Origin: Thiobacillus denitrificans DSM 12475
GTDB lineage: Bacteria; Pseudomonadota; Gammaproteobacteria; Burkholderiales; Thiobacillaceae
Length of the DNA: 64,000 nt
Assembly: GCF_000376425.1 (NCBI RefSeq)
Contig: NZ_AQWL01000013.1
Span: 25,447-89,446 of the forward strand
Direction of reading: 5' to 3'
Shown here: positions 1 to 64,000 of the stretch, one piece after another
How the letters are laid out: each line of letters starts with the position of its first letter
Position numbering within the stretch: position 1 is the stretch's first letter
Notes under the pieces: model-generated
What the model was told of the DNA's origin: nothing
Seen by the model: only the letters and a program-made list of their open reading frames with translations
The model's database searches: none
Position numbers and translations under genes: made by a program

Positions 1-1
1 C

Positions 2-226
2 CCGCGCAGCACACTGGCGCAACAGGTGTCGGAGCAGATCAAGCAGCACTTCGGCGACAAGGTGTACGACACCGTGATTCCGCGCAACGTGCGGCTGGCC
101 GAGGCGCCCAGCCACGGCTTGCCGGTGCTGGCCTACGACCGCCAGTGCAAGGGCGCGAAGGCGTATATGGAACTTGCCGAGGAGACGCTCAGGCGCGCCG
201 GCATCACCGCAGGGGAGACAGCATAA
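2..226 (+). CDS. parA: Chromosome-partitioning ATPase ParA/Soj, C-terminal part
   Basis: This is the last 74 residues of a ParA-family ATPase; the Walker A part lies upstream of the window. The visible stretch carries the ParA-typical VIPRNVRLAEAPSHG segment followed by LPVLAYD and a closing amphipathic helix. ParA acts with ParB on parS sites near the origin to segregate the chromosome. Its TAA stop shares one base with the parB start codon (TAATG), so the two are translationally coupled. The family assignment is firm because the neighbour is parB; only the truncation by the window edge limits it. Confidence 0.93.
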   Translation, partial: PRSTLAQQVSEQIKQHFGDKVYDTVIPRNVRLAEAPSHGLPVLAYDRQCKGAKAYMELAEETLRRAGITAGETA

Positions 227-1077
227 TGGCCAAACTCAAGGGACTCGGGCGCGGACTCGACGCGCTGCTGGGCGGCGAAGACAGCGCCGCGCCGCCGCAG
301 GGCGACTTGCGCATGATGAACGTGGCGCACCTGGCGCCCGGCAAATACCAGCCGCGCACGCAGATGGACAGCGAATCGCTGCAGGAACTGGCCGATTCCA
401 TCCGCGCGCAGGGGCTGATGCAGCCGATCCTCGCCCGCGAGGTCGCGGGTGGCTACGAAATCATCGCCGGCGAGCGGCGCTGGCGCGCGGCGCAGCTGGC
501 CGGATTAAGCGAAATCCCGGTGCTGCTGCGCGATGTCACCGACGATGCGGTGGCGGCGATGGCGCTGATCGAAAACATCCAGCGCGAGGACCTCAACGCC
601 ATCGACGAGGCGCACGGCCTGCAGCGCCTGATCCACGAATTCGGCATGACGCACGATGCCGTTGCGCAGGCGGTCGGCAAGTCGCGCGCGGCGGTGTCCA
701 ACCTGTTGCGCCTATTGCATCTGTCGCACCCGGTGCAGGACATGCTCGTCGCCGGACTGATCGAAATGGGCCATGCGCGTGCATTGCTGCCCCTGCAGGC
801 AGGCGCGCAACGCGAACTGGCGCATGAAATCGAAACCCGTGGCCTGTCGGTGCGGGAAGTCGAACGCCGGGTGGCGCGGCTGAAGGACGCCACTGCCGCG
901 CCGGCCAAACGGGCCGTGTCGCGCGACATCCTGCGACTGGAAGAGGCGCTGTCCGATGCGCTTGGCATGACCGCCCACGTGCAGACCGGCAGCAAGGGCC
1001 GCGGCAAGCTGACGCTGCATTTCGCCAGTGCGGACGAGCTTCAGGGCTTGTTGCAACGTCTGGGCATCCGGCTGTAA
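226..1077 (+). CDS. parB: Chromosome-partitioning protein ParB
   Basis: A 283-residue ParB, normal length for chromosomal ParB/Spo0J. The start is the ATG at 226, which overlaps the parA stop and follows an AGGGGAGA ribosome site; translation then opens with the classic MAKLKGLGRGLDALLG. The N-terminal domain holds the GERRWRAA box (residues 82-89), which binds CTP in this family, and ENIQRE (116-121). A helix-turn-helix at about 142-163 would bind parS, and the C-terminus should dimerise. No full consensus parS (TGTTTCACGTGAAACA) was seen in the window. Its position directly upstream of the atp operon is common in betaproteobacteria. Confidence 0.96.
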   Translation: MAKLKGLGRGLDALLGGEDSAAPPQGDLRMMNVAHLAPGKYQPRTQMDSESLQELADSIRAQGLMQPILAREVAGGYEIIAGERRWRAAQLAGLSEIPVLLRDVTDDAVAAMALIENIQREDLNAIDEAHGLQRLIHEFGMTHDAVAQAVGKSRAAVSNLLRLLHLSHPVQDMLVAGLIEMGHARALLPLQAGAQRELAHEIETRGLSVREVERRVARLKDATAAPAKRAVSRDILRLEEALSDALGMTAHVQTGSKGRGKLTLHFASADELQGLLQRLGIRL

Positions 1078-1120
1078 ACCCGTGATAGCGGTGGACGAGC
1101 CATTCTCACCTTTACAACAT

Positions 1121-1159
1121 CACTACATAGTGAAATTCATCATCAAGCTGCTTGATGAT
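1121..1159. other. Two hairpins in the parB-atpI gap
   Basis: The gap holds CACTA-CA-TAGTG (1121-1132) and a better stem, ATCATCAAG-CTG-CTTGATGAT (1139-1159), with nine pairs and a three-base loop. No T-run follows, so this is not a standard intrinsic terminator. It could end parAB transcripts inefficiently, stabilise an RNA end or act as an operator before atpI. The structure is seen directly; the function is not known. Confidence 0.4.
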
Positions 1160-1197
1160 TGCATAGACCGCACTAATTCTAGTACCATAACTGGCTA

Positions 1198-2522
<1,325 letters not shown>

Positions 2523-2578
2523 TTTCCGTAGTACCGATTATCTGGTTTCCTGTTTTCAACTTTAATTTTTATTTTTAG

Positions 2579-2827
<249 letters not shown>

Positions 2828-2894
2828 TTCGCGGGTTGCTGCGAAACCAGTCGCCAACCCCCGTCTTTAACTCCCGTCATTAAAAGGTGCGGAT

Positions 2895-3365
2895 ATGAAT
2901 TTCAACGCAACTTTGATCGGCCAGTCCATCACGTTCATCTTCTTCGTGTGGTTCTGCATGAAGTTCGTGTGGCCGCCGATCATGAACGCGCTCGAAACGC
3001 GCAAGAAGCAGATCGCCGACGGCCTGGCCGCGGCCGATCGCGGCAGGCACGAGCTGGAACTGGCCGCCAAGAAGGCCGGCGACAACATGCGCGACGCCAA
3101 GGCGCAGGCCGCCGAAGTGATCGCCCTGGCTGAAAAGCGTGCGGCGCAGATCATCGAAGAGGCGAAAACGGCCGCCAAGGAAGAGGGCGATCGCCAGCTC
3201 GCTGCTGCTCAGGCCAATATCGAGCAGGAAGCCAACCGCGCACGCGAAAGCCTGCGCGAACAGGTCGCCGCGCTGGCCGTGGCCGGCGCGGAGAAAATCC
3301 TGCGCCGCGAAGTCAACGCGCAAACGCACGCTGACCTCCTGGGCCAGCTGAAAGCCGAGCTGTAA
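2895..3365 (+). CDS. atpF: F1Fo ATP synthase subunit b
   Basis: A 156-residue peripheral-stalk subunit. One N-terminal membrane helix (about residues 8-28, ITFIFFVWFCMKFVW) is followed by a long, charged, alanine-rich coiled coil that dimerises and reaches up to subunit delta. Length and layout match E. coli-type b. It lies between atpE and atpH, with only three bases separating it from atpH. Confidence 0.96.
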   Translation: MNFNATLIGQSITFIFFVWFCMKFVWPPIMNALETRKKQIADGLAAADRGRHELELAAKKAGDNMRDAKAQAAEVIALAEKRAAQIIEEAKTAAKEEGDRQLAAAQANIEQEANRARESLREQVAALAVAGAEKILRREVNAQTHADLLGQLKAEL

Positions 3366-3368
3366 ACC

Positions 3369-3905
3369 ATGAGCGAACTGTCTACCCTGGCACGCCCTTA
3401 CGCCGAAGCGGTGTTCCGCCTGGCGCAGGGCGAAAACGACCTGACGGGCTGGTCGACACGCGTGCAGTCGCTGGCGCTCATCGTGGCGGACGCCCAGGTG
3501 GCGCGCCTGATTGCCGATCCCGCGGTGGCGTCCGAACGCGTGGCTGACCTGATCATCGAGGTGGCCGGAGCCGACCTCGGCGAGCACGGCGCCAATTTCA
3601 TCAAGGTGCTGTCCGAAAACGACCGCCTGCCGCTGCTGCCCGAGATCAGCGGGCAGTTCGAAACCCTGAAGGCGAGTGCCGAAGGCACCCTCGAAGCCAC
3701 TATCACCAGCGCCCAGGAACTGACCCAGGCGCAGATCGACGATCTGGTTGCCGGGCTCAAGGCCAAATTCAACCGCGCGGTGAACGTCCAGGTGGCGGTC
3801 AATGCCGAACTGATCGGCGGCGCGGTGATCGCGATTGGCGACCAGGTGATAGACGGCTCGGTGAAAGGGCGATTGCAGCGCATGTCTTTCGCGCTGCAAG
3901 GCTAA
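3369..3905 (+). CDS. atpH: F1Fo ATP synthase subunit delta
   Basis: A 178-residue F1 subunit that joins the b stalk to the top of the alpha3beta3 head. The N-terminal helical domain starts with the typical [12 protein letters not shown], and the C-terminal part carries the family pattern [20 protein letters not shown]. The length is normal. It starts three bases after the atpF stop, suggesting coupled translation. Confidence 0.96.
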
Positions 3906-3972
3906 TCCGCGCGGCAAGGCGAGTTAACAAGTACCTCACATTTATCGGAACCCGACGGTTCGGAGAACAGAA

Positions 3973-5514
3973 ATGCAATTGAATCCAAGCGAAATCAGCG
4001 AACTGATTAAAGCCAAGATCGAAAACCTTGGTGCATCGAGCGAACTGCGCACCCAGGGCACGATCGTGTCCGTCACCGACGGCATCGTCCGCATTCATGG
4101 GCTGTCCGACGTGATGTCGGGTGAAATGATCGAAATGCCGGGCAACACCTTCGGCGTGGCGCTCAACCTCGAACGCGACTCGGTCGGCGCGGTGATCTTG
4201 GGCGACTACGAACACATCACCGAAGGTGACGTCGCCAAGTGTACCGGCCGCATTCTCGAAGTGCCGGTCGGCCGCGGGCTGCTCGGCCGCGTAGTGAACT
4301 CGCTGGGCCAGCCGATCGACGGCAAGGGCCCCATCGCCGCCGACACCACCATGCCGATCGAGCGCATCGCGCCCGGCGTGATCGAGCGTAAATCGGTCGA
4401 CCAGCCGGTGCAGACCGGCTTGAAGTCGATCGACGCCATGGTGCCGGTCGGCCGCGGTCAGCGCGAACTGATCATCGGCGACCGCCAGACCGGCAAGACC
4501 GCGGTCGCGATCGACGCCATCATCAACCAGAAGGGCACCGGCGTGAAGTGTATCTACGTCGCCGTCGGCCAGAAGGCTTCGTCAGTGGCCAACGTGGTGC
4601 GCAAGCTGGAAGAGCACGGCGCCATGGACCACACCATCGTCGTCGCCGCCACGGCTGCCGACGCTGCCGCCATGCAGTACATCGCGCCGTACTCCGGCTG
4701 CACCATGGGCGAGTTCTTCCGCGACATCGGCGAAGACGCGCTGATCGTGTACGACGATCTGACCAAGCAGGCCTGGGCCTACCGCCAGGTTTCCCTGCTG
4801 CTGCGCCGGCCGCCGGGTCGCGAAGCCTATCCGGGCGACGTGTTCTACCTGCACTCGCGCCTGCTGGAGCGCGCCGCGCGCGTCAACGCCGAGTACGTGG
4901 AAAAGATCACCAATGGCGCCGTCAAGGGCCAGACCGGTTCGCTGACCGCATTGCCTATCATCGAAACGCAGGCCGGCGACGTCTCCGCCTTCGTGCCGAC
5001 CAACGTGATCTCGATCACCGACGGCCAGATCTTTCTGGAAACCGACCTCTTCAACGCCGGTATCCGTCCCGCGATCAACGCCGGCCTGTCGGTGTCCCGC
5101 GTCGGCGGTGCCGCGCAGACCAAGGTGATCAAGAAGCTCGGCGGCGGTATCCGTCTGGCGCTGGCGCAGTACCGCGAACTCGCGGCCTTCGCCCAGTTCG
5201 CCTCCGATCTGGACGAAGCAACCCGCAAGCAGCTCGAGCGTGGCCGTCGCGTCACCGAGCTGATGAAGCAGGCGCAATACTCGCCGATGTCGGTGTCGCA
5301 GATGGCGCTGTCCCTGTTCGCGGTCAACAAGGGCTACATGGACGACGTCGAGGTCAACAAGATTCTGCCGTTCGAATCCGCGCTGCTGGCGTTCATGAAG
5401 TCGAAGCATGCCGGCATCATGGATACCATCGAAGCCAGCGGCAACCTGGATGAGGCCAGCGAGACGGCACTCACCGCCGCGGTGGAAGAGTTCAAGAAAA
5501 CCGGCGTCTATTGA
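3973..5514 (+). CDS. atpA: F1Fo ATP synthase subunit alpha
   Basis: A 513-residue F1 subunit. The P-loop GDRQTGKT lies near residue 170 and the alpha-specific signature [17 protein letters not shown] is present downstream. Alpha carries the non-catalytic nucleotide sites and alternates with beta in the F1 head. The N-terminus ([19 protein letters not shown]) matches the family and supports the start at 3973. It belongs to the same operon and shows nothing unusual. Confidence 0.98.
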
Positions 5515-5536
5515 TAGACCGCGCTGATTTGCAGCC

Positions 5537-5564
5537 GCTGGTTTAAGGAGGCTGGTTTAAGGAG
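5537..5564 (+). repeat. Tandem 14-bp repeat carrying two ribosome sites before atpG
   Basis: The sequence GCTGGTTTAAGGAG occurs twice back to back (5537-5550 and 5551-5564). Each copy contains an AAGGAG Shine-Dalgarno. Only the second is correctly spaced for the atpG ATG at 5570. A recent slip duplication is the simplest explanation. Confidence 0.8.
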
Positions 5565-5569
5565 CAAGT

Positions 5570-6442
5570 ATGGCAGCCGGAAAAGAGATACGGACCAAGA
5601 TCAAGAGCGTGGAAAACACGCGCAAGATCACCAAGGCCATGGAAATGGTGGCGGCGTCTAAAATGCGCAAGGCGCAGGAACGGATGAAGGCCGCGCGCCC
5701 GTACGCCGAAAAAATTGCCCGCGTAGCCACCCATCTGGCCTACGCCCACACGGAATACAAGCACCCGTTCGTGATCGCGCGCGACAACGTCAAGCGCGTT
5801 GGCATCGTCCTCATCAGCTCCGACAAGGGCTTGTGCGGCGGTCTCAACACCAATGCCTTCCGCGTGGTGGTGAACCAGATGAAACAGTGGGAAGCTGCCG
5901 GCGTCGGCATCGACGTCACCGCGATCGGCAACAAGGGGCTGGGTTTCATGCAGCGTCTCGGCGTCAATGTGGTATCGCAGCTCACCGGCCTGGGCGACAC
6001 CCCGCACATGGACAAGCTGATCGGCCCGGTCAATGTCATGCTGAATGCCTACATGGAAGGCAGGATCGATGCCCTCTACATCGTCTACAACCGCTTCATC
6101 AATACGATGAAGCAGGAACCGACGCTGACCCAGCTGCTTCCGCTGGCGCAGATGGAAGACGCTGAAGAGGCCAGCCTGAAAACGCACTGGGACTATATCT
6201 ACGAGCCCGATGCCAAACCGGTGGTCGACGGCATGCTGATGCGCTACATCGAATCGCTGGTATATCAGGGCGTGGCCGAGAACATCGCGTGCGAACAGTC
6301 GGCGCGGATGGTGGCGATGAAGGCCGCCTCCGACAATGCCAAGGACGTGATCGGCGAGCTGAAGCTGATCTACAACAAAACTCGCCAGGCCGCGATCACC
6401 AAGGAACTGTCCGAGATCGTCGCTGGTGCTGCCGCGGTTTAA
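5570..6442 (+). CDS. atpG: F1Fo ATP synthase subunit gamma
   Basis: A 290-residue central-stalk subunit that rotates inside F1. The N-terminal helix ([28 protein letters not shown]) and the closing C-terminal helix ([15 protein letters not shown]) form the coiled coil; the [11 protein letters not shown] motif is present. Length and ends agree with proteobacterial gamma. It is preceded by a duplicated ribosome site. Confidence 0.97.
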
Positions 6443-6487
6443 GGTCAACAGAATTCAATTGATTAGGCCAAGATTTAATTTGATTAG

Positions 6488-7876
<1,389 letters not shown>

Positions 7877-7887
7877 TGATGAGGGGA

Positions 7888-7955
7888 TAGGAGCCAGGAA
7901 TCAGGGGAGGCGGTGCGCTGCGCGCCTTTTCCTAGCCTTTAAACCCTGGTTCCTA
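7888..7955. repeat. Imperfect inverted repeat between atpD and atpC
   Basis: TAGGAGCCAGG (7888-7898) pairs over 11 positions, one of them G-T, with CCTGGTTCCTA (7945-7955). The spacer contains a GGCG...CGCC stem. The text TAGGAACCAGG resembles small palindromic elements scattered between genes in some betaproteobacteria, but that comparison is from memory. The ends look mobile-element-like, with no coding capacity. Confidence 0.45.
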
Positions 7956-7978
7956 GACCCTGCATACGAGGTTAAAAA

Positions 7979-8401
7979 ATGGCCATGACACTACACGTCG
8001 ATATCGTCAGCGCAGAAAAATCACTCTACTCCGGCACCGCCGAAGTGGTGATTGCCCCCGGCACGCGCGGCGAACTCGGCATCTACCCGCGCCACACCCC
8101 GTTGTTGACCACGCTGAAGCCCGGTTCGGTACGCATCAAGGTGCCCAACCAGGCCGAAGAAGAACTGGTCTACGTATCCGGCGGCATCCTCGAGGTACAG
8201 CCCAATGTCGTTACGATCCTGTCCGACTCTGCAGTTCGCGGCGCCGACCTTGACGAGGCCAAGATTCTCGAAGCTAAACGCGCCGCCGAAGAAGCGATGA
8301 AAAACAAGGCGGCCACGATCGATTATGCGCAAGCCCAGGCTGAACTCGCCCAAGCCGTGGCGCAACTGGCTGCAATCAAGAAATTGCGCAAGTTGACCTG
8401 A
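7979..8401 (+). CDS. atpC: F1Fo ATP synthase subunit epsilon
   Basis: A 140-residue F1 subunit that couples the central stalk to the c-ring and restrains ATP hydrolysis. The N-terminal beta-sandwich ([25 protein letters not shown]) and the C-terminal two-helix hairpin ([27 protein letters not shown]) are both present. ACGAGG precedes the ATG at 7979; a second ATG two codons later is possible. It is the last gene of the atp operon. Confidence 0.96.
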
Positions 8402-8423
8402 TCGACCATCCACTGACAGCCTG

Positions 8424-8453
8424 AAAAAAGCAACCCGCAGGTTGCTTTTTTTT
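8424..8453 (+). terminator. Intrinsic terminator of the atp operon
   Basis: AAAAAAGCAACC (8424-8435) and GGTTGCTTTTTT (8440-8451) form a perfect 12-bp stem around the loop CGCA, and the T-run continues to 8453. It lies 23 bases after the atpC stop. Confidence 0.95.
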
Positions 8454-8842
8454 ATGGTGCAAATTATGGTGAAGACATCGAAGCTTGTTTGGTCCGCAAG
8501 AAACACAAAGCCCAGAGGGATGAAAAAGCGGATGGAAATACAATGCATGCCTGGTCATACCGTGATCAGCCCAGCAATCATGATTGACCGGAATGAAAGC
8601 CGAACATGGTTATTTAATGGGCCAGGCCGCGTGCGGATTAAGCACAAACTGTAAAAACTTGATAAAAAAGCGGGGAGAACCAATTTTCGAGCCATGAATG
8701 GGTTTACATTTCGGGCATCGTTGACGAAATTCCGTTTCGCTGGCCCTTAGATATCAATTTATGGACATGGACGGAGGTATGCACTGCATAACTTCCTCAA
8801 GACACATCAGAGTTTGTTGAAATTCATCACAGGAGCTTAAAC
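8454..8842. other. Intergenic region without a convincing gene
   Basis: A 389-base gap of lower GC than its surroundings. An open frame at 8442-8654 starts inside the atp terminator and has no recognisable features. The last 20 bases contain the ribosome site (CAGGAG) for the next gene, so the promoter of that gene should lie here, but no clear -35/-10 pair could be assigned. Confidence 0.6.
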
Positions 8843-9646
8843 ATGCGAGTAACCCCCTTTCTTTTCAGTGTTCTTGGTGCAACTTTGATTTCTGCCGGAG
8901 TTGTCAGCGCACAAGCGGCCGAAGGCACTTTTTACGACCCGACCAATGCGGCCAGTCCGACTGGAAAAACCATTGGCTACGAGCTTTTCAGAACTATCGG
9001 CTGCCCTGGCAAGGGGCTTCTCGATACGCCTTGCAAGGATATTGACAGCGACGGCGACGGCGTGTTCGATAGCAAGGACAAATGCCCCGGCACGCCGGCT
9101 GGCCGCAAGGTCAATGCCGACGGTTGCGAACTGGACAGCGACGGCGACGGCATTGTGGATGGCGAGGACAAATGCCCCACGGTGTACGCCAAAACGGCTG
9201 ACGGCTGCCCGCCACCTGTCGCCGCAGTCGCGCCGGTAGCGGAACCCGCTCCCGCGCCGGTAGCGGAACCTGCACCTGCACCTGCGCCGGTCGCCGCGCC
9301 TGCCCCGAAGGTCCTGAAGCTGGAAGGCGTTAATTTTGATTACGACCAGGCTGTTGTGCGTCAGGAAGACTTCGCTGTCCTCGACCAGGCCGCCGCGACG
9401 CTGAAGGAATGGGGTGAAGTGAAGGTGGAAGTTGCGGGTCATACCGATAGCCGGGGCACTGACGACTACAATATGCGCCTGTCCCAGCGCCGCGCCGACG
9501 CCGTTCGCAACTACATGGTCGACAAAGGTGTTGCAGCCGACCGCCTGACGGCCAAGGGTTACGGCGAATCCCAGCCGGTTGCCGATAACGGGACTGAGGA
9601 CGGTCGCTTTCAGAACCGCCGTGTCGAACTGGTGCCGCAACAATAA
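8843..9646 (+). CDS. OmpA-family outer membrane/peptidoglycan-linking protein with thrombospondin type 3 repeats
   Basis: A 267-residue exported protein. A signal peptide (residues 1 to about 25, ending SAQAAEG) is followed by two calcium-binding thrombospondin type 3 repeats of the form DSDGDGVxDxxDKCP with paired cysteines. A proline-alanine linker (PVAEPAPAP repeated) leads to a C-terminal OmpA-like peptidoglycan-binding domain (VEVAGHTDSRGTDDYNMRLSQRR and GYGESQPVADN). There is no N-terminal beta-barrel of full OmpA size, so it may be periplasmic or anchored by partners. CAGGAG precedes the ATG, and it is a single-gene unit with its own terminator. Confidence 0.9.
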   Translation: MRVTPFLFSVLGATLISAGVVSAQAAEGTFYDPTNAASPTGKTIGYELFRTIGCPGKGLLDTPCKDIDSDGDGVFDSKDKCPGTPAGRKVNADGCELDSDGDGIVDGEDKCPTVYAKTADGCPPPVAAVAPVAEPAPAPVAEPAPAPAPVAAPAPKVLKLEGVNFDYDQAVVRQEDFAVLDQAAATLKEWGEVKVEVAGHTDSRGTDDYNMRLSQRRADAVRNYMVDKGVAADRLTAKGYGESQPVADNGTEDGRFQNRRVELVPQQ

Positions 9647-9677
9647 TTGCGCTTTCGTCCAGCACGGACAATTGAAT

Positions 9678-9705
9678 ACGGGGGCTTCGGCCCCCGTTTT
9701 TTTTT
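9678..9705 (+). terminator. Intrinsic terminator after the OmpA-family gene
   Basis: ACGGGGGC-TTCG-GCCCCCGT (9678-9697), an eight-pair stem with a stable TTCG loop, is followed by T to 9705. Confidence 0.96.
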
Positions 9706-9829
9706 AGCGTCACGCTGGCGCCATCCCGGCTGGCTTAATTATTCGGGCGGACACGCTCAGGCTTTATACTTGGCGCGGGTTTTGCTGCCCCATTTATTTT
9801 GCTGACGCGATACATTCCACACGACACGA

Positions 9830-11206
9830 ATGCATTCCATGCTTGAAATCCTGATTCTCGCAGCGGGCAAGGGCACCCGCATGCGCTCCGATCTGCCCAA
9901 GGTGCTGCATAAGCTGGCGGGCAAATCCCTGCTCGGGCATGTGGTGGATACGGCCCATGACCTCGGCGCGGCGCAGACCTGCGTAGTGTATGGCTTCGGT
10001 GGCGAGGCGGTACCGCAGGCGATGGCTGACGACAAGCTGACGTTTGTGCTTCAGGCCGAACAGCACGGCACGGGGCATGCAGTGAAGCAGGCGCTGCCGC
10101 GACTTTCGGACACCAGCGTGACGCTGGTGCTGTATGGCGACGTTCCGCTGATCCATGCCGCCACCTTGCAACCGCTGGTGGCGGCGGCGCAGGCCGGCCG
10201 GCTGGGCCTGCTGACGGTCGACCTGGCGCAGCCCGACGGTTATGGCCGCATCGTGCGCGAGAACGGCAGGGTGGTGCGCATCGTCGAGCACAAGGACGCG
10301 ACGCCGGCCGAGCGCGCGATTCAGGAAGTCAACACCGGCATCCTTGCGGTGGCGACGCGTCGCCTCAAACAATGGATAAACGAACTGAAGAATGAAAATG
10401 CGCAGGGTGAGTACTATCTCACCGACATCATCGCGCTGGCGGTGCGCGACGGGGTGGCAGTCGACACCCACCAGCCGGCATTCGAGTGGGAAGTGCTGGG
10501 GGTGAACAGCAAGGCGCAGCTGGCCGGGCTCGAACGCATCCACCAGGACGAGATCGCACAGGCGCTGCTCGAGGAGGGCGTGACGCTGATGGACCCGGCA
10601 CGGCTCGACGTGCGCGGCACCCTGAAGTGCGGGCGCGACGTGGTGATCGATGTCAATTGTGTGTTTGAAGGACGCGTGGAACTGGGCGATGACGTGCAAG
10701 TGGGCGCTAACTGCGTGTTGCGCAACACCCGTGTCGCCAACGGGACGCGGATCGACGCCTTTACCCTGGTCGACGATGCCGTCATCGGCGAAGCCAACCG
10801 GCTGGGACCGTTTTCACGCATCCGTCCCGGTACCCGGCTTGCGCGCGACGTGCACGTCGGCAACTTTGTCGAGATCAAGAACAGCCAGATCGACGACGGT
10901 TCCAAGATCAACCACCTGTCCTACGTCGGTGACACCACCATGGGGAAAAAGGTCAACATCGGCGCCGGCACCATCACCTGCAATTACGACGGCGCGAACA
11001 AGCATCGCACGGTAATCGGGGATGAAGTGTTCGTGGGCTCGGACACGCAGCTGGTGGCACCCGTTACGGTCGGCAAGGGGGCGACGCTGGGCGCCGGCAC
11101 TACGCTGACCAAGGACGCGCCTGCCGGCGAACTCACCTTGTCGCGGGCGAAGCAGTTCACCATCGGCGGCTGGAAACGCCCGGCCAAACAGAAAAAGGAA
11201 GGCTAA
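9830..11206 (+). CDS. glmU: Bifunctional N-acetylglucosamine-1-phosphate uridyltransferase / glucosamine-1-phosphate acetyltransferase
   Basis: A 458-residue cytoplasmic enzyme for the last two steps to UDP-GlcNAc. The N-terminal uridyltransferase opens with [23 protein letters not shown] and has LYGDVPL and GEYYLTDI. The C-terminal half is a left-handed beta-helix of hexapeptide repeats, including [18 protein letters not shown] and [10 protein letters not shown]. An in-frame ATG at 9839 fits the family N-terminus equally well, so the start may be three codons later. glmS follows two bases after the stop, forming a pathway operon. Confidence 0.96.
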
Positions 11207-11208
11207 TC

Positions 11209-13038
11209 ATGTGCGGTATAGTCGGCGCGGTGGCGCAGCGCAACGTCGTTCCTATCCTGCTCGAAGGCCTGCGGCGGCTGGAATACCGCGGCTACGACTC
11301 GGCGGGCCTGGTCACCGTCAACGGCGGCCTCAAGCGGGTGCGCAGCGTGGGCCGCGTAGCCGCGCTGGCGGACGACTGCGCGGCGCAGCAGATACACGGC
11401 CATCTTGGCATCGCGCATACGCGCTGGGCGACGCACGGCGCGCCGTCGGAAGCCAATGCGCATCCGCATGTCAGCGGTAGCCTGGCGGTAGTGCATAACG
11501 GCATTATCGAGAACCATGAAGCCCTGCGTACCCGGCTCAAGTCCGCCGGGTTTGCCTTTTCCTCGGAAACCGACACCGAGGTCATCGCGCATCTGGTCAA
11601 TCTGTATTACCACCAGTCGAAAGACCTGCTCGCGGCCGTGCGTGCCGCGGTAGCCGAGCTTGAGGGCGCCTATGCCATCGGCGTCGTGAGCGAAGACGCG
11701 CCCCATCGGCTGATCTGCGCGCGCAGGGGCAGCCCGCTGCTGATCGGGCTGGGTATCGAGGAAAATTTCATTGCTTCCGACGTCTCGGCGCTGCTGCCGG
11801 TGACTCAGCGGGTGATGTATCTGGATGAAGGCGATGTCGCCGACATCGGGCTGCTGGCGGTGACGGTGTACGACGCCGCGGGCAACCGGACCGACCGCAG
11901 CGTGCACATCTCCGAGTTGTCGGCCGACATGGCCGAACTTGGCAACTACCGTCATTTCATGCAGAAGGAAATCCACGAGCAGCCGCGCGCGCTGACCGAT
12001 ACCCTGCTGACCGCGGTGGCACAGGATCATATCCAGCCCGAATGGTTCGGCTTCGACGCCGCCGAGGTGCTGGCCAGGGTAAACGCGGTGACTTTCCTCG
12101 CCTGTGGCACCAGCTTCCATGCGGCGAAAGTGGCCACGTACTGGCTGGAAGAGATCGCGGGGATTCCGGCGCATGCGGAAATCGCCAGCGAATACCGTTA
12201 TCGCACGTCGGTGCCCAATCCCGATGCGCTCGTCGTCACCATCTCGCAGTCGGGCGAAACCGCCGACACGCTGGCGGCGCTGAACCACGCCAGGGAACTG
12301 GGCCAGGACAAGACGCTGACCATCTGCAACGTGCCCGAATCGGCGCTTACCCGCGCATCGCGGCTGAAATTCCTCACCCGTGCCGGCCCGGAGATCGGCG
12401 TTGCCTCGACCAAGGCCTTCACCACCCAACTCGCCGCTCTGTTCCTGCTGACCCTGGTGCTGGCCAAGCTGCGCGGCCGCCTCACCGCGCAGCAGGAAGC
12501 CGCACACCTGGCGGCGCTGCGCAGCCTGCCGAATAAGGTGCAGCAGGTGCTGGCGCTGGAGCCGCAGGTCGAAGCCTGGTCGCAGCGCTTCGCCAACAAG
12601 CAGCACGCGCTGTTCCTCGGCCGCGGCGTGCATTATCCGATCGCCCTTGAAGGCGCGCTGAAGCTGAAGGAGATTTCCTACATCCACGCCGAAGCCTACC
12701 CGGCGGGTGAGTTGAAACACGGCCCGCTGGCGCTGGTGGACGAGGACATGCCGGTGATCGCCATCGCCCCCAACGACCAGCTGATCGAAAAGCTGAAGTC
12801 GAATCTGCAGGAAGTGCGCGCGCGCGGCGGTGAACTGTATGTGTTCGCCGACGGCGACGTGCACATTGAGGAGTCGGCCTTCGTGCACGTCATCAAACTG
12901 CCCGGTGGCCGCAACGGCGCCCTGTCGCCAATTCTGCATACCGTGACGCTGCAGATGCTGTCGTATCACGCCGCCCTGCAAAAAGGCACTGACGTGGACA
13001 AGCCGCGCAACCTGGCGAAATCGGTAACCGTGGAGTGA
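11209..13038 (+). CDS. glmS: Glutamine-fructose-6-phosphate aminotransferase (isomerising)
   Basis: A 609-residue enzyme making glucosamine-6-phosphate from fructose-6-phosphate and glutamine. The N-terminal Ntn-hydrolase domain starts MCGIVGAV, so Cys becomes the first residue after Met removal. Two SIS domains follow, with [13 protein letters not shown] and [26 protein letters not shown]. The C-terminus ends LAKSVTVE as in the family. Its operon with glmU puts the first and last UDP-GlcNAc steps together. No glmS ribozyme is visible or expected. Confidence 0.97.
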
Positions 13039-13086
13039 GGCCGGAGATCCGCGGCGCATCCGTGCTGCGGAATCGAATGGTGCGGC

Positions 13087-13719
13087 TCAGTGCCGCTTGT
13101 GGTCTTCCTTCAGCGCCAGAGTGGCGACCTGGACCCGGTTGCGCAAGCCGAGTTTTTCCATGATGTTGCGCAGGTGATTGCGCACGGTGTTTTCGGACAG
13201 GGTCATCTTGTAGGCGATGGCTTTGTTCGACAGTCCTTCCTTCACGTGGTCGACGATTTCCATTTCGCGCGCGGTCAGCGCGGACAGCGCGCTGTTATTG
13301 AGTTCGCCGCGCGCCATCTTCTGCATGATGTTGAGCGGGAAGCTGCTCTGGCCGTCGCATACGCTGCGAAGCGCTGCCAACACCTGGTCGGGTTCGCTGG
13401 ATTTGATGACGTAGCCATCGACGCCGGACGAGATGGCTTCGGAGATTTCCTCGTCGGAATCGGCAATGGTGAGCATGATGACCTTGATGCCGAGGTCGCG
13501 CAGGTCGGAGACGAGATCCAGACCGTCCGCATCGGGCAGCGACCGGTCGAGCAGCGCGGCATCGGCCCGGTTGCCTGCCGCCAGCCAAGCGCGCAGTTCA
13601 GCGGCGTTGGCCAGCTGCGCGGTCAGGGTCAGGTCCGGTTCCTGCTGGATATAGCCCGCCACGCCCATACGCAGGAGCGGGTGGTCGTCGATGAGGATGA
13701 TGTTCAAAGGGGCTGGCAT
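13087..13719 (-). CDS. NarL/FixJ-family response regulator
   Basis: A 210-residue two-domain regulator. The receiver has the acidic pair IDDHP near the start, a phospho-acceptor Asp in ALLDRSLPDADGLD, and the conserved Lys in GYVIKS. The LuxR-type helix-turn-helix is LTAREMEIVDHVKEGLSNKAIAYKMTLSENTVRNHLRNIMEKL. It is convergent with glmS and has no sensor kinase beside it, so its input is unknown. Confidence 0.92.
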   Translation of the reverse strand: MPAPLNIILIDDHPLLRMGVAGYIQQEPDLTLTAQLANAAELRAWLAAGNRADAALLDRSLPDADGLDLVSDLRDLGIKVIMLTIADSDEEISEAISSGVDGYVIKSSEPDQVLAALRSVCDGQSSFPLNIMQKMARGELNNSALSALTAREMEIVDHVKEGLSNKAIAYKMTLSENTVRNHLRNIMEKLGLRNRVQVATLALKEDHKRH

Positions 13720-13768
13720 CGGTGTTCCGCGGAGGGTGTGTGGCTGCCGTCAGGCAGGCGCTTCGCCA

Positions 13769-14533
13769 TTATGTCGGCAAGCCGCGCGGCTTGCGCGGGG
13801 CTTTCTCGAATATTAAATCATAGACCGGGTTCGGTAGCCATTTCATCGCGCGCGCAGCCCACGCCATCTGCCAGGGAATGACAGTGTAGGAACGCCGCCG
13901 CGCAATGCAGTGCGCCACCCTGGCCGCCGCCGTCCGTGCGTCCATCTTGAACGGCATGGCATAGGAATTGACGCGCGTCATCGGGGTGTCGATGTAGCCG
14001 GGCGCAACGGTGACGACGGCGATGCCGCGCGCTTTCAGTTCCAGCCGCAGCGCTTCGAGGTAGACGGTGGCGGCGGCTTTCGATGCCGAGTAGGCGCCGC
14101 CGCCCGGCAGGCCGCGCACCCCGGCCACGCTAGAAATCGCGCACAGCACGCCGCCGTTCGATTGCATGGCGGCGATGAAGGGCTGGAAGGTGTGCACCAG
14201 CCCCAGCACGTTGGCGTCCATCACGGCACGGAACACCGGCGCGTCAGCAGCTTCCTCGGTGAGGGTGCCGATGCTGATGCCCGCTGCGGCAATCACGATG
14301 TCGGGTACGCCGATATCGTTCAAGAAAGTCCCGGCCGCGTTCTGCATGGTGGCGGCATCGCAGACGTCGGCCTGATACAGCCGCGCGTCCAGCCCGGCGG
14401 CGGTGTCCTGCAAGCCAGCCAGGCGGCGCCCGGCCAGTCCCAGCTGCGCGCCTGACGCACCGTAGTGCCGGGCCAGCGCTGCGCCCAGGCCGGAACTGGC
14501 GCCGGTGATGAAAACCCGCAACGGGGAGCTCAC
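13769..14533 (-). CDS. SDR-family NAD(P)-dependent oxidoreductase
   Basis: A 254-residue classical short-chain dehydrogenase. The cofactor motif TGASSGLG lies near residues 10-17, followed by AAAGIS, the catalytic Ser in ISSVAGVRG and the YSASKAA active site. The C-terminus (AWAARAMKWLPNPVYDLIFEKAPRKPRG) is basic and hydrophobic, as in membrane-associated members of the group. The substrate cannot be read from the sequence. It lies downstream of dsbA on the same strand. Confidence 0.9.
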   Translation of the reverse strand: MSSPLRVFITGASSGLGAALARHYGASGAQLGLAGRRLAGLQDTAAGLDARLYQADVCDAATMQNAAGTFLNDIGVPDIVIAAAGISIGTLTEEAADAPVFRAVMDANVLGLVHTFQPFIAAMQSNGGVLCAISSVAGVRGLPGGGAYSASKAAATVYLEALRLELKARGIAVVTVAPGYIDTPMTRVNSYAMPFKMDARTAAARVAHCIARRRSYTVIPWQMAWAARAMKWLPNPVYDLIFEKAPRKPRGLPT

Positions 14534-14587
14534 GCTGGCGAAGGGTTTAGCTCAAACCCGCGGCGGCCGCACGCATCAGGCACTGCG

Positions 14588-15241
14588 CTATCTGGCGGCT
14601 TTCTTGCCGCTGCGCTCGGCGCGCGCCTTGACGATGAGCTGGTCGAGCACTTCGAACAGGCGCGGTTCGCTGCCGGCCATCGACTGCGAGGTGGTGTATT
14701 TGCCATCGATGATGAAAGCCGGCACGCCGTTGATGCCGTAGGTGGCAGCAAGCCGCGCGCCCTGCGTAGCCTTGGATTGCGTGGAGAAGGAGTTGTAGAT
14801 CGCCTCGAATTTCTTGCGGTCGACGCCCTGTTTGGCGATCCAGCCGCCCAGCACCGCCGGGTCGTTGAGATTGATTTCTTCCACATGGTAGGCGTCGAAC
14901 ACCTTGTTGTGCAGCTTGCCAAGAAGGTTCATCTGCTCCAGCGTGTAGTAGAGCTTGGCGCCGGGCATCCAGTCGTCCCGGAATACCGCCGGCACGCGGC
15001 GAACCTGCGCATCCCTGGGCAGCGTCTTCAGCCAGGCGGTGAGGCCGGGCTCCAGCTGGAAGCAGTGCGGGCAGCGGTACCAGAAGAACTCCAGCACTTC
15101 GACCTTGTTGCCGGTGGTGACCGGCTGCGCGTTGCTCAAGCGGGTGTAATCGCGGCCTTCGACAGCGGCATTCGGGGCGGCAAAAGCGGACAAGGACAAT
15201 ACGGCGGCGGCCAGCATGGCCAATGCGCGGGTGAACATCAA
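14588..15241 (-). CDS. dsbA: Thiol:disulfide interchange protein DsbA
   Basis: A 217-residue periplasmic oxidase that introduces disulfides. The signal peptide ends AFAAPNA. The active site is CPHC in FFWYRCPHCFQLEP, and the cis-proline loop GVPAFII is present. Its start overlaps the end of the SPOR gene by four bases, giving an argS-SPOR-dsbA operon as seen in many betaproteobacteria. Confidence 0.95.
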   Translation of the reverse strand: MMFTRALAMLAAAVLSLSAFAAPNAAVEGRDYTRLSNAQPVTTGNKVEVLEFFWYRCPHCFQLEPGLTAWLKTLPRDAQVRRVPAVFRDDWMPGAKLYYTLEQMNLLGKLHNKVFDAYHVEEINLNDPAVLGGWIAKQGVDRKKFEAIYNSFSTQSKATQGARLAATYGINGVPAFIIDGKYTTSQSMAGSEPRLFEVLDQLIVKARAERSGKKAAR

Positions 15242-15789
15242 GGCGTCTCCTGTGGGGTGGGAACTTCTTTGACCAGTGTGGCCGGGATATTGTTCTGCGT
15301 CAGCAGGCTGCGGGTGCGGTTGACTTCGTCCATGGCCCGGAAGGGGCCGACACGCACCCGGTGGAATACGCCCTTGTCGCCGAGGTCGCTGGTCTGGATG
15401 GCGGTTTCGATGCCGAGCAGGGCCAGTTGCGCTTTCAGATTGTCGGCATCGGCCGGGTTCTGGAACGCGCCGGCCTGCAGGTAATACAGGGGCGAGGCCG
15501 CTGCGCTATCCGCTGCGGGCGGCAGTGGGCCGGGGGACGCATCGCCGGGCAGCACTTTGTAGAAGTCGAAGCTGGGCGCGGCCTCCGGCGTGGCGGGTAC
15601 GGCAGGCGCGGCGGGCGTTGACTTGGCCGGCGCCGATTCCGGCGCGGCGAACCTGAAAGGGTTGTTGCCGGTGATCCACAGCGCCACGCCCACGGCAAGC
15701 ACCGCGCCGACGATGAGGCCGATCAGCACGCCGGTGAAAATGGAACTGCCGCCGGAGCGGCCGGACTTGCGGGATGCGGGTTTTGCCAT
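15238..15789 (-). CDS. SPOR-domain cell-envelope protein
   Basis: A 183-residue protein with a basic, glycine/serine-rich cytoplasmic start, one membrane helix (about 17-40, IFTGVLIGLIVGAVLAVGVALWI), a proline-alanine periplasmic linker and a C-terminal SPOR domain (YYLQAGAFQNPADADNLKAQLALLG to VRVGPF). SPOR domains bind denuded glycan at the division septum. It lies two bases downstream of argS and overlaps dsbA. The layout resembles FtsN, but the gene has no reliable name here. Confidence 0.9.
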   Translation of the reverse strand: MAKPASRKSGRSGGSSIFTGVLIGLIVGAVLAVGVALWITGNNPFRFAAPESAPAKSTPAAPAVPATPEAAPSFDFYKVLPGDASPGPLPPAADSAAASPLYYLQAGAFQNPADADNLKAQLALLGIETAIQTSDLGDKGVFHRVRVGPFRAMDEVNRTRSLLTQNNIPATLVKEVPTPQETP

Positions 15790-15791
15790 AC

Positions 15792-17465
15792 TTACATTTT
15801 CTCCGGGGCGGATACGCCGAGCAAGGCCAGGCCGTTGACGATCGCAATGCGGGTGGCGTCGGCCAGCGCGAGGCGGGCGAGTTTCGTCGTCACCTCGTCG
15901 ACCAGGAATTTCTCGGCGTTGTACCAGGCGTGGAAATCGCCCGCCAGCGTTTGCAGGTAATGCACCAGCAGGTGCGGCGCCAGTTCGCGTGCGGCGGTGG
16001 CGACGACTTCCGGGTATTCGGCCAGGCGCTGCAGCAGCACGAGTTCATGCGACGCGGTCAGCGGCGCGAGGTCGGCGCTGTCGAGCGCGGCGGCCTGCCC
16101 GCCCCATTCTTCGAACACCCGGCAAATCCGGGCATGGGCATACTGCACGTAGTACACCGGGTTGTCGTTGTTCCTGGCGAGCGCGAGATCGACGTCGAAC
16201 ACATATTCGGTGTCGGCCTTGCGCGACAGCAGGAAGAAGCGCACCGCGTCCTTGCTGGTCCATTCGATGAGGTCGCGCAGGGTGACGTAGCTGCCGGCGC
16301 GCTTGGAGATCTTCACTTCCTCGCCGCCGCGCATGACGCGCACCATGGTGTGCAGCAGATAGTCCGGATAGCCTTCGGGGATGCCGACGTTGGCTGCCTG
16401 CAGGCCGGCGCGCACCCGCGCGATGGTGCCGTGGTGGTCGGTGCCCTGGATATTGATCGCGCGCTCGAAACCGCGCTCCCACTTGGCGATGTGATAGGCG
16501 ACGTCGGGCACGAAATAGGTGTAGGTGCCGTCGGACTTCTTCATCACGCGGTCCTTGTCGTCGCCGTAGTCGGTGGTTCTGAGCCACAGCGCGCCGTCCT
16601 GCTCGTAGGTCTTGCCGGCGTCGACGAGCTTGCCCACCGTCGCTTCGACGCGGCCGTCGATATACAGGCTCGATTCCAGGTAGTAGTGGTCGAAGCGCAC
16701 CGCGAAGGCCTTGAGGTCGAGGTCCTGCTCGTGGCGCAGGTAGGCGACGGCGAACTGACGGATCGAGTCGAGGTCGTCGGCGTCGCCCGACGCGGTGAAT
16801 GTGCGGTCGTCCGACTTCACCGTCTTTCCGGCCAGGAAGTCGGCCGCGATGTCGGCGATGTAGTCACCGTTGTAGGCCGCTTCCAGCCATTCGGCGTCAC
16901 CCGGCTTCAGGCCCTTCGCCCGCGCCTGCACGCTGTTGGCGAGCGTGGCGATCTGCACCCCGGCGTCGTTGTAGTAGAACTCGCGATGCACGTCCCAGCC
17001 CTGCGCCGCGTACAGGTTGCAGATGGCGTCACCGAGCGCGCCCTGGCGGCCATGGCCGACGTGCAGCGGACCGGTCGGGTTGGCGGAAACGAACTCGACC
17101 AGCATCCTGTGACCGATACCCGCATCGCCGCGGCCGAATTGCGCGCCGGCCGCACGGATCTGCGGCACGAGGCCGTGCCAGGCGGCGGGCGCGAGATGGA
17201 AGTTGATGAAGCCAGCGCCGGCGATTTCCGCCCTGGCGATCAGTGGCGATTTCGGCAGTTCGGTGAGGAGCAGCTGCGCCAGTTCGCGCGGGTTCTTCTT
17301 CAGCGGACGCGCCAGCTGCATCGCCGCGTTGCTGGAAAAATCGCCGTGGGCGGGGTTTTTCGGACGTTCGATCTCGAGGCTGACCGCGGCGTCGGGCGCC
17401 ACCGTTTCGAGGGCTTCGCCGATCAGCAGGGCGATCTGTTCTTTAAGCGGATGGGTGTCGGACAT
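15792..17465 (-). CDS. argS: Arginyl-tRNA synthetase
   Basis: A 557-residue class I tRNA synthetase charging tRNA-Arg. The HIGH motif appears as HVGH in [19 protein letters not shown], and the KMSKS position as [11 protein letters not shown]. The N-terminal Arg-recognition domain and the DALR anticodon domain at the C-terminus (near [19 protein letters not shown]) are both present. It is the first gene of the argS-SPOR-dsbA unit. Confidence 0.97.
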
Positions 17466-17549
17466 GATTACAAAGAGGAGGGAGCAAGCCGCGCATCCTC
17501 AGTGTTCGGAAATGGGTAGTCGGCGATTATAAGCGCCGCGCGCGAGGCA

Positions 17550-19733
17550 TCAAAACACCAGGGGATCGATATCGAGCGACCAGCGCGCCACGCGTGGCCG
17601 GATGTCGTCGAGTCGAGGCCGCCAGTCGCGTACGAAGGCCTGCAGTGCCTGACGCGAGGCCGACTGCACCAGCAGCTGCGCACGTTCCAGGTTGGCCACG
17701 CGCGCCATCGGCGCCGGGATGGCGCTGAACACGCTGACGCCGGCGCTTTCGGGCGCCAGCGTCGCGGCGCGCTGCAGGAAGGCCAGCGCCGTGTCCATGG
17801 CGGTGGCCTCGGCGCGCAACAGTACTTGTCGGGTGACGGGCGGCAGTTCGAGTTGGCGGCGCTCGGCCAGCAGTTCGCGCGCATAGCCGGGATAGTCGTG
17901 GCGCTGCAGGTAGCGGAACAGCGGATGGTCCGGGAAGGCGGTCTGGATCAGCACGCGGCCGGGCTTGTCGGCGCGCCCGGCACGTCCCGCCACCTGCATC
18001 AGCTGGGCGAACAGGCGTTCGGTGGCGCGGAAGTCGGGGCTATAGAGCGCACCGTCGGTGTCGAGGATCAGCGCCAGCGTCATGTCGGGAAAGTCGTGGC
18101 CCTTCGCCAGCATCTGCGTGCCGACCAGAATGTCGACCTCGCGTGCCCGCACCGATTCGCCGAGCGCTGTCCAGGCGCGCGGCCGCATGGTGTCACGGTC
18201 GATGCGGCGGATGCGCGCGGCGGGCAGCAGGGCGGCGAGCGTTTCCTCCAGCCGCTGGGTGCCTTGGCCGAGCGGCTTGAGATCAGGATTGCCGCAGCCT
18301 GGACACTCGGCCGGGATGCGCGTCTCGAATCCGCAGTGGTGGCACTTCAGGCGGTGCGCAGTACGGTGCAGCACCAGCCGTGCCGAGCAGCGCGGGCAGG
18401 GCGACACCCAGGCGCAGCTCGGGCAGTATAGCGCCGGCGCGTAGCCGCGCCGGTTGAGGAAGACCAGGCTCTGCTCGCCGCGCGCCAGCGTGTCGGCCAG
18501 CGCCTGCAAGGCGGGGCGGGTGAGGCCGTTGTCGAGCGGGATGTGTTTCAGGTCGACCAGCTCGATGTCCGGCAGCCGGGCCTGGCTGATGGCGCGCTGC
18601 TTCAGTTCGATTAGTTGATAGCGCCCATTCAGGGCCTGGGCGTAGCTTTCCAGCGACGGCGTGGCCGAGCCGAGCACCACGGGGACATCGGCCTGCTTGC
18701 CGCGCGCGATGGCGACGTCGCGCGCCGAATAGCGCAGTCCATCCTGCTGTTTGAACGAGCCGTCGTGCTCCTCGTCCACTACGATCAGCCCCAGCCGTGG
18801 CAAGGGCGCGAATACCGACAGCCGGGTGCCGAGCAGCAGATCGCAGCCGGGCGCGGCGAGCCAGTTTTCGGTGCGCGCGGTTTCGCCGAGGCCGCTGTGC
18901 AGGGCGGCGATAGGGCGTCCGGGAAAGCGGCGGCGGAAATGCCGCTCCAGTTGCGGGGTGAGGGCAATTTCGGGAATCAGCACCAATGCCTGTTTATTCG
19001 CCGCCAGTACCGCGTCGATCAGGCGCATATACAGCTCGGTCTTACCGCTGCCGGTGACACCGTGGACCAGGTGCACGCCGAACTGCGCGAGCGCAGGCAG
19101 TAGGCGGTCGAGCGCTGCCTGCTGCTCGGCGGTCGCGGCAGGTGCCGGGGAAGGGTCGCTGCGCAGCAGCGGATCGTCCGCCGCGCTGCCCGTCGCCTGC
19201 GGCGGCAGCCGCGCCCATGCGGCCCAGCCGGCGGCGACCAGCGCGGCCGCGTGGCGGCCCTGCTTCTGCGCACGCAAGCGGTCGCGCGTCTGCGGCGCCG
19301 CGCGCAAGGCGTCGAGCAGCGCGCGTTGTGCCCTGGCGCGTGCGGCGGGTTGCGCCGCCCGCCCGGCTTCGGTCAGCAGCAGCCAGGGGGTTCCGGCAAC
19401 GAACGGCGTGGCGTTGCGCAGGCGCGGCGGCAGCGTGGCCAGCAGGATCGCGCCCAGCGGGTAGTGGTAATAATCGGCGCAAAACTGCGCCAGGCGGAGG
19501 ATGTCGGGAGACAGCGCGGGGCGATCGTCCAGCACGCGGATCAGATGGCGCAGCTTGCCGGCCTCGACGGCGCTGTCTGCGGCCGTGCCTAGCGCGACGC
19601 CGACCTGGCGGGTGCGGCCGAACGGGACTTCGACCAGGCTGCCTGGCGGCACCGCAGCAAGACCGTCCGGCAGGCGGTAATCGAACAACCGGTGGAGCGG
19701 CGTATCGAGCGCGACCTGAAGGATGGACAGCAT
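17550..19733 (-). CDS. priA: Primosomal replication restart helicase PriA
   Basis: A 727-residue superfamily 2 helicase that reloads the replisome at stalled forks. An N-terminal 3'-DNA-binding domain is followed by Walker A (GVTGSGKTELYMRL), the DEEH box in VVDEEHDGSFKQQDG, and paired zinc sites (CPSC...CPRC and CHHC...CPGCGNPD). Length and domain order are normal. It stands alone between argS and a 337-bp intergenic region. Confidence 0.97.
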   Translation of the reverse strand: MLSILQVALDTPLHRLFDYRLPDGLAAVPPGSLVEVPFGRTRQVGVALGTAADSAVEAGKLRHLIRVLDDRPALSPDILRLAQFCADYYHYPLGAILLATLPPRLRNATPFVAGTPWLLLTEAGRAAQPAARARAQRALLDALRAAPQTRDRLRAQKQGRHAAALVAAGWAAWARLPPQATGSAADDPLLRSDPSPAPAATAEQQAALDRLLPALAQFGVHLVHGVTGSGKTELYMRLIDAVLAANKQALVLIPEIALTPQLERHFRRRFPGRPIAALHSGLGETARTENWLAAPGCDLLLGTRLSVFAPLPRLGLIVVDEEHDGSFKQQDGLRYSARDVAIARGKQADVPVVLGSATPSLESYAQALNGRYQLIELKQRAISQARLPDIELVDLKHIPLDNGLTRPALQALADTLARGEQSLVFLNRRGYAPALYCPSCAWVSPCPRCSARLVLHRTAHRLKCHHCGFETRIPAECPGCGNPDLKPLGQGTQRLEETLAALLPAARIRRIDRDTMRPRAWTALGESVRAREVDILVGTQMLAKGHDFPDMTLALILDTDGALYSPDFRATERLFAQLMQVAGRAGRADKPGRVLIQTAFPDHPLFRYLQRHDYPGYARELLAERRQLELPPVTRQVLLRAEATAMDTALAFLQRAATLAPESAGVSVFSAIPAPMARVANLERAQLLVQSASRQALQAFVRDWRPRLDDIRPRVARWSLDIDPLVF

Positions 19734-20070
19734 CAGTTAGTGGCGAATCTTGGTTGAGTGTTCGTAAAAATCAACTAGGTAGCTGTTATAAAAGACGTAT
19801 TTGATATTTTCCACGCAGGCTGTGGATAATTGTGTGGGTGATTCGTGTCAATCGCTCCCAAACGCCCGTATTCAGGCGGGTCGGCGTCGCCGGCTAAAAA
19901 GTAGGCAATTCGGTAAGTTTTTAATTTTCATGGACTTACAAACGAGGCTTGGCTGTCAAGCGTTTAACGCAAAAAAATCTCGTCAACGCCAAAACTGTGC
20001 ATAAGTAATACTGCTTTTAGCTAAAAGTCGCCCCTTGCGCACCGTGCTGATGCGCAAGGCCTTGTTTACT
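19734..20070. other. AT-richer intergenic region with a DnaA box and a 14-bp palindrome
   Basis: No gene is supported. A perfect DnaA 9-mer in reverse orientation, TGTGGATAA, lies at 19821-19829 close to TTTTCCAC. CTTTTAGCTAAAAG, a perfect palindrome, lies at about 20012-20025. A single DnaA box is not an origin, but it may reflect DnaA control of priA, whose start codon is at 19733. Promoters for priA should lie here. Confidence 0.5.
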
Positions 20071-20919
20071 CTAATTTTGTTGCTGAATGCCGGCAATCAC
20101 CCAGCCGCCCTGACCGCTGGCGGGTTTGCTGAGGTGCCAGACTTCGTCGAGCGGCATGGCGCCCTGGTCGGCGGATTCGCGAATGAGGCCGGTGAAGCGC
20201 ACGCTGACAAGATGGCGGTTGTTTTCGTCGACGGCTTCCAGCACCTCGGCATTGAGTGTCATCACGTCGGTCGTTTGCGCGGCGTCGCCGCGCTCGGCCA
20301 GCTGCATCGACAGTTCGGCAAATATTTCAGGCGAGGTGAAAGCGCGCAGGTCATCCAGGTTGCCGGCGTCGAAGGCGGCTTGCAGGCGAATGAAGTTGAG
20401 CTTGGCTTCGCGCGCGAAGGCGTCGGCGTCGAATCCGGGCGGGAAGGAATGCGCGGCTGCGCTGCCGCTCAGCGCGGCGGGGCTGGCGTCGAATGCCGCG
20501 GCCGCACCAGGATTCGTCGCGCCGGCCGGCATGCCGGCGTACTGCATCGCGGGTGCGCGGGCCGGCGCATTGCGGCGCATGAAGAAGCGGAACAGCATGA
20601 AAGCGGCCAGTGCCAGCAGTGCCAGCATCAGGAAATTGGCCATTTCTTCACCCATTCCCAGGTGCGAGAACAGCGCGGCCAAGCCCAAACCTGCGGCGAG
20701 GCCGGCAATGGGGCCCATCCAGGAATTTTTCTTCGGTGCGGCCGTCGGTGCAGCACCGGGCTGCTGGCGCTGTGGCGCGGGCGCGACATTCTGTTTGGCC
20801 GGGGCAGTGCGCTGCATGCCGAAGGATTTGCCGCCGCCCATGCGCCGGGCTTCGGCGTCGTGCACGACGAAGCCGAAGCTGATGAAAAGAGCAAACAGGC
20901 TGATCAAGATGCGTTTCAT
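20071..20919 (-). CDS. Tim44-like domain membrane protein
   Basis: A 282-residue protein starting at the ATG at 20919 (MKRILISLFALFISFG). A signal peptide or signal anchor is followed by a low-complexity Gln/Pro/Ala stretch, two short hydrophobic helices (MGPIAGLAAGLGLAALFSHLG and ANFLMLALLALAAFMLFRFF), and a C-terminal Tim44-like fold (EAKLNFIRLQAAFDAGNLDDLRAFTSPEIFAEL...VRFTGLIRE...WHLSKP). Bacterial members of this family are poorly characterised envelope proteins. It sits downstream of hemE on the same strand. Confidence 0.88.
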   Translation of the reverse strand: MKRILISLFALFISFGFVVHDAEARRMGGGKSFGMQRTAPAKQNVAPAPQRQQPGAAPTAAPKKNSWMGPIAGLAAGLGLAALFSHLGMGEEMANFLMLALLALAAFMLFRFFMRRNAPARAPAMQYAGMPAGATNPGAAAAFDASPAALSGSAAAHSFPPGFDADAFAREAKLNFIRLQAAFDAGNLDDLRAFTSPEIFAELSMQLAERGDAAQTTDVMTLNAEVLEAVDENNRHLVSVRFTGLIRESADQGAMPLDEVWHLSKPASGQGGWVIAGIQQQN

Positions 20920-20984
20920 GGTAGGTCCCGATAAAGGTAAAGCTGGAATTAAGGCGCTGCAGGGTGAAAAAGTTCGCTCCGGCG

Positions 20985-22076
20985 CTATGCAGAAGCGGGC
21001 GCGGCGCGGACGGCGCGGCTGCGGCTGTGCACGGCCTCGACCAGCACACTGACGTTGTCCGGGTTGGTGAACTGTGAAATGCCGTGGCCGAGGTTGAACA
21101 CGTGGCCGGGGTGGTTGCCGTAGCTGTCGACGATGCGATGGGCCTCGGCGCGGATGCTGTCGGGTGTGCCGTGCAGGGCGCAGGGGTCGAGGTTGCCCTG
21201 CAGCGCCACCTTGTCGCCGACCCGGCGGCGTGCCTCGCCGATGTCGACGGTCCAGTCCAGCCCCACCGCATCGGCACCGATGCCGGCCATGGCTTCCAGC
21301 CAGTTGCCGCCGCCCTTGGTGAAGATGATGCTGGGGACGCGGCGGCCTTCGCGTTCCTTGATCAGGGCGGCGACGATGCGCTCCATGTAGTCGAGCGAGA
21401 ATTCCTTGTAGGCGTGGGGGGTGAGGCTGCCGCCCCAGGAATCGAAAATCATCACCGCCTGGGCGCCGGCTTCGATCTGCGCGTTGAGGTAGTCGATCAC
21501 CGCCCGGGTGTTCACTTCCAGGATGCGGTGCAGCAGGTCGGGGCGGCTGTACAGCATGGTCTTGATGTGGCGGTAGTCGTCCGAGCTGCCGCCTTCGACC
21601 ATGTAGCAGGCCAGCGTGTAGGGGCTGCCGGAAAAGCCGATCAGCGGCACCGAGCCGTCGAGCGCGCGGCGGATGCTTCTGACCGCGTCCATCACGTAGC
21701 CGAGCTTGTCGGTCGGATCGGGGGCGGAGAGGTCGCGGATCTCCCACTCGTCGCGCAACGGGCGCTCGAAGCGCGGGCCCTCGCCCTGCGCGAAGTACAG
21801 GCCGAGGCCCATGGCGTCGGGCACGGTGAGGATGTCGGAAAACAGAATCGCGGCGTCGAGCGGATAGCGCGCCAGCGGCTGCAGCGTCACCTCGGTTGCC
21901 AGGTCGGGCGTCTTGCACAGGGTCAGGAAATCGCCGGCGCGCGCGCGGGTGGCGTTGTATTCCGGCAGATAGCGCCCGGCCTGGCGCATCAGCCAGAGCG
22001 GGGTGTGGTCGGTGGGCAGGCGCTGCAGCGCGCGCAGAAAAGTTTCGTTTTTGAGAGCGGGCATGGCAGTAGCCAC
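20985..22076 (-). CDS. hemE: Uroporphyrinogen decarboxylase
   Basis: A 363-residue cytoplasmic enzyme that decarboxylates uroporphyrinogen III to coproporphyrinogen III in haem synthesis. Signature [15 protein letters not shown] lies near residues 27-41, and the [17 protein letters not shown] segment is present. The start at 22076 ([10 protein letters not shown]) could instead be the ATG at 22064 (MPALKNETF). It lies upstream of the Tim44-domain gene. Confidence 0.97.
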
Positions 22077-22144
22077 AAAATAGGGCCGGGATGCAAAGCC
22101 GGCATTCTAGCAGGCTTGGCATCCCGGCCTTGAGACGCGGGCGG

Positions 22145-22720
22145 TCAGCTGCGGCGGAAGTGCCATTCGCCGCGCCCGGACGGGCACGCCAGCACGTCGT
22201 GCGGCGCGCGGCCGTTGACGGCAAGTGTGGCGTAGCGGCAGCCGTCGCGTGCGTCGCCGCGCGGCGTGAAGCGGTAGTCGTGGCCATCGCGGTGCCATGC
22301 CACCGGGACGCCCGGGCGACCGAGTTCCAGCGCGTGGCCCATGCAGGCGCGGTCGCGCTCGTCCATGCTGTCGCCGACGGCGTGTCCCAGCACCGCGCCG
22401 AGCACGCCGCCGACCACCATGCCGACTACGCGATCGTCGCGGCCGGCCACCTGGCTGCCGATGACGGCGCCGGTGACCCCGCCGATCACTGCCCCGATCT
22501 CATCGCGGTTGCAGCGGCCTGACGAAATGCCGTAATCGTGGGCATACGCCACCCCGCTTTTGCCCTGGTAATGCCGGGCTTTTTTATGATGCTTGCGGTC
22601 ATGGTCGTGATCGTAGTGCTTTTTGTAATAGCCGTGCGCGGGCGCATGGCCGGGCGGGTTGGCCAGCGCCGGGCCGGCGGCCACCAGTGCGGCCAGGGCC
22701 AGAGTGACGGATGCCTTCAT
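22145..22720 (-). CDS. Exported protein with glycine-zipper 2TM domain
   Basis: A 191-residue protein with a clean signal peptide (cut near ALAN) and a His/Lys/Tyr-rich segment (HAPAHGYYKKHYDHDHDRKHHKK). A glycine-zipper membrane domain follows (GAVIGGVTGAVIGSQVAG and GMVVGGVLGAVLGHAVGD). The C-terminal part has two or three cysteines and no known fold. The His-rich start may bind metal (inference). Related Rcn- or SlyB-like proteins sit in the outer membrane. Confidence 0.8.
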   Translation of the reverse strand: MKASVTLALAALVAAGPALANPPGHAPAHGYYKKHYDHDHDRKHHKKARHYQGKSGVAYAHDYGISSGRCNRDEIGAVIGGVTGAVIGSQVAGRDDRVVGMVVGGVLGAVLGHAVGDSMDERDRACMGHALELGRPGVPVAWHRDGHDYRFTPRGDARDGCRYATLAVNGRAPHDVLACPSGRGEWHFRRS

Positions 22721-22810
22721 GGGATGCTCCTTGCTTGTCGCGATTGAGGTTTAACGGCGAAACGCGGTTGTGCTGTAGCGGCAGGCGCCAACCCGCGCGC
22801 CGTGCCGGCC

Positions 22811-23215
22811 CTAATTGAAGCGGGACGGATGGCCGTGGGCATAACGCGCCTGGCGGTCATGTTTTTCAGCCTTGATGTTGTGGCTGGCAAGGTCCAGGGC
22901 ATGGTTCAGACGCTTGAATTCACGCGCATCGATCATGCCATCTGCACGGAAACGCTGTTCCATGGCACGGATTCTGTGCTGTTCGCCCATCAGTTCGCGG
23001 AATTCAGTGCGGCTCAGATGCCTGCCATGCATGCCGCTCTGGATGCGTTCCATCTGCTGTGCCTGGCGTGCATCGATCTGTTGGCTGTATGCCCGGGTTT
23101 GCTGATGGGCCTGCCTGTGTCCGTCGCCGCCGTGCGTCCAGCCGGCCTGCGCGCCGGTTGCCGTCAGGCCCAGTGCCAGAATGCCGAGGGCGGTTGTCAT
23201 CAGGGTGTTTTTCAT
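22811..23215 (-). CDS. Small secreted helical protein, hypothetical
   Basis: A 134-residue exported protein. The start is set at the ATG at 23215 (MKNTLMTTALGILALGLTATGAQAGW), where a signal peptide begins, rather than further upstream. The mature protein is rich in Gln, Arg, His and Met and mostly helical (QQIDARQAQQMERIQSGMHGRHLSRTEFREL...MIDAREFKRLNHALD). The pattern resembles small periplasmic proteins of the Spy/CpxP or calcium-binding helical kind, but no firm match was made. It is followed by the glycine-zipper gene on the same strand. Confidence 0.7.
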   Translation of the reverse strand: MKNTLMTTALGILALGLTATGAQAGWTHGGDGHRQAHQQTRAYSQQIDARQAQQMERIQSGMHGRHLSRTEFRELMGEQHRIRAMEQRFRADGMIDAREFKRLNHALDLASHNIKAEKHDRQARYAHGHPSRFN

Positions 23216-23530
23216 GGTGCGACTCCTTTTGGTTGAGTGATGCCGCTGCCGGGGTGTTTCGTCAGCGGACAACTGCACTGTAAGGAGGCCGTGTAAGCGG
23301 GATGTTTGGGGCTGGTAACGGGGTGTAACGCAATGTAACGCAGGGAGGGGTCATGTTTTGCGGCATCGTGCCGATATACCCTGCCGTACAGGGCGATCTT
23401 CGCGTCTGGCTTTACCCGTCCCCGTTCCACGCATGAAAATCGACCGGCCGCACTGCGGCCGAATATGTAATTAAGTTAGAATTTTCGACTTTTCTAAAAA
23501 TTAACAAGCAGAATCCCCAGGAGAACCCCG
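23216..23530. other. Divergent intergenic region upstream of the FadL-type porin
   Basis: The 315 bases hold no supported gene. The right part turns AT-rich (ATATGTAATTAAGTTAGAAT), consistent with a promoter for the porin, whose ribosome site CAGGAGAA lies at 23518-23525. Promoters for the small secreted protein gene should lie at the left end. Confidence 0.5.
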
Positions 23531-24688
23531 ATGCAACTGAATAAACTCGCGGCCACGCTTGCCGCGCTGGGCACGGTTGTGCCCGGCTTGGCCATGGCTA
23601 CCAACGGCATGCTCATGGAAGGCTACGGCCCCATCGCTGCAGGCATGGGCGGCGCGTCCATGGCCTATGACAACGGCACCGCAGCGATGGCCAACAACCC
23701 CGCGACGCTGGCGATGATGGCCGAAGGCAGCCGCCTCGACGTGATGGTGGGTTTCGTCGGTCCCGACGTCGCAACCCCGGGCGTGGGCAAATCCAGCGCC
23801 GACGCCTTCTACATGCCGGCGATCGGCTATGTGAAGAAGCAGGACAAGCTGACCTGGGGTGCCGGTATCTACGGCCAGGGTGGCATGGGCACCGAGTACG
23901 CCGGTGGCGACATGGCGCAGGTGGGTGTCGGCCGCGTGATTTTCCCGCTGGCCTATGCCGTCAACGACCGCTTCAACATCGGCGGCAGCGTCGACGTCGT
24001 GTGGGCCGGGATGGACATGGTGGTCACGAATTTCGGCATCGACTTCAAGGACGACAGCGACTTCAGCGGCGCGGCGAAGGGCTACAGCGTCGCGGCCAAA
24101 CTCGGCTTCACCTACAAGCTCAGCGGCGCGCTGACCGTCGGCGGCGTCTACCAGACCGCCGGCAACCTGCCCGATCTCAAGGGCGACGGCTACCGGGTCG
24201 AAGGCTTCGACATGCCGGCGATAGTCGGTCTCGGCGTGAGTTGGCAGGCGAACGACCGGCTGATGGTCGCGGCCGACGTCAAGGACGTGCTGTGGGGCGA
24301 CAGCATGAATACTGTGACCATCCATTATCCGGGGGGGGCTGGAACGGCGCCGTTCACGCAGAACTGGGACGACCAGATCGCGGTGTCGCTGGGCCTGTCC
24401 TACAAGTTCACCGACGCATTCACCGGCCGCGTGGGCTACAACCATGGCAAGAACCCCATCCCCGATCAGCACGTGAGCTACCTGTGGCCGGCGATCGTCG
24501 AGGACCACTACACCGTCGGCTTCGGCTACGCCATCGGCTCGCAGTCCGAGTTCAACTTCGCTCTCAGCTATGTGCCGGAGGTTTCGGTGACGGGGACGAA
24601 CGTGGTCACGCCGCCTTTCGGCAACGGCGGCGTGACCACCGAGCACAGCCAGCTGAACTGGCAACTGATGTACAGCTACACATTCTGA
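23531..24688 (+). CDS. FadL/OMPP1-family outer membrane transport protein
   Basis: A 385-residue outer membrane beta-barrel. The signal peptide ends GLAMAT; the mature start TNGMLMEGYGPIAAGMGGASMAYDNGTAAMANNPA is the typical FadL plug with the NPA motif. Alternating hydrophobic strands follow to an aromatic C-terminus, YSYTF. The family carries hydrophobic substrates such as fatty acids or aromatics across the outer membrane; the substrate here is unknown. It appears monocistronic. Confidence 0.9.
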   Translation: MQLNKLAATLAALGTVVPGLAMATNGMLMEGYGPIAAGMGGASMAYDNGTAAMANNPATLAMMAEGSRLDVMVGFVGPDVATPGVGKSSADAFYMPAIGYVKKQDKLTWGAGIYGQGGMGTEYAGGDMAQVGVGRVIFPLAYAVNDRFNIGGSVDVVWAGMDMVVTNFGIDFKDDSDFSGAAKGYSVAAKLGFTYKLSGALTVGGVYQTAGNLPDLKGDGYRVEGFDMPAIVGLGVSWQANDRLMVAADVKDVLWGDSMNTVTIHYPGGAGTAPFTQNWDDQIAVSLGLSYKFTDAFTGRVGYNHGKNPIPDQHVSYLWPAIVEDHYTVGFGYAIGSQSEFNFALSYVPEVSVTGTNVVTPPFGNGGVTTEHSQLNWQLMYSYTF

Positions 24689-24700
24689 TCGACGAGTCGA

Positions 24701-24736
24701 GCGGCAAACAGGCCGGGTAGCCGGCGTGTTTGCCGC
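24701..24736 (+). terminator. Strong hairpin after the FadL-type gene
   Basis: GCGGCAAACA (24701-24710) pairs with TGTTTGCCGC (24727-24736), and an inner GCCGG/CCGGC stem extends it. There is a weak T-run farther on (GGTTTTTAT). It lies between convergent genes and probably ends both. Confidence 0.6.
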
Positions 24737-24737
24737 G

Positions 24738-25070
24738 CTACTCGGTTTTTATGCCGGTCTGCCCCCCGGCATCGTCCAGCGGGCGCCCGCTTTCTTCCGC
24801 CGGCGCCGGGGCCTCGTTAATCTGCGGCTGCGGCTCTTCCCTGAGCGTCTGTGCGGCCTGGTCGACCTGCTCGCCCGCCCGTTCGGCCGTGTCGGTGTTG
24901 TCGCAGCCGTTCAGGATCAGCAGGCTGGTCAGTAGCGCCAGCACGCTATAAGAGGCATGCCAGGGATGGGTGCGTTTGGATCTTGGCGGGATGGCGGAGG
25001 TGATCCCGGCCCCGTTCCATTCATATAGCTGCATGTGTTCGTCGTTGAGGTGTTGCATGGTCGTGCGCAT
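24738..25070 (-). CDS. Small putative lipoprotein
   Basis: A 110-residue protein started at the ATG at 25070, which follows AGGAGA. A charged 35-residue N-terminal part precedes a hydrophobic segment and a lipobox-like Cys (VLALLTSLLILNGCDNTDTAERAGEQVDQAAQTL). The tail is acidic and proline-rich. A shorter translation starting nearer the hydrophobic part would look more like a usual lipoprotein, so the long N-terminus is odd. It sits downstream of the EF-hand/BON gene and is probably cotranscribed with it. Confidence 0.6.
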   Translation of the reverse strand: MRTTMQHLNDEHMQLYEWNGAGITSAIPPRSKRTHPWHASYSVLALLTSLLILNGCDNTDTAERAGEQVDQAAQTLREEPQPQINEAPAPAEESGRPLDDAGGQTGIKTE

Positions 25071-25144
25071 GTCGGTTCTCCTGGTTCTATCGGATAAGCG
25101 GCGGCGGGCGTACCCCGCCGCCGGCCTGATCCCGCAGTCGTCGG

Positions 25145-25630
25145 TCAACGCTTGACCTGCAGGTCGTTCTTGATGCCTTTCACGCCCTCGACACTGCGCG
25201 TGATTTTTTCGGCCTGGGCAATCTGCGATTCGTCTTTCACCCAGCCGGACAGCTGGACCGTGCCCTTGCTGGTTTCCACGTTGACGTCCAGACCCTTCAC
25301 GCCTTCGTCCTTCAGCAGCAGCGCCTTGACCTTGGCGGTGATCCAGGCGTCGTCGACATATTTGCCGGCCTTGTTGCGGTCATTGTTGGCATTGGCGAGG
25401 GTGAATTCGTCGCTGCTCAGGCGGTTGTCGCGGTTGGCGTCGCCTGCGCGAAAAGCCTGTTCCTGACCGCCTTGCGCCTGGAATTCTTCCAGGCTGACGG
25501 TGCCGTCGCCATTGCTGTCATACGCCTTGAAATCGGACGCTGCGGGAGCGGCCAGGGCCGGTGCTGCGACGCAGACGCTCAGCACGCCGGCAAGGGTGAA
25601 ATCAAGGAAGCGCGGATCAAAGGATTTCAT
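25145..25630 (-). CDS. Periplasmic EF-hand plus BON domain protein
   Basis: A 161-residue exported protein. A signal peptide (to about residue 28, ALAAPAAS) is followed by two EF-hand-like calcium loops (DSNGDGTVSLEEF and DANRDNRLSSDEF). The C-terminal BON domain starts YVDDAWITAKVKALLLKDEGVKGLDVNVETSKGTVQLSG. BON domains, as in OsmY, bind phospholipid and respond to envelope stress. The combination with EF-hands suggests calcium-dependent envelope binding (inference). AGGAGAT lies upstream of its ATG. Confidence 0.88.
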   Translation of the reverse strand: MKSFDPRFLDFTLAGVLSVCVAAPALAAPAASDFKAYDSNGDGTVSLEEFQAQGGQEQAFRAGDANRDNRLSSDEFTLANANNDRNKAGKYVDDAWITAKVKALLLKDEGVKGLDVNVETSKGTVQLSGWVKDESQIAQAEKITRSVEGVKGIKNDLQVKR

Positions 25631-25935
25631 GTCTATCTCCTGTAAAGAGTCGATCTGAATGCAGGTGCACTCGAACCGCTATCCAGCGACAACCGTGCCA
25701 GCCGAATTTTAATCAATGAAATCATACGGATAGAAATCCATGCTGGAACGGGCGAACGGGCTGTCCGGGAGAAGGCGGGCTGATTTGTCTCCTGTCGGCG
25801 ACAGATAGGGGTGCTCTTTCTCAAGCGATTGTTTTTATTTGGCTATTTTGTATGAGCCCAGCGACATCCGGGAAGGATGGGGGAACGACGCATAAAAAAG
25901 GGAGCCAGGCTCCCGGGTCATGCGATGCAGCGGTT
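25631..25935. other. Intergenic region, no gene seen
   Basis: The 305 bases hold the promoter side of the EF-hand/BON gene and, at the right, the terminator of the DUF1328 gene. No convincing open frame or other repeat was found. Confidence 0.5.
25894..25914 (-). terminator. Terminator of the DUF1328 gene
   Basis: On the minus strand GGGAGCC-T-GGCTCCC is followed by six T (25899-25894). It lies 22 bases after the stop of the small membrane protein gene. Confidence 0.85.
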
Positions 25936-26103
25936 TTACAGCGTAGGCGGCCTGCGGCCTGCGGCCAGTAATGCCAGAAACATCACCAGACCGACGGCGA
26001 ACAGGACTTTGGCGATCCAGGCTGCAGTACCGGCCACGCCGGCAAAGCCAAAAACTCCGGCGATGATGGCGACGATCAAAAACGTAATGGCCCATCCGAA
26101 CAT
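25936..26103 (-). CDS. DUF1328 small membrane protein
   Basis: A 55-residue protein with two membrane helices ([22 protein letters not shown] and [23 protein letters not shown]). Sequence and size match the DUF1328/YtjA family of small inner membrane proteins, which are often induced by envelope stress; their function is unknown. The start is the ATG at 26103, preceded by AAGGAGAG. It has its own terminator. The nearby OsmY-like and GlrRK genes fit a stress-related neighbourhood. Confidence 0.88.
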
Positions 26104-26263
26104 GACACTCTCCTTTCCGGTTGATGAAGGCGCACAAAGGCGATACCCGATCCACGCAGAAGATGTGCCAGATAAATAATCTGTTTTTGAATCAGATGCC
26201 TGCGCAGCTGTCATGGTGCCGTGGCGGCATCCGCGCAAATCCACTGTCGCCTGCGCCCGACGT

Positions 26264-27616
26264 TCAGCCGGTTTCGTCGCGATCCTGGAACAACGCGGGA
26301 GTGAGGCCGTGACGCTGCAGCAGCCGATAGACCTCGGTGCGGTTGCGGCCGGCCAGCCGCGCCACTTCGCTGACCTGGCCTTGCGTGAGCTTCAGCAGCG
26401 TGATGAGGTAATCGCGCTCGAAGGCCGTGCGCGCCACGGCCAGCGGCTGAATCTCGGCTGGCTTGTCGCGCAGCGCCCGTGCCACCAGGCTGGCGGGGAT
26501 GGTGGCGGTGGTGCATAGCGCGCAGCATTGTTCCAGCACGTTGTGCAGTTGGCGGATATTGCCCGGCCAGTCGGCCGCCACCAGCATTTCCAGCGCGTCG
26601 GGGGCAAGGCCGTGAATGCGGCGGCGATATTTTTCTGTCAGCACAGTCAGAAAATGCTGCGCCAGCAACGGAATATCCTCGCGCCGTTCGCGCAGCGGCG
26701 GCAACGTCAGACTGACCACGTTGAGGCGGTAATACAGGTCTTCGCGAAACTCGCCGCTGGTAATGGCTTCTTCCAGGTCGCGGTGGGTGGCCGACAGAAT
26801 GCGGACATCGACCGCGCGCGTTTCGGTGGTGCCGACCGGCCGCACCTCGCCTTCCTGCAGCACACGCAGGAGCTTGACCTGCAGCGGCGCGGGCATGTCG
26901 CCGATCTCGTCGAGGAATACGGTGCCGCCCTGCGCGCTGAGGAACAGCCCGGGATGGTCGCGCCCGGCCCCGGTGAAGGCGCCTTTGACATGGCCGAACA
27001 GTTCCGATTCGAGCAGTTCGGCCGGAATCGCGCCGCAGTTGATCGCGACGAACGGCTTGGCGTGGCGCGGGCTGGCGTGGTGGATGGCGCGCGCCAGCAG
27101 TTCCTTGCCAGTGCCCGATTCGCCGCGGATCAGCAAGGAGGCCTCGCTCTGCGCGGCCAGCCGGGCCTCGGCCAGCAGTGTGTCCAGTGCCGGGCTGGCG
27201 GCAATGATCTCGCTGCGCCATTCGTCGTCGTCCGCATCAACGCGGCTGCCGGTCAGCCGGGTGGCGCGCTTCAGCAGGTCGATCAGGGTGGGGGCGTCGT
27301 AGGGCTTGGTCAGGTAACCGAACAGCCCCTGCTGGGTGGCGGCCACCGCGTCGGGGATGGTGCCGTGCGCGGTCAGCACGATCACTGGCAGCGCCGGGTC
27401 GCGTGCATGGATGGCGCGAAACAGCGCCATGCCGTCCATGCCGGCCATCTGCATGTCAGTCAGCACGGCGTCGGGCCGGGCCAGCGCCAGCTGCGCCAGT
27501 GCCGCCTCGCCGCTGTCGACCGCTTCGACCCTGAAGCCATTGGCTTCCAGCCGCAGGGTGATCAGTTCACGCAGCGCGGCGTCGTCGTCCACCAGCAGAA
27601 TACCCGGTCTTTTCAT
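26264..27616 (-). CDS. glrR: Sigma-54-dependent response regulator, GlrR/QseF type
   Basis: A 450-residue NtrC-family activator. The receiver has VDDD near the start, a phospho-acceptor Asp in [12 protein letters not shown] and Lys in GYLTKPY. The AAA+ domain carries GESGTGKE (Walker A), the sigma-54 contact loop GAFTGAG and [10 protein letters not shown] Fis-type helix-turn-helix ends the protein ([24 protein letters not shown]). It overlaps the lipoprotein gene by four bases and completes a kinase-lipoprotein-regulator operon like glrK-yfhG-glrR of enterobacteria. Confidence 0.92.
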
Positions 27617-28089
27617 GGCGTTTTGGCGGGAATGGTGCGCTGTTGCAGGGATTTTTCCAGCGCCTTGATCTGTTCCAGCTTGTCCTGCAATTCCTGCGCG
27701 CGCGCAGTCTGCTGCCTGAGTTCAATGCGCGCCTTGAGCGACCTTTTCATCAGATCGAGCAGCGTCTGCGCGCGCGGATCGGCTTCGGTGAACGCACCGA
27801 GGATTTTGAGGCTGCGTTCGAGCGCCTCCACGCCGTCCTCGCGTTCCAGCAGGGCGGCCAGCTGAAAGCGCCGGGCGTCGTCGAGGCGGCGTTCGCCTTC
27901 CAGTTCGGCCAGTTCGCGCCGCCGCTGCTCGGCGGGCAGCGCCGCCACCCGTGCCAGTTCGCCCAGTAGCGCGGTTCCGCCCGGTACCGTCTGGCTGGTG
28001 CGGACGGCCGGACGCTCGGGGGCGGGCGGGGCGACACAGGCGTTCAATGTCAGCAGCAGGCCGGCAAGAAGAACAGGTTTAAGCGTCAT
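27613..28089 (-). CDS. Lipoprotein between GlrK- and GlrR-type genes (QseG/YfhG position)
   Basis: A 158-residue lipoprotein. The signal and lipobox are MTLKPVLLAGLLLTLNAC, and the C-terminal half is a long charged coiled coil rich in Glu, Arg, Leu and Gln. Position and form match QseG/YfhG, an outer membrane lipoprotein that activates the partner kinase in enterobacteria. The start overlaps the kinase end by 11 bases and the stop overlaps the regulator start by 4, so all three are tightly coupled. Sequence similarity to QseG is not established here. Confidence 0.75.
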   Translation of the reverse strand: MTLKPVLLAGLLLTLNACVAPPAPERPAVRTSQTVPGGTALLGELARVAALPAEQRRRELAELEGERRLDDARRFQLAALLEREDGVEALERSLKILGAFTEADPRAQTLLDLMKRSLKARIELRQQTARAQELQDKLEQIKALEKSLQQRTIPAKTP

Positions 28090-29527
28090 CGCGGAGCAAA
28101 GGCCAGGTTAATTTAAAGCAGGTCGACCATGGCGGACAATCGATCATCTCGATGCCGCCACCGGCGGCCAGCAGGTATTCGCGCACGATCGACAGCCCCA
28201 GTCCGCTGCCCTTGATCGTGCTGGCGGGCTGGCGCGCGCCCTGGAAAAACGGCTCGAAAATACGCGGGCGCTCGGCCTGCGGGATGCCGTCTCCCTGGTC
28301 GCACACCCAGACTGAGACCGCACCTTCGGCAGGCGCGCTTTTCACCAGGATGCACCCGCCCTCGGGACTGAATTTGATCGCATTGGACAACAGATTGTCG
28401 AGTACGGTTTCCAGTTGATTGCGATCAGCGTGCACCGTGGCTGCGGTTAGCTGCGTCTCGATCCGAACCCCGCGCGCGTCGAGTGCCAGCCGCTGCCGCG
28501 CCAGCACGCTGGCGAGCGCATCGGCCAGCGCTTGCGGGGCGGCGGGCGGCAGGGTGGCGTCGCGCACCATGTCACCGTAGCGGATCAGGTCTTCGATGCG
28601 CTTCTGCAACTCGCGGCTGCCACTGTCCATGATACCGACGATGCTGCGCTGGCGCGCGTTGAGGCTGCCTGCGAGTTCGTCGTCCAGCAGCGCCACGCCC
28701 TCGCGCAACGAGGCAAGTGGGGTTTTCAGTTCGTGCGACACGTGGCGCAGGAAGCGTAGTTTCTGCTCTTCCAGCGCCTGCAGGCGCTGGCGCAGCCAGT
28801 CGACCTCGCGCCCCAGCTCGACGATGTCCTGCGGCCCGCTGATCGCCGGTAACGGGCGCAGATCGGCGCGGCCGAGCTGCTGGATCGAGGCCTTGAGCTG
28901 CTTGATCGGGCGGTTGATCATCCAGGAAAACACCGCAGCCAGCAGCAGCGTCAACGGAATCAGCGCCAGCGCCAGCAGGATCAGCCGCTGCCGGGTCATT
29001 TGCACCGTCGTTTCCAGCGCCTGCAGTTCGCGCTGCACTGCGGCATCGGCTTGGAGAAGCAGCGTCCGGGTGTTGGCATGCAGCGTATCGAAAGCGGGGT
29101 CGAGCGTATGGAAGCGGGTGCTATCGAGAAACGCTCCCGGTTGCAACTGGCGATACAGCGTTCGGCTGCGCGTTCGCAACGCGGCCAGTGTGGCGCGCGA
29201 CGCGGTGTCGACGAGCTGCGTATCGAGCTGCGCCAACTGGACTTGCAGTTCGTTGAAGCGTGTCCGCAGGGCGGGGCCGAATTCGGCGTCCTGCAGCAGA
29301 TGGTATTGCCCGGCAGCGCGCTGCAGCTGGCTGACCGATTCGACGATCTGCCGCACGTCACGCGTGATGGCGAGGCTGTTGCGGGTGAACTGGCGCTGGG
29401 TGTCGACCACGCCCTGCAACACGTGCACCGCGTTGATCAGGCCGCTCGCCAGCGGCACGATCAGCACGCCCATGGCGACGATGACCAGGATGGTGAACGA
29501 GCGGGGGTAATAAGGGCCAGGAAGCAT
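28079..29527 (-). CDS. glrK: Envelope-stress sensor histidine kinase, GlrK/QseE type
   Basis: A 482-residue membrane kinase. The ATG at 29527 (MLPGPYYPRSFTILVIVAMGV) is chosen because a membrane helix starts at once; upstream in-frame sequence is low-complexity. A periplasmic helical sensor region lies between helices near residues 10-30 and 160-185. HAMP, the H-box FLRHVSHELKTPLASLREG, DNLLSNAIKFSPEG and GSGLGLSIV follow. First gene of the kinase-lipoprotein-regulator operon. Confidence 0.9.
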   Translation of the reverse strand: MLPGPYYPRSFTILVIVAMGVLIVPLASGLINAVHVLQGVVDTQRQFTRNSLAITRDVRQIVESVSQLQRAAGQYHLLQDAEFGPALRTRFNELQVQLAQLDTQLVDTASRATLAALRTRSRTLYRQLQPGAFLDSTRFHTLDPAFDTLHANTRTLLLQADAAVQRELQALETTVQMTRQRLILLALALIPLTLLLAAVFSWMINRPIKQLKASIQQLGRADLRPLPAISGPQDIVELGREVDWLRQRLQALEEQKLRFLRHVSHELKTPLASLREGVALLDDELAGSLNARQRSIVGIMDSGSRELQKRIEDLIRYGDMVRDATLPPAAPQALADALASVLARQRLALDARGVRIETQLTAATVHADRNQLETVLDNLLSNAIKFSPEGGCILVKSAPAEGAVSVWVCDQGDGIPQAERPRIFEPFFQGARQPASTIKGSGLGLSIVREYLLAAGGGIEMIDCPPWSTCFKLTWPLLRDDA

Positions 29528-29615
29528 CCGGATGGAGAGTGGCGGCAAAGCTGCAGCATACCCCGATTGCGCATGCGTGCTGGCGAAGCGGCCGCCAGCA
29601 CGCACGTGCGCGGCG

Positions 29616-35581
<5,966 letters not shown>

Positions 35582-35772
35582 GTTATCGGCGTCTGTCCAG
35601 AGGCAACCCCGGCGGGGTTGCCGAAAAAAAGGGGGGAGTAATTTTAATGCCGCCGGCCCTCGCGAGGCAAGCCCGGCTAACCATGGCGACCAAGTGGTTT
35701 AAGCCGGCGCCCCGCGAGCCGGAGCGATAGCCGGCCTGCTTGCCTATGCTGACTGGAGGAGGGAGCGACGCG

Positions 35773-36621
35773 ATGAGGCTATTGAGCTGGAACATCCAAT
35801 GGGGCCGCGGCATGGACGGCCGCGTCGATCTCGCGCGCATCGCCGCGACCATCCGCCGGCTCGGCGACTTCGACGTCATCTGTCTGCAGGAAGTCGCGGT
35901 CAATTTCCCCGGCCTGCCCGGCAGCCAGGGCGAAAACCAGATCGCCGAGCTGTCCGCCGGCCTGCCCGGCTATACGGCCATTTATGGCGCGGCGACCGAC
36001 ATTCCCGACCGCCGTGGCAGCCGCAGCCGATTCGGCAACGCCATTTTCTCGCGCCTGCCGGTCGGCCAGGTCTGGCGCCATCTGTTGCCGTGGCCGGCCG
36101 ATCTGGACGTGCCCAGCATGCAGCGGATACTGGTCGAGGCCGTCGTCGAATCCGACATCGGCCTGCTGCGCGTGATGACCACGCATCTGGAGTACTACTC
36201 GCAGCGCCTGCGCACGCTGCAGATCGATGCCATCCGCCGCCTGCACGCCGAGGCCTGCGCCATGGCGGCGCGTTCGCCGCTGGCCGAAGAACAGGGCGGT
36301 GCGTTCGAGGTGTTTCCCCGGCCCGAAGAGGCGCTGCTGTGCGGCGACATGAACTTCCCCGCATGGGCTGCCGAGCACGCACAGCTCCTTGCCCCGTTTG
36401 CCGGTGGCGAGCCCGGCTGGCGCGACGCCTGGGAGGTACTGCACCCCGGCGAGCCGCACGCGCCGACTGTCGGCATCCATCCGGTCGGCTTCGTCGACCA
36501 GCCCGAATGCTTCGATTTCGTTTTCCTGACTGAAGGGCTGACGGGGCATCTCAGGGCGCACGGCATCGACACCGCAACCGAGGCGTCGGATCATCAGCCG
36601 GTGTGGGTCGAACTGGACTGA
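35773..36621 (+). CDS. Endonuclease/exonuclease/phosphatase family protein
   Basis: A 282-residue metal-dependent hydrolase. The ATG at 35773 follows GGAGGAGGG and begins MRLLSWNIQWGRGMDG. Fold motifs are in order: SWNIQWG, the metal-binding Glu in ICLQEVAVN, GNAIFSRLPV, GDMNFP and the catalytic SDHQPVWVEL. No signal peptide is seen. The substrate could be a nucleic acid, a phospholipid or an inositol phosphate; the sequence does not tell. Confidence 0.85.
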   Translation: MRLLSWNIQWGRGMDGRVDLARIAATIRRLGDFDVICLQEVAVNFPGLPGSQGENQIAELSAGLPGYTAIYGAATDIPDRRGSRSRFGNAIFSRLPVGQVWRHLLPWPADLDVPSMQRILVEAVVESDIGLLRVMTTHLEYYSQRLRTLQIDAIRRLHAEACAMAARSPLAEEQGGAFEVFPRPEEALLCGDMNFPAWAAEHAQLLAPFAGGEPGWRDAWEVLHPGEPHAPTVGIHPVGFVDQPECFDFVFLTEGLTGHLRAHGIDTATEASDHQPVWVELD

Positions 36622-36714
36622 GCAGCGGCGGGCCTCACTCGCCCGCCATCGGCGCCCGGCAATGATTTGGCCGTGCCGGATTGCTATGCTCAGGCGTGAG
36701 GGGGTGAATCGAAC

Positions 36715-39366
<2,652 letters not shown>

Positions 39367-39390
39367 AGGGGCGCCAGACGACCGGGCAAA

Positions 39391-39415
39391 GAAAAAACCC
39401 GCATTACGCGGGCTT
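39391..39415 (-). terminator. Minus-strand terminator of the disrupted tRNA gene
   Basis: On the minus strand an eight-pair stem around CCCGC-GTAAT-GCGGG is followed by six T (39397-39392). No minus-strand protein gene reads into it, but a tRNA 3' end lies 30 bases upstream, so it was probably the tRNA terminator. Confidence 0.8.
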
Positions 39416-39444
39416 GTGAACGTACATCTTGCTGGATTTGAATT

Positions 39445-39489
39445 TGGTGGAGCGGAGGAGGATCGAACTCCCGACCTTCGCATTGCGAA
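39445..39489 (-). tRNA. Displaced 3' half of tRNA-Ala (apparent anticodon CGC), island attachment site
   Basis: Read on the minus strand, this is TTCGCAA (anticodon loop, CGC), the 3' anticodon strand, a variable loop AGGTC, a full T-arm (GGGAGTTCGATCCTCC) and the acceptor end GCTCCACCA. Sequence 5' of the anticodon loop is AT-rich and cannot form the D-arm or the 5' acceptor strand. This is the usual product of integration into a tRNA gene, where the 3' half is left behind and an intact copy is rebuilt at the other end of the element. Confidence 0.8.
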
Positions 39490-39581
39490 TGTAAAAACAT
39501 ACGCATATAAATCAATGTTAATTGCGCTTCAACTGCTTATTTGCCACAATATTGCCACATCTTGAGGGGATTGGCAAAAAA

Positions 39582-40676
39582 ATGGCAACGATACGAAAGC
39601 GTGGCCAATACCAGTGGGAAGCGCAGATTCGCCGACGCGGCTATCCGGCTCAAAGCAAAACATTTAACACCAAAGCCGAGGCCGAGGCTTGGGCAAAAAT
39701 GAATGAATCAGAGATGTCGCGTGGCATCTGGGTCAGTCGCGGCGAAGCTGAGGCGACAACGCTGCATGAAGCGCTGATAAGGTACGAAACTGAAATTGTG
39801 CCCGCGAAAAAAGGCGCGGCTCAAGAAGAGTCGGTGCTGCGCATTATCAAAGCTATGGAATTGGCGAAACGACCCCTGGCAGGGATTCGCGGCGCGGATG
39901 TGGCGAAGCTGCGTGATGAGTGGCTGAAGGATTACAAGCCTGCAACGGTGCTGCGCCGTCTGGCGGTGCTTTCTCATGTCTTCAATATCGCCCGCAAGGA
40001 ATGGGGCATGGAAAGCCTTTCCAACCCGGTTGAGCTGGTGCGCAAGCCTCAACCTAACAACGCACGAACCCGGCGCATTACCCTGGATGAACCCAATGCC
40101 GTCATTTCGCCTGAGACGGATTCAGACCGCAACGCTGGAAACCATGAGCTTGAGCGCATTGCTGCTGCCAGCGGCTCCGGAGTGTTGCCGTCCATTGTCT
40201 GGCTGGCGGTTGAAACCGCCATGCGCCGGGGCGAAATTGTCGCGCTACGCTGGGAACACATCGACCTGAAGCGGCGCGTGGCGCACCTTCCGCTGACAAA
40301 AAACGGCAGCTCACGCGACATACCGCTTTCGTCTCGCGCCGTTGCGGTATTGGAAGCGATGCAAAAGACAGACGATGATGCCAAAGATGGACGCGTGTTC
40401 AAAATTCGTAGCGATGCCGTCACTCGTGCATTCGAGCGGGCTGTCGCCCGCGCCCGAAAAGGCTATTTGGATGAGTGCAACGCAGCGCAGAAAAGACCCG
40501 ATGCGAAATACCTCACCGACCTACGTTTTCATGACTTGAGGCATGAGGCAACGTCGCGCCTGGCCGAAATTTTCCCCATGCACGAGTTGACCAAAATCAC
40601 AGGGCACAAAGACCCTCGCATGTTGATGCGGTATTACCATCCGCGTGCTGAGGATTTGGCGAAACGACTTGCATGA
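39582..40676 (+). CDS. Tyrosine recombinase / integrase of the island
   Basis: A 364-residue phage-type integrase. The start is taken at the ATG at 39582 (MATIRKRGQYQWEAQIRRRGYPAQSKTF), which matches the common N-terminus of this shufflon-recombinase-like group. An Arg-binding N-domain and a core-binding domain lead to the catalytic domain, with RRGEIVALRWEHIDL (Arg), LRFHDLRHEATSRL (HxxR) and the nucleophile Tyr in MRYYHP. It lies 93 bases from the tRNA fragment and reads away from it. All catalytic residues are present, so it looks functional. Confidence 0.93.
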   Translation: MATIRKRGQYQWEAQIRRRGYPAQSKTFNTKAEAEAWAKMNESEMSRGIWVSRGEAEATTLHEALIRYETEIVPAKKGAAQEESVLRIIKAMELAKRPLAGIRGADVAKLRDEWLKDYKPATVLRRLAVLSHVFNIARKEWGMESLSNPVELVRKPQPNNARTRRITLDEPNAVISPETDSDRNAGNHELERIAAASGSGVLPSIVWLAVETAMRRGEIVALRWEHIDLKRRVAHLPLTKNGSSRDIPLSSRAVAVLEAMQKTDDDAKDGRVFKIRSDAVTRAFERAVARARKGYLDECNAAQKRPDAKYLTDLRFHDLRHEATSRLAEIFPMHELTKITGHKDPRMLMRYYHPRAEDLAKRLA

Positions 40677-40928
40677 CAGCAAGTTGCACATCAATATCGC
40701 CATCTATTTCAGCTCAAACCCGTTACGGCAGGCCGATTTAGCATCAGAAAATCTGCCTTTGACGTAGCTGGGCAACTACTGTTTGATCTTGCGGACTATC
40801 AGTCTTGAGTCCTTGGGTGCCGCCTCATATAGCAGGATCGATAACTGAAATCGGCTGCACATACCTAGCCCCGTATAATTTGTTGAGCTGCTTGGGATGG
40901 AAAAAAAGACGCGCCAAATCGATGGCGG

Positions 40929-41978
40929 ATGTATCCAAATAATTGGGGGAATTTCTTGCACACGATTAATCACGCAATTATCCATAAGCTTGTCAAAGCA
41001 AAACATGGCAAGGCTGCCGTAGTCGAACGTGCAGAAGTCCTATCGATTACCGACCCAGTCACGAAATTAGTGTTGGCTATTCATGACTTGTATGCCAGCA
41101 AAGCCAGTAAAGGGTATGGACGTTTTGAGGCGGACGAAGTCAACTATCCTTCCGCGTCAATTCTGAGAAATGTGTTCCTCCAGAAGAAAATCGGCTTCTT
41201 TGAGGCATCAAAACTTCTGCTCAGTGTGCTCGCCAGCAAAGCTGGGGCGGTAGCTCTTGCTACGGGCGGGTACGTGCTCATGGCACATGTCACCAACGAA
41301 GCTGGAGTAAGTTGGTTTATCGTGGCCATCATCAATAACGTCAATGGCAGTGTGATTAATGATGCCACGCTTGAGGTGGTGGATGCTATGCACGTCGATA
41401 TTGAGAACCTGCGTGTTGCAGGACGGGTGAATCTAACGGACTGGGCAAAAGTGGATGCTGATATTCGCTATATCGGATTTCTCAAGCAGCGTGGCGAAGT
41501 CGCAGACTACTTTAAGGTTTTTCTTGGTTGTAACGAACTGATAGCTGACACAGAGGAAACCAAGAAACTGGTAAATGCACTGAAGAAATTTGCCAAGAGC
41601 CAAGGACTCGATCAAAAACAGGAAGAAGAGTTTTTACAATCGGCATTCAATTATTGTAATGAGCGTAACAAAAATGATGAGCCGCTAAGCTTGGAGGCTT
41701 TGAGTAACATGGCTTGGCCGAATGACCCGCAGACGTTGCAGGCGGCTTTCGTCGAAGGTGATGTACAGATTTCAGATGGCTTTGTTCCAGACGGTCGTAG
41801 CATCAAGGCGCTCATGCGAATGAAGTACAAAACCGAATATTGGACTATAGATATTGATCGCCATGCACTTTCTCAAGGATATGCACATTACAACCAAAAA
41901 AAGGGCGAACTTACCCTATTAAAGCTGCCCGCCAAACTCAAGGAAGAGTTGGATTACGAGATGAAAGATGATGCCTAA
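40929..41978 (+). CDS. NdpA/YejK-like nucleoid-associated protein
   Basis: A 349-residue protein related to the 37-kDa nucleoid-associated family (NdpA/YejK). Recognisable blocks are HAIIHKLVKA near the start, LSVLASKAGAVALATGGYVLMAHV, VVDAMHVDIENLRVAGRVNLTDW, IRYIGFLKQRGEVADYFKVFLGC and a C-terminal YWTIDIDRHALSQG...LTLLKLPAKL. The ATG at 40929 lacks a good ribosome site; a TTG at 40956 follows GGGGGAA and gives an N-terminus closer to the family, so it may be the true start. Base composition is clearly lower in GC than the backbone. It overlaps the next gene by 11 bases. Confidence 0.82.
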   Translation: MYPNNWGNFLHTINHAIIHKLVKAKHGKAAVVERAEVLSITDPVTKLVLAIHDLYASKASKGYGRFEADEVNYPSASILRNVFLQKKIGFFEASKLLLSVLASKAGAVALATGGYVLMAHVTNEAGVSWFIVAIINNVNGSVINDATLEVVDAMHVDIENLRVAGRVNLTDWAKVDADIRYIGFLKQRGEVADYFKVFLGCNELIADTEETKKLVNALKKFAKSQGLDQKQEEEFLQSAFNYCNERNKNDEPLSLEALSNMAWPNDPQTLQAAFVEGDVQISDGFVPDGRSIKALMRMKYKTEYWTIDIDRHALSQGYAHYNQKKGELTLLKLPAKLKEELDYEMKDDA

Positions 41979-43185
41979 GGCAACCTGGGATGACCTGACA
42001 CGGGTTGTCCGGGGTCTAACCGAACTTCAGGAAGGCCCTCCAGTTCAGGGGGGCTTCTCAATTTCTACAGACGCTGATCTCAATGCGTTAAAGGCTTGTA
42101 TCGCGTCAAGCCACGACACCAATCTTACCCTCCAAAATGAGGAAGACCCTGCGACATTCAAAGTTGGTCAATCAGTAAAAGTTTCAGTGTCACCACGGCT
42201 TGGATTCGGTTTGCTTAAGCATGACATCGGAGACATGCTTGAGGGATCACGAAAGGCTCGTATTAAGGAACCTTCTTTTTTCCTGATGGGTGAAGGACTG
42301 TCCAGCACCGATCACGTTGACGACGACCATGCCATTAGCCGTTATCGAGTCGTTCTGCAATTTATTCAAGTTCTTAAGCAATCTGCTGCATTTTTAGACC
42401 AAGACGAACCATCACTCATATTCATTAAAGAGGGGAAATTTGAGCTTCCGATTGAGTATGGCGCTGAAGACATAAAAAATCTTCCGGTTCAAGAAGTCAA
42501 AAAACTGCTTGTCATTCTTCCCGAAGACATCCACGAAAAACAGTGCGCCTCGATACTAGCCGAGGCGGTGATAACACTCACCGAGCATCTGGCTAGCGAT
42601 CAGCGATTCAAATATCTCTTAGCCAATGCCAGCGAGCTAAGGAAGAAATTTGAGCAGGGCTATCAACTCTTCGCTGCGGGGTTTTCATATGAAAAAGTTC
42701 GTGACCAGGTCGAGGCTGCGCGCGTCGAATATAGCGGCAAGATACACAAAGTTTTCTCAGACATTCAAAATCAATTGCTGAGCATTCCGGTTGCAACGAT
42801 TGTTGTTGCAACTCAAATGAAGGACGCAAAAATACTTGGCTATGAGTTCTGGGTAAATACGGCAGTGTTGGTTGGCTGCTGGATTTTTGCCATTCTCATG
42901 ATATTTTTATTGCACAACCAGTCACACACGCTAGGCGTACTGCGCGACGAAATTAACAGACAGAAGCGCCAGCTTAGTAAGGAATATGCAGCAGTCGCAC
43001 ATTCCTTTACCAACACATTTGGGTACTTGTCACGCCGTGCTCTTACGCAGCGTGTCATTCTTTGGGTGATCGACGGATTAGTGGTGCTTGGACTTCTGTT
43101 GTCGCATTTTTTCTATCTCAAGCTTACGTCTCCAGCAAGAGACTGGGCGATTGGATATATCCCGAGTTTGGCGTCTTGGTTATAA
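41968..43185 (+). CDS. Two-TM protein coupled to the NdpA-like gene, unknown function
   Basis: A 405-residue protein I do not recognise. The first 280 residues look soluble and mostly helical (for example IVVAT... preceded by a charged coiled coil near residues 215-265). Two membrane helices follow at about 291-312 (WVNTAVLVGCWIFAILMIFLL) and 365-388 (VILWVIDGLVVLGLLLSHFFYL), separated by a basic helical linker with RDEINRQKRQLSKEY. It overlaps the NdpA-like gene by 11 bases, so the two are made together. Low GC marks it as acquired. A membrane effector paired with a DNA-binding sensor is a reasonable guess only. Confidence 0.7.
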   Translation: MMPKATWDDLTRVVRGLTELQEGPPVQGGFSISTDADLNALKACIASSHDTNLTLQNEEDPATFKVGQSVKVSVSPRLGFGLLKHDIGDMLEGSRKARIKEPSFFLMGEGLSSTDHVDDDHAISRYRVVLQFIQVLKQSAAFLDQDEPSLIFIKEGKFELPIEYGAEDIKNLPVQEVKKLLVILPEDIHEKQCASILAEAVITLTEHLASDQRFKYLLANASELRKKFEQGYQLFAAGFSYEKVRDQVEAARVEYSGKIHKVFSDIQNQLLSIPVATIVVATQMKDAKILGYEFWVNTAVLVGCWIFAILMIFLLHNQSHTLGVLRDEINRQKRQLSKEYAAVAHSFTNTFGYLSRRALTQRVILWVIDGLVVLGLLLSHFFYLKLTSPARDWAIGYIPSLASWL

Positions 43186-43259
43186 AGAATTGCCAGACGT
43201 TCGAGCGTTGAAAATTTCGATTGCGCTAGAATCTCTGCAAAGTCGAACACCTGCTTACG

Positions 43260-46058
43260 TTAAGCAAGCAGCTCCACCAGCGAACTCACCACCCTGAACC
43301 GCACTTCCTCAAAGTTCTTGAAGTGCCGCTTACCGCATTCGATCTTCAAGTCCTCGATGGGGCGTAACAGGTCGAGCTGAACATGATCACCGCTGCCAGT
43401 TTTTTTGGTTTCGGCCACGAAGTAGAGCGTTTTATCGTTGCGGTAGGCCAGCGCCCAATCGGGGTTGTACGCGCCGACTGGCGTTTCGATCTGGAACCAG
43501 CGCGGCAGCTTGATGTAAAACAGCACGTCGTCGTTGTCTTCGCAGGCTTGGGCGAAAAGGCGCTCAGGCGCTGAGTTCGAGTCGATGACGATATGCGAGA
43601 ACAGGGTTTTCTCGGGATTCTGAAAACCCTCTTTATTCGCTGGAAACACGTTGGATGCGAATACTTCCATCAGGTCGTCGTTCTCGAAGCGCCGCATTTC
43701 GTAGCATGCCTCGCCCTGCTTGATGTATTTGACGCCGCTGCCTTCCGAACCGTCGCCATACACCAGAAACTCGCGCTTCGCGGCATTGACCAGTTCCGCC
43801 GCATGGTCGATGAATGCCTGCGGGTTGTTGACCGCCTCGCCCAACCTGCCGCATTCCATCAGGATGCGCGCCACAGTGGACTTGGCCAGCCCGGTTTTGG
43901 CCTGCACCTGGGCGACAAAATCCGGCATCACGTATTTGGCTTCGACGGTCTGCGTGCGATAACCGGTCTGCTTGCCCGCCACGCCGTCTGCGCCGATGCT
44001 GATTTCGGCACGCGTCAGCGCCACTTTGGGGCGTTCGATGAGCGGCATTTTGCTCTGGATACGTTGAGCCGCCCTGACAATCAACTCGCTGGTTTTATAG
44101 TCCACCCGGTAGCGCGTGCGGGCGCGAATTTTCTCCCACAGCGCCAGAAACCGCTGGTCGGTGGCGTAGCCTTTGCGTAGGCGTACCGTCACCTTGTCGC
44201 GCTCGTTTTTCACCATGTCGCGTTTGAACCGCACACCCGCTTCGACCATCTCGGTCTGCAATTGGTTGGCAAAATCTTCGTAGCTTTCGTTGGCAATCAC
44301 GGTCAGGCGATTGATCGCCGGGTCGCGCACCCGCTCGCCATCCTTATTCACGCACAGGCGCAGGCCACGGCCTATTTCCTGGCGCTTTTTGATCTCTGAA
44401 CTCGACTCGGCCAGCGTGCAAATTTGGAACACGTTCGGGTTGTCCCACCCCTCGCGCAGCGCCGAATGGCTGAAGATGAACGCCAGCGGCTCGGCCAAAT
44501 CCAGCAGCCTTTCCTTGTCGCGCATAATCAGCTCGAAGGCGCTCGCCTCGGCTTCGGCATTGGTTTTGCCGGTTAAGGTCTCGAACGGCGAAACCGTGCG
44601 TTTGTCCTGCGAAAAATAGCCGTTGTGAACGCGGGCGGCATCGTGCAGCAGCAGCCCGGCAAACTCTGGCAGCGCTTGGTGCTGCGCGTAAATCTCCTCA
44701 AACCATTCGGCAAATTTACCGTGTGGCGTGGTGCCATCCTCGGCATACACCCGGTAGTTCGCCACCCGGTCGATGAAAAACACCGACAGCACCTTGATTC
44801 CCATTGGGTGCAATCGCTGCGCTTTCTCGAAGTGGCGGCGCACCGTCGCCTCGATCTGCAAGCGCAAAATCGTATCGGTCAGCGCGCCGTGCGGCTGACC
44901 CTGGCGCACCTTCACGTCGTTGGCAAAGGTGATGAAACCCTCGCCTGCGTCGATCTCGTTGACGATGAAGCCGTCGCGATAAATCTCGCGCTGGTTCGAC
45001 AGCGCATACAAGTCATCGCCATTCTTCACCGTTAGACTTTTCTTCGCCGGGCCGTTTGTCTGATTGACCCACACCGACAGCTTCGCCGACACGCTACGCT
45101 TGCCGCATTTGAAGCCTTCGACTTCGACAAACGCCTGATTCGCATCTTTCAGTTCGATTACCGAATCCACGCCAATCTGCTTTACCAACCCCAGCTCGTA
45201 GGCGCGCACCGGGTCGAGCGAATAAATCAGGTTGTAGGCGCGGCGATGCGTCGCTGAATAGCGCAGCGTACACATCGGGTTGAGCCGCGTAATCGCCAAC
45301 TTTCGATTATCGGTTTCCAGATTCTGCGGCTCGTCCAGAATCACAATCGGGTGCGCCGCCTGAATGAATTCGATAGGCTTTAGCCCCGTCTCGCGCACCT
45401 GGTTGATGACATTGCCACGGTTCTTTTTCTTGGGCTTGCCCGACGTGGCAGCGGTGTTCGCCTCGGTCGTGTCCTTGGCAAACGCGTCGATATTGATGAC
45501 CAGAATCTGAATCGCGTCCGACAGCGCAAAGTTGCGCAATTGATTCACCCGACCCGAGTCGTACACCGTGAATTCCACGCGCTCGTAGTCGTACAGAGTC
45601 TGAAAATGCTCGCGGGTGATTTTCAGGCTGGAAAGCACGCCCTCGCGAATCGCCACCGACGGCACCACGATGACAAATTTCTTGAAGCCGTAAGTCTTGG
45701 ACAGCTCATACACCGTGCGCAAGTAAACGTAAGTCTTGCCCGTGCCGGTTTCCATCTCCACCGTAAAATTGGGGAACGCGCCCACCGGAGTGTCATCTTC
45801 CAGCGTTAGGGTTTCCAGTGCAGCGGAAGCGTCGATGCCATGCGTTTTTTGTACCGCATTCAGGTTCAACAGCCACTGCGCATCGGTCAGCACGCGTTGG
45901 TTTGCCACACCAGTCTCGGATAGCGCCAGGCTCGACAGCCCTTCGTCCGCCATCGCCACCCCGCGTTGCGAAGCGTCCGGCTGGCCCGCGAACAAGCTCA
46001 CCACCGCACGGATGGCTTCAAGCTGATAGTCCTGATTCGCGTCGAATTGCAGCTTCAC
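43260..46058 (-). CDS. res: Type III restriction-modification enzyme, Res subunit
   Basis: A 932-residue restriction subunit. The GTG at 46058 (VKLQFDANQDYQLEAIRAVVSLFAGQ) is chosen because GGAGG lies just upstream and the preceding gene stops two bases away. The superfamily 2 helicase part has Walker A (METGTGKTYVYLR), a DEPQ Walker B (VILDEPQNLE) and IGRGLRLCVN. The C-terminal nuclease shows a PD-ExK pattern (NPDWALAYRNDKTLYFVAETKKTGS). It is the last gene of the operon, separated from its mod partner by three unrelated genes. Confidence 0.93.
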   Translation of the reverse strand: MKLQFDANQDYQLEAIRAVVSLFAGQPDASQRGVAMADEGLSSLALSETGVANQRVLTDAQWLLNLNAVQKTHGIDASAALETLTLEDDTPVGAFPNFTVEMETGTGKTYVYLRTVYELSKTYGFKKFVIVVPSVAIREGVLSSLKITREHFQTLYDYERVEFTVYDSGRVNQLRNFALSDAIQILVINIDAFAKDTTEANTAATSGKPKKKNRGNVINQVRETGLKPIEFIQAAHPIVILDEPQNLETDNRKLAITRLNPMCTLRYSATHRRAYNLIYSLDPVRAYELGLVKQIGVDSVIELKDANQAFVEVEGFKCGKRSVSAKLSVWVNQTNGPAKKSLTVKNGDDLYALSNQREIYRDGFIVNEIDAGEGFITFANDVKVRQGQPHGALTDTILRLQIEATVRRHFEKAQRLHPMGIKVLSVFFIDRVANYRVYAEDGTTPHGKFAEWFEEIYAQHQALPEFAGLLLHDAARVHNGYFSQDKRTVSPFETLTGKTNAEAEASAFELIMRDKERLLDLAEPLAFIFSHSALREGWDNPNVFQICTLAESSSEIKKRQEIGRGLRLCVNKDGERVRDPAINRLTVIANESYEDFANQLQTEMVEAGVRFKRDMVKNERDKVTVRLRKGYATDQRFLALWEKIRARTRYRVDYKTSELIVRAAQRIQSKMPLIERPKVALTRAEISIGADGVAGKQTGYRTQTVEAKYVMPDFVAQVQAKTGLAKSTVARILMECGRLGEAVNNPQAFIDHAAELVNAAKREFLVYGDGSEGSGVKYIKQGEACYEMRRFENDDLMEVFASNVFPANKEGFQNPEKTLFSHIVIDSNSAPERLFAQACEDNDDVLFYIKLPRWFQIETPVGAYNPDWALAYRNDKTLYFVAETKKTGSGDHVQLDLLRPIEDLKIECGKRHFKNFEEVRFRVVSSLVELLA

Positions 46059-46060
46059 CC

Positions 46061-46867
46061 TCAAGCCTCCGGCACGGCTATGTAGGGGTGTCCGCCACTC
46101 ATACACCGTATCCATGAGCTGAGAAGTAAGTCTTTGTGCTCCCCGATCCAAATTTGCATCACTGAATCGAGAGCTGGCCGTCGGCCTTCCATTCTCTCAA
46201 ATGGATCAATTCGATATTTGGCGATAGTATTTTGACTCTTTCCTTCAACTACATGTACATGGGGTACGCCATGCTCTAGAGGTGCTGAATACATAAGGAT
46301 TAAATATCCCTCCACATCTCCAACGCGACTGGATTGAGAGATTTTTTTCCCCCAATCAGTCAAGGATTGACCCCAGTGTGTGACGTGCTCGATACAGGAA
46401 AGATGTTCGATCTCACAGTCGGATTCTGTCAGCGCGCCTTGTTCATCCGCGGACATCTCTTTTGCTGTTACTAAATGGGCAAGCCAATCGGAATTGGCAA
46501 TTGGAAAGCTGCACGCCCATGTTTCTTGAAGATGTGCGAAGGTCAATCCGATGGCTGACCTATCGCCTAGGTACACTTCGCGAAGAAGCTCGCCCGGTTG
46601 ATTAATTAAACGCATCTTCGTTTGCAAACGCCGGTATTCCTCGGTGCCGACCCATTCTTTGATCCACACCTTCATCGGTTTCCCTGCGACCGTATCGTCC
46701 AACCATCCGGGCGAAAAGCATAGCCGGTATCCGGGCTGATATTTCATTACCTCTTTGAGCCCTTCTACCCATAACTTTGCCGCATCGAACCATGGCTGCA
46801 ATGCCGTAGACGCAACATCCGGGGCAGGGAGAGAATGTTCATTGAGATAGATCGCAAAATCAACCAT
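46061..46867 (-). CDS. Unknown protein with C-terminal DUF4160-like region
   Basis: A 268-residue protein between the AAA ATPase and res. The first 180 residues match nothing I know. The C-terminal 70 residues contain HGVPHVHVVEGKSQ, IAKYRID, and EHKDLLLSSW, which resemble the PHFHV...IDI...W layout of DUF4160, a small domain often found in toxin-antitoxin or defence contexts. The two histidines could bind metal or a nucleotide (inference). It starts nine bases after the ATPase stop and ends two bases before the Res start, so it is made as part of the operon. Likely a functional partner of the ATPase and DUF262 protein. Confidence 0.65.
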   Translation of the reverse strand: MVDFAIYLNEHSLPAPDVASTALQPWFDAAKLWVEGLKEVMKYQPGYRLCFSPGWLDDTVAGKPMKVWIKEWVGTEEYRRLQTKMRLINQPGELLREVYLGDRSAIGLTFAHLQETWACSFPIANSDWLAHLVTAKEMSADEQGALTESDCEIEHLSCIEHVTHWGQSLTDWGKKISQSSRVGDVEGYLILMYSAPLEHGVPHVHVVEGKSQNTIAKYRIDPFERMEGRRPALDSVMQIWIGEHKDLLLSSWIRCMSGGHPYIAVPEA

Positions 46868-46876
46868 ACCCCGGCC

Positions 46877-48004
46877 TCAATCCAGAAGCGCATCAAGGCT
46901 TTTTTCCCACTGATCGAAAAACCCCTCCGGCCAGTTGGTTAATTGCCCGTCGGGCAATATGGAAGGCAATTCCACATAACAGTCCCCGCTGGGCACATCC
47001 CGTGTGAAGTAGCACAGCCTCACATCGTCGGCCTTCAGTGAGCCTTTTTTGACGGCAAGGCGGATACCATTCAACACATGGTCGCTATGGGTCTCTACCA
47101 AAATCTGTACGCCATCGGCGGCGCAAAGGCCCAGCAACTCGCCCATCTTCGCCTGACCCTGGGGGTGCAGATGGGCCTCGGGATTCTCGATTAGCAGCAA
47201 GGCACCGGCTGGTGCGGCCAGACAGGCCACCAGAATGGGCAGACTGTAGGTGAGGCCAAACCCAACATGGGTTGGCCGGTAAAAACGTGGTTCCAGACCA
47301 CGGGCTTGTCCGACATACTGAAATTGAAGGATCACCTCGTCCGTGCCTTTGAGCAGCTCTGCCCGCAAGCGAGCACCGGGGCTGATCTGCTGCAACCATC
47401 CGGCGACTTGATCCAGCAATTGGGGCGTCGGCGCGATCTTGGCCCACATGGCGTCATCCAATGCAGCGCACTCTTTCGTGCAACGGCGTTTTTCCGAAAC
47501 AGGCTGATCTCTGTTGCTGGCAAGAAAATCTGCCGTGAACTCCCCGTGACTACCTAACAAGCCGTCTTGCCGCGCTTGTTGATCTGCCTGGGGATAGAGG
47601 GTGCGAGGGACGATGCGGTCCGCTTGTAGATATTGAAAATGGGGGTTTACCGCAAATCCATGAGGGGTAGAAGGCGACTCGATGAACTCCAGTTGGTTGG
47701 CTTCAGGCAGTACTTTGCACACCCAGCGATACTCCGTGTCACCCTCCAGGACTGACACCGTGATGGTCTCGTCTTTGGCGCCCTCACTCAAAACGTCCAT
47801 GCCCTGACCGAGGGCAACGAGGGGGCCACCGAGCTGCATGCCATGACCTTGCCCGACCTGATATGACTGGCGTATGGCCGCGAGGCTCTGCAAAACCGTG
47901 CTTTTGCCCGAGCCATTCAGGCCAGCCAGCATCGTTAGTGCCGCCAAAGGCAGGTCCAGATCCCGAGCGGCCTTGAAATTGTTCAAGTGAATACGATCAA
48001 GCAT
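46877..48004 (-). CDS. AAA ATPase with C-terminal DUF3696 (OLD/RecF-like)
   Basis: A 375-residue ABC/SMC-type ATPase. The ATG at 48004 (MLDRIHLNNFKAARDLDLPL) begins like RecF-type proteins and follows GAGG. Walker A is GLNGSGKST; Walker B is LLLIENPEAHLHPQGQAKMGELL; the following ILVETHSDHVLNGIR is the D-loop/H-loop block. The last 40 residues (LPDGQLTNWPEGFFDQWEKSLDALL) match DUF3696. There is no TOPRIM nuclease after it, unlike OLD. It overlaps the DUF262 gene by eight bases. Confidence 0.88.
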   Translation of the reverse strand: MLDRIHLNNFKAARDLDLPLAALTMLAGLNGSGKSTVLQSLAAIRQSYQVGQGHGMQLGGPLVALGQGMDVLSEGAKDETITVSVLEGDTEYRWVCKVLPEANQLEFIESPSTPHGFAVNPHFQYLQADRIVPRTLYPQADQQARQDGLLGSHGEFTADFLASNRDQPVSEKRRCTKECAALDDAMWAKIAPTPQLLDQVAGWLQQISPGARLRAELLKGTDEVILQFQYVGQARGLEPRFYRPTHVGFGLTYSLPILVACLAAPAGALLLIENPEAHLHPQGQAKMGELLGLCAADGVQILVETHSDHVLNGIRLAVKKGSLKADDVRLCYFTRDVPSGDCYVELPSILPDGQLTNWPEGFFDQWEKSLDALLD

Positions 48005-49223
48005 GGAGCACCTCGTCAAAAATCGCGTTTATCACCTCAAGCCGTTTGTTGGATGCAAATCCTTTGCCGGTGGCGTAAAGCAGGGCACTAGTAAAGGCAT
48101 AATCGCTAGAAAACTTCTGGCCGAATTTTTCTATAACTTGCCCCGAACGTTCTGCCAGGGCTTCGATTTCCGCGTCAGTGCGATGCCCCAAGGCGACCGC
48201 CTCGGTTTCAAACAGGCCGCGATTGATCGGTCGCCGCGACTCATTGGGTTTAGAGTATTTGCGGAAGGCCATCCGACCGAAGACACGGGGCGCGCTCTTC
48301 ATCGCACGATCAAATGCCACCTCTATCGCTTGCCATGCTTGTTCGCTCGAACCCACCGTGCGTTTTTCAACGAACTCATTTAAGAAATCGTCCAGATTCT
48401 CATCCGGTTGCCGCTTCACCTCACGAGGCATGGAGTAAAGAGCAGCAAAGCGAAGAACTAATTCGTGGTCCTCCAATCGTTCCCCTTTAATTTTTCTTTC
48501 TGTGGCTGAAAGGAAATTTCTACTTGCCGCCATCTGTCGAATGTACTCGCGCCACTTGCCGGGATAGATGGCATTGCGGATTTCCTGAGCTTTGAGGGGC
48601 AGACCGCCTTGGTTGATGCGAGAAAAGATATTGAATTTGACATTGGCAGGAGTCCCGTGACGAATGACATGCAAGGTCAATTCAGTTTCCATAATGCGCC
48701 GTTGCAGCGGTCGAGGCAGGTCTTCGTAAACCTTGCCATCCAACTCCGTCTTAAGGGATTGTAGGCCTGTAAGCCGGAGGGGATTGAGTTTGGTCTTTAA
48801 TACCTTGTTCAAGCTACTGACCTTCACGAAGTGGGCAATAGCGCACAAGCGTTGCAGCCCATCTACCACTTGGTAATGTCCGTCTTTATCTTCGGATACA
48901 TAGAGGGATGGGATGGGAATACGTAACAGCATGGACTCGATCAGGCCGCTTTTTCGTGCATCACTCCATAGATTCGCTCGGCGCTGAAAATCTGGGGAAA
49001 GATCCATTTCTCCATAGCCAAGACGGGCCATGAGTAAATCCACTGTTCGCTGGTGGGTGATGACGTCAATCAGCTTCGGGTCGAAGGGGGCGCGAATTTC
49101 CCCGGCATCATCCGCAGGTTCTGCCTCCAAGCCACTGCCAGTGCTATCGGAAGTCAGTTCCTCCAGCGGCGCTGCCTCATCATTATTGGAAACTTCAATT
49201 TTTTCATCATTGTTTGGCGTCAT
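47997..49223 (-). CDS. DUF262-domain protein (ParB-like / GmrSD-N type)
   Basis: A 408-residue protein with an acidic 45-residue start and a DUF262 domain: DLSPDFQRRANLWSDARKSGLIESMLLRIPIPSLYV and the hallmark VVDGLQRLCAI (DGxQR). In this family the DGxQR motif is part of an NTP-binding/nuclease site related to the GmrSD type IV restriction enzyme; no DUF1524 HNH domain follows here, so it is a stand-alone form. It starts nine bases before the mod stop codon side (mod ends at 49233) and overlaps the ATPase gene, so it belongs to the operon. Confidence 0.87.
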   Translation of the reverse strand: MTPNNDEKIEVSNNDEAAPLEELTSDSTGSGLEAEPADDAGEIRAPFDPKLIDVITHQRTVDLLMARLGYGEMDLSPDFQRRANLWSDARKSGLIESMLLRIPIPSLYVSEDKDGHYQVVDGLQRLCAIAHFVKVSSLNKVLKTKLNPLRLTGLQSLKTELDGKVYEDLPRPLQRRIMETELTLHVIRHGTPANVKFNIFSRINQGGLPLKAQEIRNAIYPGKWREYIRQMAASRNFLSATERKIKGERLEDHELVLRFAALYSMPREVKRQPDENLDDFLNEFVEKRTVGSSEQAWQAIEVAFDRAMKSAPRVFGRMAFRKYSKPNESRRPINRGLFETEAVALGHRTDAEIEALAERSGQVIEKFGQKFSSDYAFTSALLYATGKGFASNKRLEVINAIFDEVLHA

Positions 49224-49232
49224 TGTCCGCTC

Positions 49233-51197
49233 CTAAATGCAAGTAAACCGGATGCCAGCGTCGCGGCACTGCAAGTCCAGATTGCTTTTGAGCATGTCCG
49301 AATCCTGGAACACCCCGTCGATGACGATGATCTCGCGTGGCTTCATCGCCACCAGCGGGTCGATCATCGCCTCAGCAAAAGACTCCAGCACAAACAGCAT
49401 TTTGCGTTCGTGGATGGCGAACACCTTGCCGTCCTCCACCTCCAGCGTTTCGACCGGCGTCGTCAGTTCCTGGCCGAACTTCAGGAGCAGCTCGTAGAAC
49501 ATGTCCTCGACCTGTGCGTCTTCTTTTTCGCCCTTGGCGAAGAGCTGGATTTGCTCGGCGAGTTGCTCAGGCGTGTCGATGAAGTCGCCGCGCCATTGCT
49601 TGAAGTTGGAAGGAGTGAGGCGGAAGGATTTGAAGCCCAAGCCTAGCTGGGGCGGCGTAGCAAGGTCGGCCTTGCTCGCGATGTGCTGAATTGCTTTACT
49701 GATTCGGGCGCGTGCTATGTCTGCTATGGTCGAAAAACCTGCTTTTTGAATAGTCTCGTCTTCTACTGGCTCTGGTAGCTGAATTGCAACAAACCGACGC
49801 TGGCCTCCATCTCTGGAATTCTGTTCAAGCACAGCGTGGGATGTAGTTGCCGAGCCCGCAAAAAAATCCATGGCGATACAGCTCTCATCATTGGAATCAG
49901 TCGCCATTTCAACAAACTGTCGGATGACCTCGTCGTCCTTCGGGTAGTCAAAGAAGGAGCCCCCCAAGAATTTCTCCAAGCGTTCAGACGCCGAACGAGC
50001 CGGCTGATAGAAAACGCTTTGTGGTGTCAGGGTGTCGGTTTCATGGAGATACCGACGCACCATGATGCTAATCGATGAAATGAAACTGATGCGCTGTTGC
50101 TCGACGAGCTTACTGAATTCGACTTGGTCAAATGCCCAGCCGCGATTCGCGCGTAGCGGAATCTCCGCGCCAGTCTTAGGATTTATTAGCTTGAACTTGC
50201 GTCCACCTGGGGCAGTTGGATCGTCTTCTTTATATACGCCGTTCTTGTCGATGTATCGGAAACGACGATTGGCAAACGAGGGCGTCGCTTTATTGGCGCG
50301 ATACCACGCTGCAAGGTCGTTTGATGCTGCGTCAAAGTCGTCGCCATGTTGCAGCTTCAGGCGCTCGACCTCGCGCAAGATCGGAGCGACCCCATCTTTG
50401 GCAAGTGCCCATACTTTGGGCACCGATGAACGGAAACGGGCAAACACCAAGACATACTCATGGTTCACGCCGATTTGATCGGCTGTGTTCTTCGATGCGC
50501 CTTCCCAGACCATCTGGGCAATGAAGTTTTCTTCCCCGAATACCTCATTCATCACCCCCCGAAGGTTATGCACCTCGTTGTCGTCGCACGAGACGAAAAT
50601 CACCCCGTCCTCGCGCAACAGGTTGCGTGCGATGTACAGCCTCGGCAACATCATCGAAAGCCAGTTGCTGTGATAGTGGCCGTTCTCTTTGCTGTTCTTG
50701 CGAAAGAAACCCTCGCGCATCAGCGTGCCGTCGTCATCGAGTTCGTTGAGACGGCGCAGGTAGTCCTCCTTGCTTTCCTGAAAGCGGTCGGGGTAGATGA
50801 AGCTGTCCGAGCCGGTGTTGTACGGCGGGTCGATGTAAATCAGCTTGACCTTGCCGAAGTAGGCTTTCTGCAAGACCTTGAGTACTTCGAGATTTTCGCC
50901 TTCGATGAAGACGTGTTGCGCGTCGTCGAAATTGACCGACTTGTCGCGCTCGGGCCGCAGCGTGGCGGTGCTGGGGGTTTGCAGCACTTTGTAGGCGTTG
51001 GCTTTGCCCGCCCAGGTGAGCGCGTAGCGTTCGCCGCTTTCGATGACGGCGGCTTCGCCCAACGCGCGTTTGAGCGCGGCCACGTCGAGTTTCCCCTCGG
51101 TGAAGGCGTCGGGAATCAGCGCGGCCAGTTGCGCGCGCCGTTCGTCGGCAGGGTTAGCGGAGGTGGCCAGGTTGGTATCGTTCTGTGGGTCGCTCAT
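49233..51197 (-). CDS. mod: Type III restriction-modification enzyme, Mod DNA methyltransferase
   Basis: A 654-residue N6-adenine methyltransferase. The catalytic motif DPPYNTGSDSF lies near residue 125 and the AdoMet-binding MDFFAGSATTSHAV comes later, the beta-class order of type III Mod. The large insert between them is the target-recognition region. It starts with an ATG overlapping the stop of the small HTH gene by four bases. Mod would methylate and also guide the Res subunit 40 kDa-plus farther down the operon. Confidence 0.94.
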   Translation of the reverse strand: MSDPQNDTNLATSANPADERRAQLAALIPDAFTEGKLDVAALKRALGEAAVIESGERYALTWAGKANAYKVLQTPSTATLRPERDKSVNFDDAQHVFIEGENLEVLKVLQKAYFGKVKLIYIDPPYNTGSDSFIYPDRFQESKEDYLRRLNELDDDGTLMREGFFRKNSKENGHYHSNWLSMMLPRLYIARNLLREDGVIFVSCDDNEVHNLRGVMNEVFGEENFIAQMVWEGASKNTADQIGVNHEYVLVFARFRSSVPKVWALAKDGVAPILREVERLKLQHGDDFDAASNDLAAWYRANKATPSFANRRFRYIDKNGVYKEDDPTAPGGRKFKLINPKTGAEIPLRANRGWAFDQVEFSKLVEQQRISFISSISIMVRRYLHETDTLTPQSVFYQPARSASERLEKFLGGSFFDYPKDDEVIRQFVEMATDSNDESCIAMDFFAGSATTSHAVLEQNSRDGGQRRFVAIQLPEPVEDETIQKAGFSTIADIARARISKAIQHIASKADLATPPQLGLGFKSFRLTPSNFKQWRGDFIDTPEQLAEQIQLFAKGEKEDAQVEDMFYELLLKFGQELTTPVETLEVEDGKVFAIHERKMLFVLESFAEAMIDPLVAMKPREIIVIDGVFQDSDMLKSNLDLQCRDAGIRFTCI

Positions 51198-51394
51198 GTT
51201 CTGTCCTGTGCCTTGTCGGCGATCTGCGCCGCTATCCAGCGGTCTAATTCAGTACGGCGAAAACGCCACGTGCCGCCCAGCTTGAAGCCGGGAAGCTGGC
51301 CTTGCTGCACCAGCCGGTAGACGGTTTTCTTGCCCGCCTTCAGATACGCGGCAACTTCATCGAGCGTGAGAATTTCGCCATCGGCTTCGGTCAT
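51194..51394 (-). CDS. Excisionase-family helix-turn-helix protein
   Basis: A 66-residue protein with one MerR/excisionase-type DNA-binding domain: LTLDEVAAYLKAGKKTVYRLVQQGQLPGFKLGGTWRFRRTELDRWI. It is the first gene of the restriction-modification operon and overlaps mod by four bases. In this position it may control the operon, as C-proteins do in type II systems, although the fold here is a different one. An excisionase role for the island is also possible. Confidence 0.85.
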   Translation of the reverse strand: MTEADGEILTLDEVAAYLKAGKKTVYRLVQQGQLPGFKLGGTWRFRRTELDRWIAAQIADKAQDRT

Positions 51395-51506
51395 GGTCTG
51401 GCAGCTTGGTTAGTCAGTTGTGGCGGAGTGTTCCTAAGTCTGGTCAATTTTGCCATACGTGGGCGCATTAAGCCCAAACCGGGTTGCACGAACCCACCCC
51501 ATGCAA

Positions 51507-51528
51507 GATTTTCGCGTCCGCGAAAATC
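51507..51528. repeat. Palindrome copy a (TTTTCGCG-TC-CGCGAAAA)
   Basis: Perfect ten-base arms GATTTTCGCG and CGCGAAAATC around TC. This is the longest of six copies; it sits at the left edge of the plasmid-like DNA, 63 bases before the integrase fragment. Confidence 0.9.
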
Positions 51529-51590
51529 AGACCGTGCTGTGGGGCGCTGTTTGTACCCTGTTTGTGCCAAATAACGGCGCGAAGCCTATT

Positions 51591-51621
51591 GGCAGTTGAA
51601 ACCGCCATGCGCCGGGGCGAA
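51591..51621 (+). pseudogene. Fragment of a second tyrosine integrase gene
   Basis: These 31 bases match 40205-40235 inside the complete integrase gene at 30 of 31 positions and encode the same AVETAMRRGE around the catalytic Arg. Neither the upstream nor the downstream integrase sequence is present. It is a remnant of a related integrase left by recombination at this spot. Confidence 0.8.
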
Positions 51622-51837
51622 GTGAATGACGCCGACGAAACGGTTCGAGCCTACCTGCTTCAGTTGGCCGCTCTTGGACGCAAGCCGGTCGTGGCCGAGT
51701 ACGACGCGGCCAAGGCGTGGATCGAGGGCCGTGGCGCGCGGATGTCCGAGCAGGGGAAGATCGAGCAGGCACGGGACGCCGGTGCGGAATGGTCGAGGCG
51801 ATGTGGCTATTCACGGAGAATTCATCATGAAATTTGA
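51622..51837 (+). CDS. Small hypothetical protein joined to the integrase fragment
   Basis: A 71-residue frame from a GTG at 51622 (VNDADETVRAYLLQLAALGRKPVVAEYDAAKAWIEGRG). It continues in frame from the integrase fragment, so it may be a chimeric tail rather than a gene. The composition is plausible for a plasmid protein, and it ends just before the long non-coding repeat. No family was recognised. Confidence 0.35.
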   Translation: MNDADETVRAYLLQLAALGRKPVVAEYDAAKAWIEGRGARMSEQGKIEQARDAGAEWSRRCGYSRRIHHEI

Positions 51838-51839
51838 GA

Positions 51840-52226
51840 TGCGAACCGCTCCTCAATCAACATGCAGTTATTCAGGCCATGCCTTTTGCCGGGATACGGA
51901 GTGATGCCCGCTTGAGCGGGCATCAGGGTTACCGCCCCGGCTCCTACCGGCAAACCCGAAGCGGTGCTTCGGGCAAGGGCTACATGACCTTCTAGGGGCC
52001 GTACAGACAGCGCAACCGAAGGTTAGGCTTCCATGTGGGTGAGGTGTTTGGGGTGGCTCTTGAGCTGGACGCGTAGCGTCGAGCGTGCGGTAGTGGGGTT
52101 AAGCCCAGCGGCGTAGGGGGTGTTTCGTGGCACGGACGTGGTTGCTCCCGGTGGCTTTTTACCGGGAGCGTTCCGGCTGCAAAACGACTCACGCCCCTGC
52201 TTGAGCGTAGTCAAGTGTTGGCCTGC
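51840..52226 (+). repeat. Long structured non-coding repeat, copy A
   Basis: About 387 bases nearly matching 63309-63694 in the same orientation. It has conserved hairpins: GATGCCCGC/GCGGGCATC, CCCGAAGC-GGT-GCTTCGGG, GACGC-GTA-GCGTC, GCTCCCGGT/ACCGGGAGC and TTGA/TCAA near the end. No open frame is conserved between copies. One stem shows a compensatory T-A to C-G change relative to copy B. Confidence 0.85.
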
Positions 52227-52278
52227 AAGAGGGCCAGCGGCCAGTCGCAACGCGACCAAGGCGAATAGCCCCGGCCGT

Positions 52279-52626
52279 TCAGCCACCCAGGACGGCCGCG
52301 CGGATCGCGGCGACGTGCTCATCTCCGGTCAGCTCGCCGGCGATGTAACGGCGGCTGATCGCCTCTACCTCGTGCGACAGCGTAAACCCCTCAAGCTCGA
52401 TGCTTGCCCGCGCGGAGTCGATAGCTTTCTGGCGCGCAGCTCGCTCCCGATCATCGATAGCGGGATGGTCTGATTTCAGGATAGCGTTCACCGCGCCTGC
52501 GCGACGTGACTGCAACTCGTCCACAAGCTCTGACACCCCTCCGATCGCGCGAGCCAAATCCGAGCGGGCTTCCGCCGTCGCTTTCCTAAGCTCTGTAGTG
52601 AGTTTTGCCAGTCTCTCTGTCCTCAT
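52279..52626 (-). CDS. VbhA-like antitoxin-domain protein 1
   Basis: A 115-residue protein started at the ATG at 52626 after GGAGG. The C-terminal region RQKAIDSARASIELEGFTLSHEVEAISRRYIAGELTGDEHVAAIRAAV resembles the VbhA antitoxin domain; SIELEG fits the SxxxEG inhibitory motif that blocks Fic-domain AMP-transferases. The first 45 residues form a basic coiled coil (RLAKLTTELRKATAEARSDLARAI). No Fic toxin is present in the window. It is paralogous to the protein at 55050-55358. Confidence 0.7.
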   Translation of the reverse strand: MRTERLAKLTTELRKATAEARSDLARAIGGVSELVDELQSRRAGAVNAILKSDHPAIDDRERAARQKAIDSARASIELEGFTLSHEVEAISRRYIAGELTGDEHVAAIRAAVLGG

Positions 52627-52707
52627 TCCGGCGTTCCTCCGTTCCCGTAACCGATATTGTAGAAATAAAATTACGCGCCGTGTAATATCAAGCACTGAAA
52701 GCTAAAC

Positions 52708-52813
52708 ACGTAGCGTCGAGCGTGCAGGCGTGGGGGTCAAGCCCAGCGGCGTAGGGGGTGTTTCGTGGCGCTGACGCGGTTGTTCCCGGTGGCTCTTTAC
52801 CGGGTGCGTTCCG
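52708..52813 (+). repeat. Long structured non-coding repeat, partial copy C
   Basis: This matches the third quarter of copies A and B, from ACGTAGCGTCGAGCGTGC through the GTTCCCGGT/ACCGGG hairpin to GCGTTCCGG. It is in the same orientation as A and B. The 5' hairpins and the 3' end are missing. Confidence 0.8.
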
Positions 52814-52948
52814 GTGCATATTCCAGTGAATTCAAATTTCCCATTCGCGGCCTCCTGGATGTCAAGCCATTTTCCTTGACATGCGCTATAAGCGGAAGAA
52901 GCTAGATGCCTCCGAAAGAGGAGCGGTTGCTACCCGCAAAACATGGCT

Positions 52949-52984
52949 AAGGAGTGTTGAATGCCCGTTCGACACTCCTTTTTT
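52949..52984 (+). terminator. Plus-strand intrinsic terminator downstream of repeat copy C
   Basis: AAGGAGTGTTGAA (52949-52961) pairs with TTCGACACTCCTT (52968-52980), 13 pairs including one G-T, around the loop TGCCCG. T continues to 52984. No plus-strand protein gene leads into it; the only plus-strand candidate upstream is repeat copy C, with a further perfect hairpin ATGTCAAG/CTTGACAT at 52859-52882. Confidence 0.85.
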
Positions 52985-53005
52985 ATGGCGATTTTTCCGC
53001 CAATA

Positions 53006-53284
53006 TCAGTGCCCATGCCAATAATTTTCAGCTTCGATGACCAAGCGGTCAGTATCTACATTGGGTGCTCCGTCCAACTCGAACATGACAGCATCCAGTG
53101 ATGCAAATTTGCAAGGCCTACCGTTATTGGTCAGCGTCACGCGCTGCCCGCCGCAATCGAGTGAAAGCGCCATCCCCCGGCCTCGGGCCGGCGTGACGAC
53201 AGGTCGGGCAATGACAGGCTCTGGCAAGAGGTCGCAGAAATCATAGAGATCACGACGTTCAAGGTTCATAATTGCGGCATACAT
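53006..53284 (-). CDS. Hypothetical plasmid-type protein
   Basis: A 92-residue soluble protein (MYAAIMNLERRDLYDFCDLLPEPV...GMALSLDCGGQRVTLTNNGRPCKFASLDAVMFELDGAPNVDTDRLVIEAENYW). AAAGGA lies upstream of the ATG. The middle looks like alternating beta strands, as in small plasmid maintenance proteins. No known family was identified. It lies on the same strand as the toxin-antitoxin pair. Confidence 0.6.
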   Translation of the reverse strand: MYAAIMNLERRDLYDFCDLLPEPVIARPVVTPARGRGMALSLDCGGQRVTLTNNGRPCKFASLDAVMFELDGAPNVDTDRLVIEAENYWHGH

Positions 53285-53508
53285 GAAAGTATCCTTTGCT
53301 GGTGGTTTCGTGGGTAGAACGGCAAGGACTGGACCCCTTGCCGTTCACTTTATACGAGGCGACAAAGTCGCTTCGCATATTCTGGGGGATGCCATACGGC
53401 GGGGGTTTGCGCAGCAATCCCCCAAGAGCCTACGCGACTTAATTTCCCTCACGGCCATTTCTGCGCCGCTTGTTTAACGCGCAATAGCTTTGCCGACAAC
53501 CCGGTAAA

Positions 53509-53619
53509 TCAAAATGCGGTTCTTCTGAACGCCCACATGCCGACCAAACCAAGCACGCCTATGACAGCCAGGGAGATCACTACAAAGACCAAGCGTACCC
53601 ATAGCGTTACCAGGAACAT
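53509..53619 (-). CDS. Possible 36-residue hydrophobic peptide
   Basis: A short frame MFLVTLWVRLVFVVISLAVI followed by GVLGLVGMWAFRRTAF would form one membrane helix with a basic tail. Upstream in the same frame reads ACAHGLGRTG, which looks like a CX5R tyrosine-phosphatase loop, but a stop codon lies 12 residues farther up. It may be the relic of a larger gene. No ribosome site is clear. Confidence 0.2.
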   Translation of the reverse strand: MFLVTLWVRLVFVVISLAVIGVLGLVGMWAFRRTAF

Positions 53620-53679
53620 GCCGGTACGACCGAGGCCGTGGGCGCAAGCAACAATCGCCGGTCGATGAACTCCACCGCA

Positions 53680-53967
53680 CTACCCTCTAACCGGTGGCCA
53701 TTGCCGCGCCGTGTGCAACACGCGAAGGACGCGCACCAAGTCGCCGACCACGTCATAGACTAAGACGTAATGCCGATGCGCCACCAGCTCGCGAGTGCCA
53801 ACGATGCGGCCAAGTCGGCCAAGGTCGGGAAGATCGACCAAGCGCGAAGCCTTCTCCGAAAACAGCTCATCGATGGCCAGAGCGGCGGCCGGGTTGTCGG
53901 CCTCGATGTAGTCATAGATTTCGTCACGATCTTGGATCGCCTCTAGCGTCCAAAACAGTTTCATCAT
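53680..53967 (-). CDS. RelE/ParE-family toxin
   Basis: A 95-residue toxin of the RelE/ParE superfamily. It opens KLFWTLEAIQDRDEIYDYIEADNP and has the family block LGRLGRIVGTRELVAHRHYVLVYDVVGDLVRVLRVLHTARQWP. It starts inside the end of the antitoxin gene with a four-base overlap. Family members act as ribosome-dependent mRNA nucleases (RelE) or gyrase poisons (ParE); the sequence alone does not decide. Confidence 0.92.
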   Translation of the reverse strand: MMKLFWTLEAIQDRDEIYDYIEADNPAAALAIDELFSEKASRLVDLPDLGRLGRIVGTRELVAHRHYVLVYDVVGDLVRVLRVLHTARQWPPVRG

Positions 53968-54251
53968 TCGGAGGCTTCAAGCCGGCGACGTGTTGCCGCC
54001 CGCTTGGCCGCAAACTTGGCTTCGACCTCAACCGCCGGGATCAGGTTGCCGGCATTCGCCGAATCCAGGCCGATTTGCACCTGGCGACGGAACCAAGCGT
54101 CATGCTCGGCCGTTTCCTGTTGCTGCCGCACGAAATCGCGCATGAAGTCGCGTAGGAGCTGCGCGGCGTTGCGGTCGCGGCTTTTGGCTGCGTTGGAGAA
54201 CTCGGATTTCAAGGATTCATCGACCCGGAAAGTAAAGGTTGCCTCGCTCAT
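53964..54251 (-). CDS. Antitoxin of the RelE/ParE pair
   Basis: A 95-residue protein started at the ATG at 54251, after GAGGG. The N-terminus (SEATFTFRVDESLKSEFSNAAKSRDRNAAQLLRDFMRDFV) is a ribbon-helix-helix DNA-binding fold like RelB/DinJ. The acidic, flexible C-terminal half would wrap the toxin. It is the first gene of the pair and probably represses it through the palindrome just upstream. Confidence 0.9.
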   Translation of the reverse strand: MSEATFTFRVDESLKSEFSNAAKSRDRNAAQLLRDFMRDFVRQQQETAEHDAWFRRQVQIGLDSANAGNLIPAVEVEAKFAAKRAATRRRLEASE

Positions 54252-54264
54252 GGTGCTGCCCTCA

Positions 54265-54275
54265 TGTGTTACACA
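54265..54275. promoter_or_regulatory. Candidate operator of the toxin-antitoxin pair
   Basis: TGTGT-T-ACACA is a perfect 11-base palindrome 14 bases upstream of the antitoxin ATG. A longer GTGCT...AGCAC inverted repeat flanks it. RHH antitoxins usually bind such sites. Confidence 0.45.
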
Positions 54276-54367
54276 GTAAGTACATGGTAGCACATTGCCC
54301 GGCGCGCTGAAATTGGGGGCGTCTCAGAATTCGGAAAATCATCGTACGTTGTGCGCACTCCCCAGGG

Positions 54368-54389
54368 GATTTTCGCGGACGCGAAAACG
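54368..54389. repeat. Palindrome copy b (TTTTCGCG-GA-CGCGAAAA)
   Basis: Arms TTTTCGCG (54370-54377) and CGCGAAAA (54380-54387) around GA, the reverse-orientation centre of copy a. It is intergenic, between the antitoxin and the YkgJ-family gene. Confidence 0.9.
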
Positions 54390-54405
54390 TCGTCGATAGA
54401 CGGAA

Positions 54406-55053
54406 TCAAAGCCGTGTAGGCATCAGCTCGCCCAAGGTCACAACCGTCAAGGGCGTAGAAGACGCCGGCACCTTCAAAGCGCCAGTCATGGCAAAGGCCA
54501 GGGGCTTCATGGCGTGGACGTACTTATCAAAGGGCAAATGTGGGGATCCCGGCCCGAAGGTGGCCAGCATGTGATGGACACCAATGGTTTCTCCAACCCG
54601 GCCCGGCATCGTCGCGCAAAGGCCGGGATTTGCAGCCACGACATGGGCGCGGCACATGGCCGGCCGCACCGGGTAGATGCTGCAGCGATGATCGACCAGA
54701 AACGGGCACATGACGCGGTTATCAATCATGTACTGCGCCAACGCCTGCACATCGCCCAAAGCCAACGGATTGGCGCGGCTCACGGGCCGCAAGATGCTTT
54801 TGAGGTGCTTCCACCACTCCACCAACTGCCGGCGCACCTTGGCGCGTGTGGCGGCGTGCATGGTGCCCTCTATGTAGCTGCCGATAAGTTCCTCCTCCCA
54901 AGTGTGAACAGACACCATCTGATAACAACAGGCATCACAGCCGGCGCTACAAACGGATGGCACGGTAGCCATGCGGGCGTCTAGGTCGGCCTGCGCGGCG
55001 GTGGCGCAAGGGGTCACGAAGCGGCGCAGCTCCTTGATGCTGGCGAAGGTCAT
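54406..55053 (-). CDS. YkgJ-family cysteine-cluster protein
   Basis: A 215-residue protein of the YkgJ (CxxCxxCC) family, thought to bind zinc or an iron-sulphur centre. Motif CSAGCDACCYQ lies near residue 35, and CPFLVDHRCSIYPVRPAMCRAH supplies more cysteines. The rest is helical. The start overlaps the upstream VbhA-like gene by four bases (ATGA). Family members are common on plasmids and phages but lack a known function. Confidence 0.85.
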   Translation of the reverse strand: MTFASIKELRRFVTPCATAAQADLDARMATVPSVCSAGCDACCYQMVSVHTWEEELIGSYIEGTMHAATRAKVRRQLVEWWKHLKSILRPVSRANPLALGDVQALAQYMIDNRVMCPFLVDHRCSIYPVRPAMCRAHVVAANPGLCATMPGRVGETIGVHHMLATFGPGSPHLPFDKYVHAMKPLAFAMTGALKVPASSTPLTVVTLGELMPTRL

Positions 55054-55358
55054 AAGCCGTCCTCCCCTGTGACTATCGCCCGAATCGCCGCCCCGTGCTC
55101 GTCGCCGTCAATCTCGCCCGCGATATAGCGGCGGTTGATTTCCTCGACCATGCCCGACAAGCGGTAGCCCTCAAGCGCCACGTTTGCCCGCGCGGTGTCG
55201 ATTTGCTTTTGCCGGCGCTCTCGCTCCTTAGCATCGACTGGCGGGCGGTCTTTTTTCGCGGGCGCGAAAATATCGGCATTGATGGAATCCACGGCCGCCG
55301 AAAACTTGCGCTTGCTGGCCGCGCATGGGTCGGACTGGTGGTCGGTGTCGTCTTGCAT
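55050..55358 (-). CDS. VbhA-like antitoxin-domain protein 2
   Basis: A 102-residue paralogue of the protein at 52279-52626, sharing RQKQIDTARANVALEGYRLSGMVEEINRRYIAGEIDGDEHGAAIRAIV. Here the Fic-inhibition motif reads NVALEG, with Asn in place of the usual Ser/Thr. An IFAPAK segment near residue 30, encoded by palindrome copy c, adds about four residues relative to the paralogue. It is upstream of and coupled to the YkgJ-family gene, downstream of the relaxase. No Fic toxin is near. Confidence 0.68.
   Translation of the reverse strand: MQDDTDHQSDPCAASKRKFSAAVDSINADIFAPAKKDRPPVDAKERERRQKQIDTARANVALEGYRLSGMVEEINRRYIAGEIDGDEHGAAIRAIVTGEDGL
55253..55270. repeat. Palindrome copy c, inside VbhA-like gene 2
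   Basis: Arms TTTTCGCG and CGCGAAAA around GG. It lies in coding sequence and is read in frame as IFAPAK on the minus strand. Confidence 0.88.
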
Positions 55359-55370
55359 GGTTGCTATCTC

Positions 55371-57995
55371 CTATCGTTCATAGCCGCGCGGCTTAGGTGC
55401 GGGTGCGGGTGCGGGTGCGGGTGCGGGTGCGGGTTGCGGTGTGCGCTCCGGCGCCGGCGTCGCTGGTTGCTTGGGTGCCTTCGCCTTCTCGGCCTTCTCG
55501 CGCTCGCTGGTAATGAAGGCTTTGCCGCGGGCTTGTAGCTCGCCGAGCTCGGCGCGGCGGCGCTGCAATTCGTCGTTCATGGCCTTGCTGTCGAACTCGA
55601 CACGCAAGCCGGTTTTTAGCGCGGCCTCGATGACTTGCCGCTTGAATTTCTCGCTGCCCTCGATCTTCAAGCCCGGCCCGAATTTCTGGACGGCCAGGCG
55701 CAAGCCTGCCTCCACGGCTTGGCTGTTATTGACGGTGGCCACGGTCACGCGCTGGCCCGAGTCGATCACCAGCGCCCGGCGCTTGGCCTGGTCGGCGTAG
55801 TAGGTGACATTCCCGGCCCGGTCGATGGAATAGACCAAGTTGCGCGCCAGTTGCGCGACCTGATCGCTCTCGCGCTTGCGGCTGGTGCTGCCCTCGATGG
55901 TGTTGGCCTCGGCGACGGGTGCCGGTGTCGTATTAGCATCGCGTTGGCGGCGCAGCTCAGCCAAGGCGGCCTCATCTCCGTGGTTCGCACGGTCGGCCAG
56001 GAAGACGTGGTAACGCGCCTGGTAGGTGCGCATTCCGTATTTCTCCTTGAGATGCTGGTGTTCCTCTTTGATGGCTTCCCGCAAGGCCATGTCCTTGGTG
56101 ACGCGCTCCATACGGGCGATGGACAAGGTGGCTTTGCGCTCTGTCCCGCTCTTGCTGCGGTCGGCCTGCAAGGCGCGGCGCTCGGCCTGGTAGTCGTCGC
56201 GGATCGTGGCGCGGCGCTCACGCTCGCTCTGGCGTTGCGCGACCCATTCGATGGCCTTCTGCTTGGCCTGCGCGGGCTGCGCCTCGCGGAAGGCATGCCA
56301 AAGCTCCCGGCGCGGTGCTGGCCGAGCCTCGGCCAGCTCGCGGCCTTGCTGCGCGGCATACACCTGGCGCAAAATCGGCGCGGCCTCGGTGAATGAAAGG
56401 CGCACTTCTTGGGTGAGGAAGTCAGACACATTGAGATTGCGGGGGCCGGCCTTGATGCGGTCGCCGCCGTCCTTACCCTTCGTGACTTCGTACTTTTCAG
56501 GGATGACGCCGTGTGTCTTCGAGAGGTGCGCCAGTAGGCGGCTGGCGTCAAGCTCACGCTTGATCTGCGCGAACTCGGAAAGGTGCGCAGCCTTGGCCTC
56601 GGTCTTGCGCTCGCGCGCCTCGGCCAGTAGCTGGCCGGTCACGCTGTCGGCGTCTCGCCGGTCGCGCGGCTGCGGCACTGCCCGGCTTACTTGTTGATCT
56701 GCGCTTTGATCACGGCCAAGTCGTCGGCCAAGGGCTGCAACAGCGCGGCTAGCTCGTCGATCAGCGAGGTTTCGGCGGGCTTGTTCAGTGTCTCCAACAG
56801 CTCGGCCAGTTGATTGGATATTGCGGCCTGCTGCTCTGAGATTGTTAGCAATATGGGCAACAATTCGGCGGCTGTCGGTTCCTCGGTCGGCTGCATTTTC
56901 GCGTCCGCGAAAATCTCGGCGCTGCTCGTCGGTTCGGTCATGGTCGGTTTCCTTGCGGTGCTTGGTGTAAAAGGTCGCGGCCCGCTCATCCAGCATCGCG
57001 CGCTTGGCATCTCGATCGGCGCTGCGATAGCTCGCGTACAACTTGCGGTTGCCGCTGTTCATGTATTTCAGTTCGGCCGCCCGCACCTCGCGCCACTCCT
57101 GCAGGCGCTCAGCAATATCGGACGGACTCGGGCGGGGCGCTTTGGCTTCTTCGTACTTTGCCCGGATTTCAACGGCCAGCTTTTGCCGCTTTTCAGCGGC
57201 AGGCATCTCGATGAATTCACGGCTGAAAACATACTCTTTCAGATTCACGCCCTTGTTCGCGCCCTCTGGCATCACGTTGAGATATTCGCCAGCCTTGCCT
57301 GCGTTGCGGGTCTTGGTGTCGCCATGCTTGGCAACGATGGCCCGGAACTGGTCGTAGTCGGTAACACCCTTGTCCAGCACGCCGGACAAGATGCGCGCTT
57401 TCAGGTCATGGCTTGCGCCCTCGAAATAATCGCCCTTGTAGCGGGAAATAATCGCGCTCTCGTCGGTGAATTCAATGCGCCGGTTATCTTTTGGGCTGGC
57501 AAGTCCAAACTTCGCATTGATATGTTCCTGGAACGCTTCAAGAAACTTGGTTTGCTGGTCAACCTTGCCAAACGGGTTTAGATTCTTTCCGCTTAAAAGG
57601 TTGTATTCAGGAATGACAATATGAATATGCGGCTTGCGCTCGATCAGCTCTCCGGTTTTCTGATTGGTATAGCTCTTTAATTTTGGCAAGTGCGCTTCAG
57701 CATAGAAGTTATATTCATCGCCTTCATAGGCCGTCATGACGAACTTCTTAAAGTCGTCAGTGATTGCATGCAATTTGTCCCAGCCGATTTCGTCCTCTTT
57801 GAAAGCCAGCGTGATATGCAAATAACGCTCGCCCTCTTTTTCCATGCCTTTGATAATCGTATCGGTCAACTCTAAATCGCCGTCAAGGATTACCCGCTCA
57901 TCCAGCTCGTCACGGGTAAATTCCCGGCCAGCCTTTTGACCATTCGCTAAGTATTCGGCTATGCCTTCGCTGCCACCCGTGATCCTAACCAGCAT
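55371..57995 (-). CDS. Conjugative relaxase with C-terminal LPD7 domain
   Basis: An 874-residue relaxase that would nick oriT and lead the strand into the recipient. The N-terminal nuclease has the metal-binding HIH of KPHIHIVIPEYN (residues 123-125), with His102 in AEAHLPKL and Tyr15 as candidate nucleophile. An Arg/Ala/Asp-rich linker (about 350-470) coincides with a nested gene. The C-terminus has an LPD7-like block (VEAGLRLAVQKFGPGLKIEGSEKFKRQVIEAALKTGLRVEF) and a Pro-Ala repeat. It overlaps the accessory gene by 11 bases. Confidence 0.9.
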   Translation of the reverse strand: MLVRITGGSEGIAEYLANGQKAGREFTRDELDERVILDGDLELTDTIIKGMEKEGERYLHITLAFKEDEIGWDKLHAITDDFKKFVMTAYEGDEYNFYAEAHLPKLKSYTNQKTGELIERKPHIHIVIPEYNLLSGKNLNPFGKVDQQTKFLEAFQEHINAKFGLASPKDNRRIEFTDESAIISRYKGDYFEGASHDLKARILSGVLDKGVTDYDQFRAIVAKHGDTKTRNAGKAGEYLNVMPEGANKGVNLKEYVFSREFIEMPAAEKRQKLAVEIRAKYEEAKAPRPSPSDIAERLQEWREVRAAELKYMNSGNRKLYASYRSADRDAKRAMLDERAATFYTKHRKETDHDRTDEQRRDFRGRENAADRGTDSRRIVAHIANNLRAAGRNIQSTGRAVGDTEQARRNLADRRASRAVAALGRRLGRDQSADQQVSRAVPQPRDRRDADSVTGQLLAEARERKTEAKAAHLSEFAQIKRELDASRLLAHLSKTHGVIPEKYEVTKGKDGGDRIKAGPRNLNVSDFLTQEVRLSFTEAAPILRQVYAAQQGRELAEARPAPRRELWHAFREAQPAQAKQKAIEWVAQRQSERERRATIRDDYQAERRALQADRSKSGTERKATLSIARMERVTKDMALREAIKEEHQHLKEKYGMRTYQARYHVFLADRANHGDEAALAELRRQRDANTTPAPVAEANTIEGSTSRKRESDQVAQLARNLVYSIDRAGNVTYYADQAKRRALVIDSGQRVTVATVNNSQAVEAGLRLAVQKFGPGLKIEGSEKFKRQVIEAALKTGLRVEFDSKAMNDELQRRRAELGELQARGKAFITSEREKAEKAKAPKQPATPAPERTPQPAPAPAPAPAPAPKPRGYER
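55396..55431. repeat. Six-copy GGTGCG hexanucleotide repeat
   Basis: Six tandem GGTGCG units encode the Pro-Ala repeat near the relaxase C-terminus. Changes in copy number would keep the frame and only change the length of the tail. Confidence 0.9.
56687..56941 (-). CDS. Gene nested in another frame of the relaxase gene
   Basis: An 84-residue acidic, helical protein starting at the ATG at 56941 after a good AAGGA site (MTEPTSSAEIFADAKMQPTEEPTAAELLPILLTI...LAELLETLNKPAETSLIDELAALLQPLADDLAVIKAQINK). It lies wholly inside the relaxase gene in a different frame, where the relaxase reads as a low-complexity linker. The arrangement recalls mobB inside mobA of RSF1010. The heptad-like Leu/Ile pattern suggests a coiled coil. 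The function is unknown, and overlap with a real gene lowers certainty. Confidence 0.5.
   Translation of the reverse strand: MTEPTSSAEIFADAKMQPTEEPTAAELLPILLTISEQQAAISNQLAELLETLNKPAETSLIDELAALLQPLADDLAVIKAQINK
56896..56913. repeat. Palindrome copy d, inside the relaxase and nested gene
   Basis: Arms TTTTCGCG and CGCGAAAA around TC. The nested frame reads IFADAK and the relaxase frame reads DFRGREN across it, both open. Confidence 0.9.
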
Positions 57996-58350
57996 CTTTG
58001 ATTGCAGCTTTCATGTAATGCGCCAGGCCATGAAGATCGGCCAAGATACGGGAATAGGTGTCTTCTGAGACAACCCCAGCCAAGTGATCGGCGTTGGCCC
58101 GGTAGGCTAGCTGGTTAATGTTGTTGCTAGCCTTGTTGAACAGGTACAGCAGGCGGCCCCACTCCGGGCTAGCCTTCGGGCGGGCGACGATCTGCGTCCG
58201 GTTGGTCAAGACCGCTTCGCGGAAAAACTTGGATGGCGTCAGGCCAGACGCCTTGACCTTCGCCTGATAGGCGGCATGGTCAGCGTCGGTCAGTCGGAAG
58301 CTAACCGGCCTGGTTAGCTTCTGCGCGTCGTCCTTGGTCTTACTGATCAT
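57985..58350 (-). CDS. MobC/TraJ-like relaxosome accessory protein
   Basis: A 121-residue protein started at the ATG at 58350, which follows GGAG. The N-terminal LTRPVSFRLTDADHAAYQAKVKASGLTPSKFFREAVL is a ribbon-helix-helix fold. The C-terminal LLYLFNKASNNINQLAYRANADHLAG is the NNxNQLA block of MobC-type accessory factors. It would bind beside oriT and help the relaxase open the strand. It overlaps the relaxase start by 11 bases. Confidence 0.85.
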   Translation of the reverse strand: MISKTKDDAQKLTRPVSFRLTDADHAAYQAKVKASGLTPSKFFREAVLTNRTQIVARPKASPEWGRLLYLFNKASNNINQLAYRANADHLAGVVSEDTYSRILADLHGLAHYMKAAIKDAG

Positions 58351-58410
58351 GCACCGGCTCCGTAGGTGGCGCGGCTTGTAGCCGCTGTCTGGCGCGTCAG
58401 CGCCGGGTTT

Positions 58411-58480
58411 CAAAGGGACACCCTTTGGCACGGGATATTTTGCAGCCCGCGTAGCGGGATGTAAACATATCCGACGTGCC
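58411..58480 (-). other. Candidate origin of transfer (oriT)
   Basis: Three nested palindromes lie just upstream of the mobilisation genes. They are CAAAGGG-ACA-CCCTTTG (58411-58427), the hairpin CCCGC-GTA-GCGGG (58446-58458), and an outer imperfect inverted repeat GGCACG-GGATAT (58427-58438) against ATATCC-GA-CGTGCC (58467-58480). A hairpin followed at nine bases by TATCC resembles the RP4 layout, where the nic core is TATCCTG. Strand and exact nic position are inferred. Confidence 0.6.
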
Positions 58481-58508
58481 TAGACGATATCAACAAATCG
58501 ATTTCCAA

Positions 58509-58590
58509 TGTTGTTTATAGTTTTTTTTAGTTGCTTATTGTTGTTTATGACGCGCATATGGTTAATTGTTTGTTGTGTATGGTTGTTTAT
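58509..58590 (+). repeat. Helically phased TGTTGTTTAT direct repeats upstream of stbA
   Basis: TGTTGTTTAT occurs at 58509 and 58539, with near copies at 58529 (AGTTGCTTAT), 58571 (TGTTGTGTAT) and 58581 (GGTTGTTTAT). Starts are separated by close to whole helical turns. In R388, StbA binds direct repeats between oriT and its own gene; these could be the equivalent sites. Confidence 0.6.
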
Positions 58591-58649
58591 TGTTGTTGCT
58601 CGCGGGGGCGGTAGTTAAGATGTGCATGGTTCACCACAGGGGCCATGAA

Positions 58650-59030
58650 ATGGACATAGAAGAGTTTGAAAAGCAGCAACAGCCACGAGCGAAACGCTCG
58701 CGGCTCATACCCTTCCAGGCGCAGATTTTTGAGTTAAAGACCAAGGGCTATGCCAACTGGCAGGTATGCGAATGGCTCGCGGCCAACGGTTTGAAAGTCT
58801 CGCAGGAAGGATTAAGGAAGTTCATCAAAAGCCGCGAAGGTCACCCCTCTCCGGCCTCGATGCCAAACGCCAACAAAGCCCCGGCAGATGCTGCGCAACA
58901 AAATGAAGAAACCGACCAAACCGAGGGCTTGAAAGGACTGGACAAGAAACAGCGCCGCGAAAAAATCGCCGATCAGTACATCAAACCCGAATTCACCAAT
59001 CCGCTTTTAAAACGTCTGAAAAAGGAGTGA
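58650..59030 (+). CDS. StbA-like DNA-binding protein
   Basis: A 126-residue protein started at the ATG at 58650 (MDIEEFEKQQQPRAKRSRLIPF) after CAGGGG. The N-terminal 70 residues form a helix-turn-helix (FELKTKGYANWQVCEWLAANGLKVSQEGLRKFIKSREG). The C-terminal part is charged and flexible. It is the first gene of an stbABC-type operon, divergent from the relaxase unit across oriT, as in R388. StbA of R388 controls plasmid position and conjugation; equivalence is inferred from position and fold. Confidence 0.75.
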   Translation: MDIEEFEKQQQPRAKRSRLIPFQAQIFELKTKGYANWQVCEWLAANGLKVSQEGLRKFIKSREGHPSPASMPNANKAPADAAQQNEETDQTEGLKGLDKKQRREKIADQYIKPEFTNPLLKRLKKE

Positions 59031-59035
59031 AGAAA

Positions 59036-59731
59036 ATGAAAGTCGCCGTTATCAACTTCTCCGGCAACGTAGGTAAATCAACGGTTGCCCGCCATTTGTT
59101 GCTCCCAAGGATGAACAACGCAACGGTTATTCCAGTTGAGTCGATCAACTCCGATGGAACGCAGGATGAAGCCATCAAGGGTAAGCAATTCGGCGAGCTG
59201 CAAGAAGCACTCATGCTGGTCGATGATGCCGTGGTCGATGTGGGCGCGTCGAACGTCGAGGACTTCGTAAATCTCATGAAGCAATACAAAGGCAGTCATG
59301 AGGACTTCGATTATTTCGTGATTCCGACAGTTCCGAAAAACAAGCAAATGCGCGACACGATCAGCACGATTGATGCCTTGGCAGATATAGGCGTCCCGGC
59401 GAAGAAAATCCGTCTGGTCTTCAACATGGTTGAAATTGACGATGTACCGGAACGTGTCTTTGCTGGCCTGTTTGAATACCACGGCGTAGCCAAGACTTTC
59501 ACCCTGCGCCCGGAAGCCGTTATTCATGTCAATGACATTTACGGAAAGATCAAAGGCGCTGAACAAGGCATTAGAGACATTCTCAACGATCCGACCGACT
59601 ACAAGGCAAAGATCAAGACGGCGAAGGACTCCGACGAGAAATTGCACTGCGCCCAAATGGTCGGCATCAAGCGCCTGGCGGCGGGTGTCACGGACGAGCT
59701 GGATGCAGTTTTTAAAACGCTTATCAAGTAA
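59036..59731 (+). CDS. StbB-like ParA-type ATPase
   Basis: A 231-residue P-loop ATPase. The ATG at 59036 follows AAGGAG and starts KVAVINFSGNVGKST, a deviant Walker A like StbB of R388. A GTG at 59027 is less likely. It has VDVGAS as Walker B and a helical C-terminus. In R388, StbB opposes StbA so that the plasmid is free to transfer. It follows stbA by five bases. Confidence 0.8.
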   Translation: MKVAVINFSGNVGKSTVARHLLLPRMNNATVIPVESINSDGTQDEAIKGKQFGELQEALMLVDDAVVDVGASNVEDFVNLMKQYKGSHEDFDYFVIPTVPKNKQMRDTISTIDALADIGVPAKKIRLVFNMVEIDDVPERVFAGLFEYHGVAKTFTLRPEAVIHVNDIYGKIKGAEQGIRDILNDPTDYKAKIKTAKDSDEKLHCAQMVGIKRLAAGVTDELDAVFKTLIK

Positions 59732-59745
59732 GCGAAGGGGAAAGC

Positions 59746-60321
59746 ATGGCGGCAGAGCCTACGGCGCGTGATGCGTTGATCGCGGAAATGCTCGGTGATA
59801 TTGGCCGGTTGCATGATTCCGTCGAATCGCTAAAAAACGTTCTCCCTGGTCAAACGGAAGAAGTCGAGGCCAAGATTACCGGCCTTATCGGTCTTCTCTC
59901 GAAAGCCGGTGACGCCTACCGGGGACAGCTCGAAACATACACCAACGGCCAGGCCGACAAGGTACGGGCGCAAATGGAAAAGGACGCGCAAGCGGCCAAG
60001 GCCCGGTTTGATCGGGATTCAAGCGATGCCATCCAGGCGACACTGACTGAGGTCGAGCGCACCGTAAGAAACACGGTGCAAAACGAGATCGCAGCGCCAG
60101 TGCAAAGAGCTCTGCGCGCACAGCAACAAAGCATCTGGCAAACCCTCGGCCTATGCGTGATGTGTGGATTTATAGGCGGCATGGCGGTAGTGGCAGGCAA
60201 TGTGTGGCTTTACGACAAGGACGAAGCAGCCTTTTCGGCATTAGGCAAATCCGTAGCGGCGGCTTGGGACAAATTGGACGGCAAAGCCAAAGCAACGATT
60301 AATGCCGAAAGAAGGTCATAA
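59746..60321 (+). CDS. StbC-like coiled-coil membrane protein
   Basis: A 191-residue protein with a long charged coiled coil (about 20-120) and one membrane helix near residues 132-156 (LGLCVMCGFIGGMAVVAGNVWLY). The C-terminal 30 residues are soluble. It is third in the operon, 14 bases after the ATPase, in the StbC position. The function is unknown even in R388. The helix could anchor a StbB filament or the T4SS (inference). Confidence 0.65.
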   Translation: MAAEPTARDALIAEMLGDIGRLHDSVESLKNVLPGQTEEVEAKITGLIGLLSKAGDAYRGQLETYTNGQADKVRAQMEKDAQAAKARFDRDSSDAIQATLTEVERTVRNTVQNEIAAPVQRALRAQQQSIWQTLGLCVMCGFIGGMAVVAGNVWLYDKDEAAFSALGKSVAAAWDKLDGKAKATINAERRS

Positions 60322-60435
60322 ACCAATGACAAGCGAAACAACTTGACAATATAAATAAATTATGCTGTTCGCTTGCCGATATGCTCAAATTGATGTAACT
60401 AGAATCCAAATCGGGTAGCAATTGCGAAAGGAAAC

Positions 60436-60762
60436 ATGATGAAAAAACCGACTTTGATGCATATCGCGCAAGCGGCAACGGCCATTGCTTTTATGGTGCT
60501 AATTGCCGGCCAGTGGGCACTGGTTACCGGCCCGCTAGAAAGCCTGGCGGAATATGGCCAGACTCTTGCAGAAAACGGCAACATGACCGAATTTTTCGGG
60601 TTCTTCGTAATGAAGGTTCTGATTGATTCGGCGCTTGTGTTGGTCTTTGGCGGTATCGGTATCTGCGTCATTGCCTCTTACCTCGCCTTCGAGCGGATGC
60701 AACAGCGCCAATCGGAAGGGCAAGCCATAACCACGATTGAACACGGAGAGCAGATTCCATGA
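60436..60762 (+). CDS. Small membrane protein at the start of the T4SS genes
   Basis: A 108-residue protein with two membrane helices (AQAATAIAFMVLIAGQWALV and VLIDSALVLVFGGIGICVIASYLAF) and a polar tail. AAAGGAAA precedes the ATG. TTGACA at 60343-60348 lies upstream in an AT-rich stretch and may be part of the promoter, though no well-spaced -10 was found. Its stop overlaps the next start by four bases. No family was recognised. Confidence 0.65.
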   Translation: MMKKPTLMHIAQAATAIAFMVLIAGQWALVTGPLESLAEYGQTLAENGNMTEFFGFFVMKVLIDSALVLVFGGIGICVIASYLAFERMQQRQSEGQAITTIEHGEQIP

Positions 60763-60959
60763 AAAAACCCATTTTTATGGTTTGCCTTTTTGCCTTGGCG
60801 TTCAACTTGACGGGCTGCAACGAAGAAAGCGAATTGGACAAGGCCGTCAAGGAAGGCAAGGAAATGAACCGTAAAACCTCCGGCGTAGATCGTGAGGTTC
60901 CCCGAGTAATTTTGACGCCCAACAAACCCCAACAGAAGAACGACACCGGGGAGAAATGA
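60759..60959 (+). CDS. VirB7/entry-exclusion-type lipoprotein
   Basis: A 66-residue lipoprotein with the lipobox LTGC (KPIFMVCLFALAFNLTGCNEESELDK). The mature part is short, charged and ends in a proline-rich tail. Small lipoproteins beside virB5/virB6 are usually VirB7 or the exclusion protein EexN; length and lack of aromatic residues do not decide. It overlaps its neighbours by four bases on each side. Confidence 0.7.
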   Translation: MKKPIFMVCLFALAFNLTGCNEESELDKAVKEGKEMNRKTSGVDREVPRVILTPNKPQQKNDTGEK

Positions 60960-62005
60960 TGGCCAACACTTACACCTTCCAAGACGCATTCCAGTATGTC
61001 GATGCGGCTGTATCAAACTATGTCACGTCCGGCGCGGCCAATGCAGCGGGAGCCCTTACAGGCTTTGCGACCACACTAGCGATAGTTTACGTAACGCTTT
61101 GGGGTTGGTCGATGATGCGCGGACTGATTCAAGAACCAGTCATGGACGCGCTATCGCGCATGCTTAAAATCGCCACCATTTTTGTATTGGCGACCAGCTC
61201 AGCTCTATACGCCGCCTACGTGTCCGATTTCCTTTATGACTGGCCAACGGCCTTGGCCGGTGTCATGCAGGGCGGAACCGCCCAAAATTCGGCGCAGCTA
61301 CTCGACCAAATGCTAGAGAAGGGCAACACGCTTGGCAGTCAAGCGCTTGAGGATGGCGGTTGGACCAACATAAATAGCACAATTATTGGGCTCGTCATTT
61401 ATACGGTCACATGGGTAATCACAGCAATTACAGGCTTCGTGATCATCATGGCGAAATACGCACTCGCAATTCTGCTGGCTATCGGCCCAGTTTTCATCTT
61501 GAGCATCATGTTTGAACCGACGCGCCAATGGTTCGATAAATGGCTAGGTGCAGTGGTCACGGCGGGCCTAACCATCGTCATGGTGGTGATGGCGGCGGCG
61601 CTCATGTTTGCTCTGCTAAATGCTACTTACGATGCCATCCAACTTGATACCAACGCCAATGCGGGCATTAGCGCCATGAGCACCATTGGCCCCTTGGTGG
61701 TGTACGGCATCATTAGTGTGTTCACCATCCTCGGCATGCCGACACTAGCCGGAAGCATTGGGGGCGCTTTCGCGCTAGCCAATGCCTCAGCCCTTGGCTG
61801 GTCATACAACAAGATCAGGGATACAACCCCGGCAGCACTCCGCATGGGCAAGCGCGCAGGGCAGGCCGGTTATCGCGGGTTGCGTGGTGCTGCCGGTCAG
61901 TTCGGCAAAGGGTCGGGAGGGGGTAGCGTGCAGCGCGCAGGCGCCCCAATGGCCGTCTATCGAAAAATCACCTCAAGTTCAACCCGCCGAGCAAGGGCCT
62001 CCTGA
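60956..62005 (+). CDS. virB6: VirB6/TrbL-family T4SS inner membrane protein
   Basis: A 349-residue polytopic protein. At least six hydrophobic helices are visible, including FATTLAIVYVTLWGWSMM, ITAITGFVIIMAKYALAILLAIGPVFILSIMFEP and TAGLTIVMVVMAAALMFALLN. The PVFILSIMFEPTRQWFDKWL block is typical of VirB6. The C-terminal 70 residues are glycine- and arginine-rich and cytoplasmic. GGGGAG precedes the paired ATGATG start. VirB6 forms part of the inner membrane channel. Confidence 0.88.
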   Translation: MMANTYTFQDAFQYVDAAVSNYVTSGAANAAGALTGFATTLAIVYVTLWGWSMMRGLIQEPVMDALSRMLKIATIFVLATSSALYAAYVSDFLYDWPTALAGVMQGGTAQNSAQLLDQMLEKGNTLGSQALEDGGWTNINSTIIGLVIYTVTWVITAITGFVIIMAKYALAILLAIGPVFILSIMFEPTRQWFDKWLGAVVTAGLTIVMVVMAAALMFALLNATYDAIQLDTNANAGISAMSTIGPLVVYGIISVFTILGMPTLAGSIGGAFALANASALGWSYNKIRDTTPAALRMGKRAGQAGYRGLRGAAGQFGKGSGGGSVQRAGAPMAVYRKITSSSTRRARAS

Positions 62006-62042
62006 TTTCAAACTCTCAACTTTACTTTCAAGGGTAGCTACC

Positions 62043-62753
62043 ATGAAAAAAATTCTTCGTACCCTCGCCTTGGCAACAGGGCTGTTCTGCGGCGGCCAGG
62101 CGTTCGCCGGCATCCCTGTTATTGACGCCTCCAACCTGGCGCAACAAATTCAGCAAGTCGCCTCCTGGGTGCAGCAGTACCAGCAAATGACGCAGCAACT
62201 CCAGCAGCTGCAACAGCAAATTGATAGCGTCACTGGTTCGCGCGGCTTCTCGGCGGTGCTCAACAGCGCGACATACCAACAGGCGCGGCGCATGTTGCCG
62301 CAAGACGCCCAAACGCTACTCAACCTCGCTAACGGCGGCTCCTATGGCAACCTCGCCAACTCGATCAACGGCATCAAGCAAGCAACATCCACGCTGTCGG
62401 CTTCCGACTTCGGTAGTCAGCTCGCCTCAGATCAATGGTTCGCTGACCTGAGCCGCGCGGCGAGCAACAAGGCATTAAGCCAGGAGGCCTATAACTCTGC
62501 GCAACAGCGGCTTTCCAATCTTGAGGATCTGATGGCGCAAATCAGCGCTACCCAAGACCCCAAGGCCATAGCTGAACTTCAAGGACGTATCCAGGTTGAG
62601 CAAGGCCTGATACAGAACGAACAGGCCAAAATTCAGGCAATGGCCATGCTTGTCAGTGCCGAACGGCAAATCAGCGAAATGCAGGCGCGTGATAATCACA
62701 TCCGCGCTGCAGGAACAAATCGCACCGTGCCGCGCGTCCAAATCACGCCTTAA
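62043..62753 (+). CDS. virB5: VirB5/TrwJ-family T4SS pilus-tip protein
   Basis: A 236-residue secreted protein. The signal peptide (KKILRTLALATGLFCGGQAFAG) is followed by a Gln-rich helical stretch (QQIQQVASWVQQYQQMTQQLQQLQQQ) and an all-helical body ending in a basic TNRTVPRVQITP. This is the VirB5 minor pilin form. It lies after virB6, the reverse of the usual virB5-virB6 order, and no further T4SS gene follows in the window. Confidence 0.85.
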   Translation: MKKILRTLALATGLFCGGQAFAGIPVIDASNLAQQIQQVASWVQQYQQMTQQLQQLQQQIDSVTGSRGFSAVLNSATYQQARRMLPQDAQTLLNLANGGSYGNLANSINGIKQATSTLSASDFGSQLASDQWFADLSRAASNKALSQEAYNSAQQRLSNLEDLMAQISATQDPKAIAELQGRIQVEQGLIQNEQAKIQAMAMLVSAERQISEMQARDNHIRAAGTNRTVPRVQITP

Positions 62754-62813
62754 GCAATCAACTTTTTACCGTGTGAGAGTGCAGTGACCTATCAAAGCTG
62801 AAAGCCCCCGTTA

Positions 62814-62831
62814 TTTTCGCGTGCGCGAAAA
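62814..62831. repeat. Palindrome copy e (TTTTCGCG-TG-CGCGAAAA)
   Basis: Perfect arms around TG. It is intergenic, two bases from the stop of the minus-strand membrane protein gene and 60 bases after virB5. Confidence 0.9.
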
Positions 62832-62833
62832 TC

Positions 62834-63103
62834 TCAAAGGCCGATAACAACATCCTCGGAAGCCAGGGCCATCAAGATCGAATCATAGAGCCTGGCAAGC
62901 GCAAATGCGGCGAAACTCAAACCCCCGAAGGCCCACACAATGGGCCGGTGCGCTGATGCAGCGTCGATGAATACAACGCCAGCAAGGAAGGCCAGCAGTG
63001 CTGGGGCGAAAACGAGGTTACACAACCCAACGATAGGCTGGCGCAGCCAGTACAAGATAAGGAACAGAGGCAGGCGTAGCAAGCGCCACAGCCAGCCCAA
63101 CAC
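62834..63103 (-). CDS. Small hydrophobic membrane protein, hypothetical
   Basis: An 89-residue protein from a GTG start. Two or three membrane helices are visible (LRLPLFLILYWL, LVFAPALLAFLAGVVFI, IVWAFGGLSFAAFALARLYD). It runs opposite to the T4SS genes. No family was recognised, and the ribosome site is weak, so it may not be expressed. Confidence 0.5.
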   Translation of the reverse strand: MLGWLWRLLRLPLFLILYWLRQPIVGLCNLVFAPALLAFLAGVVFIDAASAHRPIVWAFGGLSFAAFALARLYDSILMALASEDVVIGL

Positions 63104-63297
63104 GCCAAGCAGTGTAAGTGCGCGTCGGTCCTATCGAGGCCTTGAAGCTGAGGCGTCGAACTCGGCAAGTTGCGGCATTTCTGGCCGCCTAGAAAATCTG
63201 ATTACGTTGCGCATGAGCCATTCCTTTCGCTGTTGCACTACCCCCCATTAAGACCCCTACCCCCGCACCTGGCACAAGCCAGATCCTGCCTTTGACT

Positions 63298-63315
63298 TTT
63301 TCGCGGACGCGAAAC
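63298..63315. repeat. Palindrome copy f (TTTTCGCG-GA-CGCGAAAC)
   Basis: One mismatch at the outer end. It overlaps the first bases of the long repeat copy B. Confidence 0.85.
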
Positions 63316-63694
63316 GCTCTTCAATCAACCTGCTGTTATTCAGGCCATGCCTTTGCCGGGATACGGAGTGCCGCCCGCTTTGGCGGGCGTCAGGGCTAGC
63401 GCCCCGCCTCCTACCGGCAAACCCGAAGCAGTGCTTCGGGCAGGGGCTACATGGCCTTCTAGGGGCCCTACAGACAAACCAGCCGAAGGATGGGCTTCCA
63501 TGGGGGTGAGGTGTTGGGTGTGGCTCTTGAGCTGGACGCGTAGCGTCGAGCGTGCAGGTGCGGGGTCAAGCCTAGCGGCTTAGGGGGGTGTGGCGTGGCG
63601 TTGACGTGGTTGTTCCCGGTGGCCTCTTACCGGGAGCGTTCCGGCGGCGCGTCGGCTCACGCCCCTGATTGAACGTAGTCAAACGGTGGCCTGC
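63309..63694 (+). repeat. Long structured non-coding repeat, copy B
   Basis: A direct repeat of 51840-52226, about 386 bases. The same hairpins are kept: CGCCCGC/GCGGGCG, CCCGAAGC-AGT-GCTTCGGG, GACGC-GTA-GCGTC and GTTCCCGGT/ACCGGGAGC. Loop bases change more than stems. Sequence on both sides of the repeat is unrelated to that around copy A. Confidence 0.85.
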
Positions 63695-63750
63695 TTTGTA
63701 AGCAATCAACAAAGACTGCTAGGCTGCGTCTTTTTAGGCTGGGCTACAAC

Positions 63751-63933
63751 ATGTTTTCTTTTCAGCTCCTGGAAAACCATGCAGGTTTGCGCTTAGTTGG
63801 CCCTCACATGGCCTTTAAAGAGTTGCACGACGTAGTACATCATGTGAACGAGCACAGCCCCATAATCAGAGACAAGGAAGGGTTTTTTATGGCCCTTGCC
63901 TACGATGGGGTCTCCTCGTTTTCAGTGCAATAA
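63751..63933 (+). CDS. DUF6904-like protein, possibly truncated
   Basis: A 60-residue frame MFSFQLLENHAGLRLVGPHM continuing AFKELHDVVHHVNEHSP, then EGFFMALAYDGVSS. It resembles the start of DUF6904 proteins (N-x-AGL-x-L-x-G, LHD-x-VH, and a late LAYD block), which are usually longer. The frame ends soon after LAYDG, so the gene may be broken. The assignment is from memory of the family pattern. Confidence 0.4.
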   Translation: MFSFQLLENHAGLRLVGPHMAFKELHDVVHHVNEHSPIIRDKEGFFMALAYDGVSSFSVQ

Positions 63934-64000
63934 GTGACGGTACGCAAAGCTAGCACTGGCGCGGGGGTGGTCTGGGTAGACCGTTGATTTCATTGACTTT

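Follow-up and report, generated by a model that had tools for sequence, protein, structure and literature searches.

In type III restriction-modification (R-M) operons the restriction gene, res, usually follows immediately after the methyltransferase gene, mod. Menshen, whose domain polymorphism is reportedly the subject of a study by Li et al. 2025, comprises proteins of the NsnA, NsnB and NsnC families encoded in this order, with overlaps or short gaps between the genes. In the excerpted text of a review, mutation or deletion of the DUF262 gene abolishes Menshen defence, and the system is associated with a predicted OLD nuclease: one component is said to have a Toprim domain, and the DUF262 protein is suggested to regulate the nuclease (PMC10952713). 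Two further described systems bear on the locus considered here: DhiT, a DUF4160 protein of Dickeya with a growth-inhibiting effect on E. coli and Dickeya, which DhiA neutralises (PMC8198452, excerpt), and PrrC, which is encoded within the EcoprrI locus and fires upon EcoprrI inhibition (PMC12707154, excerpt).

The window, that is the whole 64,000-nucleotide stretch of Thiobacillus denitrificans DSM 12475 DNA that was analysed, contains a minus-strand operon of six intact genes in the order HTH, mod, DUF262, DUF3696 ATPase, DUF4160-ended protein and res:

51194..51394, minus strand: HTH_17/excisionase-type small DNA-binding protein, probable operon regulator (Pfam HTH_17, 5.3e-19)
49233..51197, minus strand: mod, type III DNA methyltransferase (PADLOC MTase_III, 3.2e-168; Pfam N6_N4_Mtase, 6.5e-23)
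47997..49223, minus strand: NsnA, DUF262 (GmrSD_N) protein (PADLOC NsnA, 1.5e-116, residues 21-406; Pfam GmrSD_N, 4.6e-22)
46877..48004, minus strand: NsnB, OLD/RecF-like ATPase with C-terminal DUF3696 (PADLOC NsnB, 4.6e-109; Pfam AAA_21, 1.7e-19; DUF3696, 1.6e-12)
46316..46867, minus strand: NsnC N-terminal part, residues 1-184 (PADLOC NsnC, 7.4e-11, residues 4-170)
46061..46315, minus strand: NsnC C-terminal part, residues 185-268, DUF4160, DhiT toxin-like (Pfam DUF4160, 1.3e-07, residues 187-252)
43260..46058, minus strand: res, type III restriction subunit, helicase plus PD-(D/E)xK-type endonuclease (PADLOC REase_III, 9.8e-267)

The order and tight spacing of the six genes, as given in a preliminary description of this DNA, were confirmed by ORFs with 0 internal stops; the range 46061-51394 that it assigned to the operon holds five of them, and res (46058-43260) falls outside. 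The HTH gene overlaps mod by 4 nt, and gaps of 9 nt separate mod from the DUF262 gene and the ATPase gene from the third gene of the trio. The longest ORF of the ATPase gene runs from a TTG at 48019 to 46877, and the start of NsnB is most likely the ATG at 48004, giving an 8-nt overlap with the stop of the DUF262 gene. Since Res homologues begin near residue 32 of the longest res ORF (TTG 46151 to 43260), the start of res is most likely the GTG at 46058, 2 nt past the stop of the third gene. Mod retains its DPPY and FFAGSA motifs, Res matches RE_endonuc (8.8e-33) and ResIII (9.4e-12) in Pfam, and the presence of methyltransferase and helicase-endonuclease in one operon is that of a type III R-M system. 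The HTH protein also reaches the NCBIfam model NF047737 MAD1 (83.8 bits, cut-off 80), and its homologues precede SNF2-mod-(cargo)-res in two plasmid loci (L184 and L188). Integrase, NikA-like and TrbL genes surround the operon.

The domain assignments proposed earlier for the three middle genes all stood, including the DUF262 protein with its DGxQR motif (DGLQR here), the OLD/RecF-like DUF3696 ATPase and the DUF4160-like member. Menshen, also the first comparison suggested then, proved to be the right one: the proteins match the PADLOC models PDLC03877 (NsnA), PDLC03878 (NsnB, covered over its whole length) and PDLC03879 (NsnC, residues 4-170 only; a second NsnC model at 6.3e-4) in that order. 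NsnB has an intact Walker A motif (GLNGSGKS) and an ENPEAHLHP motif. On these profile matches the middle trio is Menshen NsnA-NsnB-NsnC, with which it shares all three proteins, gene order and tight spacing; the family E-values rule out a chance overlap of unrelated ORFs. The trio, at first apparently new, is thus an already named system with the same gene order, an outcome that the preliminary description had itself set against novelty, and its status as an unnamed system is ruled out by the three matches.

The window departs from the usual Menshen in the ending of NsnC and in the position of the trio between mod and res. Where the review excerpt (PMC10952713) speaks of an OLD nuclease, none of the six operon proteins, NsnB included, gave a Toprim match in Pfam with E up to 1, although NsnB matches its PADLOC model from end to end. 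The DUF262 plus DUF1524 nuclease combination of GmrSD type IV restriction is missing, as the only GmrSD domain matched in Pfam by the six proteins was GmrSD_N, on the DUF262 protein, with no GmrSD_C (DUF1524) on any of them and no DUF1524 or HNH match on NsnA.

The model PDLC03879 was matched by 70 of 74 third proteins scanned, the window's included, and a DUF4160 ending was found in two of the 74, those of the window and of locus L045, where 74 is an upper bound for genuine NsnC proteins as the alignment includes some ORFs of GC-rich contigs that are truncated or read in the wrong frame (for instance L051, L058, L071, L072 and L096). In the window DUF4160 takes the place of the common C-terminal RIHF...IGYIG region; this ending is frequent among NsnC proteins and not strictly defining, and because some others (e.g., that of L112) lack it too, its absence does not exclude membership of Menshen. 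The DUF4160 match scores 32.1 bits against a Pfam cut-off of 23, and the NCBIfam DhiT equivalog is not reached (24.8 against 100 bits, 2.5e-05), so that any toxicity of NsnC is inferred from the Pfam family. The core pattern of the domain is kept in comparison with four stand-alone DUF4160 proteins (from the 4 of 30 loci that yielded an ORF through a filter demanding H..H[FVI]H, a motif therefore built into the set) and with eight from viral contigs (8 of 13 loci used). The N-terminal part of NsnC is a predicted alpha/beta domain (model, mean pLDDT 87.5), and no clear structural relative of the DUF4160 part was found. DhiT shares the DUF4160 domain but is a stand-alone toxin accompanied by a DUF2442 antitoxin (PMC8198452, excerpt), whereas in the window the domain forms the C-terminus of NsnC, whose immediate neighbours are NsnB (9 nt) and res (2 nt); neither a separate antitoxin ORF nor a DUF2442 gene adjoins it.

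The best 80 NsnA relatives kept from a scan of the genome collection show that the trio recurs elsewhere, a co-occurrence called for in the preliminary description: NsnB adjoins NsnA in 78 of these loci and a third ORF is present in 73. In none of the 80 was mod found upstream together with res downstream when Mod and Res of the window served as BLAST queries against flanks of about 9 kb, some loci ending early. Because none of these loci was seen between mod and res, the trio is, by this genomic comparison, autonomous, and a trio specific to type III R-M is ruled out; its description as a separate defence-type cassette nested inside the R-M operon is supported. No common family was found among the scanned ORFs flanking Menshen, the top Pfam match accounting for 3 of 84, and N6_N4_Mtase occurs in 2 of the 84, at the Nitrospira loci L121 and L123. 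NsnA-model matches occur in 14 of the 118 genomes of the family to which the window belongs, its own genome among them; as no NsnB match occurred among the ORFs selected around the other 13, these are taken to be other DUF262 systems. The nearest relative, L045, belongs to an uncultured Lamprocystis MAG (NsnA 72%, NsnB 78% and NsnC 39% identical). Within NsnC, conservation between the two is higher in the DUF4160 part (46 of 84 aligned residues) than in the N-terminus (59 of 176). L045 shares the trio and the DUF4160 ending with the window but has no mod or res match within its 16.8 kb. The 5' neighbour of the L045 trio is an isocitrate lyase gene.

Type III operons related to that of the window were compared at the mod-res junction, an intervening gene being a same-strand ORF of at least 80 aa, not all of which were Pfam-scanned. 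A mod-based survey gave 13 loci besides the window's own, 10 of them evaluable (dropped: L172, with a short mod and no res, and L178 and L181, near contig ends). A res-based survey of the class gave 19, of which 18 were taken (G722 lies at a contig edge) and 15 were evaluable (L209, L217 and L224 have no same-strand mod upstream), and one of the phylum gave 18 new loci, of which 17 were taken (G958 lies near a contig edge) and 14 were evaluable (L259, L265 and L269 have no mod on the stretch). Five plasmid loci (L184-L188), chosen by annotation, stand outside this count. One or more ORFs intervene in 23 of the 39 evaluable pairs and none in 16. For this subfamily, in which extra genes are more often present than absent, the normal adjacency of mod and res is thus an overstatement. 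In a genome of the same order, the type III operon L171 encodes related subunits (Mod 59%, Res 79% identical) but has mod and res 10 nt apart and no trio, which in the window lies cleanly between them. The mod gene is fragmented in L214, L223 and L261, and a second mod lies inside the gap of L260.

The 23 occupied junctions contain RhuM (8), Schlafen-type (4), AAA plus DUF4276 (2), GmrSD (1) and HEPN or nucleotidyltransferase genes (2), and elsewhere a HAD hydrolase, DUF3800, a subtilase and, in L261, an ORF taken here to be transposase-like. Much of the identified cargo presumably belongs to toxin- or defence-linked families, the role of RhuM being putative. Menshen was found in none of the 23, and the window is the only case seen. 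Two features of the window are unusual, namely an NsnC that ends in DUF4160 and a trio that lies cleanly between mod and res.

The preferred explanation, with a probability of about 0.6, is that the trio is Menshen cargo placed between mod and res near integrase and conjugation-type genes, with NsnC as a DhiT-like effector second to restriction. NsnA, as a DUF262 NTPase, and NsnB would constitute the sensing and switching part that keeps NsnC inactive; upon infection they would release the DhiT-like domain, which would stop the infected cell from growing, a second line of defence after restriction, and the shared operon would give the trio and the R-M genes co-expression and co-transfer. The restraint of the DUF4160 domain by the other two proteins is conjectural, since no separate antitoxin ORF adjoins NsnC. 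On the view of Menshen given in the review excerpt (PMC10952713), the effector would be the OLD nuclease rather than NsnC.

A lesser though serious possibility is that the mod-res junction is merely permissive and that recombination brought in an ordinary Menshen that is functionally unconnected with restriction. The diversity of the cargo, from HAD hydrolase to transposase-like ORF, is in line with this, as are the autonomy of Menshen elsewhere and its single occurrence at the junction; the presumed toxin and defence links of many cargo families speak against it with limited weight given the putative role of RhuM. Such an origin is compatible with the identity of the trio under the preferred explanation.

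A guard role modelled on PrrC, in which the trio would monitor Res or Mod and a phage protein blocking either would free NsnC and arrest the cell, is unlikely. PrrC, too, is an additional defence gene lying within an R-M operon; it is a tRNA anticodon nuclease in a type IC host and responds to R-M inhibition (PMC12707154, excerpt). Toxin- or defence-like genes repeatedly occupy the junction in relatives of the window's operon, yet none of the best 80 Menshen loci, some of which end early, had mod upstream and res downstream by BLAST, and L045 carries the same effector with no mod or res match. Equally improbable is that NsnA might read modified phage DNA while Mod and Res attack unmodified DNA: DUF262 with DGxQR occurs in GmrSD, BrxU and SspE, the second of which complements BREX in such a manner (PMC10952713, excerpt), and the junction holds a GmrSD_N plus GmrSD_C protein in L222 and a GmrSD-like one in L187 (C-terminal match below cut-off), but NsnA matches neither DUF1524 nor HNH.

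A toxin-type ending, DUF4160 (DhiT), can occur on the third protein of Menshen and suggests that NsnC is the effector of the system. It is conceivable, if rather doubtful, that the mod-res junction in this branch of type III operons is a dedicated docking slot for backup or guard modules that are coupled to restriction, so that Menshen with its DhiT-type effector would kill or arrest the cell once restriction is blocked or fails; the occupants named are RhuM, Schlafen-type, AAA plus DUF4276, GmrSD and HEPN or nucleotidyltransferase genes and, in the window, a complete Menshen system. Should these occupants prove to rely on the restriction enzyme, type III operons would serve as a chassis on which immunity is built in two layers, and the precedent set by PrrC would be extended.

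The three genes lodged between mod and res are a Menshen trio with intact motifs, in the order NsnA, NsnB, NsnC, that also occurs independently of type III restriction-modification (R-M) genes and whose third protein ends here in a DUF4160 domain. PADLOC models match the DUF262 protein as NsnA (1.5e-116), the ATPase as NsnB (4.6e-109) and the third protein as NsnC (7.4e-11, confined to residues 4-170), which bears out the resemblance to Menshen suspected in the preliminary description and sets aside its suggestion of a possibly unnamed system. The flanking genes encode type III R-M subunits by both PADLOC (mod, 3.2e-168; res, 9.8e-267) and Pfam, with methyltransferase, helicase and PD-(D/E)xK-like motifs present. 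All six minus-strand ORFs are intact and positioned as first described, forming a compact single gene run from 51394 to 43260 in which NsnB probably starts at ATG 48004 and res at GTG 46058, 2 bases beyond the NsnC gene stop. G+C content differs little between mod, the trio and res. A simple consensus scan of 42900-52300 returned 1 promoter-like site (shuffle mean 4.8) and 12 terminator-like sites (shuffle mean 10.9), and is therefore uninformative on transcription units. Compared with MAD1, a model from the MADS defence system, the HTH of the operon (51194-51394) scores above the cut-off, although the operon itself is not MADS; similar HTHs precede other type III operons (loci L184 and L188).

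A scan of the genome collection with the NsnA profile found at least 538 stretches that encode an NsnA relative, of which the 80 best were retained. Among these 80 of at least 538, NsnB lies immediately downstream of NsnA in 78, a third ORF is present in 73, and no locus showed mod on the upstream side together with res on the downstream side. Judged by gene neighbourhood, the trio is autonomous. Adding that of the window to those from the best 80 gives 74 third proteins, 70 of which match the NsnC model PDLC03879. NsnA relatives also occur on plasmids (22 of 72,556 records, E<=1e-30); six were fetched, and in the five annotated ones DUF262 and DUF3696 are followed by a third gene, as in the window. 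NsnB relatives were found in 2 of 50,697 phage records (E<=1e-20), and the one fetched, Vibrio phage PQ189377.1, bears the depositors' labels Menshen NsnA, NsnB and NsnC; the trio there is preceded by a gene annotated as a type II methyltransferase. By the genomes sampled, Menshen is rare in the lineage of the window: in a same-order set of 300 genomes the NsnC model matches 4 (that of the window, two others with NsnA and NsnB adjoining, and G209 with a short partial match), and in a same-class set of 369 NsnA at E<=1e-50 is found in 2, one of them the genome of the window. In two Nitrospira MAGs (L121 and L123) a Mod-like methylase lies about 50 nt 3' of NsnC, with no res match in L121 and a weak one only in L123.

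In a same-order genome (L171), relatives of Mod (59%) and Res (79%) are separated by 10 nt, the slot between them being empty, which points to a clean gain of the trio in the window or a clean loss in L171. One mod-based and two res-based surveys, which took in relatives of the Mod and Res of the window only, gave 39 evaluable pairs outside its genome; by the crude rule of an ORF of at least 80 aa between mod and res, 23 of the 39 slots are occupied (3/10 in the mod-based survey, 10/15 and 10/14 in the res-based ones).

Contents of the occupied slots, named from Pfam and BLAST
RhuM: 8 loci, two of them named from BLAST alone (a fragment in one case)
Schlafen-type: 4 loci, one of them named from BLAST and HATPase alone
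AAA_21 + DUF4276: 2 loci
Scanned ORF without a family match: 2 loci
GmrSD: 1 locus
DUF3368 + nucleotidyltransferase: 1 locus
Bro-N: 1 locus
DUF3800: 1 locus
AAA + subtilase: 1 locus
HAD: 1 locus
Transposase-like ORF: 1 locus

The slot with the RhuM fragment (L260) also holds HEPN and a second mod. Plasmids picked by annotation have slots with DUF262-HNH, RhuM, YhcG and GmrSD-like genes, and one empty slot. Intervening genes are thus common in these relatives, given the 23 of 39 pairs, and the window is a further case; none of the 23 occupied slots holds Menshen, which makes it the sole Menshen case seen. On a Cupriavidus taiwanensis plasmid (L188), a type III mod-res pair with nothing in its slot is preceded, at a distance of about 8 kb, by Menshen-type NsnA/NsnB. 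At L209:426-4066, 5' of a res relative and with no mod found on that stretch, the sequence suggests two ATPase-like ORFs with a small ORF after each; Menshen NsnA/NsnB of that genome lie on a separate contig (L275).

The surroundings of the operon contain the following features:
39522-40676, tyrosine integrase gene
40929-41978, NA37 nucleoid-associated protein gene, near the integrase and directly before the next gene
41968-43185, gene for a protein of 405 aa, convergent with res
53680-54293, ParE toxin gene and, overlapping it on the upstream side, a 109-aa ORF
55371-57995, LPD7 protein (relaxase match weak, below cut-off)
39522-40676, 55371-58431 and 60956-62005, conjugation-type gene set (integrase, LPD7, NikA-like, TrbL)

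Since integrase, NikA-like, TrbL and LPD7 genes surround it, the operon lies among conjugation-type genes, probably within an integrative conjugative-type element. The 405-aa protein reaches 92.8 bits against NCBIfam NF053869 'anti-phage protein', under the cut-off of 315, and has no match in Pfam or PADLOC. The 109-aa ORF, without a Pfam match, is likely the antitoxin of ParE.

NsnC of the window differs from its relatives in its ending. The usual C-terminus is a conserved RIHF...IGYIG-type region (seven common NsnC proteins, scanned singly, gave no Pfam match above cut-off), whereas here its place is taken by a DUF4160 domain (Pfam 32.1 bits, cut-off 23), weakly DhiT-like by NCBIfam, in which the family pattern is kept (two alignments; one comparison set was motif-filtered). 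Among the 74 third proteins (window plus best 80 of at least 538 stretches), two have DUF4160 and one matches Gp49-like, a toxin-related family. The C-terminus of an Anabaena NsnC (L112:11190-11990, 266 aa) also lacks the RIHF region. Alignment shows the second DUF4160 case to be the nearest relative among the matches listed, on an uncultured Lamprocystis MAG contig (L045); the DUF4160 part is better conserved between the two (46/84 aligned residues) than the N-terminus (59/176). The predicted structure of the window NsnC, a confident model, has two parts (mean pLDDT 87.5, pTM 0.72, 28-sequence alignment); comparing structures brought out no clear relative for the DUF4160 part. DUF4160 was found in 66 genomes of a same-order sample of 200 that includes the genome of the window, where the NsnC copy is the sole match at E<=0.01. 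DhiT, a stand-alone DUF4160 protein, is an experimentally demonstrated growth inhibitor neutralised by DhiA (PMC8198452).

A reported precedent for a second defence gene within an R-M operon is PrrC, embedded there as the trio is (PMC12707154); coupling of the trio to Mod and Res is possible but unsupported. According to one review, the Menshen DUF262 gene is required for defence and the ATPase partner is regarded as a predicted OLD nuclease (PMC10952713), by which the effector would be NsnB rather than NsnC; Pfam finds no Toprim match on the window NsnB. With NsnC as the effector, NsnA and NsnB would sense infection and then release or activate NsnC, the DUF4160 domain of which may stop growth.
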